From Euonymus europaeus (lineage: Eukaryota; Streptophyta; Magnoliopsida; Celastrales; Celastraceae), in contig OY756964.1 in assembly GCA_963580455.1 (NCBI GenBank), positions 23,348,001 through 23,412,000 on the forward strand: 64,000 nucleotides of DNA, read 5' to 3'. Under the pieces are notes generated by a model, which saw nothing but the letters and a program-made list of their open reading frames with translations, was not told the DNA's origin and did not search any database. The position numbers and the translations under genes were made by a program. Each line of letters opens with the position of its first letter. Position 1 is the stretch's first letter. Shown here piece by piece: positions 1-64,000 of the stretch.

Positions 1-741
1 TTTTCCAATTTCCACATATCATTGGCAAACAACAAACCCTAGTTATCCTAAAAGATATGGTGATGCAGATGCATTGAGGCCTCTGCCTTTCAACCACCAC
101 TGTTTTATCTTTTGCATTGCATCCCACTTCTTGCCATCTGCTAGATGGTTTAAAGTGCAATCAACCTAATTATAAATATATAAAACTGAGGTTACAAAAC
201 TATGACCAAAAGGCAAATAAACATTGATAAATGGGAGAAAGTTAATCTCAGCTAAATGCTAAAAATCCCCATCACTGCAAGAGCCCAAAAAGGGGAAAAG
301 AAACAAAAAAAAAACTAACAGATAAAGAGCTACAACACAGTAAAATCATCAAATCAAGAGGGAAATGTAATGCTAATGACCACAACACAGTTGCCGTGAC
401 CAATAATCTTATCGTAGCTGGTATGCCTATAATTATTAATTATACTCGATAGCCATAGTTGTTACAACAATGGACGATACGGCAATTAAACAACAATTTG
501 GAAGATTCAGATAACTAAAAATAGCCTTTAAAAATTAAAATACATGATGAAAATATACATACAAATGCTTACAAACCACAACAATTACACATTAGAATCT
601 ATCAGCAGTTTTTAGCATGATAAACAAGAAATTATGATAAAAATAATTTCTGAAAACAGATTTGAAGTTTTGAACTACTTCCCACTCAAACCCCCTACCC
701 CAAACAACCCACAGAGAGAGGAGAGAAGAGAGGAATATTAC
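1..741. other. intron of the GYP7-like gene
   Basis: No exon of the TBC protein could be placed here. The stretch begins right at the GT donor that follows exon 6 (minus strand, at 741-740). It is AT-rich with no clear repeat. A short open read on the minus strand at about 53-143 looks protein-like but matches nothing I know. Confidence 0.5.
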
Positions 742-2986
742 GTCAACAGTATCTGGTGCAACAGGGACTTCATTCAAAACTTCATCTACATTGATGGATG
801 CCTTGTCTGGGAGATCAATTGGTGTATTGTTGTGAGTTCTCCTCTCAATAGCACTAAAACCATTGCTAGGACTGTCACCAAATAGTTGTGAAGTTGTTTC
901 ACGGGCAAATTTGGTCACAAGAGAAAATTTCTCTAACACACTGATTGAGATATCTCGGGAAGGATCACGATTTCTTTGCCTCTGCCTTCCATTGTATCGG
1001 GAAAAACTAGCACTTCCATCAGGAGCACCCCCACCACCCTTGTCCCAGTTCTCAATTGAAGGAGATTCACCCACTGGAGTGACTGCTGATTGTCCAGTTG
1101 CAACAGAAACTGCTCTAGGCAGCTCTAAAGAAGACAAAGTTCTCTGCAGAAAGCAACTTAGGCATGAGAAAGAAAAGCAGTTTCGGAACAATTTTTAATT
1201 GAAAAAACAATATAAAAGCCATGAAAAAACAATATTGACCAAATATATCTTTGAAGTACATCAGCATTCAAATATCTAAGATGATTTAAGGAATATGTGA
1301 CAAAACTTAGCTCCTAACTTGGTAGTTTTCCTTCCCCTCAAAACAACCGGGAAAAAAGGAAACAAATGAGACTGTTCAGCATAACACTTTCTTTGATAGA
1401 AAACTTTTGTTAACATCAAATATTGAATTAAAAACGCAAAGAATAAGATGGTGTAACAATTATTGAAAGTGATTTTGGACTAACTAGGGAACAAAACAAA
1501 GAATAGGAGCATGCACACACCTGCAGAGGATTTTGAAAATCGTTCACAAGAAATATGTTTGCATCTTCTGCCGACCTGAAGGAAATGGCAAAACAAGAAC
1601 ATTAAAAGGACTGTAACAAACTAAGAACATTAAATTAATAAACTAAAGTTTGATATTAATTATTTTACATTTGTCGCAAGTTGCAAGGAAGGAAAATGTG
1701 TTGCAAGAAAGTGCAGAGAAGGGAATGCTTGCATGCATTTAAAAAAAGAATAAGTGAAACTTGGGGAAGGAAAAAAAGTAACCAACCTCACAAGAAAAAC
1801 ATGTTGCTTTATTGTCGCAAGGAATTCTTTTACTCCTCCATTGTAAAAGTACAGAGGAGGAAATGCAATTCCTGCAAAACACCAACATTCTAACTATTCA
1901 TATAACCACAAACATATGAATCCAGTTTCAATCCCAAAACACTTGCTCCACAAAGACACCGACACCAAACTTATGCGGCCACCCAATTTTCCAACTATCT
2001 AGAAGATATTTCAGATCCTTTGGAAGGAATGCGCAAAATCCAACTTCTTTGCTAACAAACAGCAGATGGGTTTCATTACTTCCTTTATCACTATCCCTCT
2101 TTACATTACCTTTTACCTCCCCAACTTCACTTACCAAATGAAATGTTTGGTGAGCAGAGAGTGGAAGAGAAAATAGTTGATGAAGGGTGCACAAAAATTG
2201 GACAACATTCTACATAAACTGATGAGGACGTTAAGAAATTTTTCACACTCGGATACTCAAGGAGGTCAACCACCATGACTTTAAAATAGAGGAGACCAAT
2301 GTTAGAAAGAGAATCCAAAGATTAGTAGCTGTATATTTATGTTATTACTACCAACGCATGAATGAAAAGTTCACTACACAGCCAAGTAAAAAAACATTAA
2401 ATGGCCAGAAATTTATATAGTGTCGCAAATAAAACGATTTAGATTATTCACCTGATGCCGAGACAACTATTATATACTGCCATCCAAATGCTGGAGTGTG
2501 TCGACGAATCGAATGCATCTCTGTGAATGGCAATGCCCTAATAGTGTATAGATTTCTATCTGCAGAGACGAAAACACAGAACAGTAATAAGGACCCGTGT
2601 TTATTCTACACATGCTTATAATTTTATAAATTTAGTCCGAGGCTAACAACCTTTCTCAGACAGCTTTGCATTTGAGTTCTGCCCTTTGTAGGGAATCCAC
2701 GTCTACCATGTTAAAAATAAACCGTCAAGAATCAAAAGATGAGCCAAGAAAAACGCATACACATCTCCAAGCAATATCCAAGGATAAGTGGATGGAATTC
2801 ATGCAAATAAGAAGAAATTGTTACCATAAACAGAGAAGATCCTTGCTTGATCAACTTCAATCTTCCACTAATCCTCTCAGACGCGAACTGAGTTGGGTGA
2901 ATTGTAACATTATCCTTTGTGTACACAACTTCCGCGCCATCAGGTTCGCTGGACGTGCTCTGCTTTCCGCTATCGCACCTCATCAT
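742..2986 (-). CDS. Rab GTPase-activating protein, GYP7/TBC1D15-like (N-terminal half, continues past left edge)
   Basis: Six minus-strand exons join in phase: 2825-2986, 2651-2702, 2452-2559, 1787-1871, 1521-1575 and 742-1143, giving 288 residues. The product starts MMRCDSGKQ and carries the plant GYP7-like N-terminal region: VTIHPTQFASERISGRLKLI, then WIPYKGQ, then RRHTPAFGWQYI, then FPPLYFYNGG and EDANIFLVNDFQNPLQ. Exon 6 holds the linker with VLEKFSLVTKFARETTSQLF. All junctions are GT...AG. Family members are about 550-700 residues long and end in a TBC domain that makes Rab GTPases hydrolyse GTP; that domain is not in the window and must lie left of position 1. Bases 1-741 are read as the next intron. 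The start could be either of two adjacent ATGs (2986 or 2983). The family call is strong; the Rab target cannot be told from the sequence. Confidence 0.9.
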
Positions 2987-3550
2987 GCTCGCCGATCCCT
3001 AACACAATCGAAATCGCACAAAAAACATCAACAAGATTTCCTACAAAGCTGGTTCGATACAAATTCAAGAAATTATCGACATGTAATTCGATCATTCGAA
3101 AAAACGAAAGAAAATTCAAAACAATCGTTGAATGTGGTGTTGAGTGATTACATGCAGTTGAGACGCGGCGTAATCTGCGTCGTCTGATAAATCGTGGAGC
3201 TCGGTTTCTTGCATGACTGAGGGTTCTTTGTAGAGGGAATCAAAAGAACAAGAGATCAAATTTGCTTCGAGACGAAGGAAGTGAGGAGAGAGAGAATAAA
3301 GAAATGACTAATTTCCAGATCCAGATTTTAGTGAAAGAGGGAAACCGAAGCGGGACCCGAATGTGAAGTTTCGGGTCAAGTCAGCAAACCTTGGCCTTTC
3401 CTTTATTTTTTTTCAATTTTTAACTATCAACTCAAATGTTCTGGATAAAATTTCGATTTTTAGTTCTGGCATATTTATGCTACTCTCCCATCAAACAATA
3501 ATTATATCTAGTCAAACAATATCAGACACCATTTTCAGATGATTTTTGAG
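2987..3550. other. 5' leader and promoter side of the GYP7-like gene
   Basis: The segment next to the start codon is rich in short reading frames on the plus strand, but these are antisense to the leader. No reliable TATA box was fixed. It is followed by AT-rich DNA. Confidence 0.4.
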
Positions 3551-4083
3551 GGAGTGTTTTTGGAACATGTTATTAAAATTATTTTTTATTTTTTAAAATA
3601 AAAATTATATGAAAATTTAATAGGGTATCACAGTTTTTGAAAACAATTTTTTAAAATTGTGTTTCTGAAAATAGAAAATTGAAAACAACTAAATCATATT
3701 TTGGAGAATTTTGCAAATGAACTAGTGACATTTTTGTAAATAATTTGAACTTTATTTTTTCCTTTTGCTCTACTTCTTCCTCCTCCTCCCTTCTTATTAA
3801 TTGTTACAATCTCCCTTATCTCTCCAACTCTTCCCGCCCTTTCCTCTTCTGCATCATCTCTCCAAATTTACTTTTATCTATTTTCCATCATCGTTCACTA
3901 CTATCCTTGTTATATTATATAACCAATTTTCTTTTGTGTCTAAACTTTGTATTTTTTATTTAGAAAACAGTTTACAAAAAATACAAACCAAATGAATTTT
4001 TACACTTCTTTTATTTTTAAAAACTATACTTAAAATCGTTTTTAGTTATTAAAAATGAAAACAATCTCCAAACACATTTCTTG
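3551..4083. mobile_element. possible MITE-like element with imperfect terminal inverted repeats
   Basis: The left end reads GGGAGTGTTTTTGGAAC and the right end, reversed, reads AAATGTGTTTGGAGATTG, each followed by A/T stretches with GTTTTC and TTAAAA motifs. The resemblance is imperfect and no target duplication was found, so this is a weak call. The middle is a pyrimidine-rich block (about 3760-3900) whose short reading frames look like chance. Confidence 0.3.
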
Positions 4084-5300
4084 GTACAAAATATTTTTGC
4101 AAACAAACGTTGACAATGAAAGGAACAAATGATAAATTAGATGAGAGGAAAATAGTGCATAATAACTTTTTAAATATCTAGATTTGATTTTTTCAAAATG
4201 ATTACATTTGTGAAAATTAGTTACACGATCCGTGATAATGTATAATTCTTACTTCTTAATATTTGACTATTAGGAGATAAAATATTCACACACAAAAAAT
4301 GCATGTATAGTAGGATTGCGAATACTTTATCATGTGTGTGACACACGAGAAAAATGTTGGATAAAAAATGAAATTTTAGATCTAAGGTAGGAATAGCGCT
4401 ATTGAATTAGGTTTGTACAACTTGGAATACTTGGAATATGCATTGAATTGGGCTTGTACAACTTTAATGGGCTTTAAGCCTCGTTGTAAATGGGACCGAC
4501 AATTATAATGGCCCAGGCCTGCAAACGTTTTGGAGGATAAAGCCTATTGGGCTTGGTTTCGTGTACACCCGGAAGCTAAGTGCACTTTTTAGCTTTAGAC
4601 CCACAAACACGAGTAGCAAAAAAGATTCCCCCTTTGTATCCCAAGTCAAAAAAAAAAATCTAAAATAAAATTTTCTATTTATAATTAAGGAGGTTTAAAA
4701 AAATGGTGCATGAATGTGATGAAAATTATCATAATTGAAAATACTGCATCCATTCGGCATTCTCCACAAAGTCAAAAACATGCCCTTCCGGCGTCCTCGA
4801 CCTATATCTCACAACATAAATATCTAAGTGTCTTCTTTAGTGGATGAATTCGAAGACATACAAGATATACACAGACTTACAAAATGTTTGAGGACTTTAT
4901 ATTCGAAAGTTGCATTGTAGCCTCTAGGTTATATATTACAACTCTATCATCGCATTGCAGATTCAATTGTAAAACAGTTAGAGATCCGTACAATAGCAGG
5001 ATCAACAGATGCAGATGTTCTCATGTGCACTTGACTAGTCATGAAGATTAAAGGACCCTTCGAAGTATGAACATCTAATCAGTGATCAGTTGGAGATATT
5101 CGGATTTTTTTGGGTGGTGGGTCCCCTCAATAATCAGAATGATACAAAAATGATTATCATTCTCTACTGACACGCACACAAATACACGCAAGGGTTTGGG
5201 TTGTAAACTGTGGATCTATCCATGCATCCGGTGTCACTTCGCTGCAGCCTTTTCAGTTGTTGCCTCACTATTCAGTCTTCACAGCTCTTCTACATTACGG
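4084..5300. other. gene-free intergenic DNA upstream of MIR396
   Basis: AT-rich sequence without an open reading frame of note. It includes direct copies of GGGCTTGTACAACTT-type text near 4410-4460 and no recognisable gene. It may hold distal MIR396 or GYP7 promoter elements, but none can be named. Confidence 0.4.
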
Positions 5301-5308
5301 TACCACAT

Positions 5309-5622
5309 AGGGTGGTAAAATAATCTCTCACTCAAATTAAATCAAATTTGAACATAATTTTTTTAATTCAAAATCGAAGTTCAAATACAAAATAATTATC
5401 ATATTTTAAATTGAGTTAGGTTCAAACACAAACATGTAGTGTGATTTAGTTGTACAAATTCTAACTCAGTTTGGATTATTGTATGATTTACTTATCTTGA
5501 TTTAAATCAATTCGAATATAATCAATCAAGTATGTATAAAAATCTAAATCAACCCGAATCTGGACATATAAATATCTCATAAATACTCTATATTAATTTT
5601 TCCAATTTTTGCCACCCCTCAA
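5309..5622. mobile_element. hAT-type MITE, 314 bp, with perfect 8-bp target duplication
   Basis: The element starts AGGGTGGTAAAA and ends TTTTTGCCACCCCTCAA, so the ends are inverted repeats around GGGTGG(T/C)AAAA. It is flanked on both sides by the identical 8-mer TACCACAT (5301-5308 and 5623-5630), the target duplication size made by hAT transposases. The inside is AT-rich and noncoding. It sits about 460 bp upstream of the MIR396 TATA box. Confidence 0.75.
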
Positions 5623-5630
5623 TACCACAT

Positions 5631-6083
5631 GCGCAAGGACAATGAATCAACTGTACTAAATTATTTTCAGTACCCCATTATTTACTGTTGCTTTTCTTGT
5701 CTGGGAGAAACATAGTTCGAAAATGTACATGGCCATCATTTCTGGCGCATGATGAAGAACAAGAGATGGACAATATTGGTTTCAAGGGGTCCATGGGCCT
5801 GTTGGGATGATGGCCCCACAGCCCAACACATACTTTAGCTACACTAAAATGTTAGGGTAAGAAAGTCCGGTTTCTTCATCATCAATATTAACCAGTTATA
5901 ACTTATTTAATTTTTAATACTAAAATCGGATTGGGTATCGTACTGGACTACTGGTAAGAAGGTTTTGTAAAGTACCTTCCAACGCCCTCACTGACTCTCA
6001 CAAGTAAAAGTTAAGGCCCTAATATGTTCTTTTATGTGCAAGTAGCAACCGCCCCCTAACCTCCCCCCCTTCTCCCTTCTCTC
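5631..6083 (+). promoter_or_regulatory. proximal promoter region of MIR396 (inferred)
   Basis: This is the non-repetitive DNA between the hAT MITE and the TATA box. It ends in a pyrimidine-rich tract (about 6050-6082) of CCCCCCTTCTCCCTTCTCTC type, common in plant core promoters. No individual factor site is claimed. Confidence 0.4.
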
Positions 6084-6089
6084 TATAAA
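6084..6089 (+). promoter_or_regulatory. TATA box of the MIR396 transcription unit
   Basis: TATAAA within CTCTATAAAG follows a C/T-rich tract. Transcription would be expected to start near 6115-6120, about 50 bp before the retrotransposon insertion point. Once the element is removed, this TATA box lies about 220 bp upstream of the miR396 hairpin, a normal spacing for a plant MIR gene. The assignment is inferred from position only. Confidence 0.5.
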
Positions 6090-6161
6090 GTTGGTATACA
6101 CAGAAGATTATATATGCTAGAGTGGTCCACGATAAGCTTTGTTTGGACCTGCCCTATCTCC

Positions 6162-6166
6162 CTCTC
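6162..6166. repeat. target-site duplication, left copy
   Basis: CTCTC directly precedes the TG of the 5' LTR and is repeated exactly at 11060-11064 after the 3' LTR. Five-bp duplications are typical of Ty1/copia integrases. Confidence 0.85.
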
Positions 6167-6382
6167 TGTTAAGAAATACATGTGAAACGACACAGTAGTG
6201 ATTAGGCGGGCAATGTTGGAGCCTTTTATTTGTGAATAGTAAACCCTTAGATTATTTTATTCTTTATTGTAAAGATACTTATAGTGACCTGTGGTTGTAA
6301 GTAAGGTTAATGAGAAAATTGCTTCTTTTGCATCTTCTCTGTTTCTCTTTCAAATCCATCACTGATTCTCCTAAGATTGTCA
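6167..6382 (+). repeat. 5' LTR of the copia element
   Basis: 216 bp, begins TGTTAAGAAATACATG and ends ATTGTCA. It matches the 3' LTR at every position but one (6376). Confidence 0.95.
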
Positions 6383-6396
6383 TGGTATCGGAGGCC
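6383..6396 (+). other. primer-binding site (initiator tRNA-Met type)
   Basis: TGGTATCGGAGGCC begins exactly at the end of the 5' LTR. It is one or two changes away from the usual copia site complementary to the 3' end of initiator methionine tRNA. Confidence 0.8.
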
Positions 6397-6459
6397 AGGT
6401 TCTTGCCTAAGTCTCCTTAATCCTATCGATTTTTCTCCTTCATTTTGTCTTCTCTCATC

Positions 6460-9400
6460 ATGTCTGAGCAGATCGCTGCTGCTGGAGTTTCCGCTGTTGG
6501 TGCTCCTCAAACCATCACTGGTTCCATTTCACCCAATCCGTTGGATGATCCTCTCAACTTGACCACTGCAGATTATGCAGTGAACAAGCTCATTTCTCTT
6601 GTCCTCACGGGCGAAGATAATTTTCATGTATGGAGTCGCACCATACTCAAGGCTCTTGAAGCTCGCAACAAGCAGAGTTTGATTGATGGTGCATTGGCTG
6701 AAGTTGATTCAACAGATGCTCGTTATCCTTCTTGGGTACGTTGTAATAGTCTTGTTGCTACCTGGCTAATGAATTGTGTCTCCGTAGAAATTGTTGGCAG
6801 TCTTTCAAGTTCCTCCTCTGCTCGTGAGTTATGGGTTGATTTGAAGTCTAGGTATGCTGCTTCAAATGATACTCGAATCTATGAGTTAAGAAAAGCCATG
6901 GGGGACACTCGTCAAGGGACTTTGAGTGTGACTGAGTACTACACCAAACAGAAGGTATTCTGGGATGAATTACTCTATTATCATACTATTCCGCTGTGCA
7001 GTTGTGGTGCTAGGTCTGCGCTTGAACAATATCAGAGGAAGGAGTATATCATGTTATTTTTAATGGGCTTAAATGAATGTTTTTCTGTCACCCGGAGTCA
7101 AATACTTGGAATGGATCCTTTGCCTGGAATGAACAAAGTTTTCTCCATGATTTTACATGTTGAACGACAACAAGGTTTGTCTCAATCTAGCCTTATGCAG
7201 CTTCATTCGAATTCTTCAGCAATGGCAGTTAAGACGGGTAGCTTCGCTGAAAGTGGGAAAGGGGGTTCATTCCAGGCTCACAGGAAACATGAAAGTCTCA
7301 CCTGCAACTATTGTCATAAACAAGGGCATACTATTGATAAATGTTTTAAGCTTCATGGTTATCCTTCGGGTCAACCAAAGAAACAAAATCGTTATGGCAA
7401 TTCTTCTAGGAATGTGCAAACTGGTGGTCATATTAATCATGTTTCTACAGAGATACCCACTGATTCATCTCAACTCTCTCCTTCAAGTTTACAGATGAGT
7501 CCAGAATTGGCAAGCCAGCTAATGGAATTTCTCAAGCTAAATACATCAACTGTCTCACTAAGTGGTCAGTCTTCATCTGCAGGTAGTAGTGTTCTTCACT
7601 CCTTACCATCTGTGTCAGCCGTTGCAGGTAATGCCATTTACACCCCTTCTGTCAATTATTCTTCTATCTCATGGTTGATTGACAGTGGAGCGAGTGATCA
7701 CATTGTGTGCTCACTTGCTCTCTTACAATCACCATTACCGTTAACCAATTCTTTCGTTACACTTCCTAATGGAGCACGTCATGTTGTAACCCATATAGGT
7801 TCAGTGTTTTTGCCTAATCAAATATGTCTTCGTCAAGTTCTTTGTGTACCCACATTTAAACTTAATTTGATCTCTGTGAGTAAATTAACTTCTTCAAACT
7901 ACTCACTTCTGTTTTCTGCTTCTTCATGCATTTTGCAGGACTTAGCCACCTTGAGGAGGATTGGAATGGGGAGCATGTCTAGAGGGCTTTATTGCTTGAG
8001 GACACCTTCTTCCACTGTCAATTCTGTTTTGGCGTCTTCTACTATTGGAAATAATTCCATGCTCTGGCACCATAGATTAGGACACCCATCCCCATCTGCC
8101 AGTGCTCTTTTGCCTAAATCTCAATGTGAAATTTTTGAATTTTGTTCTGTATGTCCCCTAGCCAAACTGAAATGCAAGCCTTTCCATCTCAGTGTAACTC
8201 AAACATTGTCTACTTTTGAGCTTGTACATGTAGACATATGGGGTCCTTACTCAATTTCTTCAATTGATGGTTATAAATATTTCTTAACCATTGTTGATGA
8301 TTTTAGTCGAGCTACATGGGTATATTTGCTTCACACCAAACAAGAAACCAGATTTTATATTCAAAAATTTTGTAACTACGTTGAAACACATTTCCAAACC
8401 AAGATCAAAACTCTTCGATCCGATAATGGCCTTGAGTTCCATATGACTGATTTTTTTGCCACCAAAGGGATTATTCATCATACCACTTGTGTTTATACAC
8501 CCCAACAAAATGGGGTGGTTGAACGCAAACACCAACACATTCTCAATACTGCCCGAGCTCTTAGACTTCATGCAAACTTACCTGAAAATTTCTGGTCCTT
8601 TTGTGTTCTTACCGCTGTCCACCTTATCAACCGCCTTCCTTCGCGCCAACTAGACAAACAAAGTCCTTTTGAAATATTATTTCACAAGCCTCCTCAATAT
8701 GATGATCTGCGTGTTCTTGGATGTCTTTGTTATGTTTTAGTTCCTTCCCATGCTCGTACAAAATTCCAAGCCCGAGCACGTGTTTGTCTCTTCCTTGGCT
8801 ATCCTTTTGGCACCAAAGGTTATCGTGTTTTTGATCTTGAGTCTCACAATATTTTCATTTCTCGTGATGTCACTTTTCATGAGACAAAGTTTCCTTTCCA
8901 CCAACCTACTCTAGCTCCCTCATCTGATGCAACTCTTCCTATTTTAGATCATAATTTACTTCTGCCCACTTCTACGCCAAGCAACCATACCTCCGCACCG
9001 CCTCCTGAAATACCTCCTTCTCCAGAATCTTCTCTCTCTTCTGCCCCTGACATGTCACCTGATACCTTGACCTCCACGCTTCCTTCAGCTCCCATTTCTT
9101 CTCGTATTTCTCTTCGACCCAAGCGCCCTCCTTCATATCTTCAAAACTACCAATGTAATAATGCTACTGTATTCATGGCCTCATCTGATTCTTCTCAAGT
9201 GACAAAGTCTCTACCTCCACATCCTATTGGTAAGCACCTTCATTATCATAATTTTTCACCATCCCATACTTCTTTTTTATGCGCTATCTCTGCTGATCAT
9301 GAACCTGCCACATTTAGTGAGGCCGTACAGTCTTCTGCTTGGCGTCAAGCCATGGATAATGAATTGCAGGCTTTGCAGAATAATCACACTTGGGAGTTAA

Positions 9401-10875
9401 CTCCCTTACCCCCTGGCCGGAGAACTATTGGTTCCAAATGGGTATATAAAACCAAGTTTAATGCCGATGGCACAGTGGAACGTCACAAAGCTCGCCTTGT
9501 GGCTCAGGGTTTTACTCAAAAGGCTGGTTTTGACTACACTGAAACTTTCTCACCGGTTGTGAAAATGGTAACTGTGCGTGTTTTTCTTGCATTGGCCTCT
9601 ATGTGCAACTGGCATTTGCATCAAATGGACGTTCATAATGCTTTTTTGAATGGTGACCTCCATGAGGAAGTATACATGGCTCAACCTCCTGGTTATCAAA
9701 GTTCCGAGTCACATCTTGTGTGTAAATTGAAGAAGTCAATTTACGGTCTTAAGCAAGCGTCCCGTCAATGGAATGAAAAGTTCTGTTCAGCCTTATTAGC
9801 TTATGGTTTTCAACAGTCCAAGTGCGATTATTCTTTGTTCACTTTGCAGAAAGGTGCTGATTTTGTGGCTTTGCTTCTTTATGTCGATGACATGGTTATT
9901 GGTGGAACAAGTGAGAGTTTAATTCAGTCGGTGAAGAGCTACTTGCAGTCTTGTTTCAAACTCAAGGACCTCGGCCAGATGAAGTACTTCCTGGGTCTTG
10001 AGATAAGTAGAACAAAAACTGGTTTGATGATTAGTCAACGCAAGTATACCTTGGATCTTCTACATGATGCAGGTTTTCTTGAGGCTAAACCACTATCTTC
10101 TCCTACTGAATTGAATGTCCACCTTTCAATACACGATGGCAGTTTGCTCAAGGATCCATCTATTTATCGTCGGCTTATTGGAAGACTCACATATCTCACT
10201 TTAACGAGGCCTGACATCAGTTATTCAGTTCATAATTTAAGTCAATTTCTCCATGCACCAACTGATCGTCACTTGCAAGGAGCACATCGGGTTCTGAGAT
10301 ACTTGAAGAGTTCTCCAGGGCAAGGGATTTTTTATCCAGCTAGACCTTCATATGATATTCGTGCTTTTTGCGACTCGGACTGGGCTGCATGTCCGGACAC
10401 CCGTAGGTCTGTCAGTGGTTTCTGTGTTTTGTTGGGCAATTCTCTTGTGTCATGGAAATCTAAAAAACAACACACAGTCTCTAGATCATCAGCGGAGGCG
10501 GAGTATCGTGCAATGGCTAACACATGCAGTGAATTAGTTTGGCTATCAGCTCTCTTACGTGATTTACACATTCCTCACATACAACCAATTACTCTGTATT
10601 GTGATTCGCAGGCTGCCATACACATAGCAAACAATCCCGTATTCCATGAGCGAACCAAGCACATCGAATGTGATTGCCACTTCACTCGAGAAAGAGTACA
10701 AGGAGGTTTCTTAAAGCTTCTTCACATTGCTTCCAAGGAACAGCCAAGTGATTTTCTTACCAAACCAGTTTCAGTTCATCAGCTTCATCATCTTTTGCGC
10801 AAGCTGAACGTTATGGATGCATATCGTTCACCTTGTAAGGGGGTGTTAAGAAATACATGTGAAACGACACAGTAG
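6460..10875 (+). CDS. gag-pol polyprotein of the copia retrotransposon, intact
   Basis: One uninterrupted frame of 1,471 residues from the first in-frame ATG at 6460; the open frame extends 15 bases further upstream but without an ATG. Gag covers about residues 1-280, then a CCHC zinc knuckle (CNYCHKQGHTIDKC, about 282-295). The protease motif is WLIDSGASDH near 405. GAG-pre-integrase (WHHRLGHPS) is near 535. The integrase core shows its acidic triad in HVDIWGP, RSDNG and QQNGVVERKH. Reverse transcriptase has YVDD near 1141, and RNase H carries DSDWAACPDTRRS and SSAEAEYRA. No stop or frameshift is present. The frame ends with a TAG inside the 3' LTR, so the last ten or so residues are LTR-encoded. 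It could supply every activity needed for its own transposition. Confidence 0.97.
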   Translation: MSEQIAAAGVSAVGAPQTITGSISPNPLDDPLNLTTADYAVNKLISLVLTGEDNFHVWSRTILKALEARNKQSLIDGALAEVDSTDARYPSWVRCNSLVATWLMNCVSVEIVGSLSSSSSARELWVDLKSRYAASNDTRIYELRKAMGDTRQGTLSVTEYYTKQKVFWDELLYYHTIPLCSCGARSALEQYQRKEYIMLFLMGLNECFSVTRSQILGMDPLPGMNKVFSMILHVERQQGLSQSSLMQLHSNSSAMAVKTGSFAESGKGGSFQAHRKHESLTCNYCHKQGHTIDKCFKLHGYPSGQPKKQNRYGNSSRNVQTGGHINHVSTEIPTDSSQLSPSSLQMSPELASQLMEFLKLNTSTVSLSGQSSSAGSSVLHSLPSVSAVAGNAIYTPSVNYSSISWLIDSGASDHIVCSLALLQSPLPLTNSFVTLPNGARHVVTHIGSVFLPNQICLRQVLCVPTFKLNLISVSKLTSSNYSLLFSASSCILQDLATLRRIGMGSMSRGLYCLRTPSSTVNSVLASSTIGNNSMLWHHRLGHPSPSASALLPKSQCEIFEFCSVCPLAKLKCKPFHLSVTQTLSTFELVHVDIWGPYSISSIDGYKYFLTIVDDFSRATWVYLLHTKQETRFYIQKFCNYVETHFQTKIKTLRSDNGLEFHMTDFFATKGIIHHTTCVYTPQQNGVVERKHQHILNTARALRLHANLPENFWSFCVLTAVHLINRLPSRQLDKQSPFEILFHKPPQYDDLRVLGCLCYVLVPSHARTKFQARARVCLFLGYPFGTKGYRVFDLESHNIFISRDVTFHETKFPFHQPTLAPSSDATLPILDHNLLLPTSTPSNHTSAPPPEIPPSPESSLSSAPDMSPDTLTSTLPSAPISSRISLRPKRPPSYLQNYQCNNATVFMASSDSSQVTKSLPPHPIGKHLHYHNFSPSHTSFLCAISADHEPATFSEAVQSSAWRQAMDNELQALQNNHTWELTPLPPGRRTIGSKWVYKTKFNADGTVERHKARLVAQGFTQKAGFDYTETFSPVVKMVTVRVFLALASMCNWHLHQMDVHNAFLNGDLHEEVYMAQPPGYQSSESHLVCKLKKSIYGLKQASRQWNEKFCSALLAYGFQQSKCDYSLFTLQKGADFVALLLYVDDMVIGGTSESLIQSVKSYLQSCFKLKDLGQMKYFLGLEISRTKTGLMISQRKYTLDLLHDAGFLEAKPLSSPTELNVHLSIHDGSLLKDPSIYRRLIGRLTYLTLTRPDISYSVHNLSQFLHAPTDRHLQGAHRVLRYLKSSPGQGIFYPARPSYDIRAFCDSDWAACPDTRRSVSGFCVLLGNSLVSWKSKKQHTVSRSSAEAEYRAMANTCSELVWLSALLRDLHIPHIQPITLYCDSQAAIHIANNPVFHERTKHIECDCHFTRERVQGGFLKLLHIASKEQPSDFLTKPVSVHQLHHLLRKLNVMDAYRSPCKGVLRNTCETTQ
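10834..10843 (+). other. polypurine tract of the copia element
   Basis: TGTAAGGGGG lies immediately before the 3' LTR, the usual place for plus-strand priming. It also forms part of the pol frame. Confidence 0.75.
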
Positions 10876-11059
10876 TGATTAGGCGGGCAATGTTGGAGCC
10901 TTTTATTTGTGAATAGTAAACCCTTAGATTATTTTATTCTTTATTGTAAAGATACTTATAGTGACCTGTGGTTGTAAGTAAGGTTAATGAGAAAATTGCT
11001 TCTTTTGCATCTTCTCTGTTTCTCTTTCAAATCCATCACTGATTCTCCTAAGTTTGTCA
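10844..11059 (+). repeat. 3' LTR of the copia element
   Basis: 216 bp, begins TGTTAAG and ends TTTGTCA; it differs from the 5' LTR only at 11053. It contains the pol stop codon (10873-10875). It lies about 140 bp upstream of the miR396 hairpin, so any promoter activity in it would read into the miRNA. Confidence 0.95.
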
Positions 11060-11064
11060 CTCTC
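11060..11064. repeat. target-site duplication, right copy
   Basis: CTCTC, identical to 6162-6166. Host pyrimidine-rich leader text (CTCCATCTCCTTCTC) continues from here. Confidence 0.85.
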
Positions 11065-11197
11065 CTCCATCTCCTTCTCTATCTTGAACATTATCACTGC
11101 AAGAAGAAGATGTGTGTGTGTGTCTGTGTTTGTGAGCGAGAGATCTGAAGAGGTGCGTTGCTGTGGAGAAGTGAAATTCTATGGAGAGGAAGGAATT

Positions 11198-11303
11198 AAG
11201 CCCTGGTCATGCTTTTCCACAGCTTTCTTGAACTTTCCGTGGCCATTGATTTGCCATGGCAAGCTCAAGAAAGCTGTGGGAGAAGATGGCAAGTTCAGGG
11301 CTT
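11198..11303 (+). ncRNA. MIR396: microRNA precursor miR396 (396b-type mature sequence)
   Basis: The 5' arm (mature, 11215-11235) begins TTCCACAGCTTTCTTGAAC and ends CTT, the conserved plant miR396 sequence with the 396b-type 3' end. The 3' arm (star, 11263-11283) begins GCTCAAGAAAGCTGTGGG. The arms share a 15-base perfect core (CCACAGCTTTCTTGA) plus flanking pairs. The lower stem closes with AAGCCCTG (11198-11205) against CAGGGCTT (11296-11303). The loop is about 27 bases. In plants miR396 guides cleavage of mRNAs for GROWTH-REGULATING FACTOR proteins and so limits cell proliferation in leaves and other organs. Its apparent TATA box is at 6084, now separated from the hairpin by a copia insertion. 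Confidence 0.96.
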
Positions 11304-12393
11304 TATTTGTATGGATTTTGCGGTCGAGATCTATTGAATTACAGGCAATGCGATATGATCAACGGCTGGATCTTCTTCAATTCTTCCTTAATAGTTGGTA
11401 ATTCTTCACAGATTCTGTTCGAATTTTCTTCTTATTATGATTATCACTCTGAATTTATGAGAATTGTGTTATATTTAATTTTATACGATTTAATTTGTTC
11501 GAATTGTCTAAATGTTCTATGTTGATTATATTTACTGCAACACGTTATTTGACCCATGCATGGAAGTACACCAAGAATGTTACATTATTTAATATTTTAT
11601 TTTCCCTTTCTCCTAGATTTCTGTGAAAGATGTTTACCATTTGTCACCTTCTGACTTCATTTTTAACCACTCTCCCTCAATCCCTCAATCTTACAACATC
11701 AATTTTTTATTTTATTTTTTTACAAAAATTTGAAAAATTAATAGATATAAAATATAAGTGATTTCAAACCTTAGATTTGAAATTCATAGTAAAAATTACA
11801 AAAAATAAAAAATCACAATTTTAAAAATCATATTTTTATGATTTATTTTTAAAAAAAATTAAAAAATTAAAAAATATTGGGGCACCGATCCTACCCCAAT
11901 CCAATTAATTAGGAGGAGTAGATGGAAGTTGTTAAGGGAATCTTTACCTAATAAAAGAAGGGAACAAGTGAAAGCAAAAGAGCTTTAAATGTTTAGCCAA
12001 GAGAATGCAACAGTACTGGCTAATTGTAGGTCCATGAAAGAAAATTTGGTCTATGATAGGGAAGACAAAGGGGCATGGCAACTCTGTCCACTATGGTATT
12101 AATAATGGAAATTATTGCTAATATAAGTTCATCTAGTCTCCTCAGATTATGGACCAAAACTGGCTACCTTTCTCGGATGCCAATTAAGTCTAGCTAGATA
12201 GATATCTAAAGAAAGTGAAAATCTCAATAATGTTAAGTTGCAACTATGTTTCAAAACTATGTCTAGCTATGTACGTTTATATATATATATATGACCAATT
12301 TGGAGATTATTAAGTTGCAATTATATTTCAAAATTATGTCTAGCCATGCATGATCAATTCGGAGATTGTGGTGGCGCCGCAACATATCATTCC

Positions 12394-12426
<33 letters not shown>

Positions 12427-12766
12427 AGGGGACTCTTAGCTAAGTACGTCCATGGCACCTTACTTGAATTTCACAATCTCACTAGAGCTATTGACGAAGA
12501 GATCAAAAGACATTATTTGTATTGTATTGGGACCATACAATTTTCGAAAGTGTACAATTCTCATATCTAAGGGTTTGGAAATTGTGTCCCAACACATTAC
12601 CTTTTTTTCTTCTCCACCAAATTTGTGCTTCATTATTGAATGAGAATTATAAACTCTGTAAACTTTTCAAAACTTTTCTTTTTTTTCAAATTTGTGCTTC
12701 ATTATCGTAGTTCTTGTTCATTCTAGTTTCTCATTCATCAGCTCATCTATTGAAGCGTAAGAGCCC
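11304..12766. other. MIR396 3' part, then QCR9 promoter and leader
   Basis: Pri-miRNA tail sequence probably continues past 11303; its end is not marked. AT-rich DNA lies at 11700-11880. A (TA)n/(TG)n microsatellite lies at about 12394-12427. Two similar passages near 12240-12360 (AAGTTGCAA...TTTCAAAA...TATGTCTAGC) look like an old local duplication. Nothing else coding was recognised. Confidence 0.4.
12394..12427. repeat. (TA)n(TG)n microsatellite
   Basis: Alternating TA units pass into about eleven TG units. It is a simple repeat with no gene. Confidence 0.8.
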
Positions 12767-15172
12767 ATGGATTACTCTGCTGCTCGAAGAAATCAAGGAG
12801 ACTTCTACGAAGGTCTCTACAGATTGGTCATGCGCCGCAACTCCGTTTATGTTACCTTCATCATCGCTGGTGCTTTCCTTGGTGAGCGGGTGCGGGTTAT
12901 AGTTGATAAATTTTAGATCCCCGTCTCCATTATTTTTTTACTTCGTTGATTATATTGAAAACTCATGGATTCCATCGCAGAACAGATTTTCGTTGAATAA
13001 AATGCGCCAAATGAATACATGGATTTATGATCCATGCATGGATTATAGAATAAGAGCATACAAGTTTTTGTATTTTGATTGGAGCTATATTTTTGAGTAG
13101 TTTCAAATTTCATGGATTCAAAAAACAAGAAGTTAATGTCAAATTTCTTTTGGATCTTTCCAATTTCATGGGATGTGTATCCGAAGGGACAAATTATTGT
13201 CAAATTTTGTAGCAGACTTTGTATTTTATTTTCTTTTGAATTGTCCTCTCACGGTTGTGGACTTCTCAGTATATTCTTGATCTGGTAGGGCAGAGTGAAT
13301 GTGTCATTGTGTCCAATTCAAAGTCTTAGATGTAAATATCTAATATTTTGTTTCTTTGTGTTTAAAGTGATGCAAACTCTTATGTGAAAGCTTGTTATTC
13401 TGTACACAATACTTCTTGGCATAAGAGCTGATTAGTGAGGCTATGACCATAACTCATTACTTGTTGAGCAGGCTGTGGATTATGGATTTCATAAGCTCTG
13501 GGAGTACAACAATCTTGGGGTAATAATATCTGCTACCATGTCTGTTTGTCTGTGCCGGTTTGCAACTTTGTGTGTATTTCCCTTTTGCTAGCGTTCTCAT
13601 TTGTTTCCATTCAGATGGAGTTGCATACCCTTGCACTGCAGCTAAACTGATTCTCCATAGACCATAGTTATCTTCCTAACTGGGATCGGATGAGAAGACA
13701 AGCTTAGAGCAATTCTTTTTTTTTTACTTAGTCCAATGCTTTTAGGCTTCATGTTTTATGTAGTTCTCGAGTCTAGTTGTGCAACTCATTTGTTTTGTGT
13801 TTATATATATATGAGCTTCGATTTTTCGCTGGCATCATGCAAAATTCTTCTTCCGATTCCAAAATTTTGGTTGATAGAACTGAGATCACATATAAGGTTG
13901 GGTTTTTCTGTTAGATACTCTAAAAAGCTTGTGATTGTTGCACATCGGTCAGCGGATGATCATCACATTTTCCTAACTCCTGAATTAGTGAATTCTCTTA
14001 AGGACCCTTATGGTTTGAGAAATTAACTGAAAGTTGGGTGAGTTCAAATGATATTTCCTCTACAATATACAATTTTGGGTTGCATATGGATGAAACAAAT
14101 CTCGTGATTCGGTTGAATGCTGAACCAGCTATGTAGCACTTTGGTTCTTGTCTACACTACTATACTTAGTTGAAACACAAACCTTGATGTTGTGAAGGCT
14201 GTGCTACCTTGGCAACAATTTGAGATTTTGACAGTGCTATAATCACAAGTCTTTCACTTCCCTCGATTTCTATCTCGGATGATAATGATGTTGTTTATTG
14301 TTAGTTAAATGAATGACTGTTCCGTTTGTATTCACAAGGATCTGAATTGCTCCTTGCATCTTGTTGATGGGAATGATTACACTTTGGTTTCTTTTAAAAA
14401 AAATTCAGTATTGATGAGATGTTCTTGTGTTTTATTGTGCTATTCTCCCAAATCAATGATAGTGTGATAATTGTGTTTAATTCAGAATTGGAAGTATGCT
14501 GTATTACTTTACTGTGCTAGTGAGCATATGATTCCACTATCTGTATTGGCTGTTCTCACATTGAATGTTTTGACCTACTTGATGCCCCCAGTCTTTCTAC
14601 CATCTGTCTATTTAAGAAACAGGTTCCCTAAGAATATGATTTGGCAATTTGCAACTAGACAACCAGTAGTCTTATCTATTCAACTCTCCATACAAAATAT
14701 CTTGAGCACCTATGATGGTGACCACATCTGCTGGCATGTAATGTTTGGACATAATCACATCCCCGCACAAGGATATAGTTTGTGCGCCCCTTGCCGTTCT
14801 CACTCAGTGTTTAGCCCCCACCTGCCCAGTGCCGGAAGATCAAGGAAGTTGGTCACCTGATGACAGGGGAGCTGACTAATTGTCCTATATCAATAGCCCT
14901 GAAGGTTACTGCAGCATTTGATTGAATTTGGTGATTATCACTAGCGCTATCAACTTGATTGTTGACGTTATTTTGTTCAGCTCATCAGCGGCAAGATTGA
15001 TTTGTATTTTTGGCTCTCTGTGCTAATTGTCCTATATTAATAACCTGATGTTTAATGTGGTATCTTGTTGCTAGAGTTATCCCTCATTATAATGTCGCCA
15101 TTATTTTTGTTCCAACTGCAGAAACGGTGCGAAGACATTCCAGTTTTGAGGCAAAGGCCGGCGGAGGAATGA
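12767..15172 (+). CDS. QCR9: cytochrome b-c1 complex subunit 9 (QCR9)
   Basis: Three exons, 12767-12889, 13472-13519 and 15122-15172, join in phase 0 with GT...AG borders to encode 73 residues. The protein starts MDYSAARRNQGDFYEGLYRL, followed by the hydrophobic helix SVYVTFIIAGAFLGER, then DYGFHKLWEYNN and the tail CEDIPVLRQRPAEE. This is the whole of the small single-span subunit of mitochondrial complex III (usual length about 70), which sits in the inner membrane near the Rieske protein and cytochrome c1. It has no cleaved presequence, as in the family. The exons are too short to show up as long open reading frames. The second intron is 1.6 kb and contains a chance 129-codon frame. Confidence 0.95.
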
Positions 15173-16240
15173 AAAATCTCTTCCATTTTGAAGTTGCATG
15201 GCTGGACAAGTAGAGACCTTATCAATGCTGGGGGCTAGTGTTTTTGCTGTTGCAATAAGCTTGTTTCGATATAGTAGTAGACTTGTTTCTCCAGTATTGT
15301 CTTGGTTAAATGTGTCGTTGGGTTTTTTGAATTTTGTATCAATCATTCATTGCGACAATGACTTGGCTTTCAACATCTTAACGTGAGGTTTTTGCTTTTA
15401 TATTCCTTCGTTTGCATTCTGGTCTTTTGTTTCATCAGTTGTTCAGGGACTTTCTTGCGTGGGCTTTGGTTTAGGGGTGTTATAGTTTATTTTTTGACAT
15501 ATTTTGGTCAAATCATTTAATCCGTTTTTGATTGGGATCTCAATTTTTCTGTTTTTGGCTTGATTTTTGTGTAATATATATATTTTAAATAAAAAAAACT
15601 GAACAAATGCTTGGGTTTTGGTCCGTTTCGATTTTATCGATTTTTTTGACAATCCTAAATAAAATATAAGGAGGAAGGAAGACCGATTGACTATTGGAGT
15701 GGGACAAAAAAAGAAAGAAGATTATAATTTCCAAACGAATTAGAACTTGTAAGACAAAATTTCCATTGTCAGCTTGTTTACACCCCCTATGAATCTTAGC
15801 TGCTTCAGATTCTTGGTGAAGAATAATGTTACCTGATTAACGCTTATATAATCAAATATATAATCTATTTGTAAGATACAATAATAATTTGCACATGATT
15901 ATTTTAAAAAATATTTAAATATCATTTTTATTTTAAACTTCTGCCGGCCATAATCCATATTAGAAAGTGGAAACTTTGACATTGGTCATTGGGCCCGGGC
16001 CCCACATTTCTCAAATGGACCTTAATTGCTGTGTGGGCCTTTCAACATCACCTCACCGGACCGCATCAGCCACTCAGCGAAGCGTGTGACGTGGCATCAA
16101 GGAGGGTCTAATTTATTAAATAAGAATGGGCTTGGCTATGGGCTTTGGTAAATCAATAGTATTGGACCTCTGAGGGCCCGAATCCAAGTTCACGCCCTAT
16201 TATTTTTTTTATGTCCTTCTACAAACCTTCTCAGTTCTCA
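15173..16240. other. intergenic region between QCR9 and the DAYSLEEPER-like gene
   Basis: The first part is the QCR9 3' UTR. At about 15468-15660 the text TTAGGGGTGTTATAG faces an inverse-like ATTTAGGATTGTCAAAA, which suggests an old hAT-type MITE, but no target duplication was found. The rest is promoter DNA of the next gene, ending in a CTCTC-rich leader near 16290-16340. Confidence 0.35.
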
Positions 16241-16436
16241 GTACCTCGCAGTTTACAGGTCCAATTAGCTTCTCGGGTTGGTTCCAAAGCCCAATTCTCT
16301 CTCAAGTCTCTCTTTCTCTCTCCTCTCCTCACCTTCTCTATCTAAAACTCTAGATCTCTCGCGGCTGCAGAGGGATCGGAAGCTCGCCGAGCTTCTTCTC
16401 GCAACGGAGAACTCTTACCGTTCTGGTAATATCTAG

Positions 16437-18594
16437 GTATGAACCTTAACCTTTTGTTTTGACCTAATTTTCTGTCTTCATTTTTCGTGCGTCTTTCTGT
16501 CTCAAATTTGAAACTTGTGTTGGGATTTTGTTAAATATTTTGTTGTCTTTAAGCTAAAGTGTGGTTGTTCGGACTTCGGTTGAGGAATTCCGTTGATGTG
16601 TTGGATCGATTGGTGTTTGGACTCTGTCAATTATATATATAAGAGAAGAATGTTTCTTGGTGTTTCATACTTTCATGATTTCATCCATGGATGTTGTCGA
16701 TCTGGGCTTATTTTAGGTATTTCATCCTCCATGAATCGGCGAAGCCCAAGCGCGATTCGACCTAGATCTGGTTTCCTCGATGACCCGTTTTAGTTTTAGC
16801 CCATTGTTTTTTTTTTGTGGAAAAGTGTTCTTGTTGAATGTTGACCATGATCAAGGTGGGGCCCATTATTTGGTTACATAAATCATAAAGCAGTTTACTG
16901 TGAGGTCCAAGATGGCCTTCGTCTGACTCTGGTCCAGCATAGTCCTTAGCCGTGTTTGAGTGTGATGAGTTGGGCTCCTGGGCCCAGTATTCTTCGTGTC
17001 ATAGTAATATAGTATCCTCTGAACATGTCTCACTGAGCCCATCTCCCGGAGATCTTTGTTTCTTGTAGAGAAGTTTGGAGACCCAGGCCTTTATACTTTC
17101 TAGTCAGTAACCAAATGTTGTGGATTACCGTTCTTGGGCTTTTTTGGTTTTTGGTTAGTTAGTTGCATGGAGGAGGGCCATCTGTTTCTTTTCTTTTTTT
17201 TGGGTTTTTGTTAATTGTCAAGACCATGTAGTTTGTTTTGATGTTGCCTGATGTTTTCTTTAAGTGCTCAACTCGAATCACAGTAACTGAGTAAACTAAC
17301 GAAGCCATTGAAGATTGAAAGGCTTGAAACCAGATAAATCTCTCTGTCAATAATGTAAGTTCCAAATGGAGCCAAAGATGCTGAATTGGATTTTTGAAAA
17401 AATTAATTATTGGTTTGCTTGGGTATATGTTTGCAAGTTTGTATGTACGGGACAGTCCCGGATTGCTCTTAGGTGGTCTAATCATGAGACTCTAATGTAT
17501 GTCATTGATAACGGATGAACTCTATATTGAAGTATTGAACTTCACTAAAACTGCTTCAGAATTTTGCAAGATAGATGCATATGATGATACTTCCCAAGTG
17601 GGATGTACCTGCATGATTGTTTTGTTAGTTTTATCATGTCTCTGTTTTTATATCACATGGCTATCTGTTAGTATGTGATTTCTCCAAATCATGGCCAAGA
17701 GTCTGAGGAGATGGTCCAGGGCCATGAATGGTTGAGGGAATCCTTCAGAGTACAGCTGCTTATTACTTGCTGCTACCTGAATGATATAAATTTGGTATCT
17801 ACTGGCACTTAACACGCATGCATTGGTTAGGTCACTTGCGTACTCTTGATCCTTGATAAAAAGGTAAACAACTCCTGTGCGCAGGGCTCCCACAGTGAGC
17901 GGGGTTGGGGACGTGCAGAATATACACAAAACTTATCCCCACATAATATGTTGATTCGGGGTCCACTTCTCTGGTCCTTGGTCTTTAGTTTTATTCAGCC
18001 TTCTATGATTTTAGTGTTTGGGTTCTTTTTGTTGTATGTCATTGATATTTGCGCACACCAGTTGTATTTTCTTGACAATCCTGTACTTTTCTCTCAATCC
18101 TTTGTATGTTCCGGCATTGATCATTTGCTGTAATTATCATATGCTTTTATAGTTTATTTGTGAGAATTAATATCTTTTAATATATCGAAGCTGAAATTTG
18201 AATTAAATGATTGGAATGTTTTAATTTCTTCATGTTTTGATAGCATGGGTGGATACTGAGATGTAATCCCTTTCCTAGGTTGAAGGATCATAATCCAGCT
18301 ACCTGCGCATTTTTTTCTGTTATTCCAATGGTATGAGGTTTGGAAGTGGTAAAATTATTCTTTGGTTCACACTTTACCATTTAATGTGGGCTCCTACATA
18401 TGGTGCCACAGTTCTTAAACATATGCTATTAGACTATAGCTCCCTCCATTTAAAACCTAAATTGATCACCTTCATTTCTTCTGCATTTATTTACCAAATT
18501 AGTTTTCTTATTTTGTAATTATTTTCTATTTGAACTTGCATTGCACAATATGTAATTTATGCTTGTCTAATCTCACACGTGAAATGTTGTTCAG
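16437..18594 (+). other. 5' UTR intron of the DAYSLEEPER-like gene (inferred)
   Basis: The donor ATCTAG|GTATGA follows a leader rich in CTCTC; the acceptor TTGTTCAG lies just before the coding exon. No coding exon or mobile element was recognised inside. Long leader introns in plants often hold enhancing elements, but none is visible as such. Confidence 0.5.
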
Positions 18595-18643
18595 GGGGTT
18601 TCTTTTTTGCTACCTGAAGCACGCATTGACAACCTGTGGAAAC

Positions 18644-20650
18644 ATGGCCACTCCTGAGGAAAACTATGAACTGGCTCTTGCGGAAATAACTCCGGAAGCA
18701 CAGCCTAGCAAGGGAAGGAAAAAGAAGTCAATAGTCTGGGAACATTTCACCATAGAAACTGTAAGTGCTGGATGTAGAAGGGCGTGCTGTAAGCAGTGCA
18801 AGCAAAGTTTTGCTTATAGCACAGGCTCAAAGGTAGCAGGTACCAGCCACCTCAAACGTCATATTGCCAAGGGAACCTGCCCTGCACTTCTACGTAATAA
18901 GGATAACAATCAATCAACACCATTTACCCCACATTCTACGATGGCTGGAAATGGCAGTACCTCTGATCGACCAAAAAGACGCTATAGATCTTCTAGCTCG
19001 CCTTACCTTTCTTTTGATTCAGACCGTTGCCGCCATGAAATTGCTAGGATGATTATTATGCATGACTACCCCCTTCACATGGTTGAACATCCAGGATTTG
19101 TAACTTTTGTCCAGAATCTTCAGCCCCGGTTTGGGATGGTGAGCTTCAATACTGTTCAAGGTGATTGTGTTGCCACTTATCTAAGGGAAAAACAAAGCCT
19201 TATGAAGTTCTTCAAGGGGATAGCTGGACGCATTTGCCTTACATTGGACATGTGGATGTCAACTCAGAGCTTAGGCTATGTGTTTGTGAGTGGATACTTC
19301 ATTGATAATGATTGGAAAGTCCAAAGGCGGGTTCTCAATGTTGTGATGGAACCATATCCTGATTCTGATGCTGCTCTCAGCCATGCCGTTGCTTGTTGTC
19401 TCTCAGACTGGAGTTTGGAGAACAAGTTGTTTTCGGTAACTTTTAATCACCCACTGAGTGATTCTGGGATTGAAAATCTTCGGGCGCTACTCTGTGCCAA
19501 GAATCCACTCATTTTTAGTGGTCAGTTATTGATTCCGCATTGCATTGCTCGCACTTTGAGCAGCATAGCAAAAGATTTGATAGGGGAAGGACATGAACTT
19601 GTCAAGAAAATCCGTGACAGTATAAAGTATGTGAAGACATCTGAATCACACGAAGAGAAGTTTCTTGAGCTCAAGCAGCAGCTTCAAGTCCCCAGTGAAA
19701 GTAGCCTGTCTCTCGATGATCAAAAGCAATGGCATACAACATATCATATGCTGGTGGCCGCTTCTGAGCTAAAGGAAGTATTTTCTTGCTTGGATACTTC
19801 CGATCCTGATTATCGAGAACCCCCATCAATGGAAGACTGGAAGCAGGTTGAAACTATATGCACATACTTGAAGCTCCTTTATGATGCAGCGAGCATACTT
19901 ACTGCTACTTCTAATCCAAGTGCAATTACATTCTTTCACGAAGTGTGGAAGATTCAGACGGAGTTGGCTCGTGCTGTTACTAGTGAGGAACCCTTTGTCA
20001 GCAGCATTGCAAAAGTAATGCAGGAAAAAGTTCATAAGTATTTGAAAGATTGCAGCCTGATTTTGGCAGTTGCTGTAGTCATGGATCCTCGGTTTAAGAT
20101 GAGACTTGTTGAGTTCAGTTTCAGCAAGATATTTGGTGAAGAAGCTCCCATGTATATCAAGAGTGCTGATGATGGAATCCATGAGCTTTTTCTAGAATAT
20201 GTGGCACATCCTCTACCTCTTACTCCTGCCTATGCAGATGAAGGAGATGCTGAAAACAGTGAGAAGGGCGAGGGGAGTCTGTTGTCAGACCATGGATTAA
20301 AGGATTTTGATGTTTACATCATGGAAACTACTAGCCAACAGATGAAATCGGAGCTGGACCAGTATTTGGAGGAGTCTTTGTTGCCTCGTGTCCAAGAGTT
20401 TGATGTGTTAGGTTGGTGGAAACTTAATAGGCTCAAGTACCCAACTCTTTCAAAGATGGCTCGTGACATCTTAACGGTTCCAGTGTCAACTGCTGCCCCT
20501 GATTCTGTATTCGATACCATGGATAAAGAACTGGACCAGTACTGGAGTTCGTTGCGACCAGAGACAGTGGAAGCCCTTGTATGTGCAAAGGATTGGCTAC
20601 AGCATGGATCACCAGAAGTCTCGAACGCACTTGTGAAAATTGAATATTAA
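18644..20650 (+). CDS. DAYSLEEPER-like domesticated hAT transposase, zinc finger BED protein
   Basis: A single coding exon of 668 residues. I start it at 18644 (MATPEENYEL) because the in-frame codons before it lie in a leader that seems spliced. The BED zinc finger covers about residues 32-73: VWEHFTIE, then C49/C52 and H69/H73 in KVAGTSHLKRH. A hAT-derived central region follows (PLHMVEHPGF, FNTVQGDCVATYL, CLTLDMWMS), and a C-terminal dimerisation region at about 567-655 with LPRVQEFDVLGWW and YPTLSKMARDIL. The match to Arabidopsis DAYSLEEPER, as I remember it, is close along the whole length. That protein is a nuclear DNA-binding factor needed for normal development and no longer acts as a transposase. 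The first exon appears to end at 16436 (ATCTAG|GTATGA) and the next to begin at 18595, a 2.16-kb leader intron. A 3' UTR intron is likely at 20652-20910. Confidence 0.92.
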   Translation: MATPEENYELALAEITPEAQPSKGRKKKSIVWEHFTIETVSAGCRRACCKQCKQSFAYSTGSKVAGTSHLKRHIAKGTCPALLRNKDNNQSTPFTPHSTMAGNGSTSDRPKRRYRSSSSPYLSFDSDRCRHEIARMIIMHDYPLHMVEHPGFVTFVQNLQPRFGMVSFNTVQGDCVATYLREKQSLMKFFKGIAGRICLTLDMWMSTQSLGYVFVSGYFIDNDWKVQRRVLNVVMEPYPDSDAALSHAVACCLSDWSLENKLFSVTFNHPLSDSGIENLRALLCAKNPLIFSGQLLIPHCIARTLSSIAKDLIGEGHELVKKIRDSIKYVKTSESHEEKFLELKQQLQVPSESSLSLDDQKQWHTTYHMLVAASELKEVFSCLDTSDPDYREPPSMEDWKQVETICTYLKLLYDAASILTATSNPSAITFFHEVWKIQTELARAVTSEEPFVSSIAKVMQEKVHKYLKDCSLILAVAVVMDPRFKMRLVEFSFSKIFGEEAPMYIKSADDGIHELFLEYVAHPLPLTPAYADEGDAENSEKGEGSLLSDHGLKDFDVYIMETTSQQMKSELDQYLEESLLPRVQEFDVLGWWKLNRLKYPTLSKMARDILTVPVSTAAPDSVFDTMDKELDQYWSSLRPETVEALVCAKDWLQHGSPEVSNALVKIEY

Positions 20651-21215
20651 TGTAAGTTACTCTTCATTTATAATGCCATGTTCATCATGGTAGGTTTGCC
20701 TTGTTAGTAACTTTTAGCATTTTAGTCAACAATTAGTTTATCATTTGTACTATTCAAAAGACTTATCGAAGACTTGATTAGCTTTTGCTTGAAGATGTAC
20801 AAATTAACTGCCCTAGGAACTTCTATTTGTAACTTTGATTGCTGCTATGGTGCTGTTATTTTCTGTTGATATCGGTTTCTTGGACATGTTTTTCTTCCTA
20901 TTTGTGGCAGGTAGCGTGATGCAGTGACCTCTTCTGGTGGTCAAAACACATTTGATTAGTTTCTCTGCCTAAAATATCCTATTTTCAAAGATTTAGAGTC
21001 ATTTTTGCAGTGCGTTTGCTTGATTGATTACCTGATATTTCAATTTCAAACTTTTAGTTCTGTGTACTGTCTATATTTTCCCAGAAAGCAAAAGCACCTT
21101 TAGACCCGATTGCAAACTTAACCCCCTCAATTATGAAATTCGGTTGACTCCTTGGCAGAAAAATGCAATGTGATCACAAAAATGCGAGAAAGGTATATTA
21201 AAACCCGAGTATTAA
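20651..21215 (+). other. 3' UTR of the DAYSLEEPER-like gene
   Basis: The stop codon is followed at once by GTAAGTTAC (20652), and TTTGTGGCAG ends at 20910, so the 3' UTR probably holds one intron of about 259 bp. The transcript end was not fixed. Confidence 0.4.
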
Positions 21216-22395
21216 GAGCAAGTCCAAACCATGTACTTCATGTTAAGGTACATTTCTGGAGAGCATAAACCTTTGGCTCATCGGTTCATACTAAACTTTA
21301 CTTCCTCCAATTGGACTTGATGAACAACAACAGACATGCTTTTCCATATTTTAACTAAAAATTTATTTTCTTAGATCTCCATTCTAAACATCACCCATTT
21401 TAACAATTGACATTCTAACATCAACCCGATAAAATTTATATTTTAACGTCACCCTAACAACAGCCGAGTGATATGTTTTTATGTCGAGATACTTGCGTGA
21501 GTTTGATGTTTAATCTTTTGAGTTAATTTTAGCGAAAATGTGTAAATATTTTTAAAAAAAACTTGATTAATCAATTTGGTTTTAGTCGTTTTTATCAAAA
21601 AAAAAAAATTATAGAAGATGATAATTTGATTTCCGACTAATTTTTGATTGTTCAATGCATCAAACTTGAGTTTAAAATTCAATCAGTGTAATAGTGCACT
21701 TGAAAATCAAACAATGAAAATTTTGAAGTATGCAGAGTGAGAAATAAATAAAAGAATATGTAAAAAGTGGAAAAAAATTATATAGAAATATGTGTTTTGC
21801 TGATGTGAGTATATTGAGAAACACATTTTACTGATGTAAATAAATAAAAGAGATTCATGTGTATAATAGAATTGAAACCCAATTAAAGAATTTGAAATGG
21901 ATAAAAAGTGGAAAAAAATTATATAGAAAGATGTGTTTTGCTGATGTGAGTATATTGAGAAACACATTTTATTGATGTAAATAAATAAAAGAGATTCATG
22001 TGTATAATAGAATTGAAACCCAATTAAAGAATTTGAAATGGATAAAAATGATTTTACATTGGAGATGGTGTTAGAGCAAATGCAATGGTGAAAATATTTG
22101 GAGTGTTGAAAATTTTCGAGTATGTAGAGAGAGTGATTTGAAAAATTGTATTGAAAGATATATAAAATGATAGAAAAGTATGAGAGATGTTATTAAAACT
22201 TAATATTTGGAGTGTTCGTATATAAAAAATGAAAAAATTATATTAAAAATTATATTTTATATATATAATTATATTAAAAAATATATTTTACTGATTTGAA
22301 TAAATAGATGAAATTCATTTACGTATAATAAAAATCGGATCCATAAACAAAATTTAGACTGTTCGATAATCATAATGTAGCACTGAACTTGCTCG
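21216..22395. repeat. AT-rich transposon-derived block with tandem repeats
   Basis: The left side reads AGAGCAAGTCCAAACC and the right side, reversed, CGAGCAAGTTCAGTGC, like degraded terminal inverted repeats. Inside is a 141-bp unit, present twice (listed separately), and a third diverged copy near 22255-22345. A related AGAGCAAATGCAATGG phrase occurs at 22074, which suggests nested elements. No protein is encoded. Confidence 0.4.
21761..22042. repeat. 141-bp tandem duplication
   Basis: Units 21761-21901 and 21902-22042 are almost identical. I see only a few differences, such as GAAATATG against GAAAGATG and TTTTACTG against TTTTATTG. Each unit starts TAAAAAGTGGAAAAAAATTA. Confidence 0.85.
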
Positions 22396-22400
22396 AAAGA

Positions 22401-22688
22401 CTCGAATGTTAATTTGAATTAAATTATAGGAGACCGCATATTATTTAATTATTATTTGTCGGGAGCGTACTCCACAAGCCTCACCTGTCATTACGAACCA
22501 ATAATAATTTGACACGTATAGGCGGGAAAACTTGTCGAATAGAACTCAAATGTTAATTTCAATTAAAGTAAAAGTAAATGATGGCAGGCATATTATTATT
22601 TATTTGTCGGAAGCGTATCCGGCGCCTCCTTGTCTATGGCGGGATCAATAATAATTTGACACGCCGCCGATATTATTAAATCCTACTC
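22401..22688. repeat. two diverged 144-bp direct repeats upstream of the Rep-like frame
   Basis: Units begin CTCGAATGTTAATTTGAATT (22401) and CTCAAATGTTAATTTCAATT (22545). Each then contains GCATATTATT, TTATTTGTCGG(G/A)AGCGTA and AATAATAATTTGACACG. The second unit ends GCCGCCGATATTATTAAATCC just before the TATA stretch of the Rep-like frame. They are clearly related by eye, perhaps three-quarters identical. Confidence 0.7.
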
Positions 22689-22692
22689 CTCC

Positions 22693-22700
22693 TATATATA
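22693..22700 (+). promoter_or_regulatory. candidate TATA box for the Rep-like frame
   Basis: TATATATA lies 63 bp upstream of the ATG at 22763, in an otherwise mixed sequence. It would give a leader of roughly 35 bases. No transcript evidence is available. Confidence 0.35.
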
Positions 22701-22762
22701 TCTATATCAGCTCCACTTTACATATAGTGGAGTCTCCAGACTCCAGAGCATTCTTGCAAAGC

Positions 22763-23752
22763 ATGCCTCGATTTCCGTCTTTCCGGCTTTACTCTAAAAA
22801 CATATTCCTCATCTACCCTCAATGTTCAATCCCCATTTTCATTCTTTTAGAATTTCTGAAAGAATTTTTTCCAGATAAACCTCCATACTATATCAGAGTT
22901 TTATCAGAAACCCACGAAGATGGTAGCCTCCACCGTCGATGTCTACTGCAATTCGAATACAAATTCGAGACACAGAATCAAAGTTTCTTCGATATCTCCC
23001 ATGGAGGTCGATCGTTCCATCCGAACGCCCAGGGAGCTAGAAACGCTGCTGCAGTGAAAGAGTTCATCTCCAAACACGGCGAGTTCGTCGATTCCGGCAC
23101 TTTCAGAGGAGGTAAGACTACGACTAGATCTAAAAACGAAATATATTCCAAGATCTTATCAACAGCCAGAAACAAAGATCAATTTCTGTCCATGGTTCAA
23201 GAACGAGATCCGAAATCCTTCTTCCGCTATAAAAACAATCTGAAATATGCGGCGGAGGCATTATTCCCTTATGTTTCTGAATTTACATATTTTCCAAAAT
23301 GCCCTAAACCTTTATTAGAATGGGCTTATTCTAGTTTGGGTATTGGGCCTTATTCTGGTCCATTAGAGATGCGGCCCAAGTCTTTGATTATAGAAGGAGG
23401 GCCCAAGACTGGCAAGACTCAGTGGGCGAGATCATTGGGTCCACACAATTACTATGCTGGACCTGGACCCATGGATTTTCGAAATCATAGAGATGATGTC
23501 ATGTATAACGTCATGGACGAGGTCGATCCTAAGTTTTTTAAATATTTTAGATCTTTCATCGGAAGCAAAACGGATTTGACTGTAGATGTGAGGTACGGTA
23601 AACCTCGGACAATTAAAGGCGGAATTCCTTGCATTGTGCTTTGCACTAGTGCTGCGTCTTACTTTACTTATTTTTCTAAGGACCCAGCCTCTCTAGAATA
23701 TGTTCGATGTAATGCTTATTTTGTATTTATTCATGATAGTGAGTTGTTTTGA
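22763..23752 (+). CDS. endogenous geminivirus-like replication-associated protein (Rep), intact frame, altered catalytic sites
   Basis: An uninterrupted frame of 329 residues from the ATG at 22763; the open frame upstream of it has no ATG. The layout matches plant-virus Rep: rolling-circle motif I (FLIYPQC, 15-21), motif II region (LHRRC, 56-60), motif III region (VKEFISKHGE, 98-107), then the SF3 helicase with Walker A (GGPKTGKT, 212-219), Walker B (VMDEVDP, 250-256) and motif C (IVLCT, 291-295). Three key residues are changed. The second histidine of the HUH pair is arginine (R59), the nicking tyrosine is phenylalanine (F101), and the motif C asparagine is threonine (T295). Walker A is kept. 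Family Rep proteins are about 350 residues and nick DNA to start viral replication; this copy should not nick. It is a genomic relic or an adopted gene, not a live virus. No coat protein or other viral gene was found next to it. Confidence 0.93.
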   Translation: MPRFPSFRLYSKNIFLIYPQCSIPIFILLEFLKEFFPDKPPYYIRVLSETHEDGSLHRRCLLQFEYKFETQNQSFFDISHGGRSFHPNAQGARNAAAVKEFISKHGEFVDSGTFRGGKTTTRSKNEIYSKILSTARNKDQFLSMVQERDPKSFFRYKNNLKYAAEALFPYVSEFTYFPKCPKPLLEWAYSSLGIGPYSGPLEMRPKSLIIEGGPKTGKTQWARSLGPHNYYAGPGPMDFRNHRDDVMYNVMDEVDPKFFKYFRSFIGSKTDLTVDVRYGKPRTIKGGIPCIVLCTSAASYFTYFSKDPASLEYVRCNAYFVFIHDSELF

Positions 23753-25235
23753 TTTGTCTTCACTTTTCAGTTTGTGGTTGCGTATCACTGCTGTTGTAAT
23801 GATGGTAAGAGAGTATTCTGATAAAAGTATTGCGAATATTTGAGTCCTGATTAATGGATATTTTTCAGCATAGCCATTCTTCACCTTCCAAATCGACGAT
23901 ACGAATGACATAGAACAGTAGTGACCGAGGCTTTTTCTGCAGGACAGCCTTTATAACCAGGTTAAACCACAGTAACACACTATCCTTGTTAGGGATAAAT
24001 ATTGTAAGACATGCAATAATATTGTACTTGTAGTATTTATTAATAAGAGTTTTTATTCTTTTTCAATGAAAAGTCAGTTTTCTAATAATATAATGTCGTG
24101 TGCTTGTTTTTGTATATTATATAGTAAATGATCTGGTGTGTAGAGTTCGGCTTTTATACAAGAGATTAAATCATTAGTTTTTATAAGTATTAGTTCACAG
24201 TCTAAGATGACATTCAGAAAGTCATCGGTATGATTGTAGTACATCATTAAATATGTTTATCTTGTTTATGAGAACATTATAATTTCGACTACATCTGTTA
24301 GTACATTTGTGTGTAATGAACTGAATCAATTCAAATAAAATGTTTTTATATTGACTATATAAGACAAATACCTTATAACTATTGTGAGTGCTTATACTCT
24401 AAATCATGATACAAATAATATGAACGATCATGAATCGAATATTGTTTTGAGTCACATAAGATTGAGATTCGTTTATGAGTCAATAAACTCAGTGAGTTAG
24501 ATAATAGTAGTACATTATTAATTTAGAATATTGTTTGTTGAAAGAATCCATGTCTGGATTTAGAGATTGAGGATACCTCTAAAAAAAGTTTATATGTTTT
24601 GATCGTGTCAAACATTATATGTGAATTTAATTATTTGGCACGATAAATAAACTTCTTAACATGGTGAGTTAATAAACATTTAATATATAGCTCGTAATAT
24701 ATTTTAAGATGGACACAATTTTTTGGTGGAGTGAATTGTAATTTAACAAAAGAAGAAAATTGATTATATAAATCAATTTTTTTTGGAATATTATGTCAAA
24801 TTATATTTGTTAAGAGGTCATTGTAGTGCCTCTATGTAAAGAACTCAAAGTGGTCTAGGGTTATGCACTTTTTTTAGCCCAATAGAACAAAAATCAAAAC
24901 CTTAGAAGCTTTATTTCTTCCACTAGAGATAGAGTTCGGAGAAGGAGGTGACATGGCAAAAGACTCTAGTGTTTCAAGCTTCTATTCCGGCGATCTATTC
25001 ATTTTTTGTTCGTTGTGTCCTTCATGATTGGAGAAGAAAAAGTTGTTCGTCGTTACTTGATCGGCGTGCATATTTTATTAAGATCAAATCAGACAAATCT
25101 TATTAGGTATGAAACCTGTGACGAAAGTAAGTAAAACGGATCAAATTTTTTAATCTAGTTTGCTTGGGTGCTCTATCAACTAGAGCATCCTTTCAAATTA
25201 ATATGTTGCATACCCTTCAATCTCTAAAGGCACTA
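23753..25235. other. gene-free AT-rich DNA downstream of the Rep-like frame
   Basis: No reading frame, viral gene or confident repeat was seen. The style of the text near 24900-25130 resembles long noncoding ends of LTR elements, but I found no matching second copy. Confidence 0.35.
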
Positions 25236-25239
25236 ATCA

Positions 25240-25740
25240 ACTATTTTATACCAGGAAGAGGAAGGACCCTCACAGTGACAAGGAATATGGTCCATAGTTT
25301 TCGGAGTTGCAAACAACGGGGACATACATTCTCAGCCTGAGTGATAATATAGTTATTAGCTAGTGAGTCTCTGGAGGAAATCTTTGTTTGAAGCAAAATC
25401 CATGAGAAGACTCTCATCTTAGTGGCTGCTATTCCTTGCCAGACAAAAGTAGATGATTGAGGGTTGCCATGAATGGATCCGACTGAAAAGACACCCTTTG
25501 AAGTGAATTTTCAGATTACCTTATTTGCACTATCAAGACCAAGAGTGGTCTGTCGCAAACACTACGGTATGCCCTCAATTAGAGCCTCTTCCCACAAGAA
25601 CAACCTTCTCCTCCTAAAATCCCATTCCCACCTTGGATTCATCCAAGAGCCCATCATTCCAGTTGGCTCAACCTTCTCCTCCATATACGATTGCCTTTTG
25701 GAATTCCAAATATGGTGAGCAGATCAACACTTTCCTCAGA
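25240..25740 (-). pseudogene. LINE fragment (3' end of ORF2, zinc-binding RT tail)
   Basis: Read on the minus strand, broken segments give RRRLFLWEEALIEG, then SKGVFSVGS, then WQGIAATKMRVFSWILLQTK, followed by an ENVCPRC zinc-binding end. This order is typical of the last part of L1-type LINE polyproteins in plants (zf-RVT domain). The frame is interrupted by stops and shifts; reverse transcriptase proper and the endonuclease are missing. It is a dead remnant. Confidence 0.75.
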
Positions 25741-26685
25741 ATTAATTAGTCAAAAGAGAAGCCTGCCATTTTGTTGTAAAATGTCAAGGCGCATAGGAGG
25801 TCCTTGCTCGTCCTTGATACAGGGTTACTGCTACTAAGAACAGCAGATAAAAAAGAGTAGAGATAGTGGAGGATGCTGTGGACCAATCTGAGCCAACAAA
25901 TAAGCTAAGTTCTCGTCTAGTGGACATGGTGAGGGAATCAGAACTTATACTGGTGTAGATTTTGTTGGATTTAAAGGATAATTAAAGTCATTAAGGGGTG
26001 AATTAGATAATTGGTTTCAATGTGTCATTAGTGATAACATTGAAAGCATGTGAATTGTGAATAGTTGGTGAAAGAGCAAAAGTTTCAACCATTGAATCAC
26101 TAAATAGGCCAAGTTAATGAGCTGAGTCCTTGTCAGCTTAGGGAATGGCCAATGTGGGTAGCTGGGGGTGGGGGTGTAATTCCCTCCTCTACAACACACT
26201 ATTGCCAATATAAATAACAACTTCATCTAATCATGTACAACGTATTTTTTCTGGTTATAAAAAATCGCACCAAATATGTTTGTTCTTTCATAACAATGTT
26301 ATATGAGCCTGAATTCGAGACGTCAATCTCCCGTGTATAAAAATATTTCATGATATTATGCCAAAGTTCAGTGCGTCATCACGAGAGAATACACATAGCT
26401 CCCCAAGTTAGCGAAGATCCAAAGTTGCACAAATGGATCAAAATTATGTTATCCATGGGGACCAACAGATCAAATCCACGTATAGTGCAGAATTTGAGTT
26501 TCAAGATATCTTGGTTGTAAGATATACATAACCACAACATAATGCACATTTATAGCACATTCTGAATCTACAATATCCCTTCACGTAGAGACCACAAAAG
26601 GAATACCCTAGTATGACATTTCATCCGGTCCACTACCAATGTGATCTATCATGGCAAACGAATCATAAATTGTTTTTTTTAATAC
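25741..26685. other. gene-free DNA
   Basis: No gene, inverted repeat or simple repeat of note was recognised here. Confidence 0.35.
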
Positions 26686-26694
26686 ATGTTTAAA

Positions 26695-27502
26695 GGGATA
26701 AGGGCTGCAGGAGCCTATGTACTTTCATATTAGGATCGATTAAGCCCCTCTATAATTTTTTGACTTAAACAAGCCCTTGTACTATGAGTTTTGGTATAAG
26801 TTAGTCACTCATACAATATTTTGTCAAGAATATCGTCAAGCTGCCGTTAAATTGCTGAAGTTATATACGTTATAGATCAACCAAGACCTCATACTTGATA
26901 AAATGGGTCATTTAAACCCTTGTACCTGTCAAAAATGGTTCAATAATGCCCTCATATCACATTTAGAAAAATCAAAAGCATTATTGTTGGTTTGCATTTG
27001 AACCTTCTTCAGCTACCTCATCCCAACCTCCATCTCCGACAACTTCATCTAACCTCCATCTTCTTCAGAAAAATATGCTAGCTCGTTCGCATACCAAGCA
27101 GCACTAGATAAATTGATTCAAGCCAAGTAGATATAAGCATGGTTTGGGGGGTAGAATTATGCGATAAAATCGGAATCGCCAAAGGCCAGAGGCGGAGGGA
27201 TATCACCGGTGTGTAGAGAGGAGAGAGGAGGCTGAGGGAATTTAAGATTAGCCACAAATTTGTAATTAATTTTTTTTTAATTATTGCTTGCCATGTCAGA
27301 ATATCACATTTCATTTACATTTTTGAAAATAAAAATCATGTCATATGTTATTTGTCACATAAGTTGTTTTTAACTGTTATTTGACGGAAGAGCTAACGGA
27401 TATCACTTTCCAAAGTTGAAGGGCTTATTTAGTCCAAAAAAAAGTACGAGGGCTTAATTGACCCTTTTTACAAAGTAGAAGGGTTTTTCCGGACCTGATC
27501 CC
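26695..27502. mobile_element. non-autonomous Mutator-like TIR element, 808 bp
   Basis: The left end reads GGGATAAGGGCTGCAGGAGC and the right end, reversed, GGGATCAGGTCCGGAAAAAC. The inner parts agree further on (GATCGATTAAGCCC against GGTCAATTAAGCCC, then AGCCCTTGTACT and AGCCCTCGTACT), so the terminal inverted repeats are about 90 bp or longer. It is flanked by 9-mers ATGTTTAAA (26686-26694) and ATATTTAAA (27503-27511), with one difference; a 9-bp duplication is the Mutator signature. There is no transposase frame, so it needs a helper. Confidence 0.75.
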
Positions 27503-27678
27503 ATATTTAAATAGTAACTATCAAGTTTAATCTAGGCGGTAAATTTCACTAACAACATTGTTTTCATCGTGTGAACGTTGGCCAAACCTTACCCGGTTTG
27601 TTGAGTGCCAAAACTTATGCTAGAATCTAACAATTCAAATTTAATTATGCAAATGATAAACTTATATAGTACTAGTGT

Positions 27679-27703
27679 CACTCCCGTGCGTTGCACGGGA
27701 GTG
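27679..27703 (-). repeat. terminal hairpin of the Helitron candidate
   Basis: CACTCCCGTGC and GCACGGGAGTG pair perfectly (11 bp) around a 3-base loop. CTAG lies four bases beyond the stem (on the minus strand), as expected at a Helitron 3' end. Confidence 0.7.
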
Positions 27704-28867
27704 TTGTTCGATTTGTATTGATTGTATTTAGAAGACCAGTAAATTGATTTAGATTCGTCATTTCAATCTTGTGTGAACTACTTCTATGGCGTTAATTTGT
27801 TTAAAAAGTAAAATTATGGTCCGGAAAGATTAATCTCTAATTTATAACAATTACACCAGTGCATTTGCATAAGAACTCTTAACCAAAGAGTTAGTCAATA
27901 ATGGAGCAACTTCACCATTGTGTTGCTACCAACTGAAGACTGTCTAATGAACACAGATGGTAAAAGCCATGTTGGAGAAACAAAAGGTGTACTACGGATC
28001 TTGCTTTAAAAATAAAAGTACAAATCAAAAGTATTTACCACAGCCTTCGAACTAGATTATTCATGAAAAGTTTCATAGTTTACTGTACTTATCAGATCTG
28101 AAAGTTAGCAAGCACATATGATTTAATGTGAGAGAGATCACGACTGCATGCCCTATACAAAATATCAGAGAAGGAAATATTGATAGTAAACATTTATTGA
28201 AAGACAACAATAAGTGAGTAATTTCCAAGCAAAGAGTATGAAATATGGGACATCAAGTACATGAATGAGCAAATCCTCATTTATCCATAACTCCTACAGG
28301 GCCGGTAGCCAGTGCTATTGATCCATATATTTTGATGATATACAAAGGAGCTTCTTTCCCATTAAAAACCTGCAGGAACAGCTCCAAAGGCATCTTAATT
28401 GCAGAAATTGAGTCCTCTTTTCAGTAGTCCATTTATCACCTACTAAAATTCACAGGATTTGTGGAAAAAAAATAAAAATTTGGCAAGGTAAAATCCAAAA
28501 AAGGGAAAAAAAATTGCAATCATAAATCCAAGACTGGAACAGCAAGAAGGAAAGGCTCCAGAACAAATGCAATGGAACTTACCCACAGTGCTGCTCCCAT
28601 TCTCAAGAGTAATAGGAAAATGCAATGGAATGAGATCATCAATGGAATTACAGAAGAAAGCACATGCATTAGTTGCAGTATAGTTCTAGCCATCTTGGGA
28701 CCTATTTATTGGACCAAAATCAACTAATAGGATTTAATATCAACCTAGTGGCTATAGTGCCCATCAATTTCTGTGTGAAGGAAGAAGAAAATAGGAGAGA
28801 AGATACTTCAGAGCCAGAGCCAGAAAAGAAACCCAAAACAAAGGTTATAATGCAACCAAAACATAAG

Positions 28868-29019
28868 CTAAACTCGATTAAGATGAACAAAAATTTGGTA
28901 GCCTCCGATCATCCATTGCTCAGGAAGAGCATCCATGTCATGATCAAACTCCCACAAATGATGCTCCACTACCTTTTCCTCAAATAAGTCATATTGACTT
29001 GCATCAAATATTGCGTTAT
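28868..29019 (-). pseudogene. exon-like fragment resembling the PAT1 N-terminus
   Basis: After an acceptor-like TTGTAG, the minus strand stays open for about 50 codons with strongly protein-like composition: DNAIFDASQYDLFEEKVV, then LWEFDHDMDALPEQW, and a TAG stop at 28868. The FDASQY phrase recalls the N-terminal motif of plant PAT1 decapping activators. Only this short piece is present. It could be a captured gene fragment in the Helitron candidate or an exon of an unknown gene. Confidence 0.35.
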
Positions 29020-29381
29020 CTACAATGTCATAAGAGAATAGTCACCTATTTGAACCAAGAAGAACCATACAATGATGATAATGTCACTTCTTACAAAGAT
29101 TATTTGATTTATTTCATATGTTAAGCATAATCGTAGTAGGAAAAAACCGTGTAACCAACAAAATTTGGACTCCTTGGGTTGTTAATCATGTTCCAATGCA
29201 ACACACAAATAAAGTCTACATTAGATATAACCTATATTTCAAATCAATACATCAAAAGAATATACACATCAATATCCAATATCCTGATAGCTATTATTTT
29301 TTCTTAGAAACAATCCGTACCCCATTTGAATCTATCGATGTGATATATGCCTAAAAATTTAGCTAAGAATTTCATAATTAT

Positions 29382-29597
29382 TTCAATAAGATAGAATAAA
29401 AAATTTAGATGGTATGCAGCCATCCCAAAATAAGAACCTACAAAAGGAAGTCAAAGTTTGGACGATGATCAAGAAACAACAATTAAACAAAGATAGAGAA
29501 GAATTAAAACACACTTGCTCAGATTAAAGTTTGTAAACGCACTATTCTTGACTCGATAGTGACATCACCTGCAATAAAGATCACAAAGCATTAGTTA
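29382..29597. repeat. direct repeat copy A inside the Helitron candidate
   Basis: About 216 bp, repeated at 29905-30121 with scattered differences. Both copies start TTCAATAAGA and end CAAAGCATTAGTTA. On the minus strand each contains a roughly 52-55 base exon-like unit between TTGCAG and GTGTGTTTT. Confidence 0.8.
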
Positions 29598-29904
29598 AGA
29601 AATACATAAAAAATTAGAAGAGTTGGTGAAGTGGCAAAATTGACATATGAGAAATTGCCATGAAAAGAACCACATGTATTTAGAAGGATCTCAGAGCTAT
29701 CAAGGAAAAAAATATTCAGCCAGAAAACTAAAGGATAGCTGTCAACAGAAACCAAAGAGATGCAAATAAAACACAAAACCAATAAGAGATGTCGTAAACT
29801 TTAACAAAAAATAAACCTATAATCAAATCTATCCCCCTCAATTCAAATAAACCTATAATCTAGCCATCTTGGAGCCTATAAACTGGACCAAAATTCCCCC
29901 TCAA

Positions 29905-30121
29905 TTCAATAAGACAGAACAAAAAATTTAGATGGTATGTAGCCATCCCAAAAATGACAACCGAGAAAAAGAAGTTAAAGTTTGGACGATGATCAAGAAA
30001 CCACAATTAAACAAAGATGAAGAAGAATTAAAACACACCTGTCCAGATTAAAGTTTATAAACGCACTATTCTTGCCTCGATAGTGACATCAGCTGCAATA
30101 AGGATCACAAAGCATTAGTTA
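29905..30121. repeat. direct repeat copy B inside the Helitron candidate
   Basis: The second copy of the passage at 29382-29597, offset by about 523 bp. A further short shared stretch (CTAGCCATCTTGG) occurs at 28686 and 29860, so a longer segment may have been duplicated and then partly lost. Confidence 0.8.
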
Positions 30122-30133
30122 CAGTTATTAACT

Positions 30134-30230
30134 AATAAAAACCCAACCAAGCACATATGAAGAAACATTTGAGGGAGTATTCTTTGCAATTAAAATAATA
30201 ATAAAAACCCAACCAAGCACATATGAAGAA
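30134..30230. repeat. 31-bp direct repeat, two copies 66 bp apart
   Basis: The phrase AATAAAAACCCAACCAAGCA plus CATATGAAGAA occurs at 30134-30164 and again at 30200-30230 without change. Confidence 0.85.
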
Positions 30231-32594
30231 GCACCACTTGCGAGAATACAAAAAGAAAGTTGTGCTGGCCATGATAGAGCCGGAATTAAATCCTCCAAGT
30301 TTAAAGGTTTAGATAGGTAGATAGATTGTGTAAGTATACCATAATTCATGCAAAATTCTAATGTTGTTGTTATTATGCTTAATTTACCAATGGCTTTTAT
30401 CTCCATCTCTTTTATCAACATACTAAACATAACAATGTCAACATGAATGAGAAGAAGAAAGAAAAAAACTTGGTCAACCATTTAATTAGATATTAGATAT
30501 ATATAATAATTCTCAGAAGCAAGATCAGAGTGATAATGGACATAATGAGCAACGAAGATGGTAATAACAGAACGATGGCTTTGACAACAGTGGTATGAAC
30601 GGCAAACAAACAAATGAGCAAACAGTGAAAAAGGTATAATCCAGAAACAATATCTCCTACTAAGGAAACTCGACTCAATTGAGCAAGAACAAAATACAAA
30701 AGCTGGTACCTTGGCCGTCACAGAGAGTTACCTAAAAATGACGTAAGATATAAACATAAAAAAAGGACTGACCTCGCAATGCTTTTATAGGCAAGCGTAG
30801 CGCCCAAAACGTCTAAAAAACACATAATTGTCAACCAAGAAATCAAAGATTGGTTGGAAAACATAAGACCAAAATAAAAATTAGAACTGTAAATGGACTG
30901 AAATAGAGGAAAAAAAAACACAGTAGTCAAAAATATAAAATCAATGTAAAAAATCGGTTGCAAATGGACATAAATAGGAAAAAAAACACACATAACCCTT
31001 AAATGTAGAAATAATGTAAAATTTTGACTACAAAATGGAGATAAATAAGAACATAAACACACTTAACCCCCAAGTTCAAGGCCAAGACAGGACAACCCAA
31101 CCTTCAGTAGAGTGACCCCCTTGAAATACCAGAAATGGAAGCCCAAAAATCCAAAATTACCAGTTAAAAACCCAACCTTCACCAGATAGAGCGCCTTCAA
31201 AAACCAGAAATCCAAGTCACAAAACCAAAAATTAGCATTTAAAAGGCGCAGCAAGGAAAACCCCACCTTTTGCAGATGATATTGCAACCCAGGTGGAGTT
31301 CAAATTGTAACCACCAGTAAAATCAGCAGTGAACATTTCCAATCACTGGTAGAGTTATCGTCGGTGAAGCTGAAGAGCAATATAACACGGAGGAGCACTC
31401 AATCCACCAGCAAAATCAGCCGCAAAAAACCCCAACCACTGCCAAGAAAGCTAATCTGATTAACAAAATGAAACCAAATTTAACAGAACAACACAGGAGT
31501 AAAGCTTACATGAGTCGATTCATGCAATCAACAAAAGAAAGCGAGGGTGATATCTCACTCTCTGTTATTGCGATCTGGCAAAATTGCAGAGCCAGCACCC
31601 TCGATCATCCTCATAAAATTTCTTTGTTCTTTCTTTGTGTTCGACAAAACTGAAATAAGAAAAGGCTACCCAAAAAGAAAAACTCAAGAAATTCGAGACA
31701 AAAAGAATCTAATTTCATAGCGCAAACTCGCATAGAGGTAGAACAGAGGCAATCCTTCAAAGAAATTGGAACATCAGAGATAAAAGAGAGCTGAACGAAA
31801 GCTAACCTGTCGATTTGGTGTACTGAGTGCAGCTAAAAGCCCCAATCACCCATAGATCAAAGCAAAATCAAGAGGCGATTTCATCGCAAATTGGGTCGGT
31901 GAGAACAGTACCTGAGAATGGCGTATATGTGAGGGAAAAGCAAGGTGGTACCTCCAAAAGCAGGTGCATGCACCGCAAAGGAAGCCAAAAAGCATATGAA
32001 GGCCGGTACTCTCGGCTGGAAGCAATGGGAGAGCACTCGCGAGCAAATGCAGCCACGGAGGGTAAAAAATCGAAAGGTAGAAAGAACGACGCCGTTTTGC
32101 TCACCGTAGTGTAGTCTAGAATGTACGTGCAAAGCGGAGAAAAACAAAAGAAAAGACGCGCGGATATGAAAAAGCACGGGACTCGCCGTAGTAGTGCTCC
32201 AAAAAACACCACTATATAGAAAAGGTATAGATTATTCTCCTTTTGAAAAAGGGGTTTAAGCTAACGAAAATGAAAAATCATATTTGCCCCACATCCATGT
32301 TAACTACCTTGGACTCGTAACCCAGCAACCCGAACTCAGATTTTCTCTCTCATCCGTATCTCTCCCCCCAAATTCGACTTCGATATCTGCAAGTCAGACA
32401 CATCTGAAGCAGAAACCTATCCTCTGCTCTCTCCAAAATCCTAGGGCTTTACCTTCGATTTCGGTTGAAGTTCAAATTGCCCGGTTCATTTCTATCGAGA
32501 TTTCAGTGAAAAAGGTAGCTAGGTTTTTTTTACAGTATCTGAATTCGGATATACAAGTAAGGGTTCGAGACGAGTGGTTTTCGTCGATCTGATC

Positions 32595-35500
32595 ATGGAT
32601 TCGCGAGATTCATCTTCTCAATTGCCGCCAGAGAATCGAGACGGCCCCTCCTTTGGCGCGGGTAACGATGATATCTTCTTTTCCGCTACTGCTGCTATGG
32701 CCAAGGAAGCGTACCTCCATTTTCTGGCTCGTCGGTATGTGGAGTGCCTTGAGGTCTTGAATCAGCTATTCCAGAAGAAGCCCGACGATCCCAAGGTAGT
32801 TGAGAACATACATTCCTCGTCCGTGTGCTGATGTTCATACGCATATGCTTATCAGCTTATGTATGGAGGAATTTGCTTCAGTAAACGGTGATATTGAAGT
32901 AATGGTTTGTGTGGCTTGCTATGGCGGATTTTTTCTTCCCGGAGTTATTGAGGAGAAATACTGTTCCTATTTTTTTTTTTTGCTTTGTTGCCATATTTTC
33001 TGAATTCGAGGTGTGGCCACTTGACTTTGTGTAGTGGATGATTATGTTTGTGCAGGAAAAATCAACTTGCAAATAATTTTTCTGGGTGCATGAATTGAAT
33101 TGAAGAAAAAAAATCTTTAGTAATTCATCTGTAGTGTAATTGCAAGGGTGAAAATTGAAAAAAGGAAGGCTATTGGGTAGAATTAACTGGGATGTTGTGC
33201 CATTGTGGTTTGATTGATTCATAAGCTTTATTTTTATGTTGATATTTGTTTCAAGATTAGGGATTTTGTTGTATGGCCTAATATTTAAAGCATTGTTATC
33301 GAAGGCCCTCTGAGTGCTTGTGTGGTGAGGAGAGACCTGGCAGCCTTTTAGCCTTCAAACGAGACTCCGTGCTTCAAGCGTTCATTTGGTGAACTTCTAC
33401 TTTTAAGATTACATTTTGGGGCATAACCGAATAAATTGGATCACCTAACAAACATTATCTGATTAAAATCTTAAAAGGATCTTTTTTGCCCTAATTTATC
33501 ATAATTAAATTTCTTATGCAGAGTACGTGATGTTGATTATTATGAAATGATAATTAGACTTTATGTGTTTTGCGATGGAACATTATTAGCAATTGTGTTT
33601 GCCTTTATCTGATACAGATTTAATAGTGTCATTTATGATAGCTACATTCTGATTGTTAGATTATCACTTCTAGCTTATAGCGATGTTATTATTTTCATTA
33701 AAATTCTTTTACTAATTATTATTACCCTTTCTGAAAAAATTTATTGGCACTTCTTGAGTTTATCGCTCTTTCCTCTTTTCTAACCTTTGGTGCACCTCCT
33801 TTGAGCCTTTAGATTAACTTTTTTTTCTTTTAAAGGAAATATGTCACTGATGTTGTATTTGTGCTTCTGCTCAACCATGATGGTAGTCCACTAGTCCAGC
33901 TCCAAATTATATATTTGAGCATTTGTGCTGCATCATTATATATTTTTAGATATGTTCAAGCTTTCTTTTAAGGATTTTCTCTGTGAATTATCAAACAATC
34001 AAATAACATTATAATATATATTTCCCCATTCAAAAAAAAAAAGGTCCACTAATAATTTTTTACATATATTTTATTACTTCAAGTTTATATTTGTTGGCAG
34101 TAAAACTGTAAAAGAGTGGTTTTATTCACAATACTGAAATTTTCTGCCACTAAAGTCCTCGTAATCTGTAGGGTATTTGAAGAGCTCCAGCTGTTACATT
34201 GATTGTTTTATTGAATGATTTGCACTTTATTGAGAAGCATGAGTCTTGATCTTTTAGACGTTTGTACTTTAGCTGTTGCTTGTTTGAGGATAAATTTTGT
34301 TTTGGATGGTAAATTTTTTTTTTTTTTTTTTGGGGGTGGGGGGTGTTTGGTTTCGTTTAGCTCTTTACATTCATGTTGAGTGGGTCATAAGTTAGACCAT
34401 TTGTTTTACATTTGGCTGTGTTGGGAATTTACATTTGACTGTTGTCTGTTGGTTTTGGGAATTTTACATTAACAAATCAATTCTATTTGGATAGTGGTCA
34501 AGTTCAGTGGGTCACTACTCCAGTATCCGCTAATGGCTTTGGGAATTTGCATTTGGCTTGTCAGTTTTTAGGAGCTTTGATTACCTTTTTATGGGCGGTG
34601 TGAATTAGGTTTTTGTATTGCATATCATGATCCCAAACCTGCTGCTAAATCTTATCGCATGTTGATGTTCTTATGCACAATTATTTAAATGGTCATAGAC
34701 TCAGTATTTGTGTTTCAATTTAACTTAAATGGCATTCAAATTATGCTATATTCTATGTCTTATGTTATGTTCTTGTTGATTTCTGAATCAACATAGATGC
34801 TGTAGGCTCTTCTTGACATAGGAGTTGTTGAGTTCTCATTTTTAAGCTGCTGTAAATAAATTTTCTGATATTCGTCTTTTAATCTGTTTGATATTCTTCC
34901 AAGTCATATTCATTTTTTTGTTGGTGAACGTTCCAGGTTATTCATAACATTGCAATTGCAGAATGCTGTAGAGATAGTTGTTCTGATCCAAGAAAGTTGC
35001 TTGAAGCACTCGATGATGTTAAGGTATAAGAAAACCCTCCCCACGTCTGTTTTGATTTATGCATCACCATCATTCATCAACACAATGAATATAATTGAAG
35101 AAAGTGTGTTTTTTCTTTTGGTAAGAAAGTATGATTGCTTAGATGAGCTTGATTGTTGCAGAATTATTTTATTAGACTGGAAATTCTTGAAGGGCTTTCT
35201 AGTTGGGTCCTTTTTGTTGTGAGTTCTTTTACTAGAATTTGTTAGTAGCTTTATTAATTCTCAGATTATCTGAAATATGAACGACAAGCAGTAATTTTTT
35301 TTTAGGCAAAACCAGCGTTTCTGCCACTATTTTGTTAAGAAAAATTGTACGGACCAGGTCACTCTTCTTTTGGGTATACTCCTGTGTTTCTACACATGAA
35401 CTTGCAAGTATACTCATACACCCACATTATATATCTTGGGTTCTGTGAAATGTTTCATGTTTGTGGAAAATTCTTCTCATCTCCTTTTGTTGGTGTTTGA

Positions 35501-38500
35501 CTCAGAAGAGAAGCAAAAAGCTTGCTCAAGATTCTGAAGTGCAGTTGAATCTCGAAAATAAAGTTAACTCAATGCCTAAAGGAAGTGGTAATCAATATGG
35601 TGCTGGAATTAGTGTGAGTACTGTTTATGTGGATGAATTTGATACTTCTGTGGCAACACTAAACATGGTATATTCCCTTGGTCCCTTTCTAATTAATATG
35701 TTAATGATACTGTTTAAGTTATTTGCCATTGAGTTTTTTTTTTGCCTGGTTTGATTGACATGTCTGTTCTATATTGGATCTTATAGGCAGTTGTTTGGTT
35801 CCATCTTCATGAATATGCAAAGGCATTAGCAGTTCTGGAACCTTTGTTTCAAAATATTGAGCCCATAGATGAGGTCTGCATTCTTGAGCTGTAATACTTC
35901 TTAGTTTGATGATTGCAGTGTCCTGCTAACTTCTTCTCCATTTATTTATCTTCAGACAACAGCTCTTCATGTTTGCTTTCTGTTGCTGGATGTTTTGCTT
36001 GCATGCAATGATGCAGCGAAATCTGCTGTAAGTTCTTGTCGTAATTGTGCAGTTGCCTTCCTTGCTTCCAGCTTTATTACGTGCTTCTCCAATTAGCATT
36101 TCTGCTTCATTGACAGTGCTGTAGTATTGAGCGATGGGGTTGGCCTCTCAGTCATTTGTAACCATTAAAGTGGCCTTTATGTGGTGTTTATTGCCTTTTC
36201 TTTTCTCATTATTTTCGAAATACCATATGGTGAGAGGGTAGTTAAGACCGTAGAAAATATGTGTACAATAAAGAGCTGTGCCTTTTGTGTGCATAAAACG
36301 TATTTTCCTTGGGAACATGGTTATTGTTACTTTCCAGCTATTGTGCTTTAGTGATAAGAACCTAGATGAAACCTGACAAATCCTCCTTGTTTTTCTTTGT
36401 TTTTCTTTGTAATTAGCTTAACATGGAGTTTCCTTATTTACGAGACGGGAGTACCTCTTGTTAAAGAAATTGAAATATCGACATAATCTAGTTTTCATGG
36501 CATTGAACCCGATCACAGTTGTCATCCTTTTTTCTTGCCAGGGCATGGTTGATAATTCTGTTTAGCCTCCTTCACAAACAATTTAAACTATCATAGGGTA
36601 GTTTCTAGTAGCCTACCCTTCTTGAGATTATTGTTTTGATTGGAGCAAATTCTTAGCTTTTTACGCATCTCACTTATAGAAAAATGCCCGACATATTATG
36701 CTTTAAATAGCAGCATTTTTCACAGATAGTGTAACTTTTTTAGATGCGTTCCTTATGTTAATATTCTTGTTATAAAGTTTATAGCAGAACGAGTTTTTAA
36801 TGCTTGGTGGTTTGCCTTTTTATTGTGATTTGTTTTCCTTTTGAAAACTGTGTTTATCGGCTTAATGCTAAATGGTTCTTGTTTTTCATTTTATTTTTTT
36901 AATCTTTTCTTTAGAATGTTCTACTGTATCTGGAAAAAACATACGGGGTCGGTTGTCTGAGCCAAAGTGACAATGGAAGCGTGGGACAACAAGCTGCAAA
37001 CCTTGTCCCAAAATCATCTTCTGTCCCAACCAATGTATCTGTGACGGATGCTGCTAGTTCCGATTTGGCCTCTGGTGTAAATGCCACAGAGAATCCTTTA
37101 TCAAGAACTTTGTTGGAGGAGACACTAGAGTATGATTCCATGTTTTCGCTTGATATTGGTGAACAGAACTTGCAAAGGCTAGCTGGTGTTTCACCTTCAA
37201 ATGATTTCTCAAGGACGCCGGCTGATAGGTCTATAACAAATGTAGATGTCAAGCTCAAATTTCTACTTTACAAGGTTAGGTTTTTGCTTCTCACTGGGAA
37301 CCTAAAACAAGCTAAGCGGGAAGTTAAGCATGCTATGAACATTGCACATGGAAGGGATTCTTCCATGGCTCTCTTCTTGAAGGCTCAGCTTGAATATGCT
37401 CGTGGAAACCATCGTAAAGCCATCAAGCTGTTGATGGCATCAGGCAACCACACAGAAACAGGGAGTATGAGCATGTTTCACAATAATCTTGGATGCATTT
37501 ATTATCAGCTTGGGAAATGCCATACATCATCAATATTTTTTTCCAAGGCTCTAAGTAATAGCTCATCTTCTCGGAAAGAGAAACCTCTGAAGCTGTTGAC
37601 TTTCTCACAGGATAAATCGCTCCTTATAACTTATAACTGCGGTGTGCAGTATTTGGTTTGTGGAAAACCCTTACTCGCCGCTCGATGTTTCCAGAAGGCA
37701 AGTGTAATGTTCTATAATCGACCTCTCCTGTGGCTCCGACTTGCTGAATGCTGTTTGATTGCCTTTGATAAAGGATTGTTAAAGGTTGGTCGGGCCGGGC
37801 TAGACATTAAAGTTCATGTTATCGGAAAGGGTAAGTGGAGACGGCTTGCGGTGGAAAATGGAAGTACAAGAAATGGACAGGTAGATTCTATTGAAAACGA
37901 CAATTTGGTTTTGGGAAGTGATGAGCAGCCCAAACTCTCTCTGCAACTTGCACGGCAGTGCCTTTTTAATGCTCTGCACATAATAAACTCTTCTGAGCCA
38001 ACTTATTTGGAATCTGGCTTGCCTTCCAGTATCTCCTTGGAGGAAAATGAATCGACTGAACCATTTTTCAAAAACTCTAATCACAAGAAGTTACCTCTTG
38101 CCAACTTGAAGGCGTCAGCTATAACGGCAAGCTTGGGTCAGATTGATGCAAATGGGGATTCGAAAGAGCCAAAGACATTAACAAGTCAGGATATTATTCA
38201 GAATTCTGTTTCTTATTATGAAGATGTTCAAAAAAGAGAAAATCAGATGATTAAGCAATCTCTTCTTGCTAATTTGTCTTATGTTGAGCTGGAACTAAAA
38301 AACCCTTTGAAGGCCTTGTCAACAGCAATATCTCTCCTGGAACTTGCGGAATCTTTGAAAATTTATATTTTTCTTGGTCATGTGTATGCAGCAGAGGCTC
38401 TCTGCATGTTGAACAAGCCAAAGGAAGCGGCTGACCATCTTTTATTTTATTTGTCTGGAGGAAACAGCTTTGAATTTCCGTTCAGCCAAGAGGACTGTGA

Positions 38501-38882
38501 GCAACTGCGAGTTGAGAGAAGAGTAGATTGTGAAGAGTTGAATGGAGGATCTGGGTCTGACAAGAGTGCCTCTCAAGAGGTAACACAAGGTTCTCTCTTC
38601 CTCAAGCCAGACGAAGCGCGTGGAGCCCTTTCTGCAAATTTTGCTGCCTTGTCTGCAATGCAAGGTGAATTTGATCGAGCCCGCCATTTTGTGATGGAAG
38701 CACTGTCCTTGATACCGAACAATCTGCAAGCAACTTTGACTGCAGTTTACCTGGATCTTATGCTTGGTAAGTCACAAGAAGCTCTTGCCAAGTTAAAAGA
38801 ATGTAGCCATGTCAGGTTTCTTCCCAGCAGTTTACAACTGACTAAATCCTCGAGTCTCGATGGTCATTCTGGTCACATCTGA
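32595..38882 (+). CDS. CNOT10: CCR4-NOT transcription complex subunit 10 (CNOT10)
   Basis: Six exons join in phase: 32595-32795, 34937-35023, 35506-35667, 35787-35873, 35956-36027 and 36915-38882, giving 858 residues, the expected length for the plant protein. It starts MDSRDSSSQLPPENRD, then EAYLHFLARRYVECLEVLNQ (first helical repeat), AVVWFHLHEYAKALAVLEPL, SMALFLKAQLEYARGNHRKA, FHNNLGCIYYQLGK and LWLRLAECCL, which are TPR-type helix pairs. A long serine-rich insert lies between about residues 210 and 310. CNOT10 forms, with CNOT11, an accessory module of the CCR4-NOT complex, which shortens mRNA poly(A) tails in the cytoplasm. The last exon is unusually large (1,968 bp). The first intron is 2.1 kb. 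The start codon lies 375 bp from the end of a Helitron candidate. Confidence 0.95.
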
Positions 38883-40137
38883 ATTTTCAATAGTAGTTAG
38901 CCGTTAGCTCACCAATCCTTGTAGAGGATTTGTAACATAAGTATAGTCCAATTTTAGAGAATAAGTTGTCTCCTTTTTGTTATATCATTTATTCTTCTCT
39001 CCTCTCCCATGTCTAGGGTTGATTAATCGGTGGTGCTTCAGATTGTTTTGGTTAGAGCAAAATGCCCACCTCTCAAAGTTGAGATGTAATTCTGGTTTTC
39101 ATGTTTTAGTGGCTAATACATTTGTCATTCAAGAATAGATATACCATTTGCTTTTCTTCAAATCGAACAGAGAGAAGGAGAGTTTTTGTTCATTCTTGGA
39201 CTTGAATTTCTGATCATTTTAAGGTATACTTGGCTGTCATTGCAGTGGAACCTAGTTTTTCCTTCCTGCTGGTCTGTTCATTCTTGTAGAGACTAGAGAC
39301 GGACAACTTTCTTTGCTGGTTTTTCTCAAAAAAATTTCCTTGGGATGTCATTGTGTGGGGGCTATCCATGCATATGAATTTAGATAAATTATTGTTGGTG
39401 TATTTTAAATTAAATATAGAATAATATATATTTGTTAATATAATTAAGTATTTGATCTCTATTAAAAAAGGTATTTGATTTGTTACTTTAATTAGCCTAT
39501 TAAGTAATTAAGTATGTTTTTAAAAAAATTCAATGAGACCTAAAGTCTCATATTAAATAGGAAAGAAAATGCTCATCACTTGATAAAATAACATCTCATT
39601 GGATTGTTCTGACAAGTTTGGATATGAATTCCATTCATACGATTAAGTCGGGCTCTTGACGAGGCTAGAGGATCCTATTGCAGTTCTTCTTGGACTGTAG
39701 CTATGATCCATCCTCCTATGAGTTTGAGTTGCTGTAGGTTTTTTCTTTGCAAGACAAATTTTATTGCATTTTTATTGTCTAGTATTTCTCATCATATGTT
39801 GCTACTTGAAGTAAAACTTTGATTATGTGTAATTACAGTAATTCAGAAAACCATTAATTACTCGGATGGGATTTGTTTCTATAAAAACCATTTGTTTCTG
39901 CTATTCGTCCACGTGTCTCCCTACACTTCTTTCCCGCGAAATTCGTGCGAATCAAGTCAATCAACATTCAAGACTCGTCGTTTGAAGCGGGTCGAGAAGA
40001 CGATCCGAGTCCATATTGGATTCTCTCTCCTCTTCGTAGCTAAATCTGTCTTTCAAAAGATCCAAATTCGAAACCAGCTAGAGGAAACACAAAGGAAACC
40101 GAGGGCGCACTGGCGCAAAGAAGGTAAGTAGGGATCG
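38883..40137. other. CNOT10 3' UTR and promoter of the VAMP71 gene
   Basis: The 3' UTR side is followed by AT-rich DNA at about 39380-39550. The leader of the next gene begins near 39890. No other gene or clear repeat was seen. Confidence 0.4.
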
Positions 40138-42430
40138 ATGGGGATATTGTACGCGATGGTTGCGAGGGGCCATGTGGTCCTGGCGGAGTTCAGCGCCACC
40201 ACGCACACCACCGCAGGTGCCGTCGCGAGGCAGATACTTGACAAATCTTTGCCTGGGAATGCCGACAGCAATTCCTCTTATTCCCACGATCGCTACATCT
40301 TTCACGTTAAGAGGACCGATGGCCTCACCGTTCTCTGTATGGCCGATGACACCTCTCAAAGTATGTAGGCCTTCTTTATCTCTTTTTGATATATGATTTG
40401 CCTCGTAAATGTGGTTTCGTGTTTATACTGCGGTGGCTATGGATTGAATTGATTCGGAGAAGTTTAATGTCATATTTTTGCCCTAAATTATGGGAATTGC
40501 TTCACCAAGATACCTGGATTGCGTATATAATGTGATTGTCTTCATTTGTAAAAGTCCCTGGTTCAGTAATTCTCTATTTCGTTCTCTTAATTTACTGTGT
40601 TGGAGGTGATGTTTAATCTGGAAGTTACATGTTATCCATTCTATAGACTCATTGCATATGCTTGAAAATAATGGTATGAGTGATAGGACTTGTTTCATAT
40701 ATGATGAAACAAATGGTCATATCCACTTGAAACCATGTGCAGGGAGAACGCCCTTTGCATTTCTTGAAGATATTCATCAGAAGTTTGTGAGGACTTACGG
40801 TCGTGCAATCCATTCGGCTCCTGCATATGCTATGAATGATGAGTTCTCAAGGGTACTAAGCCAAGAGATGGACCGTTATTCAAATGACCCAAATGCAGAT
40901 AGATTAAACCGGTTGAAGGGGGAAATGAGTCAGGTGCGTTTGTTTTCAGCTCCAAATACCATGGAGTTCTATGTTCATTTAAACTTGCAACTGTGGATCA
41001 GAGTGTTAGACTCACTTTTTGTTTTTTTCATTTTATCAACCATTTAGTAATAGCTAATTCTAGGTCAGACCTCAAGGTAACTGGGTGGCTGCTCAACACA
41101 ATTTTGAAATTGGATTAAAAATAAATAAATAAACCTGAAAAGCTGAACAACACTGCTTAGTGCTTACACACTTTTTATACACCCTGCAATAGGTGAGCCT
41201 TGTGCTATGATTGCCCTTGGCTTTTTCTGTATCACTAAATCCATTATACAATTTGCTTCCGTAGAATTTGAAAAATGCATAAACATTCTCTCTACGGGGT
41301 ACAATAGGTCTGCGTACATCATACAATATTTTGCATAAATCCTATGGTCGCATGAGCCTTGTGCTGCCCTTAGAAATTAGTTACTCTCTTTCTAACCTAT
41401 CTATGCTACTCAGTTTTCTTGGGCATTGGATTAACCACATAAACCATCTGTTTCCAATGTATTGGTGGTGAAGGAGTTTCATGTTATTGTCTCTATGCAG
41501 TAATTAGCTAGTTCTTTCAATTGGCTTTGAATTGTTGCCAGTTACTGAATTTCTTTTTCATTTGGGCATGGGTGATGTGGTGATGATAGGTGAGGAGTGT
41601 GATGATAGAAAACATTGAGAAAGTGTTAGAAAGGGGTGATCGCTTGGCACTGCTAGTTGAGAAAACATCCACTCTTCAAGGGAATACAATTCGTTTCAAA
41701 AGACAGGCTCGCCATTTAAAAAATAATGCATGGTGGAGGAATTTCAAGCTCACGTAAGTAGTTCAAACAACATCTTTTCACGTTACAACTTACTTCGATG
41801 CTTAAATTCTGCCTGCTGGGTGATTCACAGTTGTGAATGCTTGTTGATACTTGATTGCATAAACAGTTAGCTTTTACTCTTAAAATATGCATACTAGAAA
41901 TTTTTATATAACAACCACACTGAATAGATGTGGATTAAGGTATAAATTGCACAAAAAAGGCTCATCATTTTACCAATTACACGGAACACGTATTTTCGCT
42001 ACTGTATTGCTGTTTATTTTTTATATTTTTAAAATACCATCAAGTCAGGATACATACTATTTGTTCTTTTCTAGTTCAATATCCAATGGAGTTTCTTTCC
42101 AGAACAATGTTTTGTTTTCCGACTCTCAATATTTTGAATACTTGTTTTAAGACATTTTAATGCTTATACATAGTTCCGATTTGGTCATATGGTGTTATGG
42201 AACTATGATTTTTAAGCGTTTAGCATCATTTCTGTTTTCTTCTAACCAATTTTACATTTGTTTTTGGATTCATATCATTTTGGTTCCTTTGAGCTACTGT
42301 TACTCTTGGACTAATTCATGTCAAAATTTGCATTTGCAGGTTTGCTTTGATACTTTTCGTGTTGATTGCCGTATATGTTCTGCTCGCTTTCACTTGTCAT
42401 GGTCTCTCACTGCCTACCTGCATCAAGTAA
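40138..42430 (+). CDS. R-SNARE of the VAMP71 group (VAMP711/712/713-like), longin type
   Basis: Four exons, 40138-40360, 40743-40933, 41590-41753 and 42340-42430, encode 222 residues. The longin domain covers about 1-110 (starts MGILYAMVARGHVVLAEFSA; HDRYIFHVKRTDGLTVLCMA; DIHQKFVRTYGRAIHSAPAY). The SNARE helix follows at about 125-185, with the zero-layer arginine in VLERGDRL (R153). One C-terminal membrane helix at about 193-212 (FALILFVLIAVYVLLAF) precedes a short lumenal tail, CHGLSLPTCIK. Plant VAMP71 proteins sit on the tonoplast and late endosomes and drive fusion with the vacuole. The KRTDGLTVLCMAD phrase and the tail fit the VAMP711-713 subgroup better than VAMP714. The exact paralogue is uncertain. 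Confidence 0.95.
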
Positions 42431-43790
42431 AACTTTACTGCTATCAAATATCAATCCATTAATTGAATTGCTCTTTTATTCTGTCCCTAGTAAGAAAATT
42501 GAAATTCTAAGAGCATATGCGATTTACACCAAGTTACTCTCAAAGATGTTAAGAGGATATGAAGGGCCAACCTAAACCTTAGTGATAGAACAAGACCAGC
42601 AGTAATTCAAAGGATATACATATGAGCCTAAAAGAACATTGCAGCGTGAGCCTAAAAAACATTTATAGAGAAGAGTCAGACATATGAGGAACCACCATAT
42701 ATTCAATAACAGAGGAAGTATAACACACAGGATTGTGCAAGGCCTAGTATAACACACAGGATTGTGCAAGGCCTTGTATGGTGTATCATTTATTAGTAGT
42801 GTATTTGATTCATCATATTTTCCCTCTCTCTGACACCAAATACTGCCATAATTTTTTCAATTCCTTCAAAAATATTGGTTTGTTTGGATTGTCCAGTGCG
42901 TATGATCTTGTTAGTGCAATACTACATCACCGTAAAAATAACTTTGAACTAAAACGAATTAGACAAAAGCAAAAGAAAGCTTTCTTTCATTAGTATCACA
43001 ACACCAAGATGGGAATTTCATTCATGACAAAGAGTATTCACTTACAATGCAAAAATGGAACTTCCTTGCAAATTTCTCAAGATTTTTAGCAATCACTCCA
43101 TCAAAAAATTTCATGCAAATTATGAGCATACAAGTAAAATATTAATTGTTAAGTTTAAAAGAATATAGTGTAGAAGTACAAAACTTAATGATATAGGAAT
43201 ACTTCAATCATGACGACCAAACACCAACTTCGAATTTCTTAAAGCAAAACTCGAGATATTCTGTGAAAAAGTTCTTTTTGAAATTGAAAAGAAAAATGAG
43301 AATCAAAATTGGCATTAGATCTTGTTCTACATTAGGTATTGGACCATAATGAGATCATGTAATATATCAACTCTCATCTGTTTTTCACTACGTCATTGTC
43401 TTTTTAGCATGATATCCCTCTTTAGGATTTTCAACGATGTCAAACAGAAATCCATTTGATATCAAGTATCAATAGCTTCTTACCACCGAGAGATCCTTCA
43501 GCAGGCAAGTTCCTCTGCTCCTTTTTTTTTTTATGAATGTTATGAACAATTGATGGTACTCCTTTTTACTCTGGAGGAGTCAAATTCTTGGGAGTTTCAA
43601 AATTTCTCTTTGATCTACGAAACCCCATAATATCACAAGATAATTAGCCTCAGGCGAACGTAGTTGCTCAGGCTCATGCACCCGCTTGGATGGTTGAACT
43701 ACAAAAAAGACAATACACAAGCAATGCTTTTAAGCAAACTTCATAAAAGAATTCTCTGCATTTACCAACCCAACAGAAGCTTTGATATGA
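42431..43790. other. intergenic region downstream of the VAMP71 gene
   Basis: It holds the VAMP71 3' UTR, a 29-bp tandem duplication at 42718-42775 (AGTATAACACACAGGATTGT plus GCAAGGCCT, twice) and a passage near 43600-43700 that is exon-like on the minus strand (see the 43803-44160 entry). The rest is AT-rich with nothing recognised. Confidence 0.4.
42718..42775. repeat. 29-bp perfect tandem duplication
   Basis: Two adjacent copies of AGTATAACACACAGGATTGT followed by GCAAGGCCT. Confidence 0.85.
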
Positions 43791-43802
43791 TCAAAACTTA
43801 CT

Positions 43803-44160
43803 GAGGTGTCTTTGTGTTGAGCGCGGCTTGCTGACTTGACGTTGCATTAACTGGTCAATGGGCATTTTTTTGTCATTACAACAACTCAACAAAATTTCCA
43901 ACCATGGATGAGTTTCATCAGACAGCGAGTAAGTATTTTTTTGTGTTGAGCGCGGCTTGCTGACTTGACGTTGCATTAACTGGTCAATGGGCATTTTTTT
44001 GTCATTACAACAACTCAACAAAATTTCCAACCATGGATGAGTTTCATCAGACAGCGAGTAAGTATTTTTTTTATAATCGAGAATGACACCATCAAATTTG
44101 CTTATGCTCAAGCTACACAGCTCATCGACAGATAAATCATACCGAGGCTCAATGCAAAAC
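43803..44160 (-). pseudogene. unidentified exon-like segment with an in-frame duplicated module
   Basis: On the minus strand, after an acceptor-like CCGTTAG, the frame is open with protein-like content: CIEPRYDLSVDELCSLSISK, then FDGVILDYKK, then the module NTYSLSDETHPWLEILLSCC ... MPIDQLMQRQVSKPRSTQ twice, ending at a donor-like CTCA|GTAAGT. A second exon-like piece follows near 43600-43700 (QPSKRVHEPEQLRSPE), and one lies upstream near 44180-44270 (VLIDNVVLELGGLSG). I do not recognise the protein. No start codon or full gene could be built, so a decayed gene or a poorly resolved real one are both possible. Confidence 0.4.
43812..44069. repeat. perfect 129-bp tandem duplication
   Basis: Units 43812-43940 and 43941-44069 are identical base for base. 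The period is exactly 43 codons, and the minus-strand frame stays open through both copies. Confidence 0.95.
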
Positions 44161-44462
44161 TAACGGAAATAGACATATACAGTTAGCTATCGCCCGTTAG
44201 TTAGACTGCGAATATTTGTTAGACAGTGAGTACCCGATAACCCACCAAGCTCTAAAACAACGTTGTCAATAAGAACACGAAAAACATAGAAAATACCAAT
44301 ATAGCAAAACAATTTTTTCAACTCTTGGAATAAATTTAGCCATTTTGACTTACTATATACAAAGATTCAAGTTTTTGCAGGATCCAGCGATTTATTGATT
44401 TAAAAGAAGACAGAAAATGAAACTTTACAGCAAAAATAATAAGCAACCGAACAGCCAGGAAG

Positions 44463-47400
44463 CTAATCAAAATCATCCACTGTAAGCCAGTCATTTGCCT
44501 CATCCTCTGAATCTTTATGTTGCGAACTTGAATGGCTAACTTTCTGCACTCCACCCAAAGCTTCAGACCTTTCATTTAGCTGGACCCAATCACTTGATCT
44601 AGCCGGTGAAGACCTACTGTCCTCTTCTGGCCTGAGAGCTGATGATCTGGTAGGAATGTCATTTTCATCGTCCTCCAAATCGCTGAATGAGACATCCTCA
44701 TCATATTCAATCTTTTCCTCAAGGTTGACAGCAGTGCCTGCATCGATATCTGCTTCTTCTAACCTATGCTCATTCTTTCCTTGATTATCAATTTCTATCC
44801 TTTCTGTTCCATTCACAATTTCTGCAAGCTCCTTTTCCTCAGAGTCTATATGTTTCCGAGTCTCACCCTCCTCGACAATTTCTACAAGCTCCTTTTCCTC
44901 TGAGCCAATATGTAGTTGAGACTCACCCTCCTTGTTCTCCTCTTGAGACGTAAGATTTCTAGAGTCTCCTGAGCTCACAGCCTCTGCATCCCTCTTGTTC
45001 TTGATATTCTGGAGAAGTAACTTTCTTGTTTCAAGTATCTGCAAATATGTAAAATTTCAGTAATGCAATCCCCACAAGAAAAGGGATAAATGTTCTCCTG
45101 GTGGATCGGAATGCGTTTTACAAATTTCTTGAGAGCCCAAATTAATTCTTTTTGTCTAATTATTCTAAGCAATTAATGAACAGAAAACCCTAAGGGTAAG
45201 CAACGAAATGGACTCTAAACCCTTCACGCATTTAAATGCAAGTCCTCTCAACCTCCCCAAAACAAAGGGAAGCCAGTAGCCTGGCTGTACAGCCGTTCCT
45301 AGCTTGGATAAAGGAGGAAGGTTGTGGTGGATCGGCGGCCAATGTAAAATTTGGCAAAACTTGTGAACATGAACCCAAAATGAAAAGTTGACTAGGGTGA
45401 CCCCCTTTTGATGTGGGTGAATGAGAATTCATAGCACTAATTTTTCGCATGTAGATTCATGAAAATGAGCATGATTCATGATGGAGAAATGCAAACAATA
45501 AATAGAAGCCATATATATACCAACCCAACGACATAACTATACATTCCCCATTCACTTCCGATAAAAACCACTGAAGAAGACCCCCTTTTTCTATTCTTTT
45601 AATCCCAAGCACCAAATAAGGCTACAAACAGATCACGTTGTCAATATTGAGATGGAACCGGACAATAAAACTCCTGTTTTTGGATAATCAAATGATTTGC
45701 ACCATAAAATAACTAAATAAGAAAACATGCAAAACAGGTGACTATAAAAGAAAAAACCAAGGGACGTGAGGAACACCAAAAACTTGATACTTCAAGGGAT
45801 CATTAAGAGACATCGCAGACTTATCTTTATATTTTTTGTAAGTCATGGCTTAAGTTAAGTTTTCTACCCATGCGAGTTTATAATTTACTTTGCTATGCAT
45901 CAAATACATATAATCCATCTCATTCATTAATTTGCTACCAACTTCCCCTTCCTAGAAGGCTAGAACAACTAACAGGAATCTGATCCTCAGTATAACATTG
46001 TGATCAAATTAGTGAACTACAAATAAAAATAGAGACTGTCTGATAAACATATAATAGCTAAAATTTCATACAGAAAGCCCACCACCAGTCTCTATTTGAA
46101 TCCTTATTTAAGAAAGAAAAAAAAAGCTAGAGAGGGAACATAAGTTTGTTCATTTATTTTGGAAAGCAGCGTGTAAAGTTCCAGGAAATTTATAATAATA
46201 ATAATAATACATATGTCCATACACTCCATAGGAAAGTACCATACTTAGCGGGGAAGTTGGAAAGTTCAAGTGAATTTCATCAAGTTCAAATTCTCTTAAA
46301 TGGAGGGTATTTGAGATGGATAGCCAGTCCAGATCCAATCCCATAATACTAGAACTTCCAAAAAGGGAAGATCATATACTCCTCCTTTCCTCTTCCAAAT
46401 CCAAACAAACATCCACGATTGGATGAAGTATCCTACAGTAGATCATTGCTATGTTTTTCCATAAAATAATATATATATATATATATATGAGAGATAGTAG
46501 AGACAAAAAGATCTTACCTGGGGGGATGACAGAGACTCAAAATCATGTCCATTTAGTCTTGGAAGCAGCAGCATAAAGTATATCATCCAAAATTGTTCCT
46601 CTCCCATAAATCTTTGAAAATTAATTTTAAGCGCTTTTAAACTTGGAACCAAACGTTCAACAGCTGAGACATGCTCCCTTTGAGCATCAGACGCACTAAA
46701 ATCTGCAAAATAACAAGCCATGAATCAAGACCAAATGGCACAGTAATGTAAACCATACACCTTCATCAAGAAGGGTAAAAGAGGTAATTCAAGTTATTTG
46801 GGGTACTGGCATATTAAAATTTGCAAACATCAATAGGAATCAAATTTAACCTGAAAAAAAAAGGATGGTATGAACAAAAATTCACTCCATAAAGCGTGGA
46901 TTTCCAACATGACCAGAAATAATTCAACTTCTAAGGAACGTTTCAAAAGTTTAGTTCCCAAGAGATAACCTTATTTGACTGCTCCGACAGCTAAGAAAGA
47001 AACCCCATATCTAACAATCTAATTGTCTTTTTCACATTATAAGCATTCCGTCAACGTGTCTCTCAAAAACTAAAAAGAAAATCAGCGATATTATTAAGTT
47101 ATCTTACAGAAGCATCACAACTGACTCAAATGAAAGTTACAGAAAATTATATTCACAATTGCAACTCTTATCTGAGTTCAGCATCCTAGACTTCTTAACA
47201 ATACCTAATCATTCTTACATATCATATGTCCTACCGTCTTACACAACATGTTTTGACCAGAAATGTTACCATGCAAAAATCATGAGCATTACCGTCTCAT
47301 AATGATTTCCTTAATTCCATATCAGACATTATCAGACCTGAACTATGTCAGGACAGTTGCTCCGATTAGTATCCACAGAAGCAAATGCATAAAAATTGGG

Positions 47401-48076
47401 TCAATAGACTCAATACCTTAGTTGATTCAATAAGTTTTAACATCTAAAATGGAAGAATGGTTGATAAAATGGCAAAGGTCTGTATGAGTGTAGAAATGCA
47501 GAACTAAAAATCCGCACTTGTATATGGTATTAACAATTATACACATTCTCAAGTTAAATTTTAAGTTTCGCAATTACCATTATTATTCAGTGGTAGAGGG
47601 AAATTGGTCCAACACTCAGGCCGCACAGATATCTCCTTCACAAACTCAATAATATCATCTGTGATCCCTGGAACATAATCCTCATCTTCTTCTTCTTGGT
47701 CCTGGAACTGCAACAAATCAGAGGCAAACTTAGAGATTCCAGTGACTGCTTTGTTGCTCGAGAAAATCGACAGCCCGCTCTTGAAACTACCGCCAATCTC
47801 AGCGAGATCGTCACGGATCCCGAGCAGAGCCTGCCGCGATGATTCCGGCGGTTGTTCTCCATCTTGTTCGGACTGCAACAGCGATGGTGGTGGAGGAGCG
47901 AGGAAGGCGGCCACTCCCCGCAACTGGCGGCCGATTGTCTCTCCGATTACCGAAAGGTCCTCTTTCACACCCCCGCGATTCGAGGGACTACCTTCTCCGT
48001 CGTCTTGCCGCTCCGGCTGCGAAGAGGAATCCGACTCCTCGGATTGAAATTGAAGAGATTTGAAGAGCCAAGACAT
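44463..48076 (-). CDS. BSD domain-containing protein
   Basis: Three exons on the minus strand, 47578-48076, 46518-46702 and 44463-45038, join in phase to give 419 residues. It starts MSWLFKSLQFQSEESDSSSQ, typical of plant BSD proteins. A serine/acid-rich first part follows, then a helical stretch (IRDDLAEIGGSFKSGLSIF). The BSD domain covers about residues 140-225, with FVKEISVRPECWTNFPLPL, HVSAVERLVPSLKALKINF and the conserved aromatic pair in EEQFWMIYFMLLLPRL. The last exon is a long acidic tail ending EDEANDWLTVDDFD. A duplicated block EEKELVEIV / EEKELAEIV is visible in the tail. BSD domains occur in TFIIH p62 and in synapse-associated proteins; the plant MSWLFKS subgroup has no well-defined role, so no function is assigned. 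Confidence 0.92.
46469..46488. repeat. (AT)n microsatellite in the BSD gene intron
   Basis: About ten alternating AT units lie 30 bp from the exon 2 donor. Confidence 0.8.
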
Positions 48077-49750
48077 TATTTTTTGTAAATTTTAGGGTTT
48101 TAGGCTATTGAATTGGGGATGTTGGAGATTCGATCGGAGACATGAAGAAGAAGTGGAAGCTTGTCTGTGCTTCTTTGGTTTTGGCTTCTCTCTCTCACTC
48201 ACTCTCGTTATTAAGTTATGATTATTGCTTTATTACTCCATTGAGAAGTGTGAACTCCTATTACGGCAGGTAGTGGATGTGTGTTCAAGCCACGTCAGCC
48301 AACTTTTACTCAAATTTTTAATGTCACCTAATTATTAAAGGAATTTTTTTAAATATGTGCAATACGTGCTCAGAAAATGTGTTGATAACGAGAATAAAAT
48401 ATTTATTTTTTATATAATTTTGCGTATAGTTAAAAATTATGTTTGATTCCCTTAAAAGAGGTCAGGGCTTCGATCTTCACTTTTCTATGGAGTAATCCTG
48501 TTAGTAAACACTTTATCTCTTAATTGGGTCTGCCCGGTGCGAGCGTGGATTAGTTTAGGCTTGATACGGATTAAAGATGCTTCCCACAGTTGAGATCCAC
48601 CCAGGACATCTCGTAAGAGATCAATAAACAAAAAAATTATGCATGAATTTAAAATTTATTAACATATGTCTTGGACATATGTTAAAATGATTCATTATTA
48701 AATTAGACCCTAAACAAAATGTACAAAAAATTATCTTGTTTAAATGTCAAATATTTTTTTTCACATGCGTAGCCACATCAACCGCACCTTATCGGGTGCT
48801 TTGAACTTGTATAGTGAGTGAGTTAAAAAATTATGACGAGATGAGCGATTTGCATTAATAAAAAAAAAAATTTGACGCATCACAAAAAAATAATAAAATG
48901 GGATAAAATTGATTTTTTATAGATATAAATTAATTTTCGACGATTTTTTTTGTACAATAGAATAATGATTTTTATTAAGGACAAAATTAGAAAAAATTAA
49001 TGTTTTGACGCTTAAAATTACAATCAATTATACAGCATAGCAAGTACAAACAGCTCATTGCAGCTTCAACTAGAATATTGACATTGGACTTGGCACATCT
49101 AGTGCCGCAAAATTCTAGGTTGACTCAAATGGTGTTATTAAGAATCTTAAGATGTCAATTGGTATTATCAACTTTGGTAAACTTTGATACTAACTCAGTT
49201 GGTGTTGTTAATAATCTGAGATAACAAAGTTGGTCCTACCAAATTTCTTAAACCTACGTCTAACAAATATCATCATTAGAAGGGAACGGGCTGCCTGTAA
49301 TCCCCAGTTTTTCTATGCAACTCGAAGCAGAATACCCTCCGGCCACTCGGCCGTGTCGGGTTTTAAGATACAGTATGAATCCTCTGTGTGGTAAACTCTG
49401 ATAGCAGAATCTACCAACTCAATTAGTATGGTTAGAAGGTTAAAGTTGATCAGAGACGATCTTTTTGAACCTCTCTCTCTCTCTCTCTCTCTCTCAAATA
49501 TCAACAAGGGACAAAAAGGAATGAAGGCAAAATGAAAGGGGATCAGGAAAGAAAGCAACACAAGCCTACCTGTTCTTGTTTTTATTTTTCTTAGGACAGT
49601 TTATTATACGAGTATTGACAAATAATTTATGAAAAAAATCTTAAAAAACAAAATTAATATTGAACAGTAGTTGTACCCCTTATTCGAAAAACCTCAGAGG
49701 AAGCCTATAATGTGCCTTTCAAAATTGGTGAGGATCATGAAGAGAGAGAC
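48077..49750. other. intergenic region between the BSD gene and the NAA35 3' end
   Basis: The first part is the BSD gene promoter and leader. The rest is AT-rich. A passage at about 48440-48630 (GGTCAGGGCTTCGATCTTCAC ... GGGTCTGCCCGG) hints at an old SINE-like or LTR-like scrap but cannot be assigned. A CT microsatellite lies at 49471-49495. No gene was found. Confidence 0.4.
49471..49495. repeat. (CT)n microsatellite
   Basis: About twelve CT units with no interruption. Confidence 0.85.
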
Positions 49751-52700
49751 TCAAGATCTCTTGATAACTGCAGTAGCAAGATATGGATGGTGGATGAACT
49801 CAAAGGAAAGCTTTAGTGATGGGTCGAAAGCTCCTACCCTGCAAATGATGTTCAAGGCAACCCCGTTGTGCTCCGCTACTTGCTCCAATCTTTTGAGTTC
49901 TGCTAATCTCTCTGGGTCATTTGAAAAACTACTTCTGACCTCTTTTGCTATCCTATGAGCATCCTTAAAGTAGTTGTACCTGAAGAGGGTCTGGAGATTT
50001 GACAGAGAAACCAGCTTGGTGTTAGAAGGATCGCCAAATAAGAAAACATTAGCAATGTGTCACAGGTTACTCACAGATAAGCGCACGTATGATGTAGATT
50101 CCTTGAATGATGAGTATGAGATGTGATCAGGAATGCAAGCTTTCTGTAGGAGCTCGAAATGTTGAGCAAATCTCTGGAAAACACGAACTTCAGTTAGATG
50201 CCATGAGCGTAACCATGCACTGAACAACTCTACATAAAAACTCATATACGTAGACAGTCGAATGGTTTTGGGGCTTAGAAAATCCACCCTTAAAAGATAG
50301 TATTTTTAGGCTACATACTATTCTCCTAGATTACTTACCCTGTGTCATTTTTTCACATACTAGGAACTTAAAGAGAAAAATTGAATCTCTGCCTAAAAAT
50401 ATAACCGCTTACGTTTACAACATTGCAAATACACCTTAAAAATACTAAAAATTACAACAAATGTAGAAGTATAGAAGGAAACTATATGTACCTCATGTTC
50501 AGAATTAAAAGGGCTTCGACTCTGTAAAAGCATTTGTTCATTCCTCAAAGCAGCAAACATCTAGAATGAAAGAAAAATAAAATGAGATTGAGCTGAATGT
50601 TTAAAATGAGAATGTGAGATCTATTTTATATAGAAGAAAAAAATGTCCATTTCAACATTAGAAAGGAGAGAGAAAAACAAAAAGTTGTTTCAAAACCTCA
50701 AACTAAACTTTCAAACGTACACGTATATCAAAACAGAAACACAAAACCTACGAGTATTTTCATCATAAAGGTATTTACAGAACAACATAATCATCATTAA
50801 AAAATTACCATGGAGAGCCCTTCAGCAAGCAATATTTGGCACTGTAGAAACAAGACAGCTGGTGGGATCTGGGCTTCCCTTGCCACATCTTTAGGTGAAT
50901 CTTTTTTTTTCTTTCCCTTCCGTTTAGCTGATGAAAGGAAGTACAGGAAGATATCAATACGCTTTCACAAGCCCGATATGGCATCTCCAATGGAGAAACA
51001 ACCACAAGTAGGTCTAAGGAAAATTTTCAACTCTAATAAACTGCTTCTAGATGTGCATACATGGAGCACTATTCACAAGCGTTATTCACCGCGCATTGTA
51101 AGACTGCCATGGATCAATCTATCTGATAAATCTATTACAGTTCTTGTTCATTTTTAAGTTTCAAGGCATTTAATCCTAGGGTGAATTTGAAAATTACAAT
51201 CAGCCTAAAAAATATGACCATCAGCGAATTGGATGTACTTACTGGTGCAATTACTCTCTGCCATCTTAAAATGTGTTTTCTCGGCAAGCTTGATCAAGAC
51301 AACGTATAGATACCAGTATACCATGCAGTATTCACTTGGGGAATAGAGTTCTAACTCAAAACCCAGAATGATAAAGCGACAAGCAATCCAATATGTTTGT
51401 TCTTCCACCCAAATGAGGATGTGTTTCAATACTTTCACACATGCATTCTGCAAAACCAATGAAATTTAAGAAACATAAGAACTATGCCGATAATAAAAGC
51501 AAAGGTCAGGATATAAACAGAAAGCGGAAAATCAAGCCAAAAAAAATGAAACTGAAGGGGAGAGCAACACTAAGATGTATATAATGGATAATTTAAAACT
51601 CTCTACATTGCCGTATTATGAGTAATTAACATTGCAATACATGGAGAAAGTACCATTAAGTTCAGGCCAAACGCTGGCAAGGCCAGTACAATAACTTTGA
51701 TTGGCCAGGATGAAGTGAGATTTTCATTCTATAATGCTATTATCTTCTTCTTTTTTAGTTCAGGTAACAACAACAATGCTATTAGAAGATATTTGCTTTA
51801 TGTTTCATAATGGTATCTGTTGTGTGTACTACGATAACTGGCAAGTAACATACCTCTTCACCTGAAAATTTTGAGATCTCTTCCAGCTCCTTTCTGAGAG
51901 CAAGCTCCACCTGGTACAGAGAAAACTGGGGCTTATACACAAAAAACGAGTCCTGGTGCCTTTAAAAAGTCTAAAACAGAAATTTGATCCCTATTACAGC
52001 TCATATCATCCATATAGGTCAATTATACTAATTAAGAAAGATTATTTAGCTCAGTGGGCTGGAGCTTACTGTTGTTAGGATTGACAGGCCAACTCAAACG
52101 AAAACCAGGTAATTTATTTTTTAATTTTACAGGAAAATTGAATCTCCACAGGAAAAATTAGATTTCCAGATACATAAAGGATTGGGATTGATAATGTGAA
52201 TTAAAGATAATAACAGAAACGCTCAAAATCTAATTACGGTAGGCCTGCAAACTAGAAGGCGTAGCCATCCCAAAAGGAGTTCACGAAAGACCGAAAGTGG
52301 TAGTTCAGTATTTCACTCTCAGTGATGGCACGTCAAGGAATAAATTTCCAAAGAAAAGCTAATGAAAGTAAACTACATATATCAAGCAAGGTGATCCAGG
52401 GTTTTGTAGACTAGTCTTCTCCAATAACCAATCTTTCCAATGCAAAAGAAGATATTCACATGAAATCAAACGAGAAGTATTTAGTAGGACCCATCGAGGA
52501 AAGAAGTTCCAAAAATTGCAATCACTTCTTCTAGTATCTTAGAGGGCTTGCCAATCAATAAACTAAACAGTGTTCATTCTTAAAATAAAAACTATCTAAA
52601 GACTAAACAGAAACCGTTCAAAACTTTAGGTAATTTTTTTTTGCATGAATTCAGATCATAAAATATCAGACAAATGTTGCAAACCTGCATATATATAACA

Positions 52701-55700
52701 CGCCAATCTTGCAAAATTTTGCCAAGCTTACGCCTTTGCCAGGCAGAATTTGTACAAAGAATCTTGAGCATATTGATCACTAACTGCATCACAAAAATGG
52801 TATTACAGATATATTAGATGAAGGGCCATCTGCAAGATGCCAAGAGCATAACAAAAGCAATTATCGATGCATTAATAGCACCATGCCAAATATAAGTTGG
52901 ATTTCAACTGGATGTATCCCTGTCAGTAAGGACTTTTATTGCATTACACATTCCAATTAAAAGCAACCGGCAGAAAGAAGAAGGAAAAAAAGGAAATAAA
53001 ATGAGAACGTTATCATACGAGGATACCAGAAACTGAAAATTACAAATGGTAATTGTTCTCACCTGTCCAAGTTGCACAATGCATTCATTTTTTTGAACAT
53101 CATGGTTCTTCGTTACTTCAGGCAATGCCGCAGCTTTAGTAATTACAGCAAAGATAGGATCTCGCCCATAGAGTTTCCCATCTTGAACCAGGAGCACCTG
53201 TTTGTAAGTCGTCAACAATTAGAATGTTGAAATTTCATGCCAAATGGCACAAAAATAAACAAGAAGATGAAGTAAAAGACTTTTAGTGTGCCATCACTAA
53301 CCACAACAAAGAGGTATTTACTTCAACTATAGAAAACTGCATGTGATATAGCAGCGCTAGCACTGTGTTCTTTCTTCTGCATAGAAATCCAACTTCTATT
53401 GGATCCATCACACTATAGTGAACTAATTTATTGATGATCTAATTGAGGGTCTTAATTCTCCTCTTTTCATACAAAATTTCCTACCATGAGGATTGAGGCA
53501 TATGTTAACAAAATAATCAGTTTAGGGACAACTTTTGAAATAACCATGCACAAAAGTCTGTAGTCTGTACTTTCTCTCCTTCACATGCATAGTCATTCAT
53601 CTCCTTCTGCTTTCTAATTACCTATTTACCATGTAGGTGCTAGAAACCTACAACACATTCACACGGCAAGTGACAAACTAAGTTGTCCCAAAAAAAAAAA
53701 AGAGGAAAAAGATCAGAAGCTAAAAAACAATTTCAGCAAGTAAGCTCAAGCAGCAAATCGAGCTACAAACTGTAAAATTACCTATAAGTTCACATCAACA
53801 GCATATAAGGACTTGGAGGGAAATTCTTTCCTTCAGCACTTTCTATAAGTTATGGTCTTGAGATTTTGCAGTTGACAGCACATAACTATTTTTTGAAATT
53901 TATTTCAAAATTGTGTGGAAACAATGAAACCAAAATGAACGCTCAATGAAATCAAATGAATGCTCTATTAAAAATGGCATAGCAAACTTTAAAAATTGTT
54001 GAACAAACGTAAAGAAGCAAAAACATTGATCAATTCATAAAAACAAAGTGAAAACAATGAAAGAAGAAGTAAACCTGGAGATGAGCTCTTGCAACCAAAT
54101 CTGGTTGTGATTTTTGGAATTGAACCACAGAACGCAAAACACCTTCTAAAACTGGGTCCAATGCATATGAACATATAACATCAAGATCACGGAGAAGTTT
54201 CTCAAAATAATCAATAGCCTGGCAAATGGAAAAGGTTTGTCATAACCTCTCTTTTTTTCCAAGAAGTTACAAAAAAGGCTAATAGCAGAATGTATCAAAT
54301 TTGAAAATTCTCACCTTTATCCAAGTAAGAATTTTAATTGAACGAGGTGGTGTTGGGGCAGATAACCTGCTGTTTAAACTAGCATCAAATCCAATCGGTT
54401 TACAACCAGAGGCAGTTGTACTATTTTCTACACCGTCCTCACAAGTCCCATGAGAACTAGCCCTAAGGAATTCTGCTGATTTACGCATGCATTCTAATTC
54501 TGACATGCAGTGAGCTATATGTTTGCTTGCCAACTCCAACCCTCTTCCTTGAGGCCGTCTCATATGTGTAAGAAGATGAAAAAAATGCTGAAAGAAAAGG
54601 AAATACAGTTATAATACCATGTAAAAAAAACATTCTTTTGATCATGCCTATTGGGAATATTCTTTTTTAAATAATGCAGACTGCCACAAACAAAAAGTAT
54701 TTAAACAATAGGAAGCACGAAATCCATGGGAAACATATTTGATAAAACTGAAGCATAAAGTGCAGGATTACCAGAGAATACAGCAAGTAAGACGGAAGGA
54801 AATTAGAAAGCGATCAGAAAATATGCAACTAAACCCTGCTAATTAGAACTTTAGAAGTATTGAGTCGACAACAAGAAGAAAAAAGTAATTTCGAAATGCG
54901 AAGTTGAAAAACAGATATAACTTAATTATTCTTAGTTCTAGGCATAGATGCATGTTGACGAAGTGTAAAATACATGTTTTTTTTTTGTGTCGGATGCTTT
55001 AAAATCTTATTAACACAATAGTCTTTTGCAACTGAAGATAGGTTCAATGGCTGACAAAATAGTATATATGCATACTTCAATTGTAATAGTCAAATGCAAG
55101 CAAGATCTATACCCCAACTATTTTTATCAACGGCAGTGCTAGGTATCTCTAGCATCCCTAATCCTATATGGCAGACACACACCGCACAAGTTTTGGGGGC
55201 AAATTCAAGCTTTAAAATTCAAATTCAAATTCAAGAGGATCACTCACATAGGGATGTTAACCTGATCACCATGTAACTAGATAAAACACCATGGAGTTTC
55301 CTTAAAGTGGATGAAACATACAATTAATGCACAGGCCACACAGACCACATAATAGAGTAAACATTGGCTGAGACCTTACGAAAGCGTAAGCGGCACAACA
55401 AAGCTTTGCAATAGCCTTCTTCCAATTCAAGATTATTCTGTAATGGCTCTATATCTGCATCAAAATAGACACACAAGAAGCAAGAGAAATCTTTTAATAC
55501 ATCTTTCATGTTGTCTTAAAATGGTAGCAGTAGCAATGTCATAGCAAAAAAAAATGTCCTACCAAAATGCCATGAATGAACAAAAAATAAAGCATTCAAG
55601 AAAACATATAGCAGCAACAATACAGAAGTGAATTTGTTTCAACTCTTACCAGTAACCGATGGAAACAAGCATGGCATGATTATCTTTTTTTAAGTAGCTG

Positions 55701-58700
55701 AAGGTGCGCCATTGGCATGGGAAGCACAACCTAGACTCATGCTTACTTCATGAAGAAAATAGATGCCAAAAGATTCTCTCTCTTTTTTCTTTTTTTTTGA
55801 ATGTTGAAGAGATGCCAAAAGGTTATTTTCTGATCCAAAATATTATGTCACTATCTTTGAATAAGCTAGTATTGAATTGTGATGCGTGTTGTATGGTAGT
55901 AAGGGTCATTTCAATAACATTGGAACAGACTTGAACAGTGTATTTCCTGATTATAAATTTCTTTTAAAAATTCTTTTTTTTATTTAAATTGTGACGCTTT
56001 TTTATGCATATATGATCTGGTAATCTTTGGAACGAAAATTAAAAATGAAGAAACACAATTTGCGTCAAAATGATCAGAAGAATACTCTCAAGGTCTCTCT
56101 TTTTCAATGATGAGGCTTTAGAAGCACGCAATTGGCGCGAAATTGTTTCTTCAACAGCATTTAACATTGACAAGCATCTATCGTCTCCATCCCCATTCAA
56201 AGGAAGACCATACGACATTGTAAAGATATCCTCTTCCTGCAAACAAATGTTACAAATCAGAAAATAAATTCATCACCTAAATTTTCATTACAGTACTGAT
56301 GGAAATCAATGAAACTCATACCATTTTCATTTAATTTTTCTGGGCTATAGGAGGGAAAATTGCCGACATAAATCATTTTACCATCAAGTACAAAGGAAAT
56401 TAAATGAGGAATATGAAGTCTGTATAAATCTCCAATTTTTTGCTTGTATTGTTCAGACCAAGAACATATCGTGATTGAGAAGAAAATTGGTGTTTTCAGG
56501 CAGCAAAGTTTTTTCTACATATCAGAGTTGATAACAGCTTGATTAATTTAATCCATAACTAGTCTTTTTGAAAAAAAAATTGGAGATCCATAACTAGTCA
56601 TAAATGTACACTGGTCAAAGCTAGTTTCATCAAAACTCAAAAGCAGACAGGCATTGAGTCATTACTAAAAATAGAGTTGAGTCGATAGAGATGTTTGAAT
56701 ACTTTACTTCATGTGTGCGTGCATCTGAGACAACTGAAACAACTGCCTTGCATGTTGCACGTATGACTCTGGAATAAGAATGTAACAAGGCATTTGAAGC
56801 TGTCCTGTCAGGTCTCAGAAGATAGATACAAGCAAAGACAGTTTGCGCCAATGAGTGACCCTTGTGCCATGTGGCCTGCCATAAAAGATCGTTATCAGGA
56901 GAGATACTGAAGAATCAGTAATACCTATCTGACTCAGACACAGGACATGAATTAATGAGACACACTGATAACAAGCCAACAAAACAAATGAAGATATATA
57001 TGCAAATTTACATACACAATCTTATGAAAGCATAATCCAAGTAAACTGCACATAGAAATTCAAACTATAAAGGGGAGTGGATATCAAAAGTTGAGATAGA
57101 GAAGCATGAAAATGAAAAAGCGAAGCTCACAAAAGAAAGTGAAGCCACTTTGTTGTTTGATAATCACTCTTATTCTTTAAAACTTCTAATTACAAAACAT
57201 GAAATAAAATTTAAGTAACTTGTACACTACTGAAAAGCAGTACACTGCCGAAGTTTTCACAGTGACAGAACAGCTATATCTAAGCTAGATGGAGCAGGAT
57301 TAACATTGTAATTCAGTACTGAAAATACCTCACACGCTAGAAGATGGTCCATGATGTCAATGGTGCACTGCACATCGACAGTCTTATCATCGCTTATGGG
57401 AATTGGAGCAGCGCCATTTTCAATGGCTTCATCTACAGAATAGTATTTGAAAACAATGCCTGAATCCATCTTTGGGTCCATTATCTAATAAATATTGCAA
57501 GAACAAACTAGAACGAATCAATTAAAAGATCAAATTGCACACAATTACAGAATGAACAGATAGCATAGATGAAGTGCAAAACTAACTACAGCCCATACTA
57601 GAAGTATTATGTACTCTTTGCATCCAAATGCGACACAAGGAAAATCATCAAGTGGTGATGACAAAGTGTGAAACAGAAATATGAGACCAATGTTATATTC
57701 AAAAAAAAAAACACAAATGAAATGTGTACAACCACAAACCGATAAAGGTTACAGACAAATTTTACTCACTATGCTGGACCTCTCAGTTATCACTTGCGCA
57801 CAGCATCAAGGCCATGATTTGAGCAATGAACTACACATTGCAGAAACCCTCTTAAAGCAAGGTATTGCAAGAGGAACTTCCCAAAAATGCCCATTTCAAG
57901 AAAAATACTCAGGGAAAGATATATGAAGCAGAAGGATGCAAGTGTAAATCAGCTGTAAATCACCAAGACTGGGTACCCAGTGTGATATTGTCAAACTTCA
58001 AAATTAACTTTAATCAATAAAGCCTATAACATCTAAAAGCAAATATATATGTTTGCTCTCTTGAACACATTCAGGATAATAAGGTCCTATGCTCTTAGAG
58101 AGGCTTATTTGGTCAAATACATCCAAGTTAGGATGTGTTTAGGGTGAACAAATTCAGGATAATAAGGTCATATGCTCTTATAGGGGCTTATTTCATCAAA
58201 TACATCCAAGTTAGGATGTGTTTAGGGTCGGGCCGGCTAATCAGACAAAACAATAAGAATGTTATCCAATGGAAAATTATTATTTATAATTATTTTGAGA
58301 AGATGGAACCTCTCCCAGGTTGGGCCACACTGGACCCACTCGTACAGAGAAAACCCCAGATAATTATTATCTATACATTGCAGACCCTGCCTCCACTTAA
58401 GGGCACTTGAACTGGGAGTTCTTTCCTTTGTTACGTCCTATTTGCCACAATGAACGTAATAGGAAAGACAGCACAACTAATCAAGGATTCAAGATATAGG
58501 ATCAAATACCTCTAAAGCAGACATTGCCGCAAAAAGATTGAAATTTTCTCCACGAACAAGCTCACCATCTTGAAGATCTGTAACCAAACACTCAAAAATT
58601 GTGAGTTGAACCTGAATCTAACTAGCTAATTACTCATAGATCAGAATGGTGAGTCAGATGAGAAGAGACCGGACTCAATACCAAAAAATCAAGCAGCAGC

Positions 58701-59908
58701 AAATCTGCTTTAAAATCCATGTTTACATCACATATTTTATGTGAGTGAGAAATACAGAGCTGGACACAGAGTAAATGAATATACAAACCAACAAATTGAA
58801 AGCAAAAACCCTTAATTTTTCAATATAGCTATGTGAAAAAGAACTTTATTAATCTCCCTCCCTTGAGCAAGGTGAAGTGCCGAGATACAGTGCCTGATGC
58901 TTCTAATATACTACTTGAACCTACATGAAATAGATAGTTCCTTTCTTGTATGTACTAATACACTGTTGTTTTAGTATATCACTTTGCACTAGTTGATCAC
59001 ATGTATTAAAAATTCAGTTATTAAGAGCTTTCCTTCATTGTCTATAACTCCATGTGTACTTCATTTGTAAATTATAATTTTGATTGAATGAAACATTCAT
59101 TTTTACTCTAGATTATTCCAACCTAATTTTCTCTTCATTTCTACCCACTTTCCTAGTAACCAAACAAGATCCAGTTATGAAATTCTACAGAAGTTAAAAA
59201 CTTCCCCCCGCCCCTCTCATGTATTGGAATTCCAAATCTTCCCTTTCAAACGTCCAAGTAAAGAATTGATGTGGCCATGACCACCTCATTCTATTCAATT
59301 AGCTTTTAGGTTATAGTTTTTGTGTGGTACCAATGGTATCAGAACATGTTCCATGTTCCAAGTTTCAGTACTAGATGAGGCCACCCAAAAGAGGATGATC
59401 TTGGAGAGAAGTGAGCACTGAATGAATAATGTTATAGAGATGGGTTTCCTGCCGTCCAGCGGACAACCACCAATAATGTAATGTTACGATCCCATAAGCC
59501 CACACATGAGTTCCCCGAATGTTTCAAACAAACATAATCGCCAAAAAAAATCCCCACTGTTAAAATAACAAACCACCCCCATGTTTGCTCCAAAGGAAAT
59601 CAGGAAAATCATCATTGAAAAAAATAATCAAAATTTGACATTCAAGCCTCCCTAATCAAATTTCGAACTCAAATTAACCAACAAAACTTCTAAGCTAGCT
59701 CATAAATCCCATTCTACATCACTTGTTTCCTTCTAACAAAAACTAACAGCACTGAATTAAAATAAAAAAGAAAAGGCAGCGATTATCGACCTTTACAAGC
59801 AGCTTCCAAAAGAGGAGAACAGTCGGTCCACACGGTGTTCTCGCCGGCCGGGATTGATGAGTTCTGGAGAACGCCAGGCCCGACGGATGCGCCCTCCTTT
59901 GTAACCAT
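49751..59908 (-). CDS. NAA35: NatC N-alpha-acetyltransferase auxiliary subunit (NAA35/MAK10)
   Basis: Sixteen exons on the minus strand join in phase to 726 residues, the usual plant length: 59791-59908, 58510-58577, 57329-57484, 56708-56875, 56086-56236, 55375-55454, 54315-54587, 54075-54218, 53063-53197, 52685-52783, 51854-51910, 51243-51447, 50809-50927, 50492-50560, 50075-50173, 49751-49990. The start is [18 protein letters not shown]. The diagnostic motif [10 protein letters not shown] spans about residues 63-72. Then come [38 protein letters not shown], the basic stretch KRKGKKKK and the end [20 protein letters not shown]35 anchors the NatC catalytic subunit NAA30 to ribosomes, where the N-terminus of nascent Met-Leu/Ile/Phe-type proteins is acetylated. 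The last intron is taken as 49991-50074; an alternative acceptor at 50014 would add eight residues. The start is the only ATG that keeps the conserved [12 protein letters not shown] phrase in frame. Confidence 0.94.
58063..58228. repeat. 83-bp tandem duplication in NAA35 intron 2
   Basis: Units 58063-58145 and 58146-58228 differ at a handful of bases. Each contains TCAGGATAATAAGGTC and ends near GGATGTGTTTAGGGT. Confidence 0.85.
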
Positions 59909-60307
59909 TATTAAATTGTTCGGAGTCTCCGTCTTCAGAGACTTGCAAGTCCTTTAATTGAGGGCTGTGCGCCTTGCTTCGAAGTCCGAAGCACATTCAT
60001 TGATACGTGAGGGAAGGCAGAAAGAGAATATATGTGGGACCGAGGGGTTTCGGCTCGGGAACTATATGGGTCGGGTGACAATTGGCACCGGTTCGGATCT
60101 TAAAACACTCCTATCATTTTTGACATTTTGTTAAGCAGGTTTTAATTAATTAACCAGGGCTACTATACAAAAATAAATTAGGTTACTTAACTAAATTAAC
60201 ATCCTAAGAAACCTATTAATTTGATAAAGTCAAATACTTGATAATCCAAATTTATAACCCTCATTTTGACATTTTGAGTCTATTAATAAAAGACTAAAAT
60301 GAAGTAT
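59909..60307. other. NAA35 leader and promoter side
   Basis: The leader extends upstream of the start codon on the minus strand. A GC-rich stretch at about 60035-60100 is likely part of the core promoter. No specific site is claimed. Confidence 0.35.
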
Positions 60308-61053
60308 CGATTTGACCCTCATAATTTCAAAATGAATCGTTTAGATGCTCCTACTCTCAATTTCAAGTCCCTACCCAAGACCCATGCATGATTTCTAAGG
60401 ATAAGAAGTTGATCTAGATCCAGATCCAGATCCATATTCAGTTAATATGGAGACCATTAACGGAGGTAAAGCAATTTCAAATAATACGCGATGTTGACCA
60501 GCGCATTGAGTCCTTCGACAATATTGGGGCTCTAATTTTTTATTTTCATTTTGTCGATTTTGATCATGTTGGTTAGAAAATTGGAGAAAAAATAACAATT
60601 ACAAAGACTCTTAATTCTTATGAGGTTTCTTCTTGCTCTAAACGATCTTATGGGTAATTACTTGAACTTAAAAAGAGAGGAACTAGACAATAGTGAACTC
60701 GCAGGTACTACAAATTATTTTTGAGTTTCTTCATGGAGGATGATCAGATATCCACCGAAGAAGACCTTGCTGGAGAAGAAGATGAGATCAACTGCAGAAG
60801 AAGATAGACATTTCTTTTAGACATTAATTTTTATTTTTTCAAATCATCTATAATATAGATGGCATATTTTGATTGGATGTGGACACTTGTCATTATAATT
60901 TTTAAAAATTACACATGCTCATTTAACGGATATGTACTAAAATTAAGTTTAATCACTTGTTTATCCCATTATTTCAAATAGAGGGGCTTGAACATATAAA
61001 AAAAAGTAGGGCGGCTCAAATGACCGATTTTGAAAAATAGAGGGGCTATTTCA
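60308..61053. mobile_element. possible degraded Mutator-like element
   Basis: The left part (GATTTGACCCTCATAATTTCAAAATG ... CTCCTACTC ... TTTCAAGTCCC) resembles the reverse of the right part (ATAGCCCCTCTATTTTTCAAAATC ... GCCCTACTT ... TTCAAGCCCC), like old terminal inverted repeats of the same style as the 26695-27502 element. No target duplication was found, so borders are approximate. Confidence 0.35.
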
Positions 61054-61892
61054 CAAGCTATAAAGAAACTCGATTCAATTGAATTGAGGATCTCTCGAGT
61101 TCATACAGTTTGATCTAGAGAAATTCATTATTAAATTAGTTTAACGAGAAAGTTTAATCATCAGACAATTCAATCTACTAGTCCAAAATCAATTGTATTT
61201 AACAGTTTGTGTGTAAATTGTTACAAAATGGACTTCTCAAAATACTCAATCTTAATTTTATTTATATATAAATATACTTTCATCAAGAAAGACAAGGTTA
61301 TGAGTTGGGTTGGGCCGAATATGTTTGCTTATAGGATTGAGGTTGGAAGATTGAATATATGGGCCTTATCATTATGGGACTCAAAACAATCATTATCCAT
61401 CTTTCGCTGATCACCATTCAAGATTTTAGATGATTAACTTGAAACATTTGATTTTTGATAACTAAAATGAAAATACAAATCATCTTTCCATAATGACATG
61501 TACAATTAATTTATCCATTAATTATCTACAAAATATCTTCTTAGTCGATTCCATATTAATCGAACGGACCAATTTTTTATGACTAATAAAATTCACACAA
61601 AGTAATACACACACAAGCAAAACTTATATGGATTGATAAACAAGTTGTTTGAACCTTGCAAATAGATACATGATGCATCTACTTTATTAGCCAAGTTGGA
61701 GATCAAACCAAGCAAATGATAGTATTCCAAATCCATCAAAATCTTGCATTTTTTTCTTTTTGTGAATTCGAAAGCAGATCATATGTACATGCAGGTAAGG
61801 GAAAAAAATTGATTACTGTCATTTATTTGCTTCACGTGTCCTATAACAAATAAAAATTAAGGATAATGACTATATACAAATTCTACGAGTGA
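61054..61892. other. intergenic DNA up to the GT47 gene end
   Basis: AT-rich; the last part is the 3' UTR of the minus-strand glycosyltransferase gene. The small frame near 61207-61410 has no protein-like features. Confidence 0.35.
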
Positions 61893-63184
61893 CTACATTG
61901 CTAGCCTAACATTTAGCCTTCTAAGCCAAATTGAGTGAAGCACCATATGAATAACGTCGAATGGCCTAGCAGGTCTGTTAAGCTCAAAATGTTTTTGTAC
62001 CATAATCACCCTCTTCTGCAAATTCAAGTACCTCCTATAAGAAACCCCTAGCAATATGGTCTTAATTTCTAGGATCTTTTCCGGCGATATCGTTATCGAG
62101 AACTTGCTCCAATCAAGAACATCGCTAAATGGCAACGAGTAGTGATCAGAAATTATCACCGGAACGCATCCTGAATTGATTGCCTCTACCAGTCTAGGAC
62201 TAGCTACTTCATACCCACTAGGGCACAAGCAGAACTTAGCTTGAGCCATTAACTTGGCATAATTTTGATCATTTGGGAGATACTCATGCACTCTAACATC
62301 CTCATCTCTGTCCTTCCAATGATGTAACAAGATTTTGCGTATGTCTCCGTGAGCACCGCCGGCAAAGAACGCTAGGATTTTACGTCGAGAAGGGGGAGAA
62401 CTTAGCCGGGGAGGGTTTAGCATTCCCGGAGGTATGTTCATTTCAGGCAATGTGACATCTCTTATCGGTTGAAACCCTTCAGAAGTGTTGGCATTACACA
62501 TCACTCTTATAAAATTCTTGTATAAATCCATATCGTCACGAGAGATTTGAGGTGCCTGAAATTTGAAAAAAAGTGAGGTTAAACTTAATAAACCTAGAAG
62601 TTTGGTTCATATTCTAACAAATCATGTCATATGTTGATGTGATGTATCAGAATCTATATGATAATATCAATTCACGAACAGTTGGTGACAATGCATAGAT
62701 AGTTAATAATAGAGATATAATTTGTGCTAATGATTCTAATACAGCAAATTGTGACGCGACGGATCACTAAATAATTGCAGTAAGTTTATTCTGTAAATTC
62801 AATAAAAGGAAGTGGTAGAGCTTACATACCCAATCATGGCAAGAGACCATGAAATGGTCAGCTCCACTGCTTCTATTCCAATGAGGGTATTTACCCGCTA
62901 CAACCGTAACATAGTCCTTAAAGATCCTGACCAGACGTTCACGATCATATGTTGTGATAGGCAGGTAGATGTACTCCACAATGTAGGCTATACTAACAGG
63001 CACGAAGAATGCATGGGCCTCATCCGGATTTTGGGCCGCAAATGGGCTCTTCCCACTCTCGAACTCGTCAATGAATTGTCCTTCAATTGCATATATGTGC
63101 TTCATGGGCCCAGTATGTACCATAGGTAGCTCTCCTTCCTTATAAGCCCATACCTTGAACCTCTTCACCATCTCTATATGACTC
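61893..63184 (-). CDS. GT47 exostosin-family glycosyltransferase (C-terminal part, continues past right edge)
   Basis: Two minus-strand exons, 62830-63184 and 61893-62555, join in phase to give 338 residues. The first holds [40 protein letters not shown] and [11 protein letters not shown]; the second starts [20 protein letters not shown] and holds [40 protein letters not shown] and [20 protein letters not shown], the nucleotide-sugar binding region of plant exostosin-type enzymes. Such proteins are Golgi type II membrane enzymes that add sugars to cell-wall polysaccharides or glycoproteins; the sugar cannot be told here. The N-terminal membrane anchor and stem must lie beyond position 64000. 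The exon at 63184 opens in phase 1, confirming an upstream exon. Confidence 0.92.
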
Positions 63185-64000
63185 CTGATTATAACAACAA
63201 ACAAAAATAAATAAATCATTCTGAAATAAATAAATAAATAGACAAATTACAATTACACACAATTGATGCTCAGCCCAACTGGCTAACCATTATATATTTC
63301 TGTTCATTGTGTGGAGTTTGAATTCCGAATTTTATGTGTCATGAAAAAGAACAATTTCCACAGTTTTAAGAAAAAATTAATAATGCAAATTGAGTTGTGC
63401 ATCGATTTCTGATTGAAGAAGTAAAAATAGAAACTTTTTCAAAAAAAGCTTTCCTTGTTTACAACACAAGGAATGAAGTGAGAATATATTCAAAAAGCAA
63501 ACTAGTTTTAGTATTATTTTTTTGATGATTCCCTGATTGATGATTAAGAAAAGGTAATAATAAATTTCACATTTAAAGTGGAATATTACTAAATGAAAGG
63601 AAAGTATCAATTAATCCCATAATAATCACGATATTAAAAAAAATTGTATTTTTTTTTTCAACAATATATCTATATACAGAATTTCTCACTTGCTCGCGTC
63701 CGAAAACATTATTATTTGCGGAGGCTAAATTAATTAATCACTCAGCTTAAGAGAATGAAATATAAATTAACGTTGTTAGCCTAAATTAGTACCAAAACAG
63801 CACCCATTATGATTTTAGGTAGCTAAACCACATATATATATCCTGTGAAATGAAAAACATTGAAATATGGGATGTCACCCTTTGATTTGATTGTGTATGG
63901 TAATTAGAGGATTAACTGCAGTCATTAAGGCATTAATTCAAAATTGAACTAAATATACGTATTAATTAAATATTGATTATGGCACCAGAGAAGGGAAGAA
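63185..64000. other. intron of the GT47 gene
   Basis: It begins beyond the acceptor ATAATCAG of the first visible exon. It is AT-rich, with an ATAAATAAATAA tract near 63210 and no further exon recognised. Confidence 0.5.

Follow-up and report, generated by a model that had tools for sequence, protein, structure and literature searches.

The locus described here raises the question of what becomes of a conserved microRNA gene when a retrotransposon is inserted between its presumed promoter and its hairpin. A window of 64,000 nucleotides of Euonymus europaeus DNA (the whole stretch that was analyzed) was examined, in which an element at positions 6167 to 11059 separates a TATA box from a MIR396 hairpin. 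The explanation to which we assign a probability of roughly 0.5 is that a recent sense insertion into the leader of the primary transcript would uncouple the native promoter from the hairpin.

The element was identified as a complete Ty1/copia retrotransposon on the plus strand, the same orientation as MIR396, and its insertion enlarged the locus by 4.9 kb. Its 5′ LTR (6167 to 6382) and 3′ LTR (10844 to 11059) are each 216 bp in length and carry TG...CA termini. A PBS-like sequence, TGGTATCGGAGGCCAGG, which we take to be of the initiator-tRNA-Met type, was found directly 3′ of the 5′ LTR at positions 6383 to 6399, and a polypurine tract, AAGGGGG, just ahead of the 3′ LTR at 10837 to 10843. The target-site duplication (TSD) CTCTC abuts the element on both sides, with its left copy at 6162 to 6166 and its right copy at 11060 to 11064. 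As a control, 6 of the 594 pairs of 5-mers between the two CT-rich flanks were identical, with the CTCTC duplication counted in; given this count and the full LTRs, the duplication is improbable as a chance match. A misassembly or chimeric join as the source of the juxtaposition was considered very improbable, as the matching TSD, the LTR ends, and the continuous leader are marks of a real integration, and the window includes no runs of N. At an E-value of 1e-3, no further copies or fragments of the element were found in the 64-kb window except for its own two LTRs. Elsewhere in the window, 217-bp direct repeats at positions 29382 to 30121 were considered as a TRIM element and dropped by eye, as they showed neither a TSD nor TG...CA ends.

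The coding capacity of the element is contained in a single gag-pol frame on the plus strand, which extends from its first ATG at 6460 (open from a TTG at 6445) to 10875. Counted from 6445, this frame encodes 1476 amino acids with no internal stops, and its stop codon lies within the 3′ LTR. The translation was submitted to Pfam as five pieces, the edges of which cut the integrase core and the RVT_2 domain, and copia domain matches (gag, integrase, or reverse transcriptase) were found on the plus strand in four of the five. These included Retrotran_gag_3 (6589 to 6696, E 1e-8), Pol_BBD (7672 to 7902, with a protease-type motif DSGA found by motif search at 7681), the GAG-pre-integrase domain gag_pre-integrs (7984 to 8166, E 6.6e-10), the integrase core rve (8269 to 8502, partial at a piece edge, E 1.8e-8), the retroviral SH3-like domain SH3_retrovirus (8680 to 8898, E 2.8e-30), and the RVT_2 reverse transcriptase (9382 to 9999, partial at a piece edge, E 3.3e-67), with YVDD at 9880. 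A CCHC zinc knuckle was located by regular expression at 7303 to 7344. No Pfam family was found in the last piece (10000 to 10872), although RNase H-like motifs (YxA.....SE and TKHI) were matched there by regular expression alone at 10504 to 10665. Because the integrase precedes the reverse transcriptase on one strand, the element is of the copia type. The order of gag, protease motif, integrase, and reverse transcriptase is common to Ty1/copia elements with short LTRs, the 216-bp LTRs and the 5-bp TSD also fit this group, and nothing unusual was noticed as a departure from it. The element is thus complete in outline and, judging from its open frame and domains, apparently transposition-competent.

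The two LTRs differ by one mismatch in 216 bp, at LTR position 210. Using substitution rates of 1.3e-8, 7e-9, and 2.5e-9 per site per year, this difference corresponds to point ages of 0.18, 0.33, and 0.93 My, with upper 95% limits of 1.0, 1.9, and 5.3 My, respectively. The original prediction had called the element very young. A young age is a fair description of the single LTR difference, while the qualifier is uncertain.

The hairpin downstream of the insertion was identified at positions 11198 to 11303 on the plus strand and includes an 8-bp basal stem with a 5-nt bulge on its 3′ side. The fold of positions 11178 to 11325 had an energy of -67.7 kcal/mol and a z-score of -7.2, and none of 200 shuffled sequences was equally stable. 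Within this stable hairpin, word matches located both the mature 5p strand at 11215 to 11235 and the 3p (star) strand at 11263 to 11283; the mature word is of the miR396b type, and the star word was taken from the window itself. A relaxed Rfam scan restricted to positions 11050 to 11450 matched the hairpin to the MIR396 family (RF00648) over model positions 1 to 118 of 118, with 72.2 bits and an E-value of 5.6e-16. A scan of the whole window at default cut-offs returned no matches, because this score is under the curated cut-off of 80 bits, and the low score is probably due to a loop that is short relative to the model. The opposite strand of the hairpin matched the model less strongly, at 56.9 bits. 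No match was found when the letters of the precursor were looked up in open-access papers, or when the miR396 word was sought in viral contigs. The basal stem, the bulge, and the miRNA duplex resemble the conserved features described for eleven Oryza pre-miR396c structures, which include a 9-bp stem and a 5-base bulge (PMC9905475).

The neighboring genes provided further insights into the identity of the locus. A NAA35/MAK10 gene was located at approximately 49754 to 57484 on the minus strand, with Pfam TPR_NAA35 matches of E 4.8e-20 and 4.5e-9 and a weak Mak10 match (E 0.0012) under its cut-off. Of ten stretches submitted to Pfam in this analysis, four matched a family; a PDB search with the exon at 57260 to 57484 returned no match, and the gene is identified mainly through two other exons. 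The Arabidopsis MAK10 gene is presumably AT2G11000, near MIR396a (AT2G10606). A CNOT10 gene extends from approximately 32595 to 38882 on the plus strand, with a match of positions 36981 to 38879 to PDB 8fy4 (E 2.1e-45); its first exon at about 32.6 kb, in an open stretch from 32523 to 32828, was spotted by eye and had no database match. In Arabidopsis, CNOT10 is listed as AT5G35430 (PMC7910438) and MIR396b as AT5G35407 (PMC12845292). In the window, CNOT10 is the plus-strand neighbor on the 3′ side of the hairpin, and the proximity of the two Arabidopsis locus numbers, from which adjacency in that genome was deduced, suggests a gene order shared with the MIR396b locus. The window is therefore suggested to represent a conserved, MIR396b-like locus.

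Upstream of the element, a pyrimidine patch followed by a TATA box (TATAAA at 6084 to 6089) was found on the plus strand at positions 6060 to 6089 and is presumed to be the MIR396 core promoter. When the flanks were joined in silico, the junction was continuous and pyrimidine-rich, and the TATA box stood 216 bp ahead of the hairpin. The original prediction had described a complete copia element with a CTCTC duplication, set between the TATA box and a canonical miR396 hairpin in the same orientation, whose removal would rejoin a pyrimidine-rich leader with the TATA box about 220 bp from the hairpin. The coordinates and strands agree with this arrangement, as do the element's LTRs, TSD, PBS-like site, polypurine tract, and open frame, and the hairpin is borne out by its stable fold and its mature and star words, with a MIR396 score below the Rfam cut-off.

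The assignment of the TATA box was further considered against the surrounding sequence. About 1.1 kb of joined flank contained three copies of TATAAA, whose distances to the hairpin were 765, 733, and 216 bp, together with a TATATA at a distance of 191 bp. Among 2000 shuffled 300-nt stretches, 395 contained TATAAA, so that the TATA box by itself is little proof of a promoter, while CTATAAA and TCTATAAA, both picked after inspection of the sequence, occurred in 91 and 33, respectively. The presumed assignment thus beats chance only weakly. GTGGTCC at 6122 and GGCCCCAC at 5812 match TCP-type motifs and, being uncontrolled word matches, were given no weight as a promoter site. On the basis of TATA spacing, transcription is predicted to start at about 6112 to 6119, and the presumed pri-miR396 leader would run from 6110 to the insertion at 6166 and continue from 11065 to 11197. 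An insertion about 50 bp into the transcribed leader is therefore a reasonable prediction. The second TATA-like word, TATATA at 6109, would give a later start, yet one still 5′ of the insertion. In maize pri-miRNAs, the 5′ region is given a mean length of 523 nt, and a TATA-like motif at -23 to -28 is given for 83% (PMC2773440); by this standard, the geometry observed here is ordinary. A limited open-access search returned no published mapped MIR396 start.

Two other positions of the start bear on the leader model. A true start far upstream, with a long spliced or read-through transcript that may be little affected by the element, would count against it. A start within 11060 to 11197, which would place the insertion 5′ of the start, would also count against it; this interval includes no TATA-like word, and a search for TATAAA or AATAAA with one mismatch allowed found none.

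As the hairpin lies wholly 3′ of the insertion and folds normally, including in a model transcript begun at 10985 in the 3′ LTR, any effect is expected on transcription, and a hairpin with an undamaged lower stem is expected to be processed as before. With the insertion in the 5′ leader, transcripts from the native promoter would have to traverse the entire element before reaching the hairpin, and the main outcome would be an uncoupling of the native promoter from the hairpin. Read-through could be lowered if transcription terminates in the LTR or if the element is silenced, and the remaining miR396 from this copy would begin partly in the 3′ LTR or 3′ of the native start. A lower or altered native output is considered slightly less probable than the explanation as a whole, falling just short of even odds. 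Both LTR termination and LTR promotion, the two routes named in the original prediction, are possible ways of rewiring, each with weak backing from the sequence. The case for termination is weak, as the LTR contains no AATAAA and only the one-mismatch words AAGAAA (10848), AATACA (10852), and AGTAAA (10915).

LTR promotion would imply that the 3′ LTR serves as the pri-miR396 promoter and places miR396 under LTR control, for example as a stress-responsive transcript; a precedent is the maize Corngrass1 (Cg1) allele, in which transcription starts inside the STONER retrotransposon. The 3′ LTR is the closest candidate promoter in sense orientation. The shared orientation of the element and MIR396 favors this explanation, as do the position of the LTR end, which was predicted at about 140 bp and measured at 138 bp 5′ of the hairpin, and the TATA-like word TATAGT (10957), whose distance of 241 bp to the hairpin is close to the native 216 bp. 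However, the LTR contains no TATAAA: its closest TATA-like words are TGTAAA (10945), with one mismatch, and the weaker TATAGT. Significant transcription from the 3′ LTR is regarded as a less likely option. A 3′ LTR that already works as the MIR396 promoter, so that a retrotransposon would control a conserved regulator of growth in a natural genome, appears doubtful and is the less probable of the two claims. Uncoupling from the native promoter is the most likely outcome, and an LTR-driven pri-miR396 a possible one.

Transposable elements (TEs) at other MIRNA genes offered precedents. A natural TE insertion in an apple miR172 allele is reportedly linked to organ size; it resembles the present case as a natural insertion at a MIRNA gene and differs in the miRNA and the element. 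The maize Cg1 allele, with STONER at the tandem miR156b/c, is said to have been described by Chuck et al. in 2007. In Cg1, STONER is located 42 bp upstream of the miR156b/c start, transcription begins inside STONER, which is the precedent for LTR promotion, and the miR156 level was raised (PMC4585910; PMC8473971). In rice Bushy dwarf tiller1 (Bdt1), nDart1-3 sits 38 bp upstream of the miR156d start, and its insertion led to shifted starts and a higher miRNA level (PMC4585910). Like the present case, Cg1 involves a retrotransposon adjoining the place where a conserved MIRNA gene starts, and Bdt1 a TE insertion close to such a start. In contrast, STONER lies upstream of the start while the element here is placed 3′ of the presumed TATA box, and Bdt1 is a new mutation with a proven phenotype, caused by a DNA transposon upstream of the start. 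With these differences, the MIR396 insertion, known from sequence alone, is by its arrangement a case of the same kind at another microRNA gene. Both precedents raised the miRNA, an observation that favors a gain over the lower output preferred here.

The insertion may instead be a neutral passenger, a recent arrival that changes little, either because enough transcripts read through it or because the output of other MIR396 copies prevails. The intact hairpin and the short time elapsed after insertion are consistent with this, and MIR396 can be a multigene family, with nine canonical genes in soybean (PMC6411377). A TE beside a MIRNA start mattered in both Cg1 and Bdt1, which argues against a passenger, although these alleles were discovered through mutant phenotypes and thus form a biased sample. 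The absence of any practical change is considered unlikely, and uncoupling of the native promoter remains the preferred explanation.

In a thin open-access search, no comparable insertion at MIR396 was reported among the matches listed; the nearest case among them is an intronic insertion in Camellia MYB7 said to potentially encode miR396 (PMC12946509). The GRF growth regulators are restrained by miR396, and ectopic miR396 in Arabidopsis leads to smaller leaves (PMC3252272). An altered miR396 dose or organ size in this plant is a matter of speculation, and further MIR396 copies may buffer such a change. The recent full-length element between a presumed promoter and its hairpin would provide a clean natural test of LTR takeover versus shut-off of a conserved MIRNA gene.

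The Rfam model for MIR396 also matched the minus strand of the microRNA hairpin, at 11204-11291 (-), with a score of 56.9 bits (E 9.7e-12).

An open frame of 706 aa at 18530-20650 (+) included both the RNase-H-like and the dimerisation domains of hAT transposases. This region is a hAT element that may be intact, and it lies between MIR396 and CNOT10, a gene downstream of MIR396.

Two direct repeats of 217 bp were found at 29382-30121, which share an identity of 91% and are separated by 307 bp, and neither a target-site duplication nor LTR-like ends were found for them. In addition, a 132-bp stretch occurred twice in tandem with 100% identity at 43811-44071, inside an open frame on the minus strand.

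Among other gene matches in the window, two open stretches at 61893-63219 (-) matched the Exostosin GT47 glycosyltransferases. A short open stretch at 24933-25103 (+), perhaps a gene fragment, weakly matched an O-methyltransferase, at E 7.7e-5 and with 22.6 bits where the cut-off is 22.3.

A 341-aa open frame at 22727-23749 (+) matched two domains of the geminivirus Rep, the catalytic one at E 2.1e-27 and the central one at E 2.6e-13, and these matches suggest that it is probably an endogenous geminivirus-like element. Rep homologues of this type are reported from 42 angiosperm species, and are described as particularly common in the Ericales (PMC7758297).
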